This document shows positions 1 through 37,505 of a stretch of DNA of 37,505 nucleotides, piece after piece. The notes below the pieces were generated by a model. It had not been told where the DNA came from. It did not search any database and worked only from the letters and a program-made list of their open reading frames with translations. This DNA comes from a virus, in IMG/VR virus record IMGVR_UViG_3300007504_000030, positions 1 through 37,505 of that record; one strand, 5' to 3'. A program made the position numbers and the translations under genes. Numbering within the stretch: the stretch's first letter is position 1; each line of letters opens with the position of its first letter.

Positions 1-34
1 ACTCTTCTGCTACGTTTGTTTCAGTTTCGGACAT
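1..34 (-). CDS. N-terminus of a gene running off the left edge
   Basis: Reading leftward from position 34, an ATG opens a frame beginning MSETETNVAEE that is still open at the window edge. Only 11 residues are visible, acidic and Thr/Glu-rich, so no family can be named. The start has the same A/T-rich leader without a Shine-Dalgarno as most genes here. It lies 94 bases downstream of the small gene ending at 129 and on the same strand, so it is probably the next gene of the replication-side operon. Confidence 0.55.
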   Translation of the reverse strand, partial: MSETETNVAEE

Positions 35-128
35 GATAAACGTATTTATTACCTTGCAAGTAAATAAAAGACGACCTATTTAATTATAAAATAAACACAG
101 AATATAGCAAGAGATGATACTGCATAAC

Positions 129-476
129 TTACACATTCATCCCTTGTGCCAACTCTTCTAATCCTTCAAGTTTCTTTTTATCTATAAATTCATTTCTACC
201 AACCCATCTTTTCCATTGTTCAAGTTTGTCATTCAGTTCTCTAAACTTAGTTTCATAATTATCGTTTATAATTACAGCACCGTCTTTATTTAAAGCTTTA
301 TTATCCTTTAAATATTGTTCTTCATCATAAATTGTAATAGTATCAGGACTAGGATGTGTTATCTCTACTTGCTTTTTATACTTCTGCATTTCTACATCAA
401 ATTCCCTCAACTCATCATCAGAGTATTTTTTAAATTCTTTTTTTTCTATTTGTTCTTCGTTTTGTATTTTACTCAT
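129..476 (-). CDS. hypothetical charged protein (115 aa)
   Basis: The 115-residue product is highly charged and largely helical in character, with a Lys/Glu-rich N-terminal third (MSKIQNEEQIEKKEF) and a tryptophan pair in the C-terminal half (EQWKRWVGR). No signal peptide, membrane segment or recognised motif is visible. It starts two bases after the MT-A70 methyltransferase stop, so the two are surely co-transcribed and probably translationally coupled. Function is not recognised; position suggests an accessory replication or DNA-modification role, but that is inference only. Confidence 0.75.
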   Translation of the reverse strand: MSKIQNEEQIEKKEFKKYSDDELREFDVEMQKYKKQVEITHPSPDTITIYDEEQYLKDNKALNKDGAVIINDNYETKFRELNDKLEQWKRWVGRNEFIDKKKLEGLEELAQGMNV

Positions 477-478
477 AA

Positions 479-1045
479 TTATATTTTTATATCACTATCT
501 ACTTCATTACCCCACACGTCCCAGCCTTTAAATTCATCAAATAATTTATCTTCTTTTCTAGCAAATAATTCTATCCGTGGTAAATCCCCACACAGCTCAA
601 CAATTTTATCTCGTACAATAACTGGTTTCTTACTGTGAACACTTTTTGGGTGTAGTAAGATTTGTTTTATATTATTTTTATTTCTTTTAAATTTTCCTTT
701 CGTTCCAATAAGTACAATTTCTGCATTTGACTGTGTATAAAATCCCATTCCATCTCCTCTCGGTTCTGACATATCATTCTTCATCTTAACCCAAACAAAT
801 GCAACTGTCTTATACTTAAAACCCCACTTTTCAACTAACTCTATCGCTTGAGATAAATTAGGAAATGTAGCCCACATAAATAAAATACAATTATCATCTG
901 CAATACTTTGGACATCTAATTCTTCTAAATCCTTTTTTGACATTGTTTTATAATGTCTTGATACATCTCCAAAATAACTACCCTTTCCTTGAAAATTAGA
1001 ATAGCTCCAAGGTGGGTCTGCGTATATTATTTGGTATTTTTTCAT
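479..1045 (-). CDS. MT-A70 family adenine N6-methyltransferase
   Basis: The protein (188 aa) has the catalytic DPPW signature at residues 10-13, directly after the first strand (YQIIYADPPW), the hallmark of the MT-A70/Ime4-like class of SAM-dependent N6-adenine methyltransferases. Downstream blocks typical of the family are visible: FMWAT near residue 56, a TVAFVWVK strand, GMGFYTQSNAE in the middle and a C-terminal RIELFARK. Length fits phage MT-A70 enzymes. Such enzymes modify adenines in DNA, commonly to evade host restriction; the target site cannot be read from sequence. It lies between the replication protein gene (2-base gap) and a small hypothetical gene on the same strand. Confidence 0.93.
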   Translation of the reverse strand: MKKYQIIYADPPWSYSNFQGKGSYFGDVSRHYKTMSKKDLEELDVQSIADDNCILFMWATFPNLSQAIELVEKWGFKYKTVAFVWVKMKNDMSEPRGDGMGFYTQSNAEIVLIGTKGKFKRNKNNIKQILLHPKSVHSKKPVIVRDKIVELCGDLPRIELFARKEDKLFDEFKGWDVWGNEVDSDIKI

Positions 1046-1047
1046 AT

Positions 1048-1749
1048 TTATTTAGTTAGCATTTTAACAACGGTCTCTAAAGTCCACTCTGGTGTTTGAA
1101 ATTTAGCTTTCTTAACACCATTTAATATTTGATTGTCTGTGAATGGCACCAGTTGTTTGGCGGCCCTCAAATGTCTCTTCAGAGCTATTTGGTATTGATC
1201 TTTGGTTTGCAGATCTGGCTTTCTCTCCTCAAAGTACAAGGCAATAACGTTCATGTCTCTACGAACACTATCTTCTAACTTTTTGATTTCGTCCTTTAAA
1301 GAAAATGGTGCGGAGGTTTCCTCCGCTATATCTTTATTATCATTATTTACATTATTATCATTATTGTTTGTGTCCGCTTGCTGTCCGCTTGCTGTCCGCT
1401 TGCTGTTCCTTTTGTTGTCCTTTTCTTGATGCTCTTTCCAATTCACTATTGTAATTAAACGATATTTTGTTGTTTTTTGTTGTTCAATCTGATGTTCGTT
1501 TTCAAGCAATTTTAAAATTCTTTCTACTGTAGACGGTTTTATTCCAGTTTGCTTAGCCAAAGAGTTACGACCTGTTATGAGTTGCCCTTTCTTTACCATT
1601 ATTATAGAGTCGTTCCACATAAATTCTTTTGGTTCATGATTAGCTAATAATAATAGATGTATCCATAAATGAATATAGGTGGATTTTTTATAATATCCTT
1701 TTTCTTGTATTTTTCTATGTAGACTAATCCAACCCTGTTTTTCATTCAT
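1048..1749 (-). CDS. phage replication protein with helix-turn-helix (DnaD/O-like)
   Basis: The 233-aa protein starts WISLHRKIQEKGYYKKSTYIH, the typical opening of phage replisome-organiser proteins. It continues with a winged-helix segment (residues about 55-90: GRNSLAKQTGIKPSTVERILKLL, here split by the usual turn). A low-complexity Asn/Asp linker lies around residues 115-140, and a C-terminal helical part ends TPEWTLETVVKMLTK. This is the pattern of initiators that load a helicase at the origin. The linker is encoded by three 11-bp tandem repeats plus an AT-rich tract, which may itself be an origin. A TTGACA-N16-TATTAT promoter lies about 120 bases upstream. No Shine-Dalgarno; leader is A/T-rich. 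Confidence 0.8.
   Translation of the reverse strand: MNEKQGWISLHRKIQEKGYYKKSTYIHLWIHLLLLANHEPKEFMWNDSIIMVKKGQLITGRNSLAKQTGIKPSTVERILKLLENEHQIEQQKTTKYRLITIVNWKEHQEKDNKRNSKRTASGQQADTNNNDNNVNNDNKDIAEETSAPFSLKDEIKKLEDSVRRDMNVIALYFEERKPDLQTKDQYQIALKRHLRAAKQLVPFTDNQILNGVKKAKFQTPEWTLETVVKMLTK
1325..1370. other. AT-rich tract beside the iterons (candidate DNA-unwinding element)
   Basis: This stretch is built almost entirely of att/tta triplets and abuts the iteron block. In the protein it gives only an Asn/Asp/Val linker. An easily melted tract flush against iterons is what an origin needs; that role is inferred from layout. Confidence 0.45.
1371..1403. repeat. three tandem 11-bp iterons inside the replication gene
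   Basis: The unit tgtccgcttgc occurs three times head to tail without a mismatch. Eleven is not a multiple of three, so each copy is read in a different frame and codes for different residues; the repeat is therefore conserved as DNA rather than as protein. An almost pure A/T stretch (1325-1370) follows immediately. Iterons plus an AT-rich tract inside the initiator gene is the layout of the lambda O-gene origin. Confidence 0.75.
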
Positions 1750-1765
1750 AATACTTACACACTAA

Positions 1766-1858
1766 AATCAGCAACTATATGGATAAAGAGTTTTTGACGA
1801 CTCTGATAGTTGCTGATTGTAATATATAAATATTTTGTCGTCTTACTTTATCCATATA
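1766..1858. repeat. two overlapping, interleaved 13-bp inverted repeats
   Basis: Repeat A pairs 1766-1778 with 1806-1818; repeat B pairs 1776-1788 with 1846-1858; both are perfect over 13 bp. Inside B, gacgac (1796-1801) can also pair with gtcgtc (1837-1842). The left arms of A and B share three bases and the arms alternate, so in RNA the two hairpins exclude each other. They could instead be operator half-sites. They lie in the predicted leader of the replication operon. Confidence 0.6.
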
Positions 1859-1861
1859 AGA

Positions 1862-1889
1862 ATAATATCAAAGTAGAAATATTTGTCAA
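1862..1889 (-). promoter_or_regulatory. leftward sigma70-type promoter for the replication operon
   Basis: On the minus strand a perfect -35 TTGACA (1884-1889) is followed after 16 bases by TATTAT (1862-1867). Transcription would begin near 1855 and give a leader of about 105 nt that contains the interleaved inverted repeats before the replication gene starts at 1749. Confidence 0.6.
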
Positions 1890-1920
1890 ACAGAGTTATC
1901 AACATCTAAATTATCAACCA

Positions 1921-1951
1921 TTGACAAATAAAAAAGAATGTTTTTTATTAA
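1921..1951 (+). promoter_or_regulatory. rightward promoter candidate for early genes
   Basis: A perfect TTGACA (1921-1926) mirrors the leftward -35 box as a 10-bp inverted repeat. The best -10 candidates (TTTATT or TATTAA, 17-19 bases away) are weak, so the box is clear but the promoter call is only moderate. Confidence 0.35.
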
Positions 1952-1999
1952 TTTGAATAATAAAATATCGCTGTAAATATAGATATTTCAAGTACGCAC

Positions 2000-2008
2000 T
2001 TATCCACA
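2000..2008 (+). other. DnaA box
   Basis: TTATCCACA matches the bacterial DnaA consensus TTATNCACA exactly. Two one- or two-mismatch copies lie about 100 bases to the left (1896-1904, 1911-1919). A single perfect copy could be chance, but the cluster next to replication genes supports use of host DnaA. Confidence 0.4.
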
Positions 2009-2060
2009 CTTTTTTTAATATTTCCTTTACAAACTATCCATAAAAGGATACCATATAAAT

Positions 2061-2471
2061 ATGGGAAAAATTAAGATAAATAAATGTAATCGTTGTGGTT
2101 GGGAATGGATCCCAAGAAGTGTGGACCCACCAAAGAGATGTGCTGGTCCATCTTGCAGAAGTCCTTATTGGCAGACCACTCCAGTTGTATACGTGATACA
2201 GGGTTGGGGTGGAAAAGATTTATTCAAGATAGGTTGCACAAACAATCTATTGGGTCGGTATGGTTCAAGAAGTAAAATCGTAGCAACAATAAATGTTCCT
2301 AATAAAATAAATAAATATAATTTAGAAGAAGAGATGCATAAATTATTTTTAGGAAAAAGAGTTGGTCAAGCAGAAGTATTTAAATTGAGTAAAAAAGATT
2401 TATTAGTTATTAAGAAAATTGCAAAAGCGAAAGACCCAATGAAAGAATGTAAGGATTTTATTAAAAAGTAA
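2061..2471 (+). CDS. zinc-ribbon plus GIY-YIG/T5orf172-like nuclease domain protein
   Basis: The 136-aa product opens with a zinc-ribbon (Cys9, Cys12, Cys27, Cys32, with the CxxCGWEWIPRS pattern seen in phage DNA-binding proteins). It continues with a fold-typical segment at residues 43-62 (VYVIQGWGGKDLFKIGCTNN cut by the usual loop) and ends AEVFKLSKKDL. This matches the T5orf172/Mug113 branch of the GIY-YIG superfamily, in which YVI and KIG stand in for GIY and YIG. A nicking or DNA-binding role is expected; the exact substrate is unknown. It is the first gene of the rightward early block, and a large RNA helix follows it directly. Confidence 0.75.
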   Translation: MGKIKINKCNRCGWEWIPRSVDPPKRCAGPSCRSPYWQTTPVVYVIQGWGGKDLFKIGCTNNLLGRYGSRSKIVATINVPNKINKYNLEEEMHKLFLGKRVGQAEVFKLSKKDLLVIKKIAKAKDPMKECKDFIKK

Positions 2472-2477
2472 TTTGAC

Positions 2478-2642
2478 AATTTCATATATTACGATTTGCG
2501 GGGAAACTTTATCACTATACGACTGCTCGGTTTTGATTTCAGTTCCAATCACTGCTTAGCTACTCGTAGATAATCCTACATAAGTTGAACATTTTTTAAT
2601 ATGCAACAAGTAGAATCTCTGCAAATCGTAGTATGTGAAATT
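2478..2642 (+). ncRNA. long-helix RNA element 1 (27-bp stem, 111-nt loop)
   Basis: Bases 2478-2504 pair with 2616-2642 without a gap: 23 Watson-Crick pairs plus four wobbles (2485-2635, 2489-2631, 2500-2620, 2502-2618). All four are G-U only in plus-strand RNA; on the other strand they would be C-A mismatches. The loop holds weak hairpins (2534-2551, 2566-2579) and a repeated actgct. The right arm overlaps codons 6-14 of the next frame if that gene starts at 2601, but the element ends 9 bases before the alternative ATG at 2652. It may be a leader RNA or an RNase III substrate; no known family is recognised. Confidence 0.65.
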
Positions 2643-2795
2643 AAAAATAATATGCATTATGAAAATCAAATGTCTCGTTGGAAAAGAGACAAACAAGATA
2701 GAGTAATAGAATCAGTGCAACTCACACTACAGTGGCTTGTTGTGATAGGTCTTACAATAGGTTTGGTCGTATTATTCGTTAATTCAATTAAATAA
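2601..2795 (+). CDS. small single-pass membrane protein
   Basis: As read from 2601 the product is 64 aa. A charged N-terminal part (SRWKRDKQDR) is followed by one hydrophobic helix at residues 44-61 (WLVVIGLTIGLVVLFV), predicting a cytoplasmic N-terminus and an anchor at the C-terminus. An in-frame ATG at 2652 would give 47 aa. That start has the aaaaataatATG leader usual in this genome and lies just past the 27-bp RNA helix, so it may be the real one. No family is recognised. Next gene begins one base after the stop, so the two are coupled. Confidence 0.65.
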   Translation: MQQVESLQIVVCEIKNNMHYENQMSRWKRDKQDRVIESVQLTLQWLVVIGLTIGLVVLFVNSIK

Positions 2796-2796
2796 T

Positions 2797-3045
2797 ATGA
2801 GTCATCTAACATCAACAAAAGAATACTGTACAAGTTCACCTTACTGTGATGATGATAATTGTAGATGTGAAGATTATGAAAGAGAACAGAACATTAAACC
2901 AGGATTTGGAGATTATGTAATTCTTAAAACTGACGAGAAAGTAAGAGTAGTAGGTTTTGGTGGTACTGGAATAAGAAGAATAAATGTCGCTGATGGTTTT
3001 AACAACTGGTGGATTAATGAAAGTGAAATAAAGCATTATGTTTAA
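2797..3045 (+). CDS. hypothetical small protein with N-terminal cysteine cluster
   Basis: The 82-aa product has four cysteines within residues 11-24 (YCTSSPYCDDDNCRCED), which could bind a metal. The remainder is a short beta-rich stretch (GDYVILKTDEKVRVVGFGG) reminiscent of small SH3-like barrels, and it ends WWINESEIKHYV. Function is not recognised. Its last eight bases overlap the exonuclease gene, so it belongs to the same translational unit. Confidence 0.7.
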   Translation: MSHLTSTKEYCTSSPYCDDDNCRCEDYEREQNIKPGFGDYVILKTDEKVRVVGFGGTGIRRINVADGFNNWWINESEIKHYV

Positions 3046-3829
3046 ATTTAACGAAAAAACACATACATACACACTAGACGGCAAGAGAATGACGGGTGTA
3101 ACTACTGTCTTAGGGGTAATAAATAAACCAGCTTTAGTAGGTTGGGCAGCCAATCAAGCTGTGGAATATATTAAAACATCAAAAGTTTGGCAATTAGTTC
3201 CTGATACCCCAAGAAAGATAATGATTGGAGATAAAGAATTAGAGAAACTTCTTAATGAAGCTCGTAAAGCCCACATAAGAAAGAGAGACAAAGCAGGACA
3301 ATCTGGAACTGATGTGCATGGGGATATTGAAACACATATTAAATTCGCTATTGAAAATTCAGATGGAATAATTGTAACTGGAGGGAATTATGAGAAGAAA
3401 CAAGTTGAACATTTTCTTAATTGGGCAGAAAAAAACAAGATAAAGTTTCTTGCATCTGAAAAACGAGTATATTCTAAAACTCACTTCACAGCAGGGACTT
3501 ATGACTTCAAGTGCGAGATAGACGGAAAGATATATATAGGCGACATTAAGACAAGTTCAGGAATATATGACAGAACGCCATTTGCACAGACATCAGCTTA
3601 TCAGATGATGGAAGAAGAGATGACAGGAATTAAAGATGTACAAGGTCGGTTAATTATAAATTTAAAGAAAACAGGAATATTTGACGAAGATAAAGATGTT
3701 TATATCTCAGAGCATTACGAAGACGATTTAGAGTTGTTTATGTCAGCTTTGAGTATATATAGAATAATGAACAATAGGTTTGAACCAATGAACAATTATA
3801 AATCTAATAAAAAAACAATAAGAATATGA
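3038..3829 (+). CDS. PD-(D/E)XK (RecB/Cas4-like) exonuclease
   Basis: In this 263-aa protein the nuclease core is readable. GTDVHGDIE (residues 90-98) supplies a conserved His. Glu141, Asp156 in GTYDF, and Asp169-x-Lys171 in GDIKTS form the metal site, and FAQTSAYQMM (from 182) gives the QxxxY element of the RecB-type family. Such phage exonucleases resect DNA ends to feed single-strand annealing. The SSB-like and NinB-like genes downstream fit that recombination role. The gene overlaps both neighbours by a few bases, consistent with a tightly coupled operon. N-terminal residues 1-30 form the usual beta-rich leader (YTLDGKRMTGVTTVL). Confidence 0.88.
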   Translation: MFKFNEKTHTYTLDGKRMTGVTTVLGVINKPALVGWAANQAVEYIKTSKVWQLVPDTPRKIMIGDKELEKLLNEARKAHIRKRDKAGQSGTDVHGDIETHIKFAIENSDGIIVTGGNYEKKQVEHFLNWAEKNKIKFLASEKRVYSKTHFTAGTYDFKCEIDGKIYIGDIKTSSGIYDRTPFAQTSAYQMMEEEMTGIKDVQGRLIINLKKTGIFDEDKDVYISEHYEDDLELFMSALSIYRIMNNRFEPMNNYKSNKKTIRI

Positions 3830-4137
3830 AAAAAGAATTATTTGAAAATTATGCAGTTATAAAGAACAAGATTAAAGCATTAACTGCTGAAGCAAAGAAG
3901 ATTGAAGTTCAAGTTACAGCAGAGATGAATACTGAAGAAGTAGAGAAAGTAGAATCAGACTTTGGTACTTTCTTCTTCACTTCTCGCAAGTCTTGGACTT
4001 ATAGTGATGCAATCAAACCACTTGAAGAAGCTGTAAGCACAGCATCAAGTGAGTTGAAAGAAGCTCAGACAGAAGAGCAGAAGAATGGTACAGCAACAGC
4101 AGAAGAGAAGAAGTCGTTAACATTCAGAGGGAAATAA
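3826..4137 (+). CDS. coiled-coil protein of the recombination module
   Basis: The 103-aa product is mostly charged helix: residues 1-45 and 65-90 have Lys/Glu/Ala heptad-like spacing, separated by FGTFFFTSRKSWTYSD. This helix, beta-strand, helix layout recalls small phage proteins found next to exonuclease or RecT genes, some of them nuclease inhibitors of the Gam type, but no diagnostic motif is present, so no function is assigned. The start overlaps the exonuclease stop at ATGA (3826-3829), indicating coupled translation. Confidence 0.7.
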   Translation: MKKELFENYAVIKNKIKALTAEAKKIEVQVTAEMNTEEVEKVESDFGTFFFTSRKSWTYSDAIKPLEEAVSTASSELKEAQTEEQKNGTATAEEKKSLTFRGK

Positions 4138-4138
4138 T

Positions 4139-4309
4139 ATGGAAGAGAAAATAATAAAAAAGTTTAGAGAAAAGTTCCCTCATAAGTTATTTACTTTAGA
4201 GCAGTTAGAAGATATTAAAGTTCGCAATGAGAGAGACGGCAGTAACTTTCAACCATATCCTGCGAATGAAGAGATAGAAACATTTATTAAAAGTTTAATC
4301 AACAAATAA
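4139..4309 (+). CDS. hypothetical 56-aa protein
   Basis: A frame of 56 codons starts at ATG 4139 and ends TAA 4307-4309. It fills the gap between two clear genes, with one base before it and two after it. The product is charged and helical (MEEKIIKKFREKF) with a short polar end (ETFIKSLINK). The purine-rich agaggga 6 bases before the start might serve as a weak ribosome-binding site. Nothing about function can be said beyond membership of this operon. Confidence 0.65.
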   Translation: MEEKIIKKFREKFPHKLFTLEQLEDIKVRNERDGSNFQPYPANEEIETFIKSLINK

Positions 4310-4311
4310 TT

Positions 4312-4749
4312 ATGAAAATCACAAAAAAACTATCAACTGGTGGTACGGCATTCGCAAGAAAAATAGCTTACGAATACGAGAACAAACAATACGAAGCTGA
4401 TCTACAAAATGGCGATACTGTCAAAATCCTTGATGCAGGAAACGTAGAAGCAGGAACTTACGGAGATCAGCTCAACTTTAAAATTGAGACACGAAACGGA
4501 GAGAAAAAGATAAGTTTCAATCAAGCAACGCAGAACGTTCTACATGACGAGCTAGGAGAAGACAGCGAATCTTGGAAAGACAAAGAAGTACGAGTTATCT
4601 TGAAGAAAGATACTATTGCAGGAAAAAAAGTTATCATTGCTTATTTCGTAACAGGAGACTGGGAACTTGACGAGTACGGAGAGTTAACAAATCCTAACGA
4701 GATAAAAGCTGAAGACATTCCGTTTGATGCTGAAGAAGATCAAGGTTAA
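4312..4749 (+). CDS. single-stranded DNA-binding-like protein
   Basis: The 145-aa product is beta-rich through residue 115 and ends in a strongly acidic tail, EDIPFDAEEDQG. This resembles the DDDIPF tail by which SSB proteins contact partners. The core contains alternating strand patterns (KIETRNGEKKISF, VRVILKKDT, KKVIIAYFVTGDW) compatible with an OB fold. Together with the adjacent exonuclease and NinB-like genes this suggests an SSB for recombination or replication. The assignment rests on the tail and context; the core lacks a signature that would make it certain. Confidence 0.6.
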   Translation: MKITKKLSTGGTAFARKIAYEYENKQYEADLQNGDTVKILDAGNVEAGTYGDQLNFKIETRNGEKKISFNQATQNVLHDELGEDSESWKDKEVRVILKKDTIAGKKVIIAYFVTGDWELDEYGELTNPNEIKAEDIPFDAEEDQG

Positions 4750-4751
4750 AC

Positions 4752-5015
4752 ATGCTTCATAAAAGAGTAAAAACCATTTGGCACGGAGAAGTAGGAATAC
4801 ACGAAAAATATATCAATTCCTCTGGTGGTTTATTACTCAGCTATGTAGGAGACCAAGAAGCATACTTAGCACAGCAGATGTTCATTTCTGAAGAGGGGTT
4901 AGCTAAAGGAAGAAGAGGAAAAGAAACGTATAGAGATAGAAGTGATCCAACTAAATCGTATCAGTTAATTTACTTCAAATGGAAAGATGTTAAATTTCAA
5001 CCAAGTTTATTATGA
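4752..5015 (+). CDS. hypothetical protein, paralogue A of a duplicated pair
   Basis: The 87-aa product shares most of its length with the protein at 5685-5945: both contain HGEVGIHEKY, GRRGKETYRDR and DPTKxYQLIY in the same order. The conserved Arg/Lys/Glu block near residues 55-70 suggests nucleic-acid contact or a small enzyme core, but no known family is recognised. It ends overlapping the next start at ATGA. The pair frames a repeated gene order, paralogue A, one unrelated gene, then a QN-motif recombination gene. Confidence 0.75.
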   Translation: MLHKRVKTIWHGEVGIHEKYINSSGGLLLSYVGDQEAYLAQQMFISEEGLAKGRRGKETYRDRSDPTKSYQLIYFKWKDVKFQPSLL

Positions 5016-5326
5016 TAGAGACAAAAGACAGTATAGAAATAGACCTTAGAGAGATAAGAAAACAGATATCGGGAATCAATCCTAAACTGTCTTTGTATAA
5101 AAAACTGAAAGAAAAAGAAGAGATGTTAAAAGCTAAATTAGGTTATGGTTTACCAGATCCTTATAAAAGATGTAAAACAGAAGGATGTAAAAAGTTAGGA
5201 AAATCACGAGGTGGATATAAATGTCCTGATACAGGAAGAAATATTCCCAAAAGAGGGGATTACTGTGAAAAACATACCGCAGAGAATAGAGAACTTAATA
5301 CTAATCCAAATCAAAAAAAGTCATGA
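5012..5326 (+). CDS. putative zinc-binding protein with N-terminal coiled coil
   Basis: Residues 1-45 of this 104-aa protein form a charged helix (EIDLREIRKQ, KKLKEKEEMLKAKL). A cysteine/histidine region follows: CKTEGCKK near 54-61, then KCPDTG near 70 and YCEKHT near 84-89. The spacing is that of a small metal-binding module and the tail is basic and polar. No enzyme motif is visible. It overlaps both neighbours at ATGA junctions, so it is translated with the paralogue pair and the QN-motif genes. Confidence 0.68.
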   Translation: MIETKDSIEIDLREIRKQISGINPKLSLYKKLKEKEEMLKAKLGYGLPDPYKRCKTEGCKKLGKSRGGYKCPDTGRNIPKRGDYCEKHTAENRELNTNPNQKKS

Positions 5327-5691
5327 AATGCCCCCATTGCAAAAAAGAAACAGGTCAAAGAACATCAGCTCAGAATAGAGCTTTACATCTCTGGTTAAGT
5401 ATGAAAGCTAAACAATGTCGTGATGCAGGTATAAATCCACGACAAGTCTTAGAAAAGACTATTGAGCTTGAAATGACAGATGAACAGATGAAAGAGTTCT
5501 GGAGATCAGTACAAAAAGCTCTCTACAAAACTAAATCTACAAAAGAGCTATCTAAGCATGAACAGATTGAACAGATAGCAGAGCATCTTAATCGTTTCTT
5601 CGCAGAGAACTTTAACTTAGAGGGTGTAGAGTTTCCTGATATACATGCTGTTGGTGGTATGTGTGGGAAGAAGAGTTGTCCTAAGTGTTAA
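5323..5691 (+). CDS. NinB-like recombination protein with terminal zinc motifs
   Basis: The 122-aa protein carries the phage recombination-mediator pattern: RTSAQNRALHLWL near residues 13-25, KSTKELSKHEQ near 71-81, and a closing NLEGVEFP. These blocks are common to small phage proteins of the NinB/Orf type that act on recombination intermediates. CPHC at the start and GMCGKKSCPKC at the end could form a zinc site joining the termini. The protein at 6076 shares the QN block and likely the family. The stop overlaps the next gene, which must then begin with GTG. Confidence 0.6.
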   Translation: MKCPHCKKETGQRTSAQNRALHLWLSMKAKQCRDAGINPRQVLEKTIELEMTDEQMKEFWRSVQKALYKTKSTKELSKHEQIEQIAEHLNRFFAENFNLEGVEFPDIHAVGGMCGKKSCPKC

Positions 5692-5945
5692 ATAAAAACA
5701 TTAAAACTGTATATCATGGGGAAGTTGGCATACATGAAAAATATCTAGACTCTGGCGGTCTTATACTAAATTATGTAGGAGAACAAGAAGAATATGAGGG
5801 TGGACAAATGTTTTTAAATCAAGAGCAACTACAACAAGGTAGAAGAGGTAAAGAAACATACAGAGATAGACATGATCCAACTAAACAATATCAACTAATC
5901 TATTACAAGTGGACGGAGACTAAACATCAACCTACATTATTATGA
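5685..5945 (+). CDS. hypothetical protein, paralogue B of a duplicated pair (GTG start)
   Basis: The 86-aa product aligns end to end with the 4752-5015 protein (shared HGEVGIHEKY, GRRGKETYRDR, DPTKxYQLIYYKW). The only possible start that keeps the conserved N-terminus is GTG at 5685, which overlaps the previous stop by seven bases. Both copies are intact, so each is presumably used. Divergence is moderate, and the second copy uses more Gln and Glu. The function is unknown; the family appears to travel with recombination genes. Confidence 0.75.
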   Translation: MLNKNIKTVYHGEVGIHEKYLDSGGLILNYVGEQEEYEGGQMFLNQEQLQQGRRGKETYRDRHDPTKQYQLIYYKWTETKHQPTLL

Positions 5946-6079
5946 GAGCTATTATAGGAACACATTACAATACATTAGAGTTAGCCAAAAAAGCTTTAAA
6001 GTATAAACCCTTTAAGAGAAGTTTCAGAATAATGCAGTATGACAAAGGTTTTCTTTTAGTAAGTAAAAGACAATTATGA
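5942..6079 (+). CDS. hypothetical 45-aa protein
   Basis: This frame (ATG 5942, TGA 6077-6079) overlaps the previous stop and the next start at ATGA on both sides, a strong sign that it is translated. The product begins MRAIIGTHYNTLELAKKAL and ends FLLVSKRQL; it is basic, with a short amphipathic helix in the middle. No family is recognised. It occupies the slot taken by the zinc-binding gene in the first copy of the repeated gene order. Confidence 0.68.
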   Translation: MRAIIGTHYNTLELAKKALKYKPFKRSFRIMQYDKGFLLVSKRQL

Positions 6080-6597
6080 AGATAGATAAGAGTATACCAA
6101 CATATAAGTCAGTTCAACTTGCAGGTAAACTAACTGTACATAATGGAAGACTTGTAAAGATCTATAACTCCCCTGCATTGTTGCGACACTTCTTTAAAAC
6201 TCATTGTAAAGACGGAGATAGTTTTACGGAAACACTGACTAATAAGAAACCGAAGAGAAGTATTGAACAGAATAATTATTACTATCTATATTTAGATTTA
6301 ATTTCCTCATCATCAGGTCATTCAGTTGAAGAACTTGCATTGTGGGCGAAAGGTAAATTTCTTTCAAAAGGTATTACTGAAGTGTTTGGTGAAAAAACAA
6401 GAATAGTAAAAAGTTCTGCTGATTTAAACAGAGATGAATTTACAGAATTTCTTAATAGAATAGAAGATGTAACTGAAATACCATTACCAGACCCAAAACC
6501 TTTTAAACTTGGTTTACTATTAGATGAATATGGAAAATTAAAGATAGAACAGAAAAAAAAATATAGTAAAATGAAAGCCAAAGGATTACCTAAATAA
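6076..6597 (+). CDS. NinB-like phage recombination protein
   Basis: In this 173-aa protein the central block KRSIEQNNYYYLYLDLIS (about residues 58-75), then SSADLNRDEFTEFLNRIEDV, then a closing EIPLPDP match the layout of NinB-like phage proteins: QN motif, a Thr/Ser-x-x-Leu box before a helix, and a Pro-rich finish. These act in phage recombination. The N-terminal 55 residues are beta-rich and the last 30 are basic and helical (KIEQKKKYSKMKAKG). It appears distantly related to the protein at 5323-5691, which makes it the last member of a duplicated three-gene order. Confidence 0.62.
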   Translation: MKIDKSIPTYKSVQLAGKLTVHNGRLVKIYNSPALLRHFFKTHCKDGDSFTETLTNKKPKRSIEQNNYYYLYLDLISSSSGHSVEELALWAKGKFLSKGITEVFGEKTRIVKSSADLNRDEFTEFLNRIEDVTEIPLPDPKPFKLGLLLDEYGKLKIEQKKKYSKMKAKGLPK

Positions 6598-6599
6598 AC

Positions 6600-6878
6600 A
6601 TGAAAAGAGCATTTAAAATCATTGGAATAATTGTTGTAGTGATATTATGGTTGATATGGATATATTTAATGATTACACCATTTAAAACACAAGCTTCAGA
6701 AAGATTTGTCGGTTGTGCTATAGATTTATGTCCCAAAGGAATACAAGAATGGCATTTTAAGAATGGTGGAATGTGGGGGTGTGCTTCATATGTGAAAGAC
6801 AGTAAAGAGTATTGGCGATGCTATTGTAATGGTGCTTTAGATTGGCCAGATAGCTTAAATTATTTAAAATGTAATTGA
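6600..6878 (+). CDS. secreted or membrane-anchored Cys-rich protein
   Basis: The 92-aa product has a basic start (MKRAFK), a hydrophobic helix at residues 7-26 (IIGIIVVVILWLIWIYLMI) and a possible signal-peptidase site after TQA near residue 33. The exported part has six to seven cysteines (VGCAIDLCPKG, WGCASY, RCYCNG, LKCN), a spacing that suggests disulfides outside the cytoplasm. Early-transcribed, exported phage proteins of this size often change the host surface or block superinfection; that role is inference. No family is recognised. Confidence 0.7.
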   Translation: MKRAFKIIGIIVVVILWLIWIYLMITPFKTQASERFVGCAIDLCPKGIQEWHFKNGGMWGCASYVKDSKEYWRCYCNGALDWPDSLNYLKCN

Positions 6879-7135
6879 TGAAAATAATAAAGATAATAAA
6901 AAAATATGTAATATATCCTATTGCTAATTATATTACATATAAAATTATTGATACATCTAAAAAACATTACAGAGATTATACAGATGAAGAGCATGATAAA
7001 TATTGGGACAGAGAAATTAAAATTACAGCAAAAGAATTATGGGATGTTAAACTTCAAAAATTTAGAAAGAGGGTGGATGTCAACACCTATTTAGGTGCAA
7101 TGGAATTTGTTAAGTATATAATAAAAGATAAGTAG
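6878..7135 (+). CDS. hypothetical basic protein
   Basis: The 85-aa product starts at ATG 6878, which shares one base with the previous stop (TGATG); a TTG one codon earlier is less likely. The N-terminal 25 residues are basic and moderately hydrophobic (KIIKIIKKYVIYPIANYITYKI) and may associate with membranes. The rest is charged (DYTDEEHDKYWDREIKITAKELWD). Its stop codon lies inside the left arm of the 25-bp RNA helix that follows. Function unknown. Confidence 0.68.
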   Translation: MKIIKIIKKYVIYPIANYITYKIIDTSKKHYRDYTDEEHDKYWDREIKITAKELWDVKLQKFRKRVDVNTYLGAMEFVKYIIKDK

Positions 7136-7290
7136 TTCTTTGTAAGTAGAGAGGGTCATAAAAAAATAATGCATATAAAAAATTTAAATTTTGTTGATTA
7201 ATACTCAACCTGTTCTTTCTCTCCTATTCCCACTCATACCTACAAGAAGACTCCACCCATCCTCTCTACTTACAGGGAATTACCCTGTAA
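7132..7290 (+). ncRNA. long-helix RNA element 2 with a competing hairpin
   Basis: Bases 7132-7156 pair with 7259-7283 over 25 consecutive positions; 14 of them (7141-7154 with 7261-7274) are perfect, and the four wobbles (7135-7280, 7139-7276, 7140-7275, 7155-7260) are G-U only in plus-strand RNA. The palindrome 7270-7290 (TTACAGGG, aatta loop, CCCTGTAA) uses the same right-arm bases, so the long helix and the short hairpin exclude each other. The loop contains a GTTGA/TCAAC hairpin and a pyrimidine-rich run. It is the leader of the Shine-Dalgarno cassette that begins at 7330. Confidence 0.6.
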
Positions 7291-7329
7291 TAGTTCTTTG
7301 ATAATTTAATATGAAAGGAGGTAAATCAA

Positions 7330-7500
7330 ATGATTCTACAAGTTCAGTATCTATGCAGTTGTGGTAGATACATGGAAAACGATGTTTGGAAAGATTCAGA
7401 TATTTTGAAGAAGTTGTATTTTTATCGTTTGAGTAAGCTTAATCCACCCTTTAAGAAAATACAGGGTGAGTTGTGTGATAAATGTCGTGAACGTTTATAA
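7330..7500 (+). CDS. small zinc-finger-like protein
   Basis: A 56-codon frame starts at ATG 7330 behind a near-perfect Shine-Dalgarno (AAAGGAGG, 7314-7321). CSCG near residues 9-12 and CDKC near 51-54 form a likely two-knuckle zinc site. Between them is a basic, aromatic helix region (LKKLYFYRLSKL). Too short for a confident family; small CxC/CxxC phage proteins usually bind nucleic acid or host factors. It is the first gene of a five- to six-gene cassette whose ribosome-binding sites are far stronger than elsewhere in the window. Confidence 0.7.
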   Translation: MILQVQYLCSCGRYMENDVWKDSDILKKLYFYRLSKLNPPFKKIQGELCDKCRERL

Positions 7501-7512
7501 AAGGAGATTATT

Positions 7513-7731
7513 ATGAGTCGCCCAAGATTTTGTAAAAAGTGTAAAAGAGGTGATAAGGGCGACGGAGTATGGGTAAAACCATTTCTTTGGAAGCATGATA
7601 ATTTTTTAAGGCAAACAGTCGCCAATATCAAAAAGTATGGAGAAATACAAAAACTTGAAATGTGTAAAGTTTGTATTTCAGAAATTAAAGAACAAGGACA
7701 TATTGTCAGAAAGGATGGAAAGAAATTATGA
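7513..7731 (+). CDS. small zinc-finger-like protein
   Basis: The 72-aa product contains CKKCKRGDKGDG near residues 7-18 and MCKVCISEIKEQGH near 50-63, a C-x2-C plus C-x2-C layout with a possible His ligand. The middle is basic and aromatic (WVKPFLWKHDNFLRQ). The start is preceded by AAAGGAG at a good distance. Its stop overlaps the next start at ATGA. Similar in plan to the gene at 7330, so the two may be an old duplication; no function is recognised. Confidence 0.72.
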   Translation: MSRPRFCKKCKRGDKGDGVWVKPFLWKHDNFLRQTVANIKKYGEIQKLEMCKVCISEIKEQGHIVRKDGKKL

Positions 7732-8165
7732 AGAAATTATGGTTAGTTGTTCTGTTTGTACTTGTGCCAATATCAATGACAATAAGTTCAGTGATAGCGG
7801 AACAAAGATTAAGATTCGTTGTACCACAACATATAAAGGATAAATATTTAATAAATATTGACCCAGATAAAAACCTTTATGCTTTACCTGCAATACCTGT
7901 ACAAGATTGTAGAATCACTATGTATATAGTTGCCTTTATGACAAAAGAACATTGTGATTTATATAATCCAAAAGACAGGTCTAATATGAAAGAAGAATGG
8001 GTAATGGCAGAAGGAATTTGTTGTGGTTGTTCTAATCATACACCAACTAATAGATTGTTATGCTTTAGGGTTAGAATAGATGGAAAATGGAAGGTTGTAT
8101 ATACGAAAGAGCATCCAGAAGTGAAGAAGAAAAAAGAATTACCACTGCCTAAACATATGGCGTGA
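7728..8165 (+). CDS. secreted protein with signal peptide
   Basis: The 145-aa product has a textbook signal peptide: MKK, hydrophobic core LWLVVLFVLVPISMTISSV, and a likely cleavage site after VIA at residue 24. The mature part has cysteines in DCRITMY, EHCDLY and GICCGCSN plus LLCFRV, possibly forming disulfides or a metal site, and a basic Lys-rich tail (EVKKKKELPLPKH). No family is recognised. Together with the gene at 6600 this is the second exported Cys-containing protein in the rightward block, suggesting work at the cell envelope early in infection. Confidence 0.75.
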   Translation: MKKLWLVVLFVLVPISMTISSVIAEQRLRFVVPQHIKDKYLINIDPDKNLYALPAIPVQDCRITMYIVAFMTKEHCDLYNPKDRSNMKEEWVMAEGICCGCSNHTPTNRLLCFRVRIDGKWKVVYTKEHPEVKKKKELPLPKHMA

Positions 8166-8175
8166 GGAGGATGAT

Positions 8176-8391
8176 ATGAACAATAAAGAGAAGAAAGAAT
8201 TTGATGAAAGTTTTGGTAAGTCATTTATTGTTGGTCATATTTCACTTATTTGTGGTAGATGTGAAATTCCTTTAGAGTCAACAAATTTTAGAGGGAATTA
8301 CAAAAGTAATTCAACAACTTGCTACGGATGTAATAAAACTTTCTATTACACAGTCGGAGAGGAGGAAGATAATGAAGAAGAAAAAGATTGA
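8176..8391 (+). CDS. zinc-ribbon-like small protein
   Basis: The 71-aa product has ICGRCEIP near residues 25-32 and TCYGCNKTF near 48-56, the C-x2-C plus C-x2-C spacing of a zinc ribbon. The tail is strongly acidic (GEEEDNEEEKD). A full GAGGAGG Shine-Dalgarno precedes the start. The acidic tail is encoded by the purine-rich DNA that also serves as the ribosome-binding site of the phosphoesterase gene, which overlaps it by 20 bases. Confidence 0.75.
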   Translation: MNNKEKKEFDESFGKSFIVGHISLICGRCEIPLESTNFRGNYKSNSTTCYGCNKTFYYTVGEEEDNEEEKD

Positions 8392-9196
8392 CGAGTTTAA
8401 AGAAAAGAACGAAGGAAAAGATAGAATCATTGGAAGACCTATAAGACTAAATAGACACAGATTAGAACCAAACAGAGAAGGATGTGCAGAACTTATTTTT
8501 GTTGGTGACGTACACTTAGGTTATCCAACAAGTAATATTGAGAAAGTTCAAGCAATGTTAAGTTATGCTTTAAAAACAGGTACTTATGTTATATGCATGG
8601 GTGACTGGATTGAAGCAGGCCTTAAAGATAGTATTGGTGATAGTGTTTATCGTCAAAAGTTGAATCCACAAGAACAAATGGAAAGAGTATTAGAAATGTT
8701 AGAACCGCTTGCGAAGAAAAAATTAATACTCGGGATGCATGAAGGAAACCATGAGATGAGAATTTCCAAACTTACAGGAATAGACATTACTAAAGTGATG
8801 GCTCGTATGTTAGATGTTCGTTATCTTGGTTACTCTTGTTGGAGTTTGTTCACAGTAGACCATATTAGATATTCTCTCTACTCAACACATGGAACGTCAG
8901 GAAGTATTATGGAACACACCAAATTGAATAGTGTTGTAAAATTAGGGAAAATAGTCTCTGCTGATGTTGTCGCTTATGGTCACACACACGGATTAGCTTC
9001 AGATGTAATCACACGTCAATACTATGACGGAACAAAGAATAAAGTTGTTGAAGATAAACAGTATGTTGTTTTAACTGGTTCTTATCTGGAGTGGGATGAC
9101 AGTTATGCTCAAATGAAAAACTACCCAATCTCAAAAGTAGGAAGTCCAAAGATTAAATTATTTTCTGATAAGAAAGATGTACATTTTAGTATATGA
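8372..9196 (+). CDS. calcineurin-like metallophosphoesterase
   Basis: All five blocks of the two-metal phosphoesterase fold are present in this 274-aa protein: GDVHLG (45-50), GDW (77-79), GNHE (125-128), a His in STHGT (173) and GHTH (203-206). The family hydrolyses phosphomono- or diesters, from nucleotides to DNA ends; the MGDW and HEGNHE context is closest to small phage and bacterial phosphodiesterases. In phages such enzymes are often tied to DNA repair (SbcD-like) or nucleotide metabolism. No partner ATPase gene is visible here, so an SbcCD complex cannot be claimed. A strong GGAGGA site precedes the start. Confidence 0.9.
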   Translation: MKKKKIDEFKEKNEGKDRIIGRPIRLNRHRLEPNREGCAELIFVGDVHLGYPTSNIEKVQAMLSYALKTGTYVICMGDWIEAGLKDSIGDSVYRQKLNPQEQMERVLEMLEPLAKKKLILGMHEGNHEMRISKLTGIDITKVMARMLDVRYLGYSCWSLFTVDHIRYSLYSTHGTSGSIMEHTKLNSVVKLGKIVSADVVAYGHTHGLASDVITRQYYDGTKNKVVEDKQYVVLTGSYLEWDDSYAQMKNYPISKVGSPKIKLFSDKKDVHFSI

Positions 9197-9206
9197 GGAG
9201 GAAGTT

Positions 9207-9368
9207 ATGAATGAAGACCATCGTCTTAATATGATTTATTGGAGATATCATCAAGGTAGAACATCTGAAAATGTTGGAGGATATCAAGAAGTTTTTGTAG
9301 AAGACAAAAAAGAGACTAAAGACAAAGACCCTCCTTGTAAATGTAAGTCCTGCAAGTGCGATAAATAG
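9207..9368 (+). CDS. small protein with C-terminal Cys/Lys cluster
   Basis: The start at ATG 9207 is chosen because GAGGAGG lies seven bases upstream and because earlier in-frame codons overlap the phosphoesterase gene. The 53-aa product is polar and ends PPCKCKSCKCDK, a compact four-cysteine knuckle likely to hold a metal. It is the last gene before the convergent terminator. Function not recognised. Confidence 0.72.
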   Translation: MNEDHRLNMIYWRYHQGRTSENVGGYQEVFVEDKKETKDKDPPCKCKSCKCDK

Positions 9369-9385
9369 GAACTTCGCTAACAGGC

Positions 9386-9415
9386 AAAAACCCCTGCTAT
9401 TACAGAGGGGTTTTT
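9386..9415. terminator. bidirectional intrinsic terminator between convergent blocks
   Basis: AAAAACCCCT (9386-9395) pairs with AGGGGTTTTT (9406-9415), with seven T on the plus strand and five on the minus strand. It ends the rightward early block and can also stop leftward late transcripts. Confidence 0.85.
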
Positions 9416-9456
9416 TTATAGATGTTTTCCTCCACCTTAGATTTATATTGTAACAG

Positions 9457-9477
9457 AAAAAGCTTCAAAAAAGAAGC
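9457..9477 (-). terminator. weak leftward terminator behind the lysis genes
   Basis: On the minus strand GCTTC and GAAGC form a short hairpin with a T-rich loop, followed by five T. The stem is only five or six base pairs, so strength is doubtful, but it lies just after the last leftward gene. Confidence 0.45.
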
Positions 9478-9514
9478 CTCCTCTATTAGTATGGCAGTCA
9501 GAATACTGTCATTT

Positions 9515-9540
9515 TGCCCGAATTAACGGGCAGTTTTATT
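9515..9540 (+). terminator. hairpin TGCCCG/CGGGCA with T-rich tail
   Basis: Six base pairs around an AATTAA loop are followed by GTTTTATTT on the plus strand. It could be a second stop for rightward transcription reading into the lysis genes, or a stabilising hairpin at the 3' end of the leftward holin message. Confidence 0.45.
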
Positions 9541-9742
9541 TACCTGATTTAACTTTAATAAAGTTGTGAGCCCATTTCAAAGTCCCTGTAACTGTAAGAC
9601 CTGCAATCAAAGGAAACAAATGTGTTTCTATCAAAACAGTAAGTTCAACATCTGCAAATTGAGTAACAGCTACAACGGCTATCGCTACAGTAACTACTGC
9701 ACCAAGAGCTTTTAAAATACCTTTTTTCAGTGAATATGTCAT
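9536..9742 (-). CDS. putative holin (two membrane segments)
   Basis: The 68-aa product has two hydrophobic stretches: residues 11-27 (LKALGAVVTVAIAVVAV) and about 36-55 (VLIETHLFPLIAGLTVTGTL). A basic start and a basic tail (NFIKVKSGK) fit a small class II-type holin that forms the lethal hole in the inner membrane. Holins vary too much for a sequence signature, so the call rests on topology and on its position directly after the endolysin gene, 20 bases away on the same strand. Confidence 0.6.
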   Translation of the reverse strand: MTYSLKKGILKALGAVVTVAIAVVAVTQFADVELTVLIETHLFPLIAGLTVTGTLKWAHNFIKVKSGK

Positions 9743-9762
9743 AGTATTATAAAATTTAACTA

Positions 9763-10266
9763 TTAAGACGACCTAGTAAAATATGACTTTAGCTCTCTCC
9801 AGTGTACATTAAGAGGGCGATATTGTACATGAGCCACATCTCTAAACTTCCAATCTCCGCCCCATTCTAACCCTAATTTCTTGGCTTCTACGCCTAGTAT
9901 ATCCCACCATCCTGATGGCGGATTCCAGCCATATCTTTTAAATATTAAATCTGCGGCCAATCCATACTGATGATAACTCTGTCCTTCTTTCGCTTGCGTT
10001 ATGATCTTTCCTGTTTTAGTTCTTCCTTTAGCATAATAAGCTTTCTGTGTTTTAAAGGAACGAAAACCCTCTGAAAGTATAATAGGTTTTTTCAATACTT
10101 TCATTCGTTTTATTAGATGTTCTACTTTAGTTTTAAAATCTGGAAACAAAGCATCTATTCCTTCATCTTCATATATATAAGATTGTGCTAACTTTTGAGC
10201 AATAAAATTTCTCTTAGCATTATTTTGATTACCTAATATTAATGCTTGAAATAATTGTTTCCACAT
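9763..10266 (-). CDS. M15-family peptidoglycan endopeptidase (endolysin)
   Basis: The 167-aa enzyme has the M15/VanY zinc site: His99 and Asp106 in SYHQYGLAADL and His146 in DVAHVQ. It also has the EGFRS arginine loop near residue 69 and the WGGDW turn near 135-139. This matches the L-alanyl-D-glutamate peptidases such as the T5 lysin and CwlK, which cut the peptide stem of peptidoglycan from inside. A helical N-terminal 45 residues precede the domain; no clear signal peptide, so a holin would be needed. I start at ATG 10266 rather than the TTG nine bases upstream because a small gene ends there. Confidence 0.9.
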   Translation of the reverse strand: MWKQLFQALILGNQNNAKRNFIAQKLAQSYIYEDEGIDALFPDFKTKVEHLIKRMKVLKKPIILSEGFRSFKTQKAYYAKGRTKTGKIITQAKEGQSYHQYGLAADLIFKRYGWNPPSGWWDILGVEAKKLGLEWGGDWKFRDVAHVQYRPLNVHWRELKSYFTRSS

Positions 10267-10267
10267 A

Positions 10268-10399
10268 TTATACAAATATATTACTCTCTGCTATTGGCTT
10301 ATCTTTTCTAGGAAAAATTCTAAGCTTTCGTTTTTTTATAACATTCTCTGTCGGTTGGATTTTTCTTCTTATTCTTAAAATTGGTTTTCTTTTTGCCAT
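10268..10399 (-). CDS. hypothetical very basic 43-aa protein
   Basis: A 43-codon frame from ATG 10399 to TAA 10268-10270 fits exactly between its neighbours and shares the usual A/T leader. The product is Arg/Lys-rich (MAKRKPILRIRRKIQ, IKKRKLRIFPRKDK), so it probably contacts nucleic acid or acidic surfaces; a lysis-associated cationic peptide is another possibility. No family is recognised. The stop lies two bases before the endolysin start, which supports coupled translation. Confidence 0.62.
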   Translation of the reverse strand: MAKRKPILRIRRKIQPTENVIKKRKLRIFPRKDKPIAESNIFV

Positions 10400-10408
10400 G
10401 ATATTTTA

Positions 10409-10819
10409 TTATTCTTCTACTTCTACCTGAAATTGTGGTAACACTTGCTGGAAGCCACTGACTATTTGCTTATTTATATTCTGTGTCTGCTGTTCTGCTT
10501 GTCTATTTGAGATTACTGAAGATACCAATGCTCCAACAATTCCCGCAAGTAATATTCCCACTAATCCATAAACTACAAGTCGTACTGGTAGAAATTCTTT
10601 AACTGTTACATAATTATTTCCAAGTAATTTTTTAACTTCATTTATATCTTCTTTAATGTCTTTTTTAATATCATCAATTCTTTTATTCATTCCACCAACT
10701 TCAGATTTTAACCCAGCAAGTTCTTTGCCATTTTCAGCATAAACCTCTATATGATGATTGAAATCTTTTCGCACATCTTTGATATCTTTATCTAATTGTT
10801 TGAATTGTTTGTCTTCCAT
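10409..10819 (-). CDS. coiled-coil membrane protein of the lysis region
   Basis: The 136-aa product has a long charged coiled coil (residues 1-70, with repeats such as DIKDVRKDF and IDDIKKDIKEDINEVKKLL). It has one membrane helix near 81-104 (VVYGLVGILLAGIVGALVSSVI) and a Gln-rich tail. Coiled coil plus a single helix is the plan of XhlA-like hemolysins and of inner-membrane spanin subunits. Beside the endolysin gene such a protein would assist membrane disruption. Orientation cannot be decided from sequence, so the exact lysis role stays open. Confidence 0.6.
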   Translation of the reverse strand: MEDKQFKQLDKDIKDVRKDFNHHIEVYAENGKELAGLKSEVGGMNKRIDDIKKDIKEDINEVKKLLGNNYVTVKEFLPVRLVVYGLVGILLAGIVGALVSSVISNRQAEQQTQNINKQIVSGFQQVLPQFQVEVEE

Positions 10820-10936
10820 ATTATTAACAGTTATTGATTGACTTGTTATGGTTATGTGGTAATTTTAGGGTATGATATTAATTTTAATTGTTGTCATATT
10901 TTTGGCACTTTATATTCTAGGTTGCTATCAGGAACA

Positions 10937-12430
10937 CTAACGAACTGTTTTCTCAGTACTTAAGTTTGCGACCTCTAATAACAACGCTCTAGTGGATATA
11001 TTCAATGTCTTGGCAGCGTTTATTACTATTCTATTTTTTAATAAATCACCAGTAAGTCTTCCAGTCTTAATGAAATTAGTCAATGCTTTCCTTGGTATTG
11101 CTTCAAAAACTTTCTCTACTACACCTCTAGCAGTAAGATTTGTTGCTCTAGCACTTACTTGTCCGCCTGTTTTTAGTAATGTTCCCGCTGATGTTCCAAC
11201 AATATCTTCACCCAGTTCTTGTCCTAGTGATTCAAAAAACGCTCTAGTTTCAAACTTACCAGTATTAAACAATTGTAAAATTCTTCCCTCAGCAAGACTA
11301 ACTTCTTTAGGTGATGGAAATCTTGAAGAACCTAAAAGCTCTTTAGCTTCACTTATGAATACTCGTTTTTGTAAATTTGATTTAAGTAAATCTGTATAAC
11401 TTTTTGGGTATACTTTTTCTACAAATCTCATCAAATCATCTGTTAAACTACTTATAACAGCTCTAGTTTCAGTTCCAGTCGGTGTTCCAGTTGGTGTTTT
11501 ACTTTTCAATACTGTCATTCTTTCAAAAATAGAATCAACATGTTTTAGAGATAGATTATTTCTTACAGATTTCATTAATGTAAATGCTTGTTGAACAGCA
11601 CTTTGTTCTGAACTAGAAACAATCCTAGAAGGTTGATTTCCTCGTAAGAAATTAAGAACACCATTTTTATTTACACCTATATTATGATTAGTTCTTAATT
11701 TACCTATTGATGTGTTAATAAAATCTCCAACTCTATTAAATATTTTAGTTCTTACACCCCTAAATTTTTGTGAAGGAGAAAGTAAGGTTTTTGGTAGTGG
11801 TGTATCTTTAACTATGCTATTCAAGGCTTCCTTTGATTCAGTAACAAATCTTTTTGCAAGTTGATTAAGTCCAACTATTGATTTCTTAACAACAGTATTT
11901 AAAGTAGCCTCACCTCCTTTTAGACCTTCAACAGCACCAGGAGACCTCTCTAATGCTTTAGTAATTACTTCATCATTAAAACCAGATAATGATTTGAAAA
12001 ATGAAGTCATACCTGTTCTTACTTTTGGTATTACAATTCTTCCAACAGCACCTACACCTTTTGCTACACCTACTCCTGCTGCTTGAAATGCACCTGATAG
12101 TGCACCAGTAGCTGCTATTTGTGGTGCAGATATTTCCTCTCTCTGTCCAAATCTTTTTTCTATACCTTGTTGTATAGATTCACCCAAAGCACCTCCTGCA
12201 GCTGCCCCCGCAATACTCCCTGGAATAGCACCAACACCTGCGGCTGGTGTTCCTGCAATACCACCGAGCACACCTCCACCAATACTAAAAGCTGTAGGAA
12301 GTAATTCACCTGCAAAGCTTCTTTGTTCTGCTGGCTTATTTTGTCTCTGAATTGTATCAAAAATCTGGTCATCAGGTACGCCTTGTGCTCTTTGTTGTAT
12401 TATAAATTGTTTTTGATTTTCTATTGGCAT
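10937..12430 (-). CDS. glycine-rich internal virion / DNA-ejection protein
   Basis: The 497-aa protein has a short polar start (QKQFIIQQRAQGVPDDQIFD, helical). A long Gly/Ala zipper follows at residues 45-90 (GGGVLGGIAGTPAAGVGAIP, then GSIAGAAAGGALGE) and again at 108-128, with a helical remainder. Gly/Ala-rich membrane-seeking segments in a large protein encoded after the tail genes are typical of podovirus ejection proteins, which leave the capsid ahead of DNA and form a channel through the envelope. No enzymatic motif is visible. It sits 4 bases after the LysM-bearing protein and likely works with it. Confidence 0.65.
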   Translation of the reverse strand: MPIENQKQFIIQQRAQGVPDDQIFDTIQRQNKPAEQRSFAGELLPTAFSIGGGVLGGIAGTPAAGVGAIPGSIAGAAAGGALGESIQQGIEKRFGQREEISAPQIAATGALSGAFQAAGVGVAKGVGAVGRIVIPKVRTGMTSFFKSLSGFNDEVITKALERSPGAVEGLKGGEATLNTVVKKSIVGLNQLAKRFVTESKEALNSIVKDTPLPKTLLSPSQKFRGVRTKIFNRVGDFINTSIGKLRTNHNIGVNKNGVLNFLRGNQPSRIVSSSEQSAVQQAFTLMKSVRNNLSLKHVDSIFERMTVLKSKTPTGTPTGTETRAVISSLTDDLMRFVEKVYPKSYTDLLKSNLQKRVFISEAKELLGSSRFPSPKEVSLAEGRILQLFNTGKFETRAFFESLGQELGEDIVGTSAGTLLKTGGQVSARATNLTARGVVEKVFEAIPRKALTNFIKTGRLTGDLLKNRIVINAAKTLNISTRALLLEVANLSTEKTVR

Positions 12431-12434
12431 AATA

Positions 12435-14159
12435 TTATTGTTTACTTAAACCAAATACATTCAAGAATCCTTCAAAAAATCCTGCTGGTTCTGTCTCTAT
12501 TGATTGACTAGTATCGGTTGTGCTTGTAATTATTGAATCTAATCTTTGAGTCTTTTCTTCAGAAGTAAAACCTTTAGTGGCAAGTTCTCTAGTAATATCT
12601 TCTAATTGCTGTATTTCTGGTACAGCTTCTCTAATATCTACCCCAAGACCTGATGCTACTGGTGTAAATGATGATTCAAGATTAGTCTTTAATGGTCCTG
12701 CTTTCTCTAATACTAGCTGTTCTGCAAGCTCTAAGAATCTCTGTCTTGCATCTGCACCTGCGATTCGTCCACTAGCTACCCTGAATGGGAAGTTAGCTAC
12801 TTGTTCAAAGAATCCTTGTGCCGCCTTAACTGTTTCAAACTCTGCTGGTCTAATAACAGAACCTGGGTCAAGTATCTTTGCGATACCGTTCACAATAGCG
12901 AGGTCTCCCGCTGCGTTATTCAAATCAAATCCTACTTTGGTGTTTTGGAAGGCATTTAGGATATCTGTAAAGTCTTTGAAGCCTTGTTCTGATTTAACAG
13001 AAGTTCTTATTTTTATAATATTATTGGCTATATCTTTTTCAGTAAATCCTGCTACATCTGCTGACGGTGTGATACCAAACGCTTCTCCTCGTGTAGTTCC
13101 AAACGGAACACCTAGTGATTTAGCTTCAGATACGGATAATGGCTCAAATAGCTCTCTTTCCGCTTCTAGCTCTTTTTCAGCTCTATCCAATGCTCTTTCT
13201 ATTTGAGTTGCTTGGAATGTTCGTTCTTGACCAAATAAACTAATAGCAGTAGAAGCTGCGAATTGGGCTTGCTGTCGTGCATCTTGCTGTGCAGATTGTA
13301 GAAGTGTGAGTTTATTCACTCTTGCATTAATTCTTTTATCAAAAGCGTCACTTATATTTTGAGCCCTTTCTCGTTTAGATCCTACTGATGAGAATGGATC
13401 ATCTTGTATTCTAGCTATCTCTTCATCTCTTTCAAGTTCCAACTCTTCTATTTCATTAGCTGTACTTGTTAAAGTTTCTCTTACATCAGGAAGTCCTGTA
13501 AATTGCATCACTTGTGTAATGATATCTTGAAGAGTACCAAATGGATTTGTTTGAAATCCTTGACCTACAGCTTCACCTGATATACCGAACTGACCGAGAG
13601 TTCTATCAACCTCTGCTTCTGGTGTCGCTAAAATCTCCCCCTCTTCTGTTACTTCTGCACCTGATGGTGTGAAAAATGTTTCTGGTAATTCAGCTTCTTC
13701 AGCCGCTTCGTCAAAAGTTCTTTCTGCAAGTGGTTCTTCTTCAACAACAGGTAATTCCGCTACTTCAGGAGCCGAAACCTCTACTGTAGGAGCTTTAGCT
13801 TGCTCACCAGTCTGTTTGATAGTTTCTGTGATTGCACCCGCTCCTGCGTCTTCTGGAGCTTCTGCAGGTGCTATATTAGCTGTTGACTCTGTTGGCGTAG
13901 TAACTTCTGGTGTTGGCGATACTACATTTTGTGCTGATGGTGCAGGTTGTGGCACTGCTGATTGAACAGTTGCAGGATCTACAAGTTGATTATCTTCTGT
14001 AACAATCTGATTTTGATTCTGAATAGTTAAAGTCTCTCCTGGAAAGATAACATTAGGATCATTTGAACGAAATCCTGACACAGCAGAAGTGGGTACGTTA
14101 AAACGCTTTGCTATTGCACTTACTGTATCTCCTGCTTGTACTGTGTGTTGTATTGCCAT
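12435..14159 (-). CDS. LysM-domain virion protein (ejection protein candidate)
   Basis: Residues 4-46 form a LysM domain (HTVQAGDTVSAIAKRFNVP and an IFPGETLTI close), which binds the glycan of peptidoglycan. Residues about 60-180 are a Pro/Ala/Glu/Thr-rich linker of low complexity. The rest (about 225-574) is long charged helix. Total length is 574 aa. With a glycine-zipper protein next to it and an adaptor before it, this is best read as an internal virion protein that reaches the cell wall during DNA delivery. A tail-associated wall-binding protein is an alternative. No lytic enzyme domain is seen. Confidence 0.68.
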   Translation of the reverse strand: MAIQHTVQAGDTVSAIAKRFNVPTSAVSGFRSNDPNVIFPGETLTIQNQNQIVTEDNQLVDPATVQSAVPQPAPSAQNVVSPTPEVTTPTESTANIAPAEAPEDAGAGAITETIKQTGEQAKAPTVEVSAPEVAELPVVEEEPLAERTFDEAAEEAELPETFFTPSGAEVTEEGEILATPEAEVDRTLGQFGISGEAVGQGFQTNPFGTLQDIITQVMQFTGLPDVRETLTSTANEIEELELERDEEIARIQDDPFSSVGSKRERAQNISDAFDKRINARVNKLTLLQSAQQDARQQAQFAASTAISLFGQERTFQATQIERALDRAEKELEAERELFEPLSVSEAKSLGVPFGTTRGEAFGITPSADVAGFTEKDIANNIIKIRTSVKSEQGFKDFTDILNAFQNTKVGFDLNNAAGDLAIVNGIAKILDPGSVIRPAEFETVKAAQGFFEQVANFPFRVASGRIAGADARQRFLELAEQLVLEKAGPLKTNLESSFTPVASGLGVDIREAVPEIQQLEDITRELATKGFTSEEKTQRLDSIITSTTDTSQSIETEPAGFFEGFLNVFGLSKQ

Positions 14160-14167
14160 AATATTAC

Positions 14168-14869
14168 TTAAAATTGATCTCTTCTAAATAGTTCATCTTG
14201 TAAATCCCCGTCAACTACATTAACTCGTTTAAACATACCACCACGTGTTTTGTATGTCTTATAATTAAACTGTTCGTCAAGATAGTTTTTAAATACGTTG
14301 TCTAATATTTGTGTAGCTCTGTCATGATGAAAATTAGCTACATCTTCTTTTTTCTCTCTTAGATTAGCGTAGTACAAAACTTCTTCTACAATAGCAGAAT
14401 TACCCTCTTCATCCCCATTAGAGAAGATAGTTTGTGCTGTATCATCAGTAACATCTATAGGAACAGGTGCAATTTGAGCCCAAGCTGTTAGTGTGCCTGA
14501 AGCGTCAGTATTAGTATTAATAAATACAGTTCTACCAAAGTCAGAGAAGATTTTATCTGTACTTGATTCCTCATCTTCTTTAAATATCTGATAATCTTCA
14601 AAAGTAACTTTTTCAAAGCGTTTACCACCTATTTGTAGTATTCTTATAGCGTCAGCTTTGATTCCTTCAAAGTTCCACTCTTCATTTGCTGAAGTGTATG
14701 TAGTTTTTACTCTACCCTCTGAGAAAGGCCATTTTCTGTAAGATGTAGCCCAACGTTCTGCTTGTTGAATCCAATCATCTAAAATAGCATCAGTATAAAA
14801 TGCAGAGGATGTTGCTATCCCTAGTTTTACTATTACGTCTGTTTTTATATCATTAAAATTTACTAACAT
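14168..14869 (-). CDS. head-to-tail adaptor protein
   Basis: The 233-aa protein opens NFNDIKTDVIVKLGIA, then DDWIQQAERWATSYRKWPF near residues 30-48. The rest is beta-rich and it ends with a helical tail. A helical start with the W...WPF signature followed by a beta domain is the usual form of podovirus adaptors (P22 gp4 / T7 tubular-A-like), which bind beneath the portal and connect it to the tail nozzle. It is longer than P22 gp4. The position between the propeller-like tail protein and ejection-type proteins is consistent. Confidence 0.62.
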   Translation of the reverse strand: MLVNFNDIKTDVIVKLGIATSSAFYTDAILDDWIQQAERWATSYRKWPFSEGRVKTTYTSANEEWNFEGIKADAIRILQIGGKRFEKVTFEDYQIFKEDEESSTDKIFSDFGRTVFINTNTDASGTLTAWAQIAPVPIDVTDDTAQTIFSNGDEEGNSAIVEEVLYYANLREKKEDVANFHHDRATQILDNVFKNYLDEQFNYKTYKTRGGMFKRVNVVDGDLQDELFRRDQF

Positions 14870-14870
14870 A

Positions 14871-15092
14871 TTATATTGAAGTTAAACTTACTTGATTCCA
14901 TTGTGTATTAACTGTGTCATAAAAGTATGCTGATGTACTTCCACCTGCTCTTACTAATACTACTTGTTGTGAAAGTTTTTTAGGTGTATAAGTCGGTGCT
15001 TCTGTAAGAGTTTCTACAAACCCTTCTACATTTAAGATGTGATTCTCATTTGGAACTTCAGGAGCTGGACTATTTTGCAGGGGTTGAGTCAT
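14871..15092 (-). CDS. hypothetical small virion-module protein
   Basis: The 73-aa product has a Pro/Asn-rich start (NSPAPEVPNENH) and a beta-rich end (QQVVLVRAGGSTSAYFYDT). It overlaps the tail protein gene by 23 bases and ends one base before the adaptor start, so it is translated as part of that unit. The end resembles the short beta repeats used as trimeric or collar decorations, but no family is recognised. Confidence 0.65.
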   Translation of the reverse strand: MTQPLQNSPAPEVPNENHILNVEGFVETLTEAPTYTPKKLSQQVVLVRAGGSTSAYFYDTVNTQWNQVSLTSI

Positions 15093-16449
15093 ATTTTATT
15101 CTAAATAACTTATAAGCTAAGGTGTCTTGTGACGGTACTAATTTAAACTGAAAGAAGTCAACTGTTTCAGTATAATCAAACTCTGATTTTACTGCTTCTT
15201 GATTTACATAACTTCGGGTTTCTATAAAATTGTCTGTATCTTCTGTATCTCTTGAAGAGAGTGAGAAGCTTGTTGTTCCTGCTGAATTAGTAACATCATG
15301 TATGATATCAATACCATTCATTTGAGTTTTACTCTCAAAAGCGATTCTATTTGATAAGAATTGACCTGTTACACCTTGATTGTCATAATCTACTTCTTCT
15401 AAGTTACCAGCGGTGCCGTCTTCATACGCTATTAGAAGCACGTTGTCTCCTTTATAAGCAATATGATCTATATTACTTGAATTAGTAGCATTGTGATAAA
15501 GCTTCCAGAATACTCTACCTGCACCTAGATCTCCGTATGCTACACCATTTAATCCGTCTCTATACACTACTATATCTTCCATATTAGTGATGTTTTGACT
15601 ATAGGTGGTTGTAGAAGTCTCTAGATTTTTAAGAAATTGCAAACCATTTCCGTCAAAGAAGCCGAAGTTTTTACCCCATGTTGTGAATACGGTTCCTGCT
15701 ACTGTTCTTGTACCTTCTACTTGTGCTTCTATCTCTACTTCACGTGTCCAACCGTCTATTGAAGCTCCTCGTAGTGTTGGATCACAGTAATACACTTTCG
15801 CAGTTCCATTTCGTGTATGTCCGAAGTCTGCTGTACCACCTGTGAAAGCAAGGAGTGTAGTTCCATTAGGATGCTTTCTTAGAGAAGTGATATTTTGACC
15901 TGCAGGAAGCGTAAATGCTGTTCCTGAAGTTGTGCCGTCATAGAATAAGACTAAGTTTTTATCTCCTATAAATAATTCTTTCTCAACAACTTCTACAGGA
16001 TGACGATAAGATGAGTCAAGACCACTCCACCAATCTTCTGTAATAGTTCCCATATCATTATCAAACTGACCTACTGTTGTCTTTGAAGTGAAATAGAAGT
16101 TTCCGTCTACGAATGGAATCATATCAGTAGTCCCTAACTGATATTCATAATTGGCTGCGGCCGCTTGTCGTTCTGTGAATGTAGCACCATTTAAAGTGTA
16201 AAAACCACCCTCGTCATCTACTAAATATCTGTCATTCCCTGTAACAGCAGGATCAACACATGAAGCTATTATAGTTCCTGAGAGTGTTGCACCACCCCTG
16301 TCTGTTGGTGCTTCTGCAAAGCTTACATGACCTCGTTTCAGCGTAAGATTTAAATGTCTACTAGACGGACTAAAACCACCGTCAGTTAAATAATCTTCTG
16401 AACTTTCTCCTCTTACTATATCACTTGGTTTTATATTGATTGTGGCCAT
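15070..16449 (-). CDS. tail protein, probable beta-propeller nozzle
   Basis: The 459-aa protein is almost all beta structure with repeated blade-like units (FVDGNFYFTS, KELFIGDKNLVLFYDG, GKNFGFFDGNGLQFL, YKGDNVLLIAYEDG). These are short strand, turn, strand patterns of the kind found in podovirus tail nozzle proteins (P22 gp10, T7 gp12). In those, a propeller platform extends the adaptor. No transmembrane or catalytic motif is present. It lies between an unknown gene and the adaptor gene. Confidence in virion role is high, in exact role moderate. Confidence 0.62.
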   Translation of the reverse strand: MATINIKPSDIVRGESSEDYLTDGGFSPSSRHLNLTLKRGHVSFAEAPTDRGGATLSGTIIASCVDPAVTGNDRYLVDDEGGFYTLNGATFTERQAAAANYEYQLGTTDMIPFVDGNFYFTSKTTVGQFDNDMGTITEDWWSGLDSSYRHPVEVVEKELFIGDKNLVLFYDGTTSGTAFTLPAGQNITSLRKHPNGTTLLAFTGGTADFGHTRNGTAKVYYCDPTLRGASIDGWTREVEIEAQVEGTRTVAGTVFTTWGKNFGFFDGNGLQFLKNLETSTTTYSQNITNMEDIVVYRDGLNGVAYGDLGAGRVFWKLYHNATNSSNIDHIAYKGDNVLLIAYEDGTAGNLEEVDYDNQGVTGQFLSNRIAFESKTQMNGIDIIHDVTNSAGTTSFSLSSRDTEDTDNFIETRSYVNQEAVKSEFDYTETVDFFQFKLVPSQDTLAYKLFRIKYDSTPAK

Positions 16450-16553
16450 ATTTTTCTTCTTTGTCTGTGAAATGAACAGAAATTACTTTTTGTTTTCTCT
16501 GGAAGTTCTATTCCACATTGTTTACATGTTTTTGTTGTTCTTGTAGTTTTCAT
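16431..16553 (-). CDS. 40-aa zinc-finger-like protein
   Basis: The frame begins at ATG 16553-16551, which overlaps the previous stop as TAATG, and ends TAA at 16431-16433 inside the start of the tail gene. The product is basic and reads MKTTRTTKTCKQCG, then CSFHRQRRK; Cys10, Cys13, Cys26 and His29 make a classical C2-C-H zinc knuckle. Small single-knuckle proteins of this type occur in phage structural regions but their role is not known. The double overlap argues for real translation. Confidence 0.6.
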   Translation of the reverse strand: MKTTRTTKTCKQCGIELPEKTKSNFCSFHRQRRKIWPQSI

Positions 16554-17311
16554 TAGTAGTCAAATTTATCTAAATCTACTTTAAAATATTTGCCTCTAAA
16601 GTAATACTTGTCTGCTTTAGTTAATTTAACTCTATTCCATCTTATTTCCCTAAACAAAGCATTGAATTGACGTCTAATACTCTCATCTTGAAGCAATACT
16701 CCGATAATTCTACGAAATAGACGCTGTCTTTCTTTCATATCACCTATTATTTCTGCATTTTCTAACCATGGGAGTGCTTTTATGAAGCATTTAGCAGGGT
16801 TGAAGAATGTTAGAAGAGGTAAATACGAAGCTAGCCATTGAAGTCTAAAGCGGTATGAATCATCTTCTTGTAAGATAAAAGTGATTAGATCACGTAATTC
16901 GTCATGTCCTTTTACTGATTTAGACCATGCTCTATGTATTTCTCTGACAGATTTAACCATTTTTTGTGGTGGTAATCTGTCATACTCAGTATCTTTCATT
17001 AGTTCATAGATATTTTCTAGCGGTTTACGAACATTAAATGGCTCATTTGTTTCTAAATTAGACCAATTATCGTTAAATATCTGATTCTTTACTTCATGTT
17101 TTAACTTAGAGAGTGACCCATACAAGAGCCAACCACGAGGAAAGCCAGGAAAAGTATATTTCTCTCCATCCATTTTCATGACAGTTACACCATCTATTTC
17201 AGTAACTTTTGCTTGAACGGCATTGGCGTGTTTCCAATATTTCACCATCTCCATTGAAGCAGGAGTCTTTTTCAAGATTTTAAAGAACAATCGTTTGAGT
17301 TTTATTATCAT
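16553..17311 (-). CDS. hypothetical protein between coat and tail genes
   Basis: The 252-aa product is basic at the N-terminus (MIIKLKRLFFKILKK), has a proline/aromatic segment (YTFPGFPRGWLLYG) and a helical C-terminal half with FRLQWLASYLPLLTFF and many Arg pairs (RQRLFRRIIGVLL). No family is recognised and no catalytic motif is visible. It follows the coat gene with a 130-base gap. The start codon lies only 13 bases past a compact RNA structure (17325-17383) and has no Shine-Dalgarno, so translation may be controlled by that structure. Confidence 0.72.
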   Translation of the reverse strand: MIIKLKRLFFKILKKTPASMEMVKYWKHANAVQAKVTEIDGVTVMKMDGEKYTFPGFPRGWLLYGSLSKLKHEVKNQIFNDNWSNLETNEPFNVRKPLENIYELMKDTEYDRLPPQKMVKSVREIHRAWSKSVKGHDELRDLITFILQEDDSYRFRLQWLASYLPLLTFFNPAKCFIKALPWLENAEIIGDMKERQRLFRRIIGVLLQDESIRRQFNALFREIRWNRVKLTKADKYYFRGKYFKVDLDKFDY

Positions 17312-17324
17312 AAATAATTGGGTT

Positions 17325-17383
17325 GCTCATTCCCTGACGTGTGTGGAATATTCTCCGTCAGGTAAATATTCCACAGAACGAGC
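17325..17383 (-). ncRNA. compact 59-nt RNA structure with interleaved helices
   Basis: Read on the minus strand, three helices use nearly every base: an outer 8-bp stem (17376-17383 with 17325-17332), an 11-bp stem (17365-17375 with 17342-17352) and a 7-bp stem (17356-17362 with 17333-17339). The inner two alternate, so they form either a pseudoknot or two exclusive hairpins. The outer stem has one wobble (17379-17329), G-U only in leftward RNA. The joining segments are 2, 3 and 2 nt; two nt is short to cross an 11-bp stem, which favours a switch or partial opening. It lies 3' of the coat gene and just before the next start. Confidence 0.65.
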
Positions 17384-17402
17384 TATTAAACTAATAACCA
17401 TT

Positions 17403-17428
17403 ATCCCTTTGATTTAGAAAGTAGGGAT
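17403..17428 (-). other. hairpin ATCCCT/AGGGAT in the coat 3' untranslated region
   Basis: Six base pairs with a 14-nt loop lie between the coat stop (17442) and the 59-nt structure. There is no T-run, so it is not an intrinsic terminator; it could protect the abundant coat message. Confidence 0.35.
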
Positions 17429-17441
17429 CACACTTCCTTTA

Positions 17442-18764
17442 CTAGAAACTACCGTATAGAATAGCACCAAGCTTCCTAGAGTAATCAGGTACTTTCGCTC
17501 CGTAGAGGAATAGTCCTTGATACTTCTTAGCAAACTGATTTTCAGCGTCCACAACACGTGACTCACTCCACTTATCTGCGAATGTGACGAAACCTATGTG
17601 GTTCGCTGGAATCTGATATCCACTTACTCCAGTAGTTAGAGCTAGATCTCCACCAAAACCTGCCGCAGTTCCACGACCTGTTCTTGTAGATACTCTTGCT
17701 CCCGCCGCTGAATGGATGTCAAATCCACCGAATCGCATGACACGACCATTAAGAACTGTACCAGAGAAGATCTCTGCAATTCCTGTTGGTTGTAGTTCAG
17801 ATGCTTGACGAAGCATGGTGATTCCAGATGGTGGCACGGTGATCTTACGAGCTTCCATAGGAACCTCGTTTTCATCTAACACTTCTGCAAGAAGAGTAGT
17901 CTGATCGTAAATTGTTGAAGCTGTTACTGCTGTTGCAATAGCGGCCTGAATTTCCCAACCTAGACTTGCCATTGTTAGAAGTGATGCATTTCCGTCCCCA
18001 TATTTAGGGAATGAGATTCCATCGCCTCCGAACAATCCACGAAGTGTGTGACCTTCCTCAAAGTCTGAACCACTTACTGCTTCATCCCACTCTGTAAGCG
18101 TTGCCGCTATAGAGCTTGTTACTCCTGATATTCTATACCATGGAGAAACGAATGCCGCTGTAGAAACAAGACGACAACCTTTATACAGGTCACTGCCTTC
18201 AAATCCAGTCATGTAAGTAAGACCATCTCTTGGGTTTTCCCAAGGAGATACTCCGCCTCCGTTTACTACGTTAGTTGAAATCGTAATCGTACCACCTGTT
18301 GCAGTAGTAGCGATAGATGCCATAGTTTGACCAGAACCTCTAACAAAGAGATCTGTACCAATCCAGTTACCTGCTTTAGCTTCTTCTGCGGTCTTATTCA
18401 ATACATATGTATCAATTTCTCGCTCCAAAACTTTAGCAGAGTTTTCTAGAAGGTTCTCGGGGATATCTCCACCATATGTGAACAAGTCCTCAAGTCGGTC
18501 AAGAGAGAAGTTGTAGTATCGTCTTTTCTCAACAATAAGCTGATCTTCATGATCAACAATAGTTTCCGAATTCATATCGTTACCTACTGTATAATCAGAA
18601 AGAAGAATATCGTTAAGGAAAGAGAGGATATTTACTCTATCTCCTGGCTTTTTGATTTCGCCTTCATAGTTACGGTTTGCAATAGCGTCAACAACTGCGT
18701 TCTGGTATACTCTTTCAAGCACTTTAGAAGCAAATTGTTCACCAAAATTACTTAATGTAGCCAT
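17442..18764 (-). CDS. major capsid protein (P22 coat-like, HK97 fold)
   Basis: The 440-aa protein resembles P22 gp5 in length (430 aa) and plan. A helical start (SNFGEQFASKVLERVYQNAV) is followed by an E-loop/spine region with DRVNILSFLNDILLSDYT and YYNFSLDRLEDLFTYG, a Gly/Ser/Thr-rich insertion-like middle (residues 130-220), then KITVPPSGITMLRQ and a beta-rich end. It follows the scaffold gene directly, as in P22. No Shine-Dalgarno is seen; expression probably depends on the promoter at 19746-19774. The long structured 3' untranslated region may stabilise the message. Confidence 0.82.
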   Translation of the reverse strand: MATLSNFGEQFASKVLERVYQNAVVDAIANRNYEGEIKKPGDRVNILSFLNDILLSDYTVGNDMNSETIVDHEDQLIVEKRRYYNFSLDRLEDLFTYGGDIPENLLENSAKVLEREIDTYVLNKTAEEAKAGNWIGTDLFVRGSGQTMASIATTATGGTITISTNVVNGGGVSPWENPRDGLTYMTGFEGSDLYKGCRLVSTAAFVSPWYRISGVTSSIAATLTEWDEAVSGSDFEEGHTLRGLFGGDGISFPKYGDGNASLLTMASLGWEIQAAIATAVTASTIYDQTTLLAEVLDENEVPMEARKITVPPSGITMLRQASELQPTGIAEIFSGTVLNGRVMRFGGFDIHSAAGARVSTRTGRGTAAGFGGDLALTTGVSGYQIPANHIGFVTFADKWSESRVVDAENQFAKKYQGLFLYGAKVPDYSRKLGAILYGSF

Positions 18765-18803
18765 TATCTAAAATCGTTTGAAGTTCTTTCTGCGACCAAT
18801 AGT

Positions 18804-19427
18804 CTATTTTTTGAATTTAATTTGACCTTTCTTCACCATCTCACGATACTTTTTACCGTCAGTTTTGCGAAGATTCTCAACATCCTCAACAGACATACCA
18901 GATGTTTGAGGAGCTTTATTACCACCTGTGACTTTCTCTAAACCTTTACGTTTAGTCTCTAATAGACCTTTGTCTACTAGGAAAGCTTTAGCGGCCGTTT
19001 CAAGCTTCATACCCTTATTTTCTGGATCCTCACGATACTTATCAAAATCGTCCCATGATTCTTCCAGTTGAGGGTATTTCTTAACCAACTTACTTTGTCC
19101 TAGCTCTGATTCAACATCAGAAAGTCTAGTTTTCAGTCCGCTAACCTCTTCATCTTCATTTTCAGAAGAACTTTCGTTACCTTGTAATTCTTCACGAAGA
19201 GTTTTATTCTCCGTTTCCGCTTTCTTAGCTCTCTCAAAATTTTGAGAACTAACATCAGCGTTCTTTTTGAGTTCATCAAGTTCAGCTTTTGAAATCTCCA
19301 CCTTTTCAGGTGTTTCTTCAACAACTATCTCCTCTTTGTTCTCAACGACAACTTCAGATTTCTCTTCAGTTGACTCTTCGTCAGGGTTTTTTTGAGCTTC
19401 CTGTTGCTCTTCAATGTTTTTTGCCAT
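18804..19427 (-). CDS. scaffolding protein
   Basis: The 207-aa product is acidic and helical. The N-terminal half is Glu-rich (EESTEEKSEVVVENKEEIVV), a coiled-coil middle runs near residues 45-115 (ELDELKKNADVSSQNFERAKK) and the short C-terminus is basic (KYREMVKKGQIKFKK). An acidic coiled coil with a basic helical tail that binds the coat, encoded immediately before the coat gene, is the hallmark of a P22-type internal scaffold. It would be expelled before packaging. Confidence 0.8.
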   Translation of the reverse strand: MAKNIEEQQEAQKNPDEESTEEKSEVVVENKEEIVVEETPEKVEISKAELDELKKNADVSSQNFERAKKAETENKTLREELQGNESSSENEDEEVSGLKTRLSDVESELGQSKLVKKYPQLEESWDDFDKYREDPENKGMKLETAAKAFLVDKGLLETKRKGLEKVTGGNKAPQTSGMSVEDVENLRKTDGKKYREMVKKGQIKFKK

Positions 19428-19484
19428 TTTATGAGATGGTTACTCTAATAAAGTACGTGTGTAGGATGCACGCCCCCCGTAAGT

Positions 19485-19661
19485 TTACTTACTTTTAGCC
19501 CCATTTATTGGACTACCGAAAACATCATCAGATCCAGCGTTTGGTTCATGACCAACTTGTGTATCTGTGACTTTTCTTTCAGCTACTTTGTTTGGTTTTA
19601 GATTACCTGCAAAGTTAGCTCCTTTTATCTTGAAATCTTTTGATGTGTTTCCAAATGACAT
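19485..19661 (-). CDS. hypothetical 58-aa protein before the scaffold gene
   Basis: The frame runs from ATG 19661 to TAA 19485-19487. The polar product (MSFGNTSKDFKIKGANF, ending FGSPINGAKSK) has no cysteines, no membrane segment and a Gly/Asn-rich character; it may be a small virion or assembly protein. It is the first gene after the promoter-terminator unit at 19682-19774, so any RNA polymerase reading through that terminator translates it first. Confidence 0.6.
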   Translation of the reverse strand: MSFGNTSKDFKIKGANFAGNLKPNKVAERKVTDTQVGHEPNAGSDDVFGSPINGAKSK

Positions 19662-19681
19662 GATTTTATATTGTTAATTAA

Positions 19682-19717
19682 TAAAAAGACGAGAACTCTT
19701 TACAGAATTCCCGCCTT
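19682..19717 (-). terminator. strong intrinsic terminator just downstream of a promoter
   Basis: On the minus strand a 14-bp stem (19704-19717 with 19686-19699, three G-U wobbles) is capped by GTAA, a GNRA tetraloop, and followed by TTTTTATT. It starts about 22 nt after the predicted transcription start of the promoter at 19746-19774. It is related in sequence to the one at 25984-26019. Confidence 0.85.
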
Positions 19718-19745
19718 TGTTTGGTTAGGGTATTTAATTATTTTC

Positions 19746-19774
19746 AGTGTAGTCTATTTCAGTAAATTTGTCAA
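19746..19774 (-). promoter_or_regulatory. leftward late promoter (TTGACA-17-TACACT)
   Basis: Perfect -35 TTGACA at 19769-19774, 17-base spacer, -10 TACACT at 19746-19751. It lies in the last codons of the upstream gene and serves the scaffold-coat unit. The segment after it, containing ACCCTAACC, is shared with the portal promoter. Confidence 0.75.
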
Positions 19775-20071
19775 GTATTCTATCAAACTTTCTCTTTCAG
19801 TCTGCGGTGCATTGATTACACCTCGTATTTTCTTATATATTGCGTGTTGTAATGTCAGTTTGGCTGTCTTATCATTAGACATATCTACATCACCAAATTG
19901 TGTCTCTATTGCTCCAATAGCTCCGTCACAGAACTCAGTTATATCCTTTATAGTAAGTTCTTCCTTATTCAATACTTTCTGCCAATTATCAAACTCAACT
20001 CTCTCATCTTCGGTAAGTTCTGTAACGTCTTTTATCCCTCTTTTTTTAAGTAATTTTGATAGTATATTCAT
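19754..20071 (-). CDS. hypothetical helical protein (105 aa)
   Basis: Starting at ATG 20071 (an upstream TTG is less likely), the product is acidic-basic mixed helix: KLLKKRGIKDVTELTEDERVE, then DNWQKVLNKEELTIKD and ERESLIEYLTNLL. The central helices with DITEFCDGAIGAIE recall small proteins encoded after fibre genes that assist assembly, but no motif confirms this. The start is two bases past the fibre gene stop, so it is coupled. Its last codons contain the -35 region of the scaffold-coat promoter. Confidence 0.68.
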   Translation of the reverse strand: MNILSKLLKKRGIKDVTELTEDERVEFDNWQKVLNKEELTIKDITEFCDGAIGAIETQFGDVDMSNDKTAKLTLQHAIYKKIRGVINAPQTERESLIEYLTNLLK

Positions 20072-20073
20072 AA

Positions 20074-21177
20074 TTATCCACAATTAAGAGTTAGTAAATT
20101 AGGTGTCGGAGTTACTGCTACTTCACCGTGAGTTACAGTTAATTTAGGTTCTTGTGTACCATTATCAGCCGCTTTCCATCTTACAAGTATATATTGTCCG
20201 CTTCCTAACCCAGGGTCGCTATCTAAATAGTCATGTCCTTCCCACTGTCCAAGACGTGTTCTTCCTCCCGTGCCTTTTCCGATAAATCCTATACCTGTAG
20301 CATTAAACGGAAAAGGTGTATATGTACCAGTTGAAATACCTGATATATCTTCTCTATCACCACTATCAATCGCTTCCGTTGCACCTGCTTGGTCAAAATC
20401 ACCAGTCGCAAGAGTGTTATCATTTGCAGGACTTGACTGTGTTATTGTCACGAAATCGTTACCGTCATTTGCAAAACTAGAATCAGCACTTGAAAAATCT
20501 AAACTAAGAGTAGCCGCACTAATTGTTTCTCCTGAACCTATTGCTGATGTATCAAAGAGAATAAAACCTCTTACAATAAGAATATTACTACCAATCATTT
20601 CAATCTCACCTCTTTCTACTGTACTACCAGTACTAGTTCCAGTTCCACTTGCCGCATCATGAACAGTTGACCAAGTTGAAGAACCAGGATTATTTAAAAC
20701 TCTTCCATCAACAGGGTCATTTGCTCCTGTGGCAGGATAAAAATCAGTTATGGTATTTCCTATCTTACCTTTTTTAATTTTAGTATTTTCTTTTCCTACC
20801 AAAGTTACAGTGTGTGCAATAGAATCACGAGTAGCTTCTGCTAAATCTTCTTTTAGATTATCTACTACTGTTTCTCTACCTCTTTCATCTGTTTCAATTC
20901 TTGTAGTACCATCTAGCACTTGATAAAGTGGATTAATAATTCTAAATCTTTCTATCTCAACACTCCCATCTTCTCCAAAACCTAATTGTTTATTGCCTTT
21001 CCAAGCTTTTGCAAGAACTTGTACACCACCTTTAATAGCTTCTATGCTTTGAATATCAATTTTTATTCCGTACTTTTGACTGATGTATTCTCCACGAAAA
21101 TCTATCTTAGCAATTTCTCGCCCTTTAATATTAGCTATTTCTTTAGCATCTTTGTTTTTTAATAGATTTTTAATCAT
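20074..21177 (-). CDS. virion protein with carbohydrate-binding-like beta domain
   Basis: The 367-aa protein has a charged N-terminal region (1-120). A beta-rich part follows at about 140-350 with the line ILIVRGFILFDTSAIGSGET followed by ISAATLSL, which matches DNRLRE/CBM-like jelly-roll domains that decorate secreted and virion proteins. It ends with EPKLTVTHGEV, the usual last strand of such a domain. Placed among two paralogous fibre-like proteins, it probably forms part of a receptor-binding or decoration structure. Which host glycan it binds is unknown. Confidence 0.6.
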   Translation of the reverse strand: MIKNLLKNKDAKEIANIKGREIAKIDFRGEYISQKYGIKIDIQSIEAIKGGVQVLAKAWKGNKQLGFGEDGSVEIERFRIINPLYQVLDGTTRIETDERGRETVVDNLKEDLAEATRDSIAHTVTLVGKENTKIKKGKIGNTITDFYPATGANDPVDGRVLNNPGSSTWSTVHDAASGTGTSTGSTVERGEIEMIGSNILIVRGFILFDTSAIGSGETISAATLSLDFSSADSSFANDGNDFVTITQSSPANDNTLATGDFDQAGATEAIDSGDREDISGISTGTYTPFPFNATGIGFIGKGTGGRTRLGQWEGHDYLDSDPGLGSGQYILVRWKAADNGTQEPKLTVTHGEVAVTPTPNLLTLNCG

Positions 21178-21179
21178 TG

Positions 21180-22835
21180 TTAGACTTCTTTAGAGAATAG
21201 AGCTGTTACAGCATAGGTAGTGTTTGAATGGTCTGAAGCGTTATTATCTACCTGCCATGTAGCATCTGCGTGGTCTTGTGGAATTGTTGCTCCTCCTAAT
21301 GCTAAACCTGCTGTTGAATCTGCTGGAACTCTCAATGTTCCTTGAACTGTACCTGATGTTGTCTGTGTAATATCAAGTGTAATTGCTACATCTGACTCGT
21401 TAGCCGCCATTAGATACACCAAGTCATGGAATACACCACTAGATCCTGCAAGTAATGTCTTTGGACCCTCACTATCTGCTGTAACATAAGCTGTTTGAAG
21501 CAGATCTCTTACTTGTACTGGTCTTACAACTTGTCGTCCTGTATCGTCATAAGTTGCTGAAACCATGTCACCTGCCCCTACTGCTGTTGGGTTTGCTGTT
21601 CTAGCAATACCACCTACTTTAACTGGATTAGAACCAACATCTGCTGTATCTGAAGGAATTGGACCCTCTACTGCTGTAGAAGTCAAGCCACCTGATACTG
21701 TTACAGATCCGTCTACTGTGATTGAGTTTCCACCATCTTGAATATTTACTGCTGAACCACCTGATGCGTTATCAACAGTTACATTGTGTCCATCTGCGAG
21801 CTGATTTGCTGAAGTTGCTAAACCTATTGAATTAGCTGTAACATCTACATCTTGTGTCCCACTTGGTGTGGATGTAACTGTACCTGTAACTGGTACAGGG
21901 TTTGAACCTGAATATTGAACACCTGTTGAATCCACTAGTGACGCCGCTATTGAATTTGTCACACCTGTAACCGTTGTGACTGTTGTGACTGTATCAATCG
22001 TTCCTGAATTAACTACTGTTGATAACTCTGTACCACTAACTTGATTAATATCTAAGTGTGCGGCCCTAAGTTCTGCATCTGTTAATCCTGAACCACCTGT
22101 TTCTACAGACACTCTCATTCGGTTATCTGCATTAAATACACTATCCACAGCCGTTGAACCAAATGCATCATATACATTTACAGAAGCAACTGAATCTGTT
22201 GCTTGTGTAACTCTCAATGTATCCGAGTTTACAACACCTGTGTCAGTTTCTGCTATAAGTGTTGCAGAGAGATTACCTGTAATCTTCAAAGCTCCCTCTA
22301 CTTGATCTATAAGTGAAGATGCTGATGCTCTAATATCGCTAATCTTAACGATTTTAGAACCACCTGCACTTCCACCACCACTGATAGAAGTTATATTTTC
22401 TATTAAATTGACTGGATTTCCGTCTTTATCTCTAATCTGAACAGGTAACGGATTACCCAAATCTATACCCATGAGACTCACGAAACCTCTCACATTCATT
22501 TCATCGGGCATGATAACATCAGGCACTCTGATAGGTGGGACTGTTACGTGTGCCCTTGGTTCAGGCACTTTAATCTCTGGTATCTTTATTTCGGGAACTG
22601 TCACATGTGACGGTGCCCCCTCTACTGTGATTTGTGATAAAGCACTAAGTAGCTCTGTTTTATCTACATGTGCTGTCTCACGAATCTCTTTCAAGAATGG
22701 CTTAAACATTCTTGCCACTTCTGCGGCGACAGAAGATACAATATTTGAGCGGTCTCGCTTAAATTCATTGTTTATCATCTTCCCTCGTGCATTGTTGATA
22801 GCATTTTTTGCTATGTTTAAATCTTCGTTTGCCAT
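21180..22835 (-). CDS. fibre-like virion protein with VP-E/K repeat stalk
   Basis: In the 551-aa product residues 1-65 form a helical anchor, residues 70-112 a repeat of alternating Val/Ile with Pro (VTVPEIKIPEIKVPEPR), then MPDEM and a long Ser/Thr/Val-rich beta region with SGG and TV repeats. It shares the anchor, repeat and VIMPDEMNV boundary with the protein at 22875, so the two arose by duplication. The plan, anchor then beta-prism-like stalk then variable head, suggests a trimeric fibre or capsid decoration. No enzymatic pocket is visible. It starts after a short non-coding gap. Confidence 0.62.
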   Translation of the reverse strand: MANEDLNIAKNAINNARGKMINNEFKRDRSNIVSSVAAEVARMFKPFLKEIRETAHVDKTELLSALSQITVEGAPSHVTVPEIKIPEIKVPEPRAHVTVPPIRVPDVIMPDEMNVRGFVSLMGIDLGNPLPVQIRDKDGNPVNLIENITSISGGGSAGGSKIVKISDIRASASSLIDQVEGALKITGNLSATLIAETDTGVVNSDTLRVTQATDSVASVNVYDAFGSTAVDSVFNADNRMRVSVETGGSGLTDAELRAAHLDINQVSGTELSTVVNSGTIDTVTTVTTVTGVTNSIAASLVDSTGVQYSGSNPVPVTGTVTSTPSGTQDVDVTANSIGLATSANQLADGHNVTVDNASGGSAVNIQDGGNSITVDGSVTVSGGLTSTAVEGPIPSDTADVGSNPVKVGGIARTANPTAVGAGDMVSATYDDTGRQVVRPVQVRDLLQTAYVTADSEGPKTLLAGSSGVFHDLVYLMAANESDVAITLDITQTTSGTVQGTLRVPADSTAGLALGGATIPQDHADATWQVDNNASDHSNTTYAVTALFSKEV

Positions 22836-22874
22836 ATTACTTTTCTTATAATTAATTAATAATATCTAATAAAC

Positions 22875-24215
22875 TTAATCATCTACTAATACAAGGTCAA
22901 AACCTGCTGAAACATCTAAATTATTTGCAGAACCATTTGCTTGCATCTTTAAGATACCTGGTCCTTCAAATTTCTTATAAGGATTAAACTGATGACCTTT
23001 CCCATCACTTGTTCCAGATGTGATTTTACCAATCGTGTGTTTAATCACAAATCCAAGTAATTCTGCATCTGGTTCGGGATTATAGAGTAACGACCCATCT
23101 ATTGCCCCTGTAGCACCACCTGATTTATTAACAGAGTCATATAACTGTGTCATATAAGCAGATTGATTACTTGGTATTCCGTAAATAGCCATCTGTGTTT
23201 GACCTTGCTCTTCTTGTATTTGTGCTGTAACCGTATTGTCTGTTTCTGCTGTTGCGGTTATAGTTCCTACGTTTGGACCAGAAGCACCTTTTGTCAAAAC
23301 TTTCATTCTATGAATAATTACATACTGATTTTCTGTTGTTACTGTTGAAACAGTACCACCCATTACTATAGTTTCACTTATTTCTTTAGTATTCCAATCT
23401 TTTAATCCATAAACTTGAATAGTGCGAGCCCCTGTTCCACCAGAAGTATCGTTTACAGACCGAGAATGAATTATGTGTGTTCTCGCTTGTGTTGGTGCAA
23501 CCCATATAGGTTGAGAATCTGTTGAATTAGCCCCATCCCATATATCAGTATCAACACCATTATCTACATCTGTTGAGCGACCAAACTTATTAACACAAGA
23601 TACTTTTGTTACATTACCTCTTGCCGCTTCTAGTGCAAAATCTTGTGCTTCTTTATCTACAATCGCTTGTAAAGAGGAACGATTACTTCCACCACTTGTA
23701 CTATTTCCACCTAAACTCGCAGAATCACCTTTAGCATCAACAAGATGTACAGGTAGTGGTTTATCACCGCCTGTTACTTTCATCTCGTCAGGCATCACAA
23801 CTTCAGGTACTTCAACAATGGGTGCATCTGCTTTTTCTACATTCACAGTCACCTCTGGTTTAGGAACTGTGATTTTAGGTACTTTCACTTCAGGTACTTT
23901 AATTTCTGGTATATCTACCGTAACCTTAGCTTCAGGTACCTTTATTTGCGGTATTTTGACTTCTGGTACGTTTATTTCAGGTATTTTGATGTCTGATACC
24001 GTAACGTTTACTTCGGGTGGTTTAACGTCAACTTTCGGAACGGGAAGCTTTAATGAGCTAAGTGCATTTTTAAAGCCACTCACTATCGTCTCTGCAACAC
24101 CATCAAGCATGAAAGATAGTAAACCAGTCTTAATCTGGTCTTTCTCATCCATTTTCTTGTCACGAACCTTTTGCTTTAATTCGTTATTTATTCTGTTAAG
24201 GAACTCGTTTGCCAT
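22875..24215 (-). CDS. fibre-like virion protein with longer repeat stalk
   Basis: In this 446-aa protein residues 58-143 form a five-residue periodic stalk of the form Ile/Val-x-Val-Pro-Glu/Lys (VPEVKIPQIKVPEAK and others). The helical anchor comes first and the VVMPDEMKV boundary closes the stalk, as in its paralogue at 21180-22835. The following domain (about 165-446) is beta-rich with ARTIQVYGL, KVLTKGASGPNVGTITATAE and a closing LKMQANGSANNLDVSAGF, typical of receptor-facing virion heads. It starts one base past the portal stop. Receptor and exact virion position are unknown. Confidence 0.62.
   Translation of the reverse strand: MANEFLNRINNELKQKVRDKKMDEKDQIKTGLLSFMLDGVAETIVSGFKNALSSLKLPVPKVDVKPPEVNVTVSDIKIPEINVPEVKIPQIKVPEAKVTVDIPEIKVPEVKVPKITVPKPEVTVNVEKADAPIVEVPEVVMPDEMKVTGGDKPLPVHLVDAKGDSASLGGNSTSGGSNRSSLQAIVDKEAQDFALEAARGNVTKVSCVNKFGRSTDVDNGVDTDIWDGANSTDSQPIWVAPTQARTHIIHSRSVNDTSGGTGARTIQVYGLKDWNTKEISETIVMGGTVSTVTTENQYVIIHRMKVLTKGASGPNVGTITATAETDNTVTAQIQEEQGQTQMAIYGIPSNQSAYMTQLYDSVNKSGGATGAIDGSLLYNPEPDAELLGFVIKHTIGKITSGTSDGKGHQFNPYKKFEGPGILKMQANGSANNLDVSAGFDLVLVDD
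23787..24044 (-). repeat. degenerate tandem repeat coding a V-P-E/K stalk
   Basis: The DNA shows repeated ggtac-ttcacttc-like units of about 15 bases coding five-residue beta steps (IKVPE, VKVPK, ITVPK). Degeneracy at the third base shows the repeat is kept at protein level. Unit number differs from the paralogue, so slippage or unequal exchange can change stalk length. Confidence 0.6.
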
Positions 24216-24216
24216 A

Positions 24217-25980
24217 TCATGCCGCTAATTCGGTTAAACTATTCTGTATCTCACTAACAACACCTGTATCATCTGGCTGTTGCTGTGGACCTTCCCCTTG
24301 AGGTCCTAATATCTGTTGAACTGGCTGTCCTGTCTCTGCTTCCTCTACTTGTTTCAACTCTTCAGGTGACAAGTCTAAGACATCAAGCATACGTTTCTGT
24401 GCTATTTCTTTAAGTGCTTTATTGTCTGGGAACTGCTGAACAATAAAGGTGAACTTCTGAATCGTCTTAAATGATTCTTGTTCTTGCTCTGAAGATGAAA
24501 TTATTTGTGGCTCATATCCGTCTTTACTCTCCCAATCTGAAGCATATATCTTTTTAGAATATAACTTACCACTTCTACCTACTTTGTATAAAGTAAGCAC
24601 TTTTGGCTTATTAGCGTGCATTAACTTACCCCATTTCCACGCTACTTCATACCATGCCATTCTGTAGAACTTAGCCATTCCTACAGTTCTTTCTACTGAT
24701 TTTCCTACAAGTATCTCAATCTCTCCTAGTGTTTGACTACCAGATTCCCCCTCCCCTTTCTCTATTGCTGTTGCACCTGTACCTCTTTCTACAATATTTG
24801 TAAGAGCTTGAATTGCAGGCATTGTGTCATCAAGACCAGATACTTCTACTGGCTTTATAACTTTATTGATATCTTCTCCTGGTGGAGCAGGAAGCATAAC
24901 ACCAGGTCCAGGTGTGTAAGTTTGAGGTGTATAGTTCTGATTTGGTAGAAACCAGTGCATTTGAAAGTTCTTCAGAGTTCTATTCTCTACAAGCTGACTA
25001 AACCACACATTCATCACTTTATTAGGTGTTCTAACAAGATCAGCTACAGAATCAGCATAAATATCGTTAGTCTCTGGATCTTCAGCCCATACTACGAAAG
25101 GCCAGAAATCAACACCTATTAAGTCAACAAGTAAGTCATCAGAGAGTAATACATGATCGTCAGCATAGACCATTACATGTCGCTCCCATTCTTTTTTTTC
25201 TTCATTCCATATATTTGTGTAGTGTTCTGACAGATTAACAATCACATCACCTGAAGCAAATAGTTCTTCGTCAGTGTTTGTCATAGCTCTATGACTCTCA
25301 CCTGTTGCTTCTGTAGTTCCCATATCTCGCCATCTTGCTTGTCTTTCTCTCCATAAGATACGATTTTCATTGCTATTTACCATACCTGCTTCGGTAAGAG
25401 CCCATCTCTTTAGCTCATCTTTTCCCTCTTTTGTGTATCTATCGTCTACTAATATCTCTTCAATTCGTCTGAAGATGTTCTGATGAATCATAAATCTAGC
25501 AGTCTCAATATCGTTAGTATTCATCAATGGATCATAAACAATGTCATAAACATCCATGGTGTCTATATCAACACCATTCTCACCTATATTAAGCTTCTTA
25601 GTGCTTATTCCATAAAGTAAAACGTTCTTCTTGTCAAGTACATCTGTCAATTCAAGCTTATTCTCTCTAAAGTTAGCGTCCCACATCTCTTGATATAAGA
25701 TCTCTTTATTCTCATCACCACCTTGTTCTTTCCACTCTACATTAGGTGCATCATCAATCTTAGACAAAAGAGTCTTAATTGTCTCTTTCATCAATGGGAT
25801 ATTCACAGGTTGACGTTGTGTCAATCTGTTTGTTTTTACTCTATTACGATACAATTCATAGTTTTCGTTCCATTGTCTATGTCGTCTATGTTGTAGATCA
25901 TTAGCAGATGATTTCTCATCTCTAAGTTTCTGCATCATATCGTTTTCTTCTGTTGTTTCTTGTGGTGTAGGATTAGCCAT
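24217..25980 (-). CDS. portal protein (P22-like)
   Basis: The start at ATG 25980 (MANPTPQETTEEN) is chosen because the upstream in-frame codons lie in the terminator hairpin. The 587-aa product has the portal plan. A charged helical start (HRRHRQWNENYELYRNR) comes first, then IPLMKETIKTLLSKIDD and DVYDIVYDPLMNTND near residues 140-155. A wing domain with beta strands follows (VIVNLSEHYTNIWNEEKKEW), and a helical stem and crown with TNIVERGTGATAIEKGEGES. It ends with a Gln-rich barrel tail (QPVQQILGPQGEGPQQQ). It is shorter than P22 gp1 (725 aa). A dedicated promoter lies 70 bases upstream. Confidence 0.85.
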   Translation of the reverse strand: MANPTPQETTEENDMMQKLRDEKSSANDLQHRRHRQWNENYELYRNRVKTNRLTQRQPVNIPLMKETIKTLLSKIDDAPNVEWKEQGGDENKEILYQEMWDANFRENKLELTDVLDKKNVLLYGISTKKLNIGENGVDIDTMDVYDIVYDPLMNTNDIETARFMIHQNIFRRIEEILVDDRYTKEGKDELKRWALTEAGMVNSNENRILWRERQARWRDMGTTEATGESHRAMTNTDEELFASGDVIVNLSEHYTNIWNEEKKEWERHVMVYADDHVLLSDDLLVDLIGVDFWPFVVWAEDPETNDIYADSVADLVRTPNKVMNVWFSQLVENRTLKNFQMHWFLPNQNYTPQTYTPGPGVMLPAPPGEDINKVIKPVEVSGLDDTMPAIQALTNIVERGTGATAIEKGEGESGSQTLGEIEILVGKSVERTVGMAKFYRMAWYEVAWKWGKLMHANKPKVLTLYKVGRSGKLYSKKIYASDWESKDGYEPQIISSSEQEQESFKTIQKFTFIVQQFPDNKALKEIAQKRMLDVLDLSPEELKQVEEAETGQPVQQILGPQGEGPQQQPDDTGVVSEIQNSLTELAA

Positions 25981-25983
25981 ATA

Positions 25984-26019
25984 TATAAATAAAAGGCGAA
26001 GTTCAATGTGAACTCCGCC
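25984..26019 (-). terminator. intrinsic terminator between promoter and portal gene
   Basis: On the minus strand GGCGGAGTTCA pairs with TGAACTTCGCC (26009-26019 with 25995-26005, one G-U wobble) and is followed by TTTTATTT. It begins about 25 nt after the predicted start of the promoter at 26051-26080 and ends four bases before the portal start codon. Confidence 0.85.
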
Positions 26020-26050
26020 CATTTGTTAGGGTTAGGATATTATTAAATTA

Positions 26051-26080
26051 AGTGTACTACACACTAGGTTCTTTTGTCAA
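26051..26080 (-). promoter_or_regulatory. leftward late promoter (TTGACA-18-TACACT)
   Basis: Perfect TTGACA at 26075-26080, 18-base spacer, TACACT at 26051-26056. It lies in the last codons of the acetyltransferase gene, serves the portal unit, and is followed by CCTAACCCTAAC and the terminator, the same composite as at 19682-19774. Confidence 0.75.
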
Positions 26081-26410
26081 GAGCTTTGCTGGATTACCCA
26101 CAACTGTTGTGCATCTTTCTACATCTTTTGTAACAACTGCACCTGCTCCTATGACACAACCCTCTTTTAAAGTAACTCCTGGTAGTATTGTTGTGTTAGC
26201 ACCTATAACAACATTATCCTCTACTACTGTTGACATCCAGTGCTTACCTTTAGATGGTGGATGCTTATCGTTTGCAAAGCAAACATGAGGTCCTATAAAC
26301 ACATTATTCCCTATCAACACCCCATTAGGAATGAATACAAACTCTTGATAGTTCACATTCTCTCCCATTTTCACATCATCTCCTATGTATACAAACTGTC
26401 TCTTTTTCAT
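26057..26410 (-). CDS. hexapeptide-repeat sugar N-acetyltransferase
   Basis: The 117-aa protein is a left-handed beta-helix: isoleucine/valine hexads (VLIGNNVFIGPHV, VVIGANTTILPGV, CVIGAGAVVTKDV) with the catalytic-type His in FANDKHPPSK and the closing VVGNPAKLL. It is closest in plan to WlbB/WbpD-type acetyltransferases that acetylate a UDP-amino-uronic acid. It is separated from the surface-sugar cluster by the terminase genes, but would supply a missing step there. It overlaps the gene at 26407 by four bases. Confidence 0.82.
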   Translation of the reverse strand: MKKRQFVYIGDDVKMGENVNYQEFVFIPNGVLIGNNVFIGPHVCFANDKHPPSKGKHWMSTVVEDNVVIGANTTILPGVTLKEGCVIGAGAVVTKDVERCTTVVGNPAKLLTKEPSV

Positions 26411-26598
26411 TTTCGTCTCCTTCTAAAAGCCCAATAGTCTATTTGTACTCCTTGAAATATACCCTCTGAATCAAAGTGTAGCACAGCTTTGCCATTTTTC
26501 AAGTCTAACGCACCAGATCCGATTAAAGACGCTATGATCTCTTGATATTTGAGTGTATAACTCTCGTCTTTATCTGGTATGTCAACTTCTATTTTCAT
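26407..26598 (-). CDS. hypothetical 63-aa protein
   Basis: The small product starts MKIEVDIPDKDESY and ends with a basic block (YWAFRRRRK); a helix near residues 18-30 (QEIIASLIGSG) links two strand-like parts. It lies four bases into the terminase gene end and four bases into the acetyltransferase start (ATGA junctions), so it is translated in between. It is not recognised; a packaging accessory role is possible from position only. Confidence 0.68.
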   Translation of the reverse strand: MKIEVDIPDKDESYTLKYQEIIASLIGSGALDLKNGKAVLHFDSEGIFQGVQIDYWAFRRRRK

Positions 26599-28073
26599 AT
26601 TCCTAATTCTTCATAATAACCCTCTTGTGGTGCTGATTGTTGCTGTGACACAGTTGAAGTGGTTTCTTCTGCTATCTGTATCTGATAAGCTTCTGCATCA
26701 GCTACATCATCATGAGCTCCTTTAGGAAATCTGACAAGCTCTTCTTCTAAATCACTGCACATTCCCTCAATGTGATAGATAGTTCCTGAACTGTAGTATG
26801 GTATCAAACCTCTTATTCTCAACACTTTAGCTTGCTGTTCATGCTTCAGCACTACAACTGTGAAGAACACATTTCTTTGTCTCATCTCTACTTCAAGATA
26901 CGGCTTTATCACTTGCTCATAAACACCTTGTTCTATACCGACCTTTTCAAATCCATAGTCTTGATAGACTTTGAACATAAAATCAATTAAATCAGGTGCG
27001 TTCAGTCTTAGCTTCCATGCTATCAAGTTCCATTTATTCTCTCTATCAATGAAGTTCAGTACAGCACCTATGTTGTCTGATTTGTCTCTCATAGCAGAAG
27101 CAGGGTCAATCGTTAAGAACTTTCTTGTCTTTAGCTTAGACACTTCTTCAAGAGATCTCTTCTTGAACCATGCTGTCTTAAACTCTTGTGACTCTTCATC
27201 TACTGGATTCTGTTGATAAAGTGCTGACCACTTATATGGACCTAGTGCTTTCTTAGTTCTGTTCAACTGCTCTAGAGAGAACTTATCAGGCCATAGTGGG
27301 CTTCCCTCTTCTCTATTCGCTTCTTGTTTCTCTGCAACTGCTGTGAAGTTTATAAGCTCCCATTTGTCATAGTCAGTATCTCCATTAGCTTGTGATTCTT
27401 TCTCTTGTGCTAAGAGTCTACCTGATAAGTCTGCATCATGCCATCTAGTGTTGATAAGTATTATGGCCGCATTTCCCTCTTGACGAGTGTAGAACGTTGT
27501 AGAGTACCAATTCCATATATTATCTCTTATCACTTCTGACTCTGCTTCTTCATCATTCTTAAAAGGATCATCAATAATACCTATCTTAAATCCTTTACCA
27601 GTAATAGCACCACCTACTCCCACAGCTTCATAACCACCGTCTTTCTGTGTCATCCATGAAGCTTTAGCTTTCGTGTCTTGTCTTAGTCTGGTGTCAAATA
27701 TGTTCTGATATGATGAACTATTTATTATATCTCTTGTTCCTTGACCGAACTTAGTAGATAGATCTTGTGAGTATGTAGAGACAATGATAGGAAACTCTGG
27801 ACTCTTACCTAATACCCAAGCAGGAAACTTCTTTGTAGCTAACTCTGACTTACCATGACGAGGTGGCATAGTAATCATAATACGAGGACTTTCACCATTC
27901 TTTACTCTCTCGTATACACTTTGAAGAAGTTCAGCTATTTGGTCGTGAAACCATTGTGGGTCATAATTTACATCAGTTACTACACAGAAATCACGAAAGT
28001 CATCTCTAGCTACTCTCTCCGCTAGTAAGCTGTTCTCTTCTTCTGTTGTTAATGATTCGTTCAAGTTGTTCAT
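26595..28073 (-). CDS. terL: terminase large subunit
   Basis: This 492-aa protein is the motor ATPase and headful nuclease that drives DNA into the procapsid. Walker A is PPRHGKSE (70-77), Walker B IIDDP (166-170), motif III INTRWHDADLSGRL near 207-220. The C-terminal RNase H-like nuclease has Asp323 in LTIDPASA and the AHDDVADAEAYQ acidic pair near the end. Length is normal for phage large terminases. The reading frame overlaps the small subunit gene by 68 bases, so the two are tightly coupled. Confidence 0.95.
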   Translation of the reverse strand: MNNLNESLTTEEENSLLAERVARDDFRDFCVVTDVNYDPQWFHDQIAELLQSVYERVKNGESPRIMITMPPRHGKSELATKKFPAWVLGKSPEFPIIVSTYSQDLSTKFGQGTRDIINSSSYQNIFDTRLRQDTKAKASWMTQKDGGYEAVGVGGAITGKGFKIGIIDDPFKNDEEAESEVIRDNIWNWYSTTFYTRQEGNAAIILINTRWHDADLSGRLLAQEKESQANGDTDYDKWELINFTAVAEKQEANREEGSPLWPDKFSLEQLNRTKKALGPYKWSALYQQNPVDEESQEFKTAWFKKRSLEEVSKLKTRKFLTIDPASAMRDKSDNIGAVLNFIDRENKWNLIAWKLRLNAPDLIDFMFKVYQDYGFEKVGIEQGVYEQVIKPYLEVEMRQRNVFFTVVVLKHEQQAKVLRIRGLIPYYSSGTIYHIEGMCSDLEEELVRFPKGAHDDVADAEAYQIQIAEETTSTVSQQQSAPQEGYYEELGI

Positions 28074-28374
28074 CTGTTAATTGTATCTTATTAACCACCT
28101 TAGCTTCAATAAGTGGTGACTGATAAGGTTTACCGTCTAACATCTCAACTAAATGTTTCTTATTAGCAGGGTCATTAAGATATGAAGCTAGAAACTCATC
28201 AAAGTCTTCAGGGTTTGCTTTGAACATTTGTTTAATCCTGGTGACAGCAGAAAGAGTTCCTGCTTCCCTACCTTTAGGATTACCAGAAGTTCCTTTAGGC
28301 CACTGATATTTCTTCAAATGCTCTGCAGGATTTCTTCTCTGTTTTGGTTGTTCAATGGGTGTTTCTTCAATCAT
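28006..28374 (-). CDS. terS: terminase small subunit (DNA recognition)
   Basis: In this 122-aa protein the centre carries YQWPKGTSGNPKGREAG (residues 23-39), the signature of the phage family with a DUF5681-type domain usually annotated as small terminase. A helical region around residues 40-90 and a basic end (ERIINNRRREQ) would contact DNA. In P22-like phages the small subunit recognises the packaging site. The 18-base palindrome at 28382-28399 lies right in front of the start codon, and a large structured RNA precedes it. Confidence 0.75.
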   Translation of the reverse strand: MIEETPIEQPKQRRNPAEHLKKYQWPKGTSGNPKGREAGTLSAVTRIKQMFKANPEDFDEFLASYLNDPANKKHLVEMLDGKPYQSPLIEAKVVNKIQLTDEQLERIINNRRREQLTSGESS

Positions 28375-28381
28375 ATCTATA

Positions 28382-28399
28382 AGTTATCACATGATAACT
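28382..28399. promoter_or_regulatory. palindrome just upstream of the small terminase start
   Basis: AGTTATCA-CA-TGATAACT is an 18-base dyad ending eight bases before the start codon. In RNA it gives a six- to eight-pair hairpin next to the initiation site; as DNA it could be an operator or part of a packaging recognition site. No T-run, so not a terminator. Confidence 0.5.
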
Positions 28400-28408
28400 A
28401 ACAATGTC

Positions 28409-28687
28409 TATAGTTCACTAAATCTATAAGGCGTGATGACTACTATTCTTCTTGTTATATGTCCTACGTTTCTATAATCAACCGATTAAGATCAATTATT
28501 TTCTTCGTCTAAAAATATACCCTATCAATGTGTCGCCACACGATCTTATAAGCCAGATATATTCAAGGTAATTAGAATATTGAAAGCTCGCACTCGTACA
28601 ATTATGGGAAGTTCTAAGTTCACTATTGCATAATTGCTCATCTAAGACTCTCGTCTAAACTACACCTTATAGATTTAATGAACTATA
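28409..28687 (-). ncRNA. multi-helix structured RNA upstream of the terminase genes
   Basis: In leftward RNA a 23-bp closing stem (28665-28687 with 28409-28431) has a single irregular position that is U-G on this strand and C-A on the other. Inside are an AGAC/GTCT stem with a GAGA (GNRA) loop (28645-28656), an 8-bp stem (28629-28636 with 28599-28606), a 6-bp stem (28575-28580 with 28559-28564), GTGT/ACAC (28530-28541) and a 10-bp stem with three wobbles (28490-28499 with 28474-28483). It has no reading frame of note and fills a 308-base gene-free gap. A packaging RNA, a pac element or a novel phage RNA are all possible. Confidence 0.6.
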
Positions 28688-29081
28688 CATCTTTTATCTT
28701 ATTAACAGCTTCTTCTTCACTAATAATATTTCCATACATAACACCACTTAAATCTTTAGAGATATGCTTTAACAAACGTCTACGAGCAGGTCTGTTGTAA
28801 TGTTCTAACGCATATCTATACTGATTACGATACGCTTCTAACTCTTGCTCTAATCTAAAGTCTATATCTACAAAATATTTACTCCACCATGCATCTGAAC
28901 CACCTATTTCTTTCTGCTGAACTACATGAGTCTCTTCGTGTGCTAGTAAGTCATCACTTACAGTTGGACCACCATCTGGATTATAAAGCTTACCCTCATA
29001 CGTGAATACTATTCCTGGCTTTAAAGTAAATACTTCTCTAATCTTATCTATGTTGGGTGGATAAGCATTTACTATTTTCAT
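28683..29081 (-). CDS. zincin-like metallopeptidase-fold protein
   Basis: The 132-aa protein has LLAHEETHVVQQKE near residues 45-58, an HExxH motif, and a downstream ELEAYRNQYRYA whose Glu could be the third zinc ligand. This is the gluzincin/DUF4157-like plan also found beside phage head genes. No signal peptide is visible, so it would act in the cytoplasm or in the virion, for example as a maturation protease; the fold could also be non-catalytic. Its stop codon lies inside the closing stem of the RNA element that follows. Confidence 0.7.
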   Translation of the reverse strand: MKIVNAYPPNIDKIREVFTLKPGIVFTYEGKLYNPDGGPTVSDDLLAHEETHVVQQKEIGGSDAWWSKYFVDIDFRLEQELEAYRNQYRYALEHYNRPARRRLLKHISKDLSGVMYGNIISEEEAVNKIKDV

Positions 29082-29085
29082 ACGA

Positions 29086-29541
29086 TTATAAAGTTTTAAT
29101 GTACTTTCTCAACATTCCCTCTAATTCTCTGAATGTAGCAATCTGGTCAACTATTCCTGTGACACCATCACGATATTGCTCATTCGGTGTTGTACCATTT
29201 ATCTCTACATCAAGGGCTTTTATCTGATTCAATAGTCTCTCTGCATCTTTCTCTGCTACTATCTTCTTATCAAGAATATTAGCTTTTTGAGCTTCATCTT
29301 TCTCATTCTTAGCACTCTGTTCTATGGTGTCTATTCTTGACTTCATGTAGTCATACTCTTTACGAACCTCTTCTCTTATCTGTTCTGTCTTATTCACTTT
29401 AAACTCTAAATCCCAACGCATTTTAGTTGTGCCTTTGAGCTTATTCTTATAATGACTTTTCTTGCTGTTTCCACTATTTAAAGCAAAAACACGATATACT
29501 TCAACGATTGTTATGACGATTAGTAATATTGTTATTAACAT
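29086..29541 (-). CDS. membrane-anchored coiled-coil protein
   Basis: Residues 2-20 of the 151-aa product are a hydrophobic anchor (LITILLIVITIVEVYRVFA). A basic linker follows and then a long coiled coil (about 55-110, including IREEVRKEYDYMKSRIDTIEQ split at its turn and DKKIVAEKDAERLL). It ends FRELEGMLRKYIKTL. No family is recognised. An anchored coiled coil next to a surface-glycan cluster could be an assembly, exclusion or chain-length factor, but this is inference from position. Confidence 0.68.
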   Translation of the reverse strand: MLITILLIVITIVEVYRVFALNSGNSKKSHYKNKLKGTTKMRWDLEFKVNKTEQIREEVRKEYDYMKSRIDTIEQSAKNEKDEAQKANILDKKIVAEKDAERLLNQIKALDVEINGTTPNEQYRDGVTGIVDQIATFRELEGMLRKYIKTL

Positions 29542-29544
29542 ATT

Positions 29545-30186
29545 TTAATATTTAGATTTTTGACCAAGAATGAAGTAACCATACGTCTTTTGAGGATTAC
29601 CTCCAGGCCACATCTTTTCGGTCATTTTAATAAATTGCAGGTTATAGAAACCATGCTTTTCTAATAATCGTTTGTAATTATGTGCATGATATCCTGACGT
29701 TATTCTTAGCTTCATTCTAGCATACCATGACTCACTGTGCAACTCACTTATCAACAAATGCTTACGAGTTACACGCTTCATCTCTGCTATCGCTTTATTA
29801 GGATTCTTCACATATATCAAGCACATATCAGATAGCACAACATCAGTTGAATTGTCTGACATCATAATATCCTCTGCTGAACCGACCTTTAAGAAAGCAC
29901 CTTGAAATGTCTCTTGTGCTACCTTAATCGCATCTTCACTCACATCAATACCACCCACCTGTTTTCCCTGATGATTCTTAACTATATTCAGTAAATTAGG
30001 ACCACTAGCACATCCAACTTCTAATAAAGACATCCAAGTAAATCTAGTGAGTAGTGTTGATATAAATGTTCTGTGTGGATGATTCCACGATTGCAGATAG
30101 TCTTTATTCCAATCAATCTTTCTATTGATCCAGTAATCTGTATGTTTTTTGGTACTTTTAAACCAATTAGTTACGTAAGAAATCAT
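29545..30186 (-). CDS. SAM-dependent methyltransferase (Methyltransf_11-like)
   Basis: ATG 30186 is chosen over GTG 30210, giving 213 aa. The SAM motif I is LLEVGCASGPNLL near residues 52-64, motif II GGIDVSEDAIKVAQ near 78-91, then VGSAEDIMMSDNSTDVVLSD and the KRVTRKHLLISE strand. It is the class I fold of small-molecule and sugar methyltransferases. At the tail of the glycan cluster it most likely methylates a sugar or a lipid carrier intermediate. The start overlaps the glycosyltransferase gene by 20 bases. Confidence 0.82.
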   Translation of the reverse strand: MISYVTNWFKSTKKHTDYWINRKIDWNKDYLQSWNHPHRTFISTLLTRFTWMSLLEVGCASGPNLLNIVKNHQGKQVGGIDVSEDAIKVAQETFQGAFLKVGSAEDIMMSDNSTDVVLSDMCLIYVKNPNKAIAEMKRVTRKHLLISELHSESWYARMKLRITSGYHAHNYKRLLEKHGFYNLQFIKMTEKMWPGGNPQKTYGYFILGQKSKY

Positions 30187-31084
30187 ATATTTTAGAATAA
30201 AAACGTTCACCTAATAAATAACGTAGCTTCTTCTGCCAACCATGAGGTAGCTTTCTCATCAACCACTTTCTCCAAGATGTCTTTAACACAAGCGGTGTTG
30301 TGCCTGCTACACCAAATCTGTCTAATAAAACATTATCTTGCACAGCTCCTGTGAATGGATGATTGAAGATTGTTGATATGTTCTCCCCATGAGTCCCTAC
30401 TATAAAACCTCTATCTTCTAGATAAAGTGTTTTTAGATAATCTTTTACATACTCATGTGATTTGTATGGACCTGTGTAGTCTAGATGCTTTAATGGATGA
30501 TGCATACCAAAAGTCTCTTTATCAAACTTAATCGTATAGAATGGTGGTGTTGTTGTAGGATTCCATTCAGCTAGTTTTTTATTAACATAATCCATTACAT
30601 ATCCATGTTTATATCCTATTGCTTGTAATTCAGATCTCTGTTCAAATAAAGCTTGCATCTGCTCTACCATGTCTTTTCTATAACAATCATCTGATGGTTG
30701 TATCGTCATAAGAATAGTTTCAGGGTCTTGCATGACATTAAGCAATTCCCCCATTGAGCCATGAATTGCATCAATCAAACGTTCTCTAGCTATCTCATCA
30801 GAGTATTTATCATCCCAAAAACAAACACCAGAATAAGTGAAGACAACTTTAAAACGTTGTTCTAAATATTTTTTAAACTCTTTAATATCTTCATCATCTT
30901 TATCTTCATATCTCCATGATATCCATAATATAAAGTTCTGATTCGTCTGAACTCTCAAAGATGGGACAACAAACTGCTTAAATATCTTAATTCTATTACG
31001 CAACCAACGTTTACCTCTATGTCCGTTATAGAGTCCTAAACCTGTAAAAGGTGTGTAAAGTAGATGAGCTATTTTATTTGACAT
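30167..31084 (-). CDS. glycosyltransferase, rhamnosyltransferase-like
   Basis: The 305-aa protein has the features of the putative rhamnosyl transferase family. RNRIKIFKQFVVPSLRVQTN comes near residues 29-48, then NFILWISWRYEDKDDED and the nucleotide-sugar site QPSDDCY near 128-134. A basic C-terminal part (WRKWLMRKLPHGWQKK) may contact the membrane. Role: transfer of a deoxy-sugar to the surface glycan or to a carrier. It overlaps the HNH gene by 11 bases and the methyltransferase by 20. Confidence 0.75.
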   Translation of the reverse strand: MSNKIAHLLYTPFTGLGLYNGHRGKRWLRNRIKIFKQFVVPSLRVQTNQNFILWISWRYEDKDDEDIKEFKKYLEQRFKVVFTYSGVCFWDDKYSDEIARERLIDAIHGSMGELLNVMQDPETILMTIQPSDDCYRKDMVEQMQALFEQRSELQAIGYKHGYVMDYVNKKLAEWNPTTTPPFYTIKFDKETFGMHHPLKHLDYTGPYKSHEYVKDYLKTLYLEDRGFIVGTHGENISTIFNHPFTGAVQDNVLLDRFGVAGTTPLVLKTSWRKWLMRKLPHGWQKKLRYLLGERFYSKIYDFLRN

Positions 31085-31532
31085 GTTTCCAGTTTTTTCT
31101 ATTAACTATTAAGTAAATATTTTGTGGCGTAGTTAAAAAACTTCTACCAATATCTGTTAAATTAAATCCTTTCTTGTATGTTTGTCTAATTTCTTTCACA
31201 TCTCTTTCTGTTAATTTAGCAAAATGACTTTTCTCTCCCCTTACTGTAACAAATTGTTCCCTTACTCTTCTGTCTTGTGTATTGTCTAACGCTGTACCAA
31301 GATAAAGATGTTTAGGGTTTACACATGACCTATTATCACATGTATGTAAAACATATTTACCTTTCTCTATCTTTCCATTATAAAATTCATAAGAAAATCT
31401 GTGTGCTTTACCACCCTTCATATTGTTGTGATAGAAAAATCCATATCCATCTTTATCTTTAGATGCTTTCCAATTCCAACAACCATCTTTTATCTTATTC
31501 ACTTTTTTTAGAAATCTTTCTTGGATAGTCAT
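31074..31532 (-). CDS. HNH endonuclease with C-terminal helix-turn-helix (homing-type)
   Basis: The 152-aa protein starts with a zinc-bound segment (CWNWKASKDKDGYG near 18-30) and a HNH_3 core, VLHTCDNRSCVNPKHLYLGT (residues 61-80), with His63, Cys65, Cys70 and His75. It closes with a helix-turn-helix-like tail (LTERDVKEIRQTY, FNLTDIGRSFLTT) that would read a target site. This is the plan of free-standing phage homing endonucleases. It lies between two glycosyltransferase genes and disrupts the biosynthetic order, so it is best seen as a mobile passenger. Confidence 0.88.
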   Translation of the reverse strand: MTIQERFLKKVNKIKDGCWNWKASKDKDGYGFFYHNNMKGGKAHRFSYEFYNGKIEKGKYVLHTCDNRSCVNPKHLYLGTALDNTQDRRVREQFVTVRGEKSHFAKLTERDVKEIRQTYKKGFNLTDIGRSFLTTPQNIYLIVNRKNWKHVK

Positions 31533-31533
31533 G

Positions 31534-32382
31534 TTATTTACTCAGCCAAGGGTATTTATTTATTACATCTAAATAATAATCTCTTTCTGGGTTTGGGTTT
31601 GTCTTACCGACCAATTGGTTAAGTTTAACTATTAGTTCGTCCTTAACTCTAAAGGAGTCTATCCCAGCGTAACCATAACCTCTCCATACGATAGGATACT
31701 GACCCCAGAGGACAGACTTTGCTGTAATTTCTGAGAAACCGTCCATGTGTTCATTGAGTCTGAGTCCACATTGCATGTGCTTAACTTGTTCGTTCATTTC
31801 TTCTTTAGGTATTCTGCCGTGGACGAAGACATTATTGTGTGCGGTTTCCCACTGATCTGAACCATATAAGTGAAAATCTACATCACACTTATCTGCTATC
31901 TCCTCTACAATACCCCAGCCATACTCTATTTCACGACCAGAATTAGCAGATAAATATACTTCAGGTCTTTCTCTGTGAACATATGATATCTCATAGTCAT
32001 CTATGTTTCCCATAAAAGATGGGCATACTTTCGCTTCTATTCCCATATCAAGAAGAGCATTAAACTCTACTTTATTCTCTACCCAGTTGTCACAATTTTC
32101 ATTTATCCATTGAGCAAGTGGCTCTGAATGTATTCTTATATCCCCACTATCTGTTAAATGGTACCCATTCTGAAAATGTGTAATATCAGAACCAGCCCAC
32201 AAAATAGCTTTCTGCCCTTTATGTCGCCAAAGAGTATAGAAATCAGGAAGTCCATAAAGACCGAAGAAAACAGTCGGGCTTCTGTCATTCATATACTCGT
32301 CTGTATTCCACACGTCTTGATGTTCACCCTCTAAAGCACCAAGCGATGGTGCTACTCTACATTGCCATTTTTGATTTTGCAT
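31534..32382 (-). CDS. glycosyltransferase, GT4-like fold
   Basis: In this 282-aa protein the C-terminal half carries MQCGLRLNEHMDGFSEITAKSV in two pieces around residues 200-220, the nucleotide-sugar binding site of GT-B enzymes (acidic pair, then Gly-x-Ser). FHLYGSDQW near 170 and GSDITHFQNGYH near 67 also fit the two Rossmann halves. The domain is compact, near the lower end of family length. It probably adds a sugar from the activated amino sugar made by the genes to its right. It overlaps the glutaminase gene by 26 bases. Confidence 0.75.
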   Translation of the reverse strand: MQNQKWQCRVAPSLGALEGEHQDVWNTDEYMNDRSPTVFFGLYGLPDFYTLWRHKGQKAILWAGSDITHFQNGYHLTDSGDIRIHSEPLAQWINENCDNWVENKVEFNALLDMGIEAKVCPSFMGNIDDYEISYVHRERPEVYLSANSGREIEYGWGIVEEIADKCDVDFHLYGSDQWETAHNNVFVHGRIPKEEMNEQVKHMQCGLRLNEHMDGFSEITAKSVLWGQYPIVWRGYGYAGIDSFRVKDELIVKLNQLVGKTNPNPERDYYLDVINKYPWLSK

Positions 32383-32848
32383 AATTTAAGAAATTAACTA
32401 ATAAAGGATGTGGCTTTTCTTTACTTGACTGATATTCTGGATGACTTTGTGTTATGAAAAAATTCTCTGGTGTATCTTGCTCTAGCTGAAGAACTACGGA
32501 TGAATCAACTTCATACCAATTCCAATAACTCTCTCCGTTTTTTAATCCTACGTTCAATTCAGGTAGCTTCTTAACAACAAACGTTCCCTCTCCAAACTCT
32601 TCACTTGTAGCATCTTTAATACTTAAAACATGTCTTGCAAACTCTATAGCTGTAAGTTGATATCCTGCACATATACCTAAAAACGGTCTTCCACTTTTTC
32701 TTGCTTCAGCTATTCTGTCTATCATAAATTCAGTATTAGACGGGGAGTGGGTTCCACAAATAATAAGACCATCATATCTTCGCCATTTTTTGTCTATCTC
32801 CGAAAGAGCTTTTTCAACAGACGTATTGAAGTTGTTAAGAATTTCCAT
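32357..32848 (-). CDS. class I glutamine amidotransferase, CTP-synthase-like
   Basis: In this 163-aa enzyme the nucleophile elbow GICAGYQLTAIEFARHVL (58-75) has Cys60, with the IEFAR-HVL continuation that is specific to the CTP synthase glutaminase rather than to HisH. The His136 and Glu138 pair is in TQSHPEYQS. It lacks a synthetase domain, so it must supply ammonia to a partner. The partner is almost certainly the sugar amidotransferase encoded directly upstream, whose 3' end it overlaps by 55 bases in another frame. In known clusters (wbpG, pseA) HisH fills this role, so the recruitment seen here is unusual. Confidence 0.85.
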   Translation of the reverse strand: MEILNNFNTSVEKALSEIDKKWRRYDGLIICGTHSPSNTEFMIDRIAEARKSGRPFLGICAGYQLTAIEFARHVLSIKDATSEEFGEGTFVVKKLPELNVGLKNGESYWNWYEVDSSVVLQLEQDTPENFFITQSHPEYQSSKEKPHPLLVNFLNYAKSKMAM

Positions 32849-33846
32849 AATTTTTCATCAGTTTTAAAATTTTTGTACGACCTTTTAGGATATCGCATAA
32901 CCCTTTTTTCTAAACCTATCTCTGGATATACAGGACACTTACCGAGTTCATCTAAAGCTTCATTTCTTGTCATCTGACCACTATTTATCAATGACGATAA
33001 ATGTGCCTTCCTTTTATCAATACTAAACTTTTCAAAGAGATAGTAATTTTGAAACCATTTTGTGAACACAGACTCTCCATGTTTTTCCCCATAATCTTGC
33101 CATCCGTATTTATCTTCTAATATTTTAATAGCTTTAGCTCTATTATACCCTACATAATCAAGCAAATATAATGTCTTTATTTTTTTAATCCATTTATAGT
33201 AATTCCATTTAAGAAGTGAACAGACTGGTAATCCTGTAAGCTTTTTACCTGTCATCTTTCTGTATACATCTTTTATGTGAACTAAATCTCTAGCATTATA
33301 TCCCCAAGATGCAGGCATTATACTTTCTGTTGCTACATTACCACCAGAGAGAATCCATTTAATATTATATTTACTCGCCATTTCTAAAGTAGTAGCCATT
33401 AAAATATGATCTGTCGGAATCTCTATGTTCCTCTGTCCTGCTTGCATAAAAGCACCTTGTAATTCAACAAACTTTTTTGTGTCTATAGTGTAACGATAAA
33501 ATGGTACCTTTAATCCTTCAACTAATCGCATTATATTTTCGTCAGCTTTCGGATCATTCCATCCATTATCTACAGAGAAACAAAGAGGTCTTAATCCAAA
33601 CTCAACAGCTTTATGAAGAGTATACGAAGAATCTACACCACCAGATAATCCAATAAGACAATCGTACTTCTTATTTATTTCATCTTTCTTAATATCTTCA
33701 ATTAAATAATCTGTAAATTGAGATTCCACATTTGCATCAATAATTTCATTCTTAGCTATGTGACAGAAATTACAAACACCATTCTCATCAAAAGTGATTT
33801 CTTCCGCACTCTTATCCATTACACATTTTACGCATTGTGTTTGCAT
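32794..33846 (-). CDS. N-acetyl sugar amidotransferase (WbpG/PseA-like)
   Basis: The 350-aa protein starts CVKCVMDKSA, with Cys5, Cys8, Cys25 and Cys28 making a zinc site. It continues with the PP-loop SGGVDSS (68-74), and has the ATP-dependent amidotransferase body with LSGGNVATESIMPASWGYNA. This family (TIGR03573-type) turns an N-acetyl group of an activated sugar into an acetamidino group using ammonia from a glutaminase. It occurs in pathways for amidinated uronic acids in Pseudomonas and in pseudaminic-acid derivatives in Campylobacter. The basic tail is the reading frame that hosts the start of the glutaminase gene. Confidence 0.88.
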   Translation of the reverse strand: MQTQCVKCVMDKSAEEITFDENGVCNFCHIAKNEIIDANVESQFTDYLIEDIKKDEINKKYDCLIGLSGGVDSSYTLHKAVEFGLRPLCFSVDNGWNDPKADENIMRLVEGLKVPFYRYTIDTKKFVELQGAFMQAGQRNIEIPTDHILMATTLEMASKYNIKWILSGGNVATESIMPASWGYNARDLVHIKDVYRKMTGKKLTGLPVCSLLKWNYYKWIKKIKTLYLLDYVGYNRAKAIKILEDKYGWQDYGEKHGESVFTKWFQNYYLFEKFSIDKRKAHLSSLINSGQMTRNEALDELGKCPVYPEIGLEKRVMRYPKRSYKNFKTDEKLWKFLTTSIRLLKKLFRR

Positions 33847-34613
33847 ATCGCATTTATCAATTTAAGACTTTTCTCCGATTCTTCTATTCCTATACCACGA
33901 CCAGCAAGAAATTCTCTGTACACTTCAGTGTGTAAATCTTCATATGAAAGATTATCCTGATTTGATAATACTATCTCCTTTCCATCGGCTACGAGCTTAC
34001 GACCTTGCTCATCTCGGCTATTCACTATTTCAATATGAAAATTAGCTACACTATCTCCAAAACGAACAATTGCTACAACTTTCTTATCTGTCTTATTCAC
34101 TTCCATAATCTCCCAAGAATCCCCGAGTAAAAATATACCCAAATCTATATAGTGAACTCCTAAATTATATAATACACCACCAGACATAACTTCATTTCCT
34201 TTCCAAGAATCCCAATATTCTTTATCTCTGAACATTTTTGCGGTCACTTGCAATTCTTTCGGCTTATTGATTTTCTGAAGTTCAGGATGATATCTTAATT
34301 GAAGCACAGTTTTGACTCCGTCCAATCCTTCAGTCCCATTTATACTCAACGGTTTTTCACACAGCACTTTCTTACCTTTTCGTAAAGCTTCTCTTGTTAT
34401 TATGGAATGCAGATAATTGGGAGTACAGATTGATACATGAGTTATTTCATCAAAAATAGGGTCATTAAACATCTCTACCCAGTCAGTAAAACTTGTGCCT
34501 TTATCCTTATCTATGTCGCATGTTAAAAATACTTCTCCACCTAATGATTCTATCGCTTGTCTATGACGAGGAAATATAAATCCTCTTCCTATTATTGCAA
34601 ATTTAGCTTTCAT
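33828..34613 (-). CDS. Gfo/Idh/MocA-family sugar dehydrogenase
   Basis: The 261-aa protein has an N-terminal Rossmann strand AIIGRGFIFPRH (6-17), SICTPNYLH near 61-69, the EKPL motif (86-89), and the C-terminal substrate site GGVLYNLGVHYIDLGIFLLG with His154 and Asp157. This is the plan of WlbA/WbpB-type enzymes that oxidise C3 of a UDP-amino-uronic acid before transamination. With a DegT aminotransferase and a hexapeptide acetyltransferase in the window, a 3-amino uronic acid route is plausible. It is shorter than typical WlbA (about 310 aa), so the substrate loop may be reduced. Confidence 0.82.
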   Translation of the reverse strand: MKAKFAIIGRGFIFPRHRQAIESLGGEVFLTCDIDKDKGTSFTDWVEMFNDPIFDEITHVSICTPNYLHSIITREALRKGKKVLCEKPLSINGTEGLDGVKTVLQLRYHPELQKINKPKELQVTAKMFRDKEYWDSWKGNEVMSGGVLYNLGVHYIDLGIFLLGDSWEIMEVNKTDKKVVAIVRFGDSVANFHIEIVNSRDEQGRKLVADGKEIVLSNQDNLSYEDLHTEVYREFLAGRGIGIEESEKSLKLINAICKHNA

Positions 34614-35316
34614 ATTCTTTATTTTTATCTTTAATAGTTTCTGTAATAAAACTGTCTAATAAATCACAATTATTTACGACACAGTGTCCTCCTATCTTTC
34701 CTTTTACTGGGTCAAGAACAGGTCTTACAAATTGAGGCATATTCAGTTTTCCATAACCAGTATTGTAAAACCAATTCCATTCTGTATACACTTCATGAAA
34801 TGGCACCTTTTCTTTTTTACATATCTTCGCCACTTCTTTCATAAATAAAATATTCCAACCATAATAAGAAGTGCAAAGTATTTTAGAAAGCTCTGATGTT
34901 TTAGAATCTGCTACTATTCTTGTATTTATATCTGCTTCTTGTAAGAATTTATTAGCAAGATAAACAGCATAAACATTGTCACCGCCAATATATTTAGTAA
35001 AAGTTCTAATACCGCCAGACAAATCAGGGTGTTTACCATGTATTGGACTATGTACCACCATATCACCACATTTAGCTGTCGTTCCAGCTTTCACTGTGCT
35101 ATGAATAATTGTTACTTTAGGGTTATATTGTTTAATATACGCTTTTGTATCTTTTACAAAATCCTTTGAGTATGGATAACAAATATTCAGCACTTCTACA
35201 TTCCCATAAGTAATAACGTCTTTCTTGTCTCTAATACAACTACCTTTATGTTTTAAACGAATAATATCATGTAAAGATTGACCTATTTCCCCTGCTCCTA
35301 TTATTAATGATTTCAT
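34603..35316 (-). CDS. UDP-sugar dehydrogenase-like protein, reduced form
   Basis: In this 237-aa protein, KSLIIGAGEIGQSL (2-15) is a Rossmann nucleotide site. STVKAGTT and HSPIHGKHPDLSGGI (about 93-115) resemble the NAD-binding half of UDP-glucose/GDP-mannose dehydrogenases, and KIGGHCVVNN near 210 recalls their GGHCIP block. Normal enzymes of that family have about 400 aa and a catalytic Cys in the middle domain; this one lacks that domain. It may be a shortened dehydrogenase or a decarboxylase-like relative acting on the same nucleotide sugars. It overlaps both neighbouring genes at ATGA junctions. Confidence 0.55.
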   Translation of the reverse strand: MKSLIIGAGEIGQSLHDIIRLKHKGSCIRDKKDVITYGNVEVLNICYPYSKDFVKDTKAYIKQYNPKVTIIHSTVKAGTTAKCGDMVVHSPIHGKHPDLSGGIRTFTKYIGGDNVYAVYLANKFLQEADINTRIVADSKTSELSKILCTSYYGWNILFMKEVAKICKKEKVPFHEVYTEWNWFYNTGYGKLNMPQFVRPVLDPVKGKIGGHCVVNNCDLLDSFITETIKDKNKEYES

Positions 35317-36143
35317 ATTATATAAAAATGTTTATTTTTAATAGCTATTTTCTCTTCATCTTTTGTCATCAGTTTTTCATCCAATGTCTCACCTGTTCTT
35401 ATTCCTATCTCTTTAATCGGATGATTACCGTACAACTCTTCTTTTAAATCTACTATGTATCTTAATTTTCCCATATCCATTATAAATGTTTGTCCATCTT
35501 TCCCTTGTTGTGAAGCTTCAATCACTAAACTACAAGCTTCAGGAATCGTCATCATAAAACGCTTCATTCTCTTATCTGTAATTGTAATCGGTTCATTGTT
35601 TTCCACCTGTCGTTTCCATATTCTCAATACACTACCTTGACTATTCATAACATTACCAAATCTCACTGACACAAATTTTCTTCCTGCTTTCTTTACTAAT
35701 CCTTCAGCACATAGTTTTGTAATACCCATATTACAATTTGCGTTCACTACTTTATCTGTTGAGATGAATACAAACTTTTCTAAACACTCCCATTTCTTAG
35801 CTTCTTCAATTAAATTAAGTGTACCAAGTATATTAGTCTCTACCGCCTCTCTAGGGTATTCTTCATTTGGTGTAACATGTTTTAAGGCCGCACAATGAAA
35901 TACTATTTGTGGTTTAAAATCACTAAAGACATCAAACACAGTATTCTTACATTTAATATCACCTGTTCTTGAATGTACCCAGTGACCCTTTTCTTTCATT
36001 TCTTCTCTTAAAAGAAAAGTATTATTCTCATTAATATCAATAATGAAGATCTTATTTTTTGAAGCGAGCTGTCTTACAAGTTCAGAACCTATACTTCCTG
36101 CACCACCTGTAATTAATATTCTTTTATTTTGTAAAGAATTCAT
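35313..36143 (-). CDS. nucleotide-sugar 4,6-dehydratase-like SDR (PseB/WbpM type)
   Basis: The 276-aa protein has the Rossmann GGAGSIGSEL (13-22) and FHCAALKHV near 82-90. Its active site STDKVV has Thr129, Asp130 and Lys131, and Met139 and Lys143 are in NMGITK. Met instead of Tyr at the catalytic position is the mark of the short CapD/WbpM/PseB branch, which converts UDP-GlcNAc to a 4-keto-6-deoxy sugar. RFGNVMNSQGSV and the MKRFMMTIPEA line are also diagnostic. It would feed the aminotransferase encoded just upstream, whose gene it overlaps by 20 bases. Confidence 0.88.
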   Translation of the reverse strand: MNSLQNKRILITGGAGSIGSELVRQLASKNKIFIIDINENNTFLLREEMKEKGHWVHSRTGDIKCKNTVFDVFSDFKPQIVFHCAALKHVTPNEEYPREAVETNILGTLNLIEEAKKWECLEKFVFISTDKVVNANCNMGITKLCAEGLVKKAGRKFVSVRFGNVMNSQGSVLRIWKRQVENNEPITITDKRMKRFMMTIPEACSLVIEASQQGKDGQTFIMDMGKLRYIVDLKEELYGNHPIKEIGIRTGETLDEKLMTKDEEKIAIKNKHFYII

Positions 36144-37170
36144 TTATATATCTAATTACTTCACGAACTTCTTGATCTGTTATCACATCATTACAAGGTA
36201 GTCTTAACGTCTGTTTTTCAAGCTCAATCGTCTCTTCAGGTTTAGGACAATCATCAGGAAAATAATAGTCGTTCTTCATTGTCTCTATATTATTCAATGA
36301 TAAAAATACAGATAGCTCATCTCTTTCTTTTGTTTTAATAATATAATCCTGATAAACTCTTCCTTTTCTATATTTAGGTGTATCTAAATAACCGTTACTA
36401 ACTAAACCGTCATCATACATTAATGCAATCTCATTTCGTCTATTCAACATATCTTCTAAATATTGAATCTTAACATTAAGAATAGAAGCTTGAATATTAT
36501 CTAAACGTGAATTAAAACCCCACTTTCCAGGATTATATTTATAATGATTACGCATATCTTTCAATTCATTTGCAAACTCTTCATCATTGGTTGTTATAGC
36601 ACCACCATCACCAAAACATCCAAGTATCTTTGCAGGATAAAATGAGAAGCATCCAGCCCACCCCCAAGAGCCAGCTTTCTTTCCGTCTAACTCTGCACCT
36701 AGTGCTTGACACGCATCCTCTATAATAGGTACGTCAGTCTCATCTGTTAAAGCTTTCATATCTACCATATCCCCCATTAAATGAACAGGTATTATAGCTT
36801 TTGTTTTTGAATTAATTTTAGATAAAACTTCATCAACATCCATCATTCCGTCTTCTTTCACATTCACTAAAACAGGTGTAGCACCACAGTTATGAATAGC
36901 TTCTACTGTTGCATGAAATGTGTGGCCTACTGTGATTACTTCATTTCCCTCTTTAACACCTAGAAACTTTAAAGATAGAAACAATGCGTCAGTACCAGAG
37001 TTTAAACCTACAGCATATTTAGTTCCTACAAATTCAGCAAGATTCTTTTCAAACTCTTCTACATCTTGTCGTAAAATTAAATCACCTCTTTCTAAGGTAT
37101 CTTGTATAGCATCATCTATTTCGCCTTTATATTGTAAATATTGTTTATATGGATCAAAAAATCTAATCAT
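36124..37170 (-). CDS. DegT/DnrJ/EryC1-family sugar aminotransferase
   Basis: The 348-aa PLP enzyme shows SGTDAL (58-63), THGHTFHAT-like phosphate contact near 81-88, EDACQALGAE (151-160) with Asp152, and the Schiff-base Lys181 in FSFYPAKILGCFGDGG. The family transfers an amino group from glutamate onto a keto sugar bound to a nucleotide. The downstream dehydratase makes a suitable keto sugar, and the Gfo-type enzyme can make another. Start ATG 37170 overlaps the transketolase stop (ATGA), so the two are coupled. Confidence 0.92.
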   Translation of the reverse strand: MIRFFDPYKQYLQYKGEIDDAIQDTLERGDLILRQDVEEFEKNLAEFVGTKYAVGLNSGTDALFLSLKFLGVKEGNEVITVGHTFHATVEAIHNCGATPVLVNVKEDGMMDVDEVLSKINSKTKAIIPVHLMGDMVDMKALTDETDVPIIEDACQALGAELDGKKAGSWGWAGCFSFYPAKILGCFGDGGAITTNDEEFANELKDMRNHYKYNPGKWGFNSRLDNIQASILNVKIQYLEDMLNRRNEIALMYDDGLVSNGYLDTPKYRKGRVYQDYIIKTKERDELSVFLSLNNIETMKNDYYFPDDCPKPEETIELEKQTLRLPCNDVITDQEVREVIRYINEFFTK

Positions 37171-37505
37171 ATTCGTATGTAAGTTGGATTATCATTTAAT
37201 AATGCTTCTTTTAATAAATCGCTATCTTTCGGAAAGAATAAATCTAAGTTCGGTAGATTTTTAAGTAAATCATATTCATTTTCCATTTCTGACATGTTGT
37301 GGGTAAAACCAAGAAAACCACTTGCACCAGTACCAATCAACTTCACATTTAAATTCTGATAAGCAACATCATCTCGTATCTGTTCGTAAGCTCTCATGCA
37401 AAGAAAGATTGAACCTGAATACACATATGGTTTCTTCCCTGCTCTTGCTAATCCTGAAGCAACACCTATCATATTCTGTTCTGCAATTCCACAGTTTATA
37501 AACTG
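37167..37505 (-). CDS. transketolase C-terminal subunit (partial, runs off right edge)
   Basis: The frame is open at the edge; 112 codons are visible. It begins QFINCGIAEQNMIGVASGLA, which is the strongly conserved pyrimidine-domain line of transketolases with the catalytic Glu (GIAEQNM). It continues LTHNMSEMENEYD-type sequence and FFPKDSDLLKEALL, typical of the second half of a split enzyme. Such half-size pairs occur in glycan clusters, where they move two-carbon units onto sugar precursors. The N-terminal half would lie beyond the window. Confidence 0.85.
   Translation of the reverse strand, partial: QFINCGIAEQNMIGVASGLARAGKKPYVYSGSIFLCMRAYEQIRDDVAYQNLNVKLIGTGASGFLGFTHNMSEMENEYDLLKNLPNLDLFFPKDSDLLKEALLNDNPTYIRI

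Follow-up and report, generated by a model that had tools for sequence, protein, structure and literature searches.

The boundary between two gene blocks of this uncultured phage carries a long RNA helix whose 3' end doubles as part of a perfect hairpin, and the computed folds indicate that this element (E2) is a real RNA structure. The window, by which we mean the whole stretch of 37,505 bases analyzed, is an IMG/VR phage record whose genes include those for a terminase, an endolysin, an exonuclease and a NinB-like protein. E2 is probably an undescribed regulatory RNA, and a regulatory leader appeared to be its likeliest role. Our specific proposal, which we hold only tentatively, is that 7132-7306 would act in cis as a sense-strand RNA leader that gates the early operon (2061-7135) into a downstream cassette (7330-9368), by the mechanism described below. 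The relevant features are as follows.

6875-7135, plus strand: last gene upstream of E2, whose UAG stop (7133-7135) lies inside the E2 5' arm
7132-7156, plus strand: 5' arm of the 25-pair E2 helix (outer part 7132-7145, inner part 7146-7156)
7204-7273, plus strand: rut-like tract, C-rich, G-poor and mostly unpaired, more extreme than any other 70 nt of the window, both strands included
7259-7283, plus strand: 3' arm of the E2 helix
7270-7290, plus strand: hairpin TTACAGGG-AATTA-CCCTGTAA, which excludes the outer 14 helix pairs and is present again in a related phage, G085
7293-7306, plus strand: boxA-like GTTCTTTGATAATT, of which 7294-7299 can pair with the Shine-Dalgarno region at 7314-7319
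7314-7332, plus strand: Shine-Dalgarno AAAGGAGG and ATG of the first cassette gene
7330-9368, plus strand: cassette comprising six small genes, of which five have a clear Shine-Dalgarno, with a strong terminator following it at about 9390

With regard to structure, the original prediction had given the coordinates of both the 25-bp helix and the perfect hairpin correctly. The helix runs through its 25 pairs without interruption, four of them being G-U, and the fold of 7120-7300 (-38.4 kcal/mol, z -3.9) was equaled by none of 200 shuffles; the RNA enclosed by the helix, about 100 nt, folds at only -2.7 kcal/mol. The hairpin has 8 bp and an AAUUA loop, and among the seven perfect 8-bp hairpins of the window it is the only one with at least four G-C pairs. 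A scan for uninterrupted helices (G-U allowed, arms within 300 nt) returned only three of at least 18 pairs in the window, namely E1 (27 pairs), E2 (25) and E3 (26), and the longest helix in 20 shuffles of the plus strand had 18 pairs. All three lie at gene boundaries in the transcribed sense, none was found in the other sense, and each of their ten wobbles is a G-U pair when read in the direction of transcription. In both E2 and E3, the 5' arm takes in the UAG that ends the preceding gene, and E1 begins 6 nt past a stop. Since helices of at least 20 pairs with a loop of at least 30 occurred very roughly once per 100 kb in 2.2 Mb of fetched loci outside this phage and a relative, G011, the phage is enriched in such helices. 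No Rfam covariance model matched E2 at the gathering score, only sub-threshold chance matches being returned, which bears out the earlier statement that no known riboswitch aptamer is recognizable; a riboswitch identity was rejected on this ground. A repressor operator was also rejected, as the window has no second good site.

Three further structured elements were found in the window:

2478-2642, plus strand: E1, 27-pair closing helix and structured interior (fold z -7.4), ending 9 nt 5' of a likely ATG at 2652
28409-28687, minus strand: E3, 26-pair closing helix and structured interior (fold z -4.9), with the upstream UAG in its 5' arm
1750-1834, minus strand: E4, long hairpin of 29 columns with one mismatch, directly 5' of the ATG of the gene at 1048-1749

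Neither E1 nor E3 had a credible match in Rfam, and the near-identical contigs L006-L008, which span E3 only, carry no change within it and thus gave no covariation information. G011, G080 and G085 also have noncoding RNAs with strong structure and long closing helices; large ones lie at 1413-1790 of G011 (L183; z -8.2) and at 20835-21166 of G080 (L209/L301; z -11.1). The scanned parts of the structured RNAs in these three phages matched nothing in Rfam except tRNA, and L183 and L301 had no match. In G011 (terminase 78%), which has Shine-Dalgarno genes of its own, a CxxC-rich Shine-Dalgarno gene directly follows a 20-pair hairpin, and a boxA-like GCTCATTGAAAAAG lies just before that hairpin. 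In two distant phages, hairpins of 23-24 pairs (L009, 7223-7278; L011, 9043-9096) have the common loop TACGGTCGATTA and lie 3' of a likely capsid gene; their stems have diverged yet are still complementary, and this hairpin is a candidate conserved RNA element.

The original prediction had also held that only one of the two E2 folds can form at a time. This was true for the outer 14 pairs (7132-7145 with 7270-7283), the only ones with which the hairpin clashes, whereas the inner pairs (7146-7156 with 7259-7269) are compatible with it and can coexist. The computed energies were -45.7 kcal/mol for the helix state versus -38.6 kcal/mol for the hairpin state, forcing the hairpin thus costing 7 kcal/mol, and the free RNA was 99.7% helix and 0.1% hairpin in silico; when folding of the growing transcript was computed, the helix appeared once its 3' arm had been made. 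Blocking 7115-7142 or more, as a ribosome at the UAG would do, raised the hairpin from 0.1% to 99.9% in silico, and the inner helix survived blocks reaching up to about 7148. The stop codon in the 5' arm, whose occupation flips the computed fold, had been overlooked in the original prediction. Judging by toeprints, a ribosome with the UAG in its A site would cover the RNA to about 7145-7146, and the coincidence of this predicted edge with the end of the hairpin-exclusive pairs is suggestive but no proof. A short ORF at 7169-7201 was considered as a leader peptide and rejected, as the helix is unaffected by a ribosome that starts at this ORF.

The switch logic originally proposed therefore stood in part: the exclusive pair of folds is present and recurs in G085 with compensatory changes, but the free RNA strongly favors the helix. 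The Shine-Dalgarno of the first cassette gene pairs with 7294-7299, to about the same extent in either state. The hairpin is a poor intrinsic terminator, with a score of -14.5 versus +21.6 for the strong terminator past the cassette and with T runs never longer than 3. These results do not support a simple switch, whether translational or of the attenuator type: the states are unbalanced, the Shine-Dalgarno is about equally paired and the hairpin is a weak terminator. Antisense pairing of the loop with the Shine-Dalgarno regions of the cassette was rejected as well, the energies being mostly within those of shuffles.

Searches with flanking proteins and with DNA found no relative containing the E2 locus in IMG/VR or among GenBank phages. 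A scan with the capsid protein revealed a family of related phages, including a distant member, G085 (IMGVR_UViG_3300022225_000838), whose capsid protein is 54% identical to that of the window. G085 carries a 21-pair helix at 22319-22431; CAGAGAAUUAC forms its end and CAGAG-AAUUA-CUCUG overlaps it, the counterparts in the window being CAGGGAAUUAC and CAGGG-AAUUA-CCCUG. In 3.46 Mb of loci, no further site was found where a closing helix of at least 13 pairs carries an AATTA-loop hairpin at its end. The hairpin motif alone occurred in 34 IMG/VR stretches, among which G085 and an identical contig were the only ones with the closing helix (21 pairs), the remainder having at most 10 pairs, like shuffles; palindrome-only and hairpin-motif matches in IMG/VR, mostly due to chance and without a closing helix, were rejected as homologues.

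Between the window and G085, 8 of the 21 helix pairs show compensatory changes, 5 show one-sided changes and 8 are identical. All eight identical pairs fall within the outer 11, the part doubly used with the hairpin (Fisher p 0.001), and such conservation is as predicted for a two-state element. In the hairpin, two of six pairs are compensatory, and 13 of the 15 bases of the motif, including the AAUUA loop, are the same, whereas the sequences of the inner helix and of the interior have drifted apart. Covariance in relatives, which the original prediction had named as a check, was thus observed for both folds, G085 being the sole independent comparison. The G085 element is not located upstream of a Shine-Dalgarno cassette, and a block on its arm raised the hairpin to at most 21% in silico; the flip seen in the window was not reproduced, which counts against a switch. 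In a third phage, G087, a hairpin of different sequence straddles a 24-pair helix, and this case alone means little, because some straddling hairpin of at least 5 bp accompanies about 9% of long helices. Overall, the recurrence of the exclusive helix and hairpin with compensation appears to support a functional two-state element.

The host of the phage is probably one of the Patescibacteria, since its terminase relatives largely fall in such bins. The top of the list of terminase relatives from genome collections consisted largely of Patescibacteria bins, with matches in Shapirobacteria (53%), Patescibacteria UBA924 (49%) and Paceibacterota (45%), and the two nearest relatives came from a groundwater MAG without taxonomic placement (73%) and from a bin carrying the label Pacearchaeota (58%). 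A Bacteroidota host, our first guess from the boxA-like sequence, was dropped in view of these relatives. In one Patescibacteria class, the anti-Shine-Dalgarno of 16S rRNA was intact in each of the 20 rRNA genes inspected. E2 had rightly been placed between a block of genes lacking ribosome-binding sites and a block with strong ones: a Shine-Dalgarno is clear in five of the six cassette genes (weak at gene 7728) and present in almost no window gene outside the cassette, 26057-26410 being an exception. Shine-Dalgarno genes are clustered in both the window (7330-9368) and G011 (40021-41519, minus strand), where their products are CxxC-rich and secreted-looking small proteins, and the remaining genes of both phages mostly lack such sites. 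A perfect TATAAT without a -35 match lies at 7117-7122, 10 nt 5' of the E2 helix, and a transcript start at the base of this helix is possible. A divergent control region lies at 1750-2060 of the window; it contains the inverted repeats TATATGGATAAAG/CTTTATCCATATA and, on the minus strand at 1889-1862, a good sigma-70-like promoter.

Nus/Rho control and RNase III cleavage appeared to be the likeliest outputs of E2, judging from its sequence. Nus/Rho control is suggested because the rut-like tract and the best boxA match flank the hairpin. C minus G reaches 26 in 7204-7273, the highest value in the window. The boxA core G[CT]TCTTTGA was found within 300 nt in 6 of 20 16S leaders of one Patescibacteria class (0.085 expected), and a matrix was built from 8 sites found in the 16S leaders of that class. 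Position 7293-7306 gave the best match in the window (score 16.3; 6 of 60 whole-window shuffles were as good), and twelve bases of this site, TCTTTGATAATT, are identical in one Patescibacteria 16S leader. The boxA part is the weakest of the output argument, because no high-scoring boxA was found just before a start in the other members of the phage family. Each of the three Patescibacteria genomes searched (G018, G019 and G020) has genes for NusB and RNase III, lying at most a few hundred bases apart, and Rho was found in two of the three and not in the third.

The proposed mechanism is as follows. In the ground state, the nascent RNA would adopt the 25-pair helix, a duplex of the length cut by RNase III. 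A ribosome on the upstream UAG, with its front edge at about 7145-7146, would cover the outer arm and leave 7270-7283 free, so that the hairpin could form and the inner 11 pairs would stay. The output would be exerted through control of transcription and processing, via the rut-like tract, the boxA-like site and RNase III cleavage, and not through masking of the Shine-Dalgarno by the arms. We infer that the ribosome would be the input, and Nus factors, Rho or RNase III the carriers of the output. A terminating ribosome is transient, which counts against a ribosome-gated switch.

Comparison with known systems showed that E2 fits the full definition of none of the families tested, and it may be a new combination that functions as known leader RNAs do. 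The phage lambda N leader comprises nutL and an RNase III hairpin; in common with E2, it has a Nus-type signal and an RNase III-type helix between the promoter or upstream gene and a Shine-Dalgarno gene in an early phage operon, but the order of elements and the host differ, and neither boxB nor an N homologue was identified in the E2 phage. In attenuators of the trp and tna type, the position of a ribosome selects between exclusive RNA folds, as it would in our proposal for E2, whereas in E2 the ribosome would sit on a stop codon that ends an ordinary gene upstream, and the second fold makes an inefficient intrinsic terminator. The closest documented precedent for the output signals of E2 is the suhB 5' UTR of enterobacteria (Enterobacteriaceae), where boxA and rut govern translation and Rho termination (PMC5725501). 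Both leaders have a boxA-like site and a pyrimidine-rich, G-poor tract shortly 5' of the Shine-Dalgarno; however, the description of suhB includes no 25-pair helix overlapped by a hairpin, and the boxA of E2 is a sequence match only, in a phage, and not seen in relatives. The pre-16S rRNA leader also combines a boxA with a long helix that encloses a stretch of RNA, the leader-trailer helix of 25-40 bp being a substrate of the RNase III type (PMC10250234). In contrast, E2 encloses about 100 nt of unstructured RNA instead of rRNA, its boxA follows the enclosed stretch instead of preceding it, and it has an overlapping hairpin.

Several other explanations were weighed against the regulatory leader. 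It is possible, if rather unlikely, that the helix is an RNase III processing (or stabilizing) site separating the early mRNA from the cassette mRNA, the hairpin protecting an end or being incidental, with no switch involved. The helices of 25-27 pairs at three gene boundaries, which are within the length range of RNase III-cut pre-rRNA helices (PMC10250234), the occurrence of RNase III in three of three Patescibacteria genomes, the 99.7% helix at equilibrium and the lack of a flip in G085 (at most 21% hairpin) are all consistent with this; however, it leaves unexplained both the conservation of the helix part that overlaps the hairpin and the hairpin covariation in G085. A DNA inverted repeat or mobile-element remnant with no RNA function is very improbable, as every wobble is a G-U when read in the direction of transcription, the opposite sense has no helix of 18 or more pairs and the pairing is maintained in G085 by compensatory changes, even though the failure to find a locus-level homologue would fit such an origin.

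The other two explanations concern the hairpin. CAGRGAAUUACYCUG could be the RNA recognition site of some protein, the long helix merely displaying or hiding it, and the identity of 13 of 15 bases, AAUUA loop included, next to a diverged inner helix and interior would agree with this. Yet the motif lacks a closing helix in 32 of the 34 IMG/VR stretches containing it and is thus not specific to a system of this kind, and no protein is known to bind it; this explanation is unlikely. Less probable still is classical attenuation, with the hairpin as intrinsic terminator and the helix as antiterminator: the hairpin excludes the helix, is followed by TAGTTCTTTG and is one of five terminator-like matches in 1700-9900, but its score is far below that of the terminator past the cassette, and it lacks the T run of an efficient terminator.

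Returning to the regulatory leader, its helix, hairpin, stop codon and boxA-like site are each separately testable in a plasmid reporter. A wider, more doubtful generalization is that two-state cis-RNAs of an undescribed class occur in phages of Patescibacteria: a long closing helix would start from the stop codon of a gene, its 3' end would double as a hairpin, and translating one gene block would determine how the next is expressed, the sister elements with structured interiors forming a set of undescribed phage RNAs. E2 points to several more structured phage RNAs that belong to no family. If true, our proposal would mean that phages of a bacterial radiation with few cultured members use a regulatory RNA, one that couples translation of a block of genes lacking ribosome-binding sites to the expression of a block with strong ones.

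Follow-up and report, generated by a model that had tools for sequence, protein, structure and literature searches.

Two composite leaders in front of the head genes

The short sequence that separates the portal gene of an uncultured phage from the gene upstream of it carries a promoter and a terminator-like hairpin, and it returns in front of the capsid block. This raises the question of whether it acts as a regulated leader of the late operons and, if so, which part of it would be recognised. For the window, that is, the whole 37,505-nt stretch analysed here (IMG/VR record IMGVR_UViG_3300007504_000030), comparison of DNA and of protein with the phage database gave no relative. The first-pass annotation described a promoter-terminator composite present twice in the same order, with the -35 box in the last codons of the upstream gene, and the coordinates of both copies on the minus strand bear this out.

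26080-25984, minus strand: whole composite of copy 1, in front of the portal gene
26075..26080, minus strand: copy 1 -35 box TTGACA, within the final codons of ORF 26057-26410
26051..26056, minus strand: copy 1 -10 box TACACT, 18-nt spacer to the -35 box
26036-26030, minus strand: copy 1 CCTAACC segment
26014..26037, minus strand: copy 1 putative antiterminator hairpin TCC-UAA-CCC-UAACAAAU-GGG-C-GGA, from covariation and unconstrained MFE folds of 30-38 nt prefixes
26037-26035/26016-26014 and 26031-26029/26020-26018, minus strand: outer and inner stems of the copy 1 antiterminator
25994..26020, minus strand: copy 1 terminator-like hairpin II, 12 bp, arms GGGCGGAGTTCA/TGAACTTCGCCT
25984..25993, minus strand: copy 1 U-run TTTTATTTAT, directly 3' of hairpin II
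24217..25980, minus strand: portal gene (SU10_portal, Pfam PF23899), first behind copy 1, ATG at 25980
19774-19685, minus strand: composite of copy 2, in front of the capsid block
19769..19774, minus strand: copy 2 -35 box TTGACA
19746..19751, minus strand: copy 2 -10 box TACACT, 17-nt spacer to the -35 box
19729-19723, minus strand: copy 2 CCTAACC segment
19710..19730, minus strand: copy 2 putative antiterminator hairpin CCC-UAA-CC-AAACAAA-GG-C-GGG, from covariation and prefix folds
19685..19718, minus strand: copy 2 terminator-like hairpin II, 15 bp
19675..19684, minus strand: copy 2 U-rich tail TTATTAATTA, 3' of hairpin II
19491..19661, minus strand: 56-aa ORF, first gene behind copy 2 and head of the capsid block, start at 19661
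18804-19427 and 17442-18764, minus strand: capsid block after the 56-aa ORF, the latter gene encoding the major head protein

The upstream ORFs that hold the -35 boxes in their final codons are 26057-26410 and 19754-20083, and in both cases the -10 box lies just past the stop codon. Copies 1 and 2 are the longest-stem terminator-like sites within 18000-37505, and each has the GC-rich hairpin with an immediate U-run that marks an intrinsic (rho-independent) terminator. The GGG/C/GGA letters of copy 1 are held in common by hairpin II and the small antiterminator hairpin. The portal ATG follows ~14 nt past hairpin II and has no Shine-Dalgarno sequence. This is the rule for nearly all gene starts in the window, which show AAT/ATT ATG contexts; a few (7513, 8176, 8372, 26410) have GGAGG. 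An in-frame ATG at 26022, in hairpin II, would give a 601-aa portal ORF, a start that relatives do not support.

Distribution of the element among relatives

Portal relatives were gathered by two scans of viral contigs (IMG/VR). A covariance model built from 16 copies (R1), whose E-values are rough, detects a strong pair of copies in the window, as it does in most relatives of sufficient length. The usual pattern is one copy before the portal gene and one before the capsid genes, the second lying several kb downstream of the first, around the capsid block. In some relatives the second copy precedes a conserved small KLLxKRGI-type gene, and in others, including the window, it follows this gene. 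The search for further copies, proposed along with the original description, returned 69 matches (68 distinct) among the IMG/VR portal relatives, usually two per genome. Unrelated spacers in near relatives had been named as the outcome that would speak against a regulated system; the opposite was found, the spacer being the most conserved part of the unit in dozens of relatives. In the regions upstream of the relatives' portal genes, the architecture is kept and the flanking letters are different, and the element is retained down to ~50% portal identity. No recognisable element was found in some diverged relatives (L025, L134, L137, L145-L149). Exact pattern scans of viral contigs led essentially to this phage group, plus one GC-rich coding match in L188.

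Two relatives (L087, L088) lie on contigs assigned to metagenome bins, one of an Elusimicrobia MAG (0.1-um filter) and one of an 'archaeon' MAG. These assignments are likely binning artefacts, and still serve as leads to the host. In L031, inspection by eye showed a tRNA-like sequence (~7830-7935) immediately before the portal leader, where a protein gene usually stands.

Most copies have a good TTGAC-16/17-TATAAT pair ending a few to ~20 nt before the element, and the promoter scores of 62% of copies beat 95% of shuffles. With the promoter ending just upstream, transcripts should start at the element itself.

Two mutually exclusive folds

The consensus of the small hairpin consists of YCC, a UAA/C internal loop, an inner stem of 3-4 bp, an AACAA-type loop, C and GGR. 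The GGR letters form the 3' strand of its outer stem and belong to the terminator's 5' arm as well, and therefore the two structures exclude each other. The covariation counts come from alignment A5, which comprises the 69 matches and whose fit was guided by the inner stem and stem II, with the outer stem left out, and they are inflated by kinship among the aligned sequences. With this proviso, the inner stem pair 15-34 is CG in 41 copies, UA in 25 and UG in 2, and is never broken. The outer stem YCC:GGR, absent from the model that produced A5, has a covariation score of 0.313; shuffles give 0.178, and shifting the stem by a single column gives 0.11/0.10. A second alignment, A6, was made with plain MAFFT from 36 copies selected because their lengths are nearly equal. 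In it, 90% of the complete small hairpin is paired and all seven of its pairs show compensatory changes, a result reached by 0 of 500 shuffles. Three alignment columns (6-39-92, n=66) vary in concert as UAU (17), CGC (17), CGU (7), GCG (4) and UGU (2), and at the level of sequence this three-way covariation supports both folds.

Hairpin II is likewise well founded: 87.7% of its stem cells in A5 are paired, with compensatory changes, and GU outnumbers AC (58 versus 8 cells), as RNA on that strand predicts. The GU/AC test does not discriminate for the small hairpin. At least five T among the eight bases after hairpin II occur in 64 of the 69 copies. The pair of structures thus has the composition of an attenuator, in which antiterminator and terminator share a strand, exclude each other and are both supported by covariation. 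As far as comparison of sequences reaches, it establishes the promoter-leader-terminator order, both helices, their mutual exclusion and a co-evolution confined to the small hairpin, which is described below.

When prefixes of the two window leaders are folded at increasing length and without constraints, the small hairpin appears at 30-38 nt and the terminator from 46-48 nt. In copies 1 and 2, the small hairpin has predicted energies of -6.9 and -4.2 kcal/mol, the full terminator fold -17.8 and -19.7 kcal/mol. The terminator is far more stable, so by energy alone it wins, and an antiterminator this weak would, without a factor, merely delay termination.

These folds also recast the CCTAACC segment, which had been put forward as a candidate recognition site. 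Its YCC is a stem strand, its UAA an internal loop, and the inner stem starts with the C(C) that comes next. The idea of a linear protein box was rejected: CCTAACC alone occurs three times in the window with 2.2 expected, which is chance level, and its letters change together with their pairing partners. Two other candidates were discarded. A DNA dyad operator disagrees with the strand-specific, RNA-like behaviour of hairpin II and with the 3/1 asymmetric spacing and freely varying letters of the small hairpin, which taken by itself may, strictly, still be such an operator. Ribosome-coupled attenuation by the upstream gene was rejected because the stop codon of that gene ranges in position from 79 nt ahead of the aligned element to 5 nt inside it, a spread too wide to give the ribosome a constant place.

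Co-evolution of the two copies within a genome

Copies from the same genome resemble each other more than pairs from different genomes do. The small hairpin shows this in its 5' flank, stem and loop; hairpin II does not. In terms of edit distance, with near relatives removed, the effect is strong for the antiterminator (p < 5e-5) and persists when its loops are taken by themselves (p = 5e-5); it is absent from the upper part of hairpin II (p = 0.66), and visible as a weak similarity in the U-tail (p = 0.02). Copying of the whole unit would bring hairpin II along too, so a shared recognising factor fits better. We infer that a common factor recognises both small hairpins of one genome.

A proposed switch and its competitors

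The observations are best accommodated by an antiterminator/terminator switch of the RAT-like kind that gates the late operons, with each copy serving as a gated leader; we put the probability of this reading at roughly 0.62. A sigma-70-type promoter would start an RNA of ~60 nt that has no Shine-Dalgarno sequence, and the first ~30 nt would fold into the small hairpin, YCC-UAA-stem-AACAA-stem-C-GGR, whose single internal loop is asymmetric. In the default state, the terminator, which is the longer of the two, would displace the small hairpin and transcription would stop just upstream of the portal or capsid start codon. A trans factor would bind the internal and apical loops; it would probably be an RNA-binding protein, of the phage or the host, that is produced or active late. 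Its binding would stabilise the small hairpin, shorten the terminator and part it from the U-run, letting the head genes be transcribed. The earlier suggestion of a regulated antitermination-type leader is well supported, with exclusive covarying folds, two co-evolving copies and long retention behind it. The switching itself is inferred, and so are termination in the cell, a trans factor whose bound state means 'on', and late timing.

An unlikely, though the strongest, competitor is a passive attenuator, in which the small hairpin delays the terminator and a fixed read-through tunes head-gene dosage with no trans factor. Both folds do form spontaneously in prefix folding and most copies have the U-run. 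However, pure delay needs no loop sequences that co-vary between same-genome copies in a way hairpin II does not, and copies lacking the U-run keep the small hairpin.

Those copies bear on a second alternative as well. The U-run is missing from copy 1 of L014 and of L022, from both copies of L114 and from L117, and is weak in L016; termination is therefore not universal. In L014 copy 1, L022 copy 1, L114 and L117, the AUG stands in or directly after hairpin II, a placement made by eye for L117 and for the portal copy of L114. Replacement of a terminator by a hairpin that sequesters the start codon is familiar from riboswitches and ribosomal-protein leaders. The element might accordingly be mainly a translational operator, at which an RNA-binding protein or structural product governs whether the AUG is accessible; the U-run would then serve the ribosome as a U-rich site and would not be part of a terminator. 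In most copies the AUG follows hairpin II by ~7-17 nt with no Shine-Dalgarno sequence, and two further copies described below (L078:13947, G001:1805) involve their start codons in complementarity or in the small hairpin itself. As a general explanation this seems to us still less probable than passive attenuation, for in 64 of 69 copies a GC-rich stem runs straight into the T-run, the classic signature of a terminator, and a promoter lies directly upstream in most copies.

Improbable, in our estimate, is a processive antitermination site (boxB/nut- or put-like) joined to a test terminator, from which a loaded polymerase would also ignore later terminators. The short stem with a pentaloop directly downstream of late promoters, before two late operons, does resemble boxB. 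In the nut sites of lambda and P22, boxB is a short pentaloop stem read by the phage N protein to defeat terminators; the P22 boxB loop is GACAA. BoxB works processively, together with Nus factors, and is not known to have a strand in common with a terminator. The small hairpin of this phage group shares its outer strand with the terminator, which makes a local switch for which processivity is unneeded. For the comparison with lambdoid nut sites, the alignment shows the pentaloop hairpin, and in it no conserved boxA-like box separate from the stem was seen. The put RNA of HK022 consists of two hairpins that act directly on RNA polymerase.

That the unit, complete from promoter to terminator, is an autonomous gene for a 60-nt small RNA acting in trans and placed before head genes by chance is scarcely credible, given that it is kept directly before start codons in two operons, that in several variants the U-run is gone and the unit is fused to the AUG, and that there is no hint of a trans target.

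Comparison with known systems

In the RAT systems (BglG/SacY/LicT), a stabilised hairpin overlaps the 5' arm of an intrinsic terminator, shortens it and parts it from its U-run (PMC3369936). The small hairpin of the phage element likewise has an asymmetric internal loop and a 3' strand that overlaps the terminator 5' arm. It differs in having, in the consensus, one 3/1-nt internal loop in place of two asymmetric ones, in its UAA/C and AACAA parts, which do not match the RAT sequence, and in preceding head genes, and several operons per genome, rather than sugar operons; no CAT-domain protein was found in 11 phage records. Membership of the RAT family is not claimed. In the two-hairpin antiterminators of the ANTAR proteins NasR and EutV, the protein-stabilised hairpin also overlaps the terminator stem (PMC3369936). 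The phage element shares this overlap, but is a single hairpin with mostly a 5-nt AACAA-type loop, whereas the ANTAR sites have two hairpins with A1/G4 hexaloops.

The layout of the leader also recalls lambda pR'-qut-tR', where a late promoter is followed at once by a terminator before the head genes and a short terminated leader is made. The Q protein of lambda binds promoter DNA at a single late promoter and no antiterminator hairpin is known to be involved, unlike the leader of this phage group, which contains a putative one and is repeated before two operons. The GP20-a and GP20-b motifs are reportedly conserved phage RNAs upstream of portal genes; judging by that description, proximity to the portal gene is what the element has in common with them.

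No Rfam 15 family reached its gathering threshold in the window, and at E up to 10 only unrelated weak matches fell in the element region. The L20_leader family (E 0.019) was rejected: the match scores 22.6 of the 58.7 bits of its gathering score, and its alignment in L005 is chiefly with the terminator hairpin. Neither L024 nor L030 showed it. The literature searched, mostly open-access papers, yielded no description of such an element.

Late gene expression in phages is known to be controlled by DNA-bound activators, by new sigma factors or polymerases and by processive antiterminators (Q, N, put). If the proposed reading is true, a RAT-like local switch, repeated ahead of the portal and capsid operons and conserved in a wide group of uncultured phages, would add to the known means of timing virion assembly and supply a compact RNA part with a probably specific ligand.

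Candidates for a putative trans factor

The known antiterminator proteins were set aside as the factor, for neither the CAT domain (PF03123, the 11 records mentioned above) nor ANTAR (PF03861, 14 phage records) had a match. A candidate is encoded upstream of the portal leader.

26407..26598, minus strand: gene of a conserved 63-aa basic-tailed protein, usually directly before the portal element in relatives

The protein carries the motif HFDxxGxFxGVxLxYWPWRRRK and was found in ~60 loci. The window copy has no sequence match in Pfam, PHROG or PDB, and marginal Pfam matches occur in single relatives only. AlphaFold predicts, with confidence (pLDDT 88.7), a helix plus a beta-hairpin, a fold too simple to tell RNA binding.

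Additional hairpin copies and the sugar-synthesis cluster

A model confined to the 28 nt of the small hairpin (R2) finds further copies in new genomes, and if the switch is real, such a model locates its targets and makes regulon and ligand directly testable. The extra copies count as leads. L078:13947, a third copy in its genome, has a promoter and the small hairpin and lacks the terminator; its CTCATACC is complementary to the start-codon GGTATGAG. G023:13394 is a third copy with a terminator. A strong small hairpin with the AUG inside it lies before a transketolase-like gene (G001:1805; L067 1805-1832), and weak look-alikes occur at the start of the same gene in two other records (G004:5429, L074 5429-5456; G026, L201). 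No look-alike was found at this gene start in several other records. The window ends within the transketolase region, and a third copy of the element may lie just beyond its edge. In L172 (446-473; G017:37745), a strong promoter stands with a hairpin-I-like sequence that holds the AUG of a short zinc-finger-like ORF.

We consider it possible, if doubtful, that one new phage RNA-binding regulator reads the 28-nt hairpin as a portable operator: an antiterminator before the portal and capsid operons, a means of start-codon sequestration in some copies and, possibly, a site of direct repression that covers the AUG at the head of the sugar-synthesis operon (G001:1805, G004:5429, G026). A single factor would then coordinate the early-to-late switch at the RNA level.

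The sugar/glycan synthesis cluster (29086-37505 in the window) lies beside the head genes and is conserved across the phage group. It comprises a DegT aminotransferase, Polysacc_synt_2, GFO_IDH, GATase, a methyltransferase, a rhamnosyl-transferase-like gene and, at the edge, a piece of the transketolase; the transketolase-like gene is present in 14 of 19 records. The plus-strand genes at 2061-9368, unlike the late block, have almost no relatives in the group's other records, and are probably early genes.

Follow-up and report, generated by a model that had tools for sequence, protein, structure and literature searches.

The DNA studied here is a window of 37,505 bases from a virus record, and its terminase genes lie on the minus strand, where the large subunit TerL (26595 to 28073), recognized by a Terminase_6N match and terminase PHROGs, is preceded by a candidate small subunit, TerS, of 122 aa (28006 to 28374), whose match to DUF5681 is weak and falls short of the curated cut-off, and which was named by its position and by relatives adjoining TerL. 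Upstream on the same strand lies a gene of 132 aa (28683 to 29081) carrying an HExxH-type motif (HEETH), and the borders of these two ORFs confirm the gene-free gap of 308 nt (28375 to 28682) that a sequence-only reading had described. The gap holds a long-stem element (28409 to 28687), directly downstream of which is the TerS candidate, and between this element and the TerS start stands an 8+8 bp palindrome, AGTTATCA-CA-TGATAACT (18 bases, AGTTATCACATGATAACT, 28382 to 28399), which could possibly be an operator or a small hairpin. The window has no tRNA genes, a stem-plus-T-run terminator was not found, and none of the promoter and terminator calls was strong enough for use. Elsewhere in the window, two similar small proteins (HGEVGIHEKY...GRRGKETYRDR) are encoded close together at 4752 to 5015 and 5685 to 5945, which looks like a gene duplication.

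In the leftward RNA, bases 28687 to 28662 pair without interruption with bases 28434 to 28409, forming a closing helix of 26 bp, whose 5′ arm (28662 to 28687) spans the TAG stop codon (28683 to 28685) of the upstream ORF and whose 3′ arm (28409 to 28434) lies on the TerS side. This helix had been described as one of 23 bp with a single irregular pair that is a wobble only in leftward RNA; the helix itself and the leftward-only wobbling hold, while the length proved to be 26 bp and the irregular pairs two, both U-G, at positions 10 and 24 of the helix. The helix has a stacking energy of −40.2 kcal/mol, whereas the best helix among 1500 shuffles of the gap reached −26.1 kcal/mol with 17 bp, and the best among 30 shuffles of the whole window reached −30.7 kcal/mol. 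For the full element the predicted fold comes to −75 kcal/mol, while its shuffles average about −53 (z about −4.9). The closing helix is far beyond chance, and the inverted repeat is real.

The 227-nt interior (28435 to 28661), which contains predicted hairpins and no noteworthy ORF, behaves differently: folded alone, with the closing helix removed, it reaches −40.7 kcal/mol, and its shuffles average about −42 (z +0.24 and +0.36). Only the closing helix exceeds chance, and the internal hairpins, the GCGA-capped one included, need no separate explanation. The ornate multi-helix RNA with at least five internal hairpins that had been proposed is thus not borne out, as the interior folds no better than its shuffles (z +0.2 to +0.4). 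A GNRA-capped hairpin is indeed present in the predicted fold, with the cap GCGA, and so is the 10-bp hairpin with three leftward wobbles, but the wobble argument built on the latter is circular, because folding the sense strand itself selects sense wobbles.

These results bear on the proposal that the element constitutes a functional non-coding RNA of its own, about 280 nt long and tied to packaging, either pRNA-like or a new structural RNA, for which the site directly upstream of terS-terL and the long closing helix would speak. We regard this as very improbable. Besides the interior not rising above chance, an Rfam scan returned no family either at the gathering threshold or at E up to 5, GOLLD, ROOL and pRNA included, and the phage motor is an ordinary TerS/TerL pair, without a phi29-type ATPase that needs pRNA. 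Two of the three long helices of this phage, described below, are distant from the terminase, and a relative whose TerL is 78% identical lacks the helix at this position. The possible link to packaging that had been raised by likeness to pRNA, GOLLD and ROOL is therefore unsupported, and the case cautions against calling a large fold a packaging RNA only because terminase genes lie next to it.

An exhaustive scan of the whole window for uninterrupted helices with a span of up to 450 nt revealed exactly three outliers, namely the terminase-side element on the minus strand and two on the plus strand, 2478 to 2642 and 7132 to 7283. The second element (2478 to 2642) has a closing helix of 27 bp (−41.3 kcal/mol) with four G-U pairs, all in the sense RNA, around a 111-nt interior, and the third (7132 to 7283) one of 25 bp (−41.4 kcal/mol), likewise with four G-U pairs, all sense, around an unstructured 102-nt interior, while the next independent helix reached only −25.1 kcal/mol and others, antisense ones included, did not go beyond about −26.5 kcal/mol. 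The inverted repeats of these two elements had first been listed by a strand-blind repeat search; the earlier reading had missed both helices. All three elements are intergenic, occupy most of their gaps and are oriented like the flanking genes, and they start within −4 to +7 nt of an upstream sense stop codon: −3 nt for 7132 to 7283, where the stop of ORF 6875-7135 falls within the helix base, +7 nt for 2478 to 2642, which follows ORF 2061-2471, and −4 nt for 28409 to 28687, where the stop likewise lies in the helix base. Their arms are unrelated in sequence, both by eye and in an arm comparison, and their interiors gave z values against shuffles of +0.74, −1.5 and +0.36, respectively. The second and third elements lie among the small early genes, far from the terminase, and a related long hairpin of about 28 bp with one mismatch (1747 to 1837, minus strand) lies in the leader of a leftward operon. 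Among the 95 loci surveyed (1.2 Mb, with some overlap), only the window carried three intergenic stems of at least 24 bp with loops of at least 30. What was unexpected is that one phage has three matched stems and that its relatives have counterparts of them. As separate observations on the third element, the direct repeat TAGTTCTTTG occurs at both of its ends (7132 to 7298), and an adjoining hairpin, TTACAGGG/CCCTGTAA, would compete with the 3′ arm of its helix.

All ten imperfect pairs of the three helices are G-U in the sense RNA, and none is a transversion. An RNA-level role is favoured because every imperfection is a sense wobble, and an RNA structure transcribed leftward is plausible at 28409 to 28687. 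The same pairs could also arise by another route, as the sense strand is poor in C (C 0.13-0.14, G 0.20-0.22), so that C-to-T mutation could yield sense wobbles without selection. This belongs to a reading in which the inverted repeat either works at the DNA level or has no function, as a pac or replication palindrome or a remnant of template switching, its wobbles resulting from strand-biased mutation. Pac sites adjoin terS in some headful phages, and the element does lie beside terS; its interior shows no structure above chance, and other phages of the terminase group bear palindromic motif arrays that resemble DNA sites. However, such a reading has to account for three helices with ten of ten imperfections as sense wobbles and no transversion, for the recurrent placement at stop codons in the transcribed orientation, and for the position of two of the three helices far from terS, and we judge it unlikely.

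Mobility offers a further explanation, in which the element would be a MITE-like non-autonomous insertion of 279 bp with 26-bp terminal inverted repeats, placed at a TA by an IS630/Tc1-mariner-type transposase of the host. The arms do start with TATAG (TATAG...CTATA), with TA bordering the element at both ends, and the interior is unstructured and non-coding. The arms equal Correia repeats in length, and their first 20 bases match the variant tatagtggattaaatttaaaccggtacgg at 16 of 20 positions (PMC5039591), a likeness estimated as not significant with arms that are AT-rich and many families open to comparison. The upstream stop codon lies inside an arm, and when the flanks are joined with one TA, the upstream frame extends by 14 codons and overlaps the TerS start, although an open frame of this length has a substantial chance probability. 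The nearest relative lacks the element, but its site carries other genes and is not a clean empty site. Against an insertion, the phage holds no second copy, and a search by arm pattern turned up no other viral contig with the arm; one genome scan for a host element of this size with paired, closely matching arms gave none, its single match being a chance one that extends into a coding gene. Moreover, the phage has two other helices that equal this one in length and energy while their arms are unrelated, which a single MITE family fails to explain. Taken together, we hold an insertion to be rather improbable.

The IMG/VR copies of the gap (28375 to 28682) are all identical and therefore carry no covariation information at this locus, and homologue searches via TerL, TerS, the upstream gene and an early gene returned identical copies and one clear relative, with no informative variants; among named phages and plasmids, no similarity of substance was seen. 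The nearest relative, G002 (43.9 kb), shares 78% identity in TerL, 77% in MCP and 64% in the portal protein, and before its TerS there is no such helix but other small genes. A sugar and QueC-like gene cluster of the window (32794 to 37472; nucleotide-sugar epimerase, aminotransferase, QueC-like) is mostly kept in this relative. G002 has long stems of its own, at 1558 to 1654 and several at 40.4 to 41.8 kb, unrelated in sequence to those of the window. Its stretch at 40435 to 41792 (L029:1435-2792; 1.36 kb) reaches −500 when the minus strand is folded, 12 shuffles averaging −379; it comprises at least four long-stem modules with many long hairpins on that strand, and gave no Rfam match. Two small genes probably lie within it, so that it does not represent a single RNA.

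Elements of similar build occur in other relatives. In G007, an element of 157 nt in a gap (L120:16930-17086) has a closing helix of 24 bp, about 31 with the outer pairs, and internal hairpins, whereas G008 has a 22-bp stem, possibly a hairpin of terminator type with a T-run behind it. The element of G009 and G010 (L077:2896-3007, L078:3240-3351; 112 nt, also given as 100 nt with a 24-bp stem) follows a stop codon, and the two sequences are about 95% identical around it and differ at three sites inside, all three of which keep their pairs: the G-C pair of columns 35 and 41 becomes A-U through changes on both sides, and a G-U pair turns into A-U by the change in column 25. These pair-keeping changes support an RNA fold for the G009/G010 element, which is analogous, not homologous, to that of the window. 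The preference for sense wobbles is not a universal rule, because in L044 it is the antisense strand of the hairpin that forms the better pairing, and the small stems at 40609 and 40751 of G002 favour antisense by one mismatch each. In the arm comparison across elements, a 10-base match of the 28409 to 28687 helix to L044 and a weak likeness to a G002 arm were seen, and an arm motif common to the elements was rejected, as these matches were judged chance given the number of comparisons. The stems of L063, L079, L115, L059, L056, L060, L068 and L105 were set aside, since they resemble arrays built from short palindromic motifs. Arrays of this kind (GTGTACC, GGAACA and GTGTAGCA types) occur in other environmental phages at L063:6365-6586, L079:3472-3692 and L115:7075-7365, and further ones at L059:4380-4671, L056:7874-8165 and L105:7375-7488; they look like iterons or binding-site arrays. 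A simple repeat encoding Gly-Ser/Tyr/Asp-type repeats lies near the terminase genes of a relative (L013:3000-3240).

Based on these findings, we tentatively propose that the element at 28409 to 28687 is a long intercistronic RNA stem specific to this lineage, at which the host RNase III would plausibly cut to separate mRNAs. Bacterial RNase III cleaves double-helical RNA, including the processing signal R1.1 of phage T7 (PMC4858673). The 25 to 27 bp of the three stems span, in the predicted sense RNA, the two or so helical turns expected of an RNase III site. In a leftward transcript running from the HExxH-motif gene into TerS-TerL, the 26 bases at the upstream stop codon would pair with the 26 bases before TerS, and the closing helix would loop out a spacer having little structure of its own; the same layout, with unrelated sequence, would form after two other genes of the phage. 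Such a helix of more than two turns would be a ready substrate for the host RNase III, which could cut both strands and part the upstream mRNA from the terminase mRNA, thereby setting defined 3′ and 5′ ends and releasing the spacer.

A wider and more speculative claim, which we put forward with considerable doubt, is that phages of this terminase clade share stop-codon-anchored stem elements of 22 to 31 bp with a variable spacer, defined by architecture rather than by sequence, that are reused to cut or insulate transcripts and form, in one relative, part of the structured 1.36-kb array. Should the stems prove to be processing signals, they would reveal a way in which uncultured phages split long transcripts where intrinsic terminators are scarce. 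Since their shape and not their sequence is common, such stems would be missed by sequence-based family searches such as Rfam, while a plain scan for long helices with sense wobbles detects them.

Several known systems resemble these elements in part. The phi29 pRNA has a long closing helix and is located near packaging genes. The element at 28409 to 28687 shares both traits, but differs in accompanying a TerS/TerL motor, in matching no Rfam family and in having sister elements elsewhere in the genome. In precursor rRNA, RNase III releases a large loop closed by a long helix. The stems of this phage resemble it in closing a large loop with a long helix, although their loops are only 102 to 227 nt and have no structure above chance; RNase III is known to act on rRNA precursors (PMC4858673). 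GOLLD and ROOL, which are large, highly structured, conserved and often found by tRNA islands (PMC12286853), are alike in being phage-carried non-coding RNAs, whereas the window has neither tRNA genes nor an Rfam match. Correia repeat enclosed elements and other MITEs are likewise small and intergenic, with 26-bp inverted repeats starting with TATAG; however, Correia elements measure 69 to 151 bp (PMC5039591) against 279 bp here, no multi-copy family was found, and the arms of the sister helices are unrelated. In T7, no stem of comparable strength appeared in the same scan; R1.1 as studied is a 60-nt RNA cut to 47 and 13 nt (PMC4858673), whereas the stems of this phage, putative cleavage sites, have 25 to 27 uninterrupted bp and loops of 102 to 227 nt. 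Nevertheless, like R1.1 and the other intercistronic RNase III sites of phages, they are helical elements read in the sense direction between the genes of a phage mRNA.
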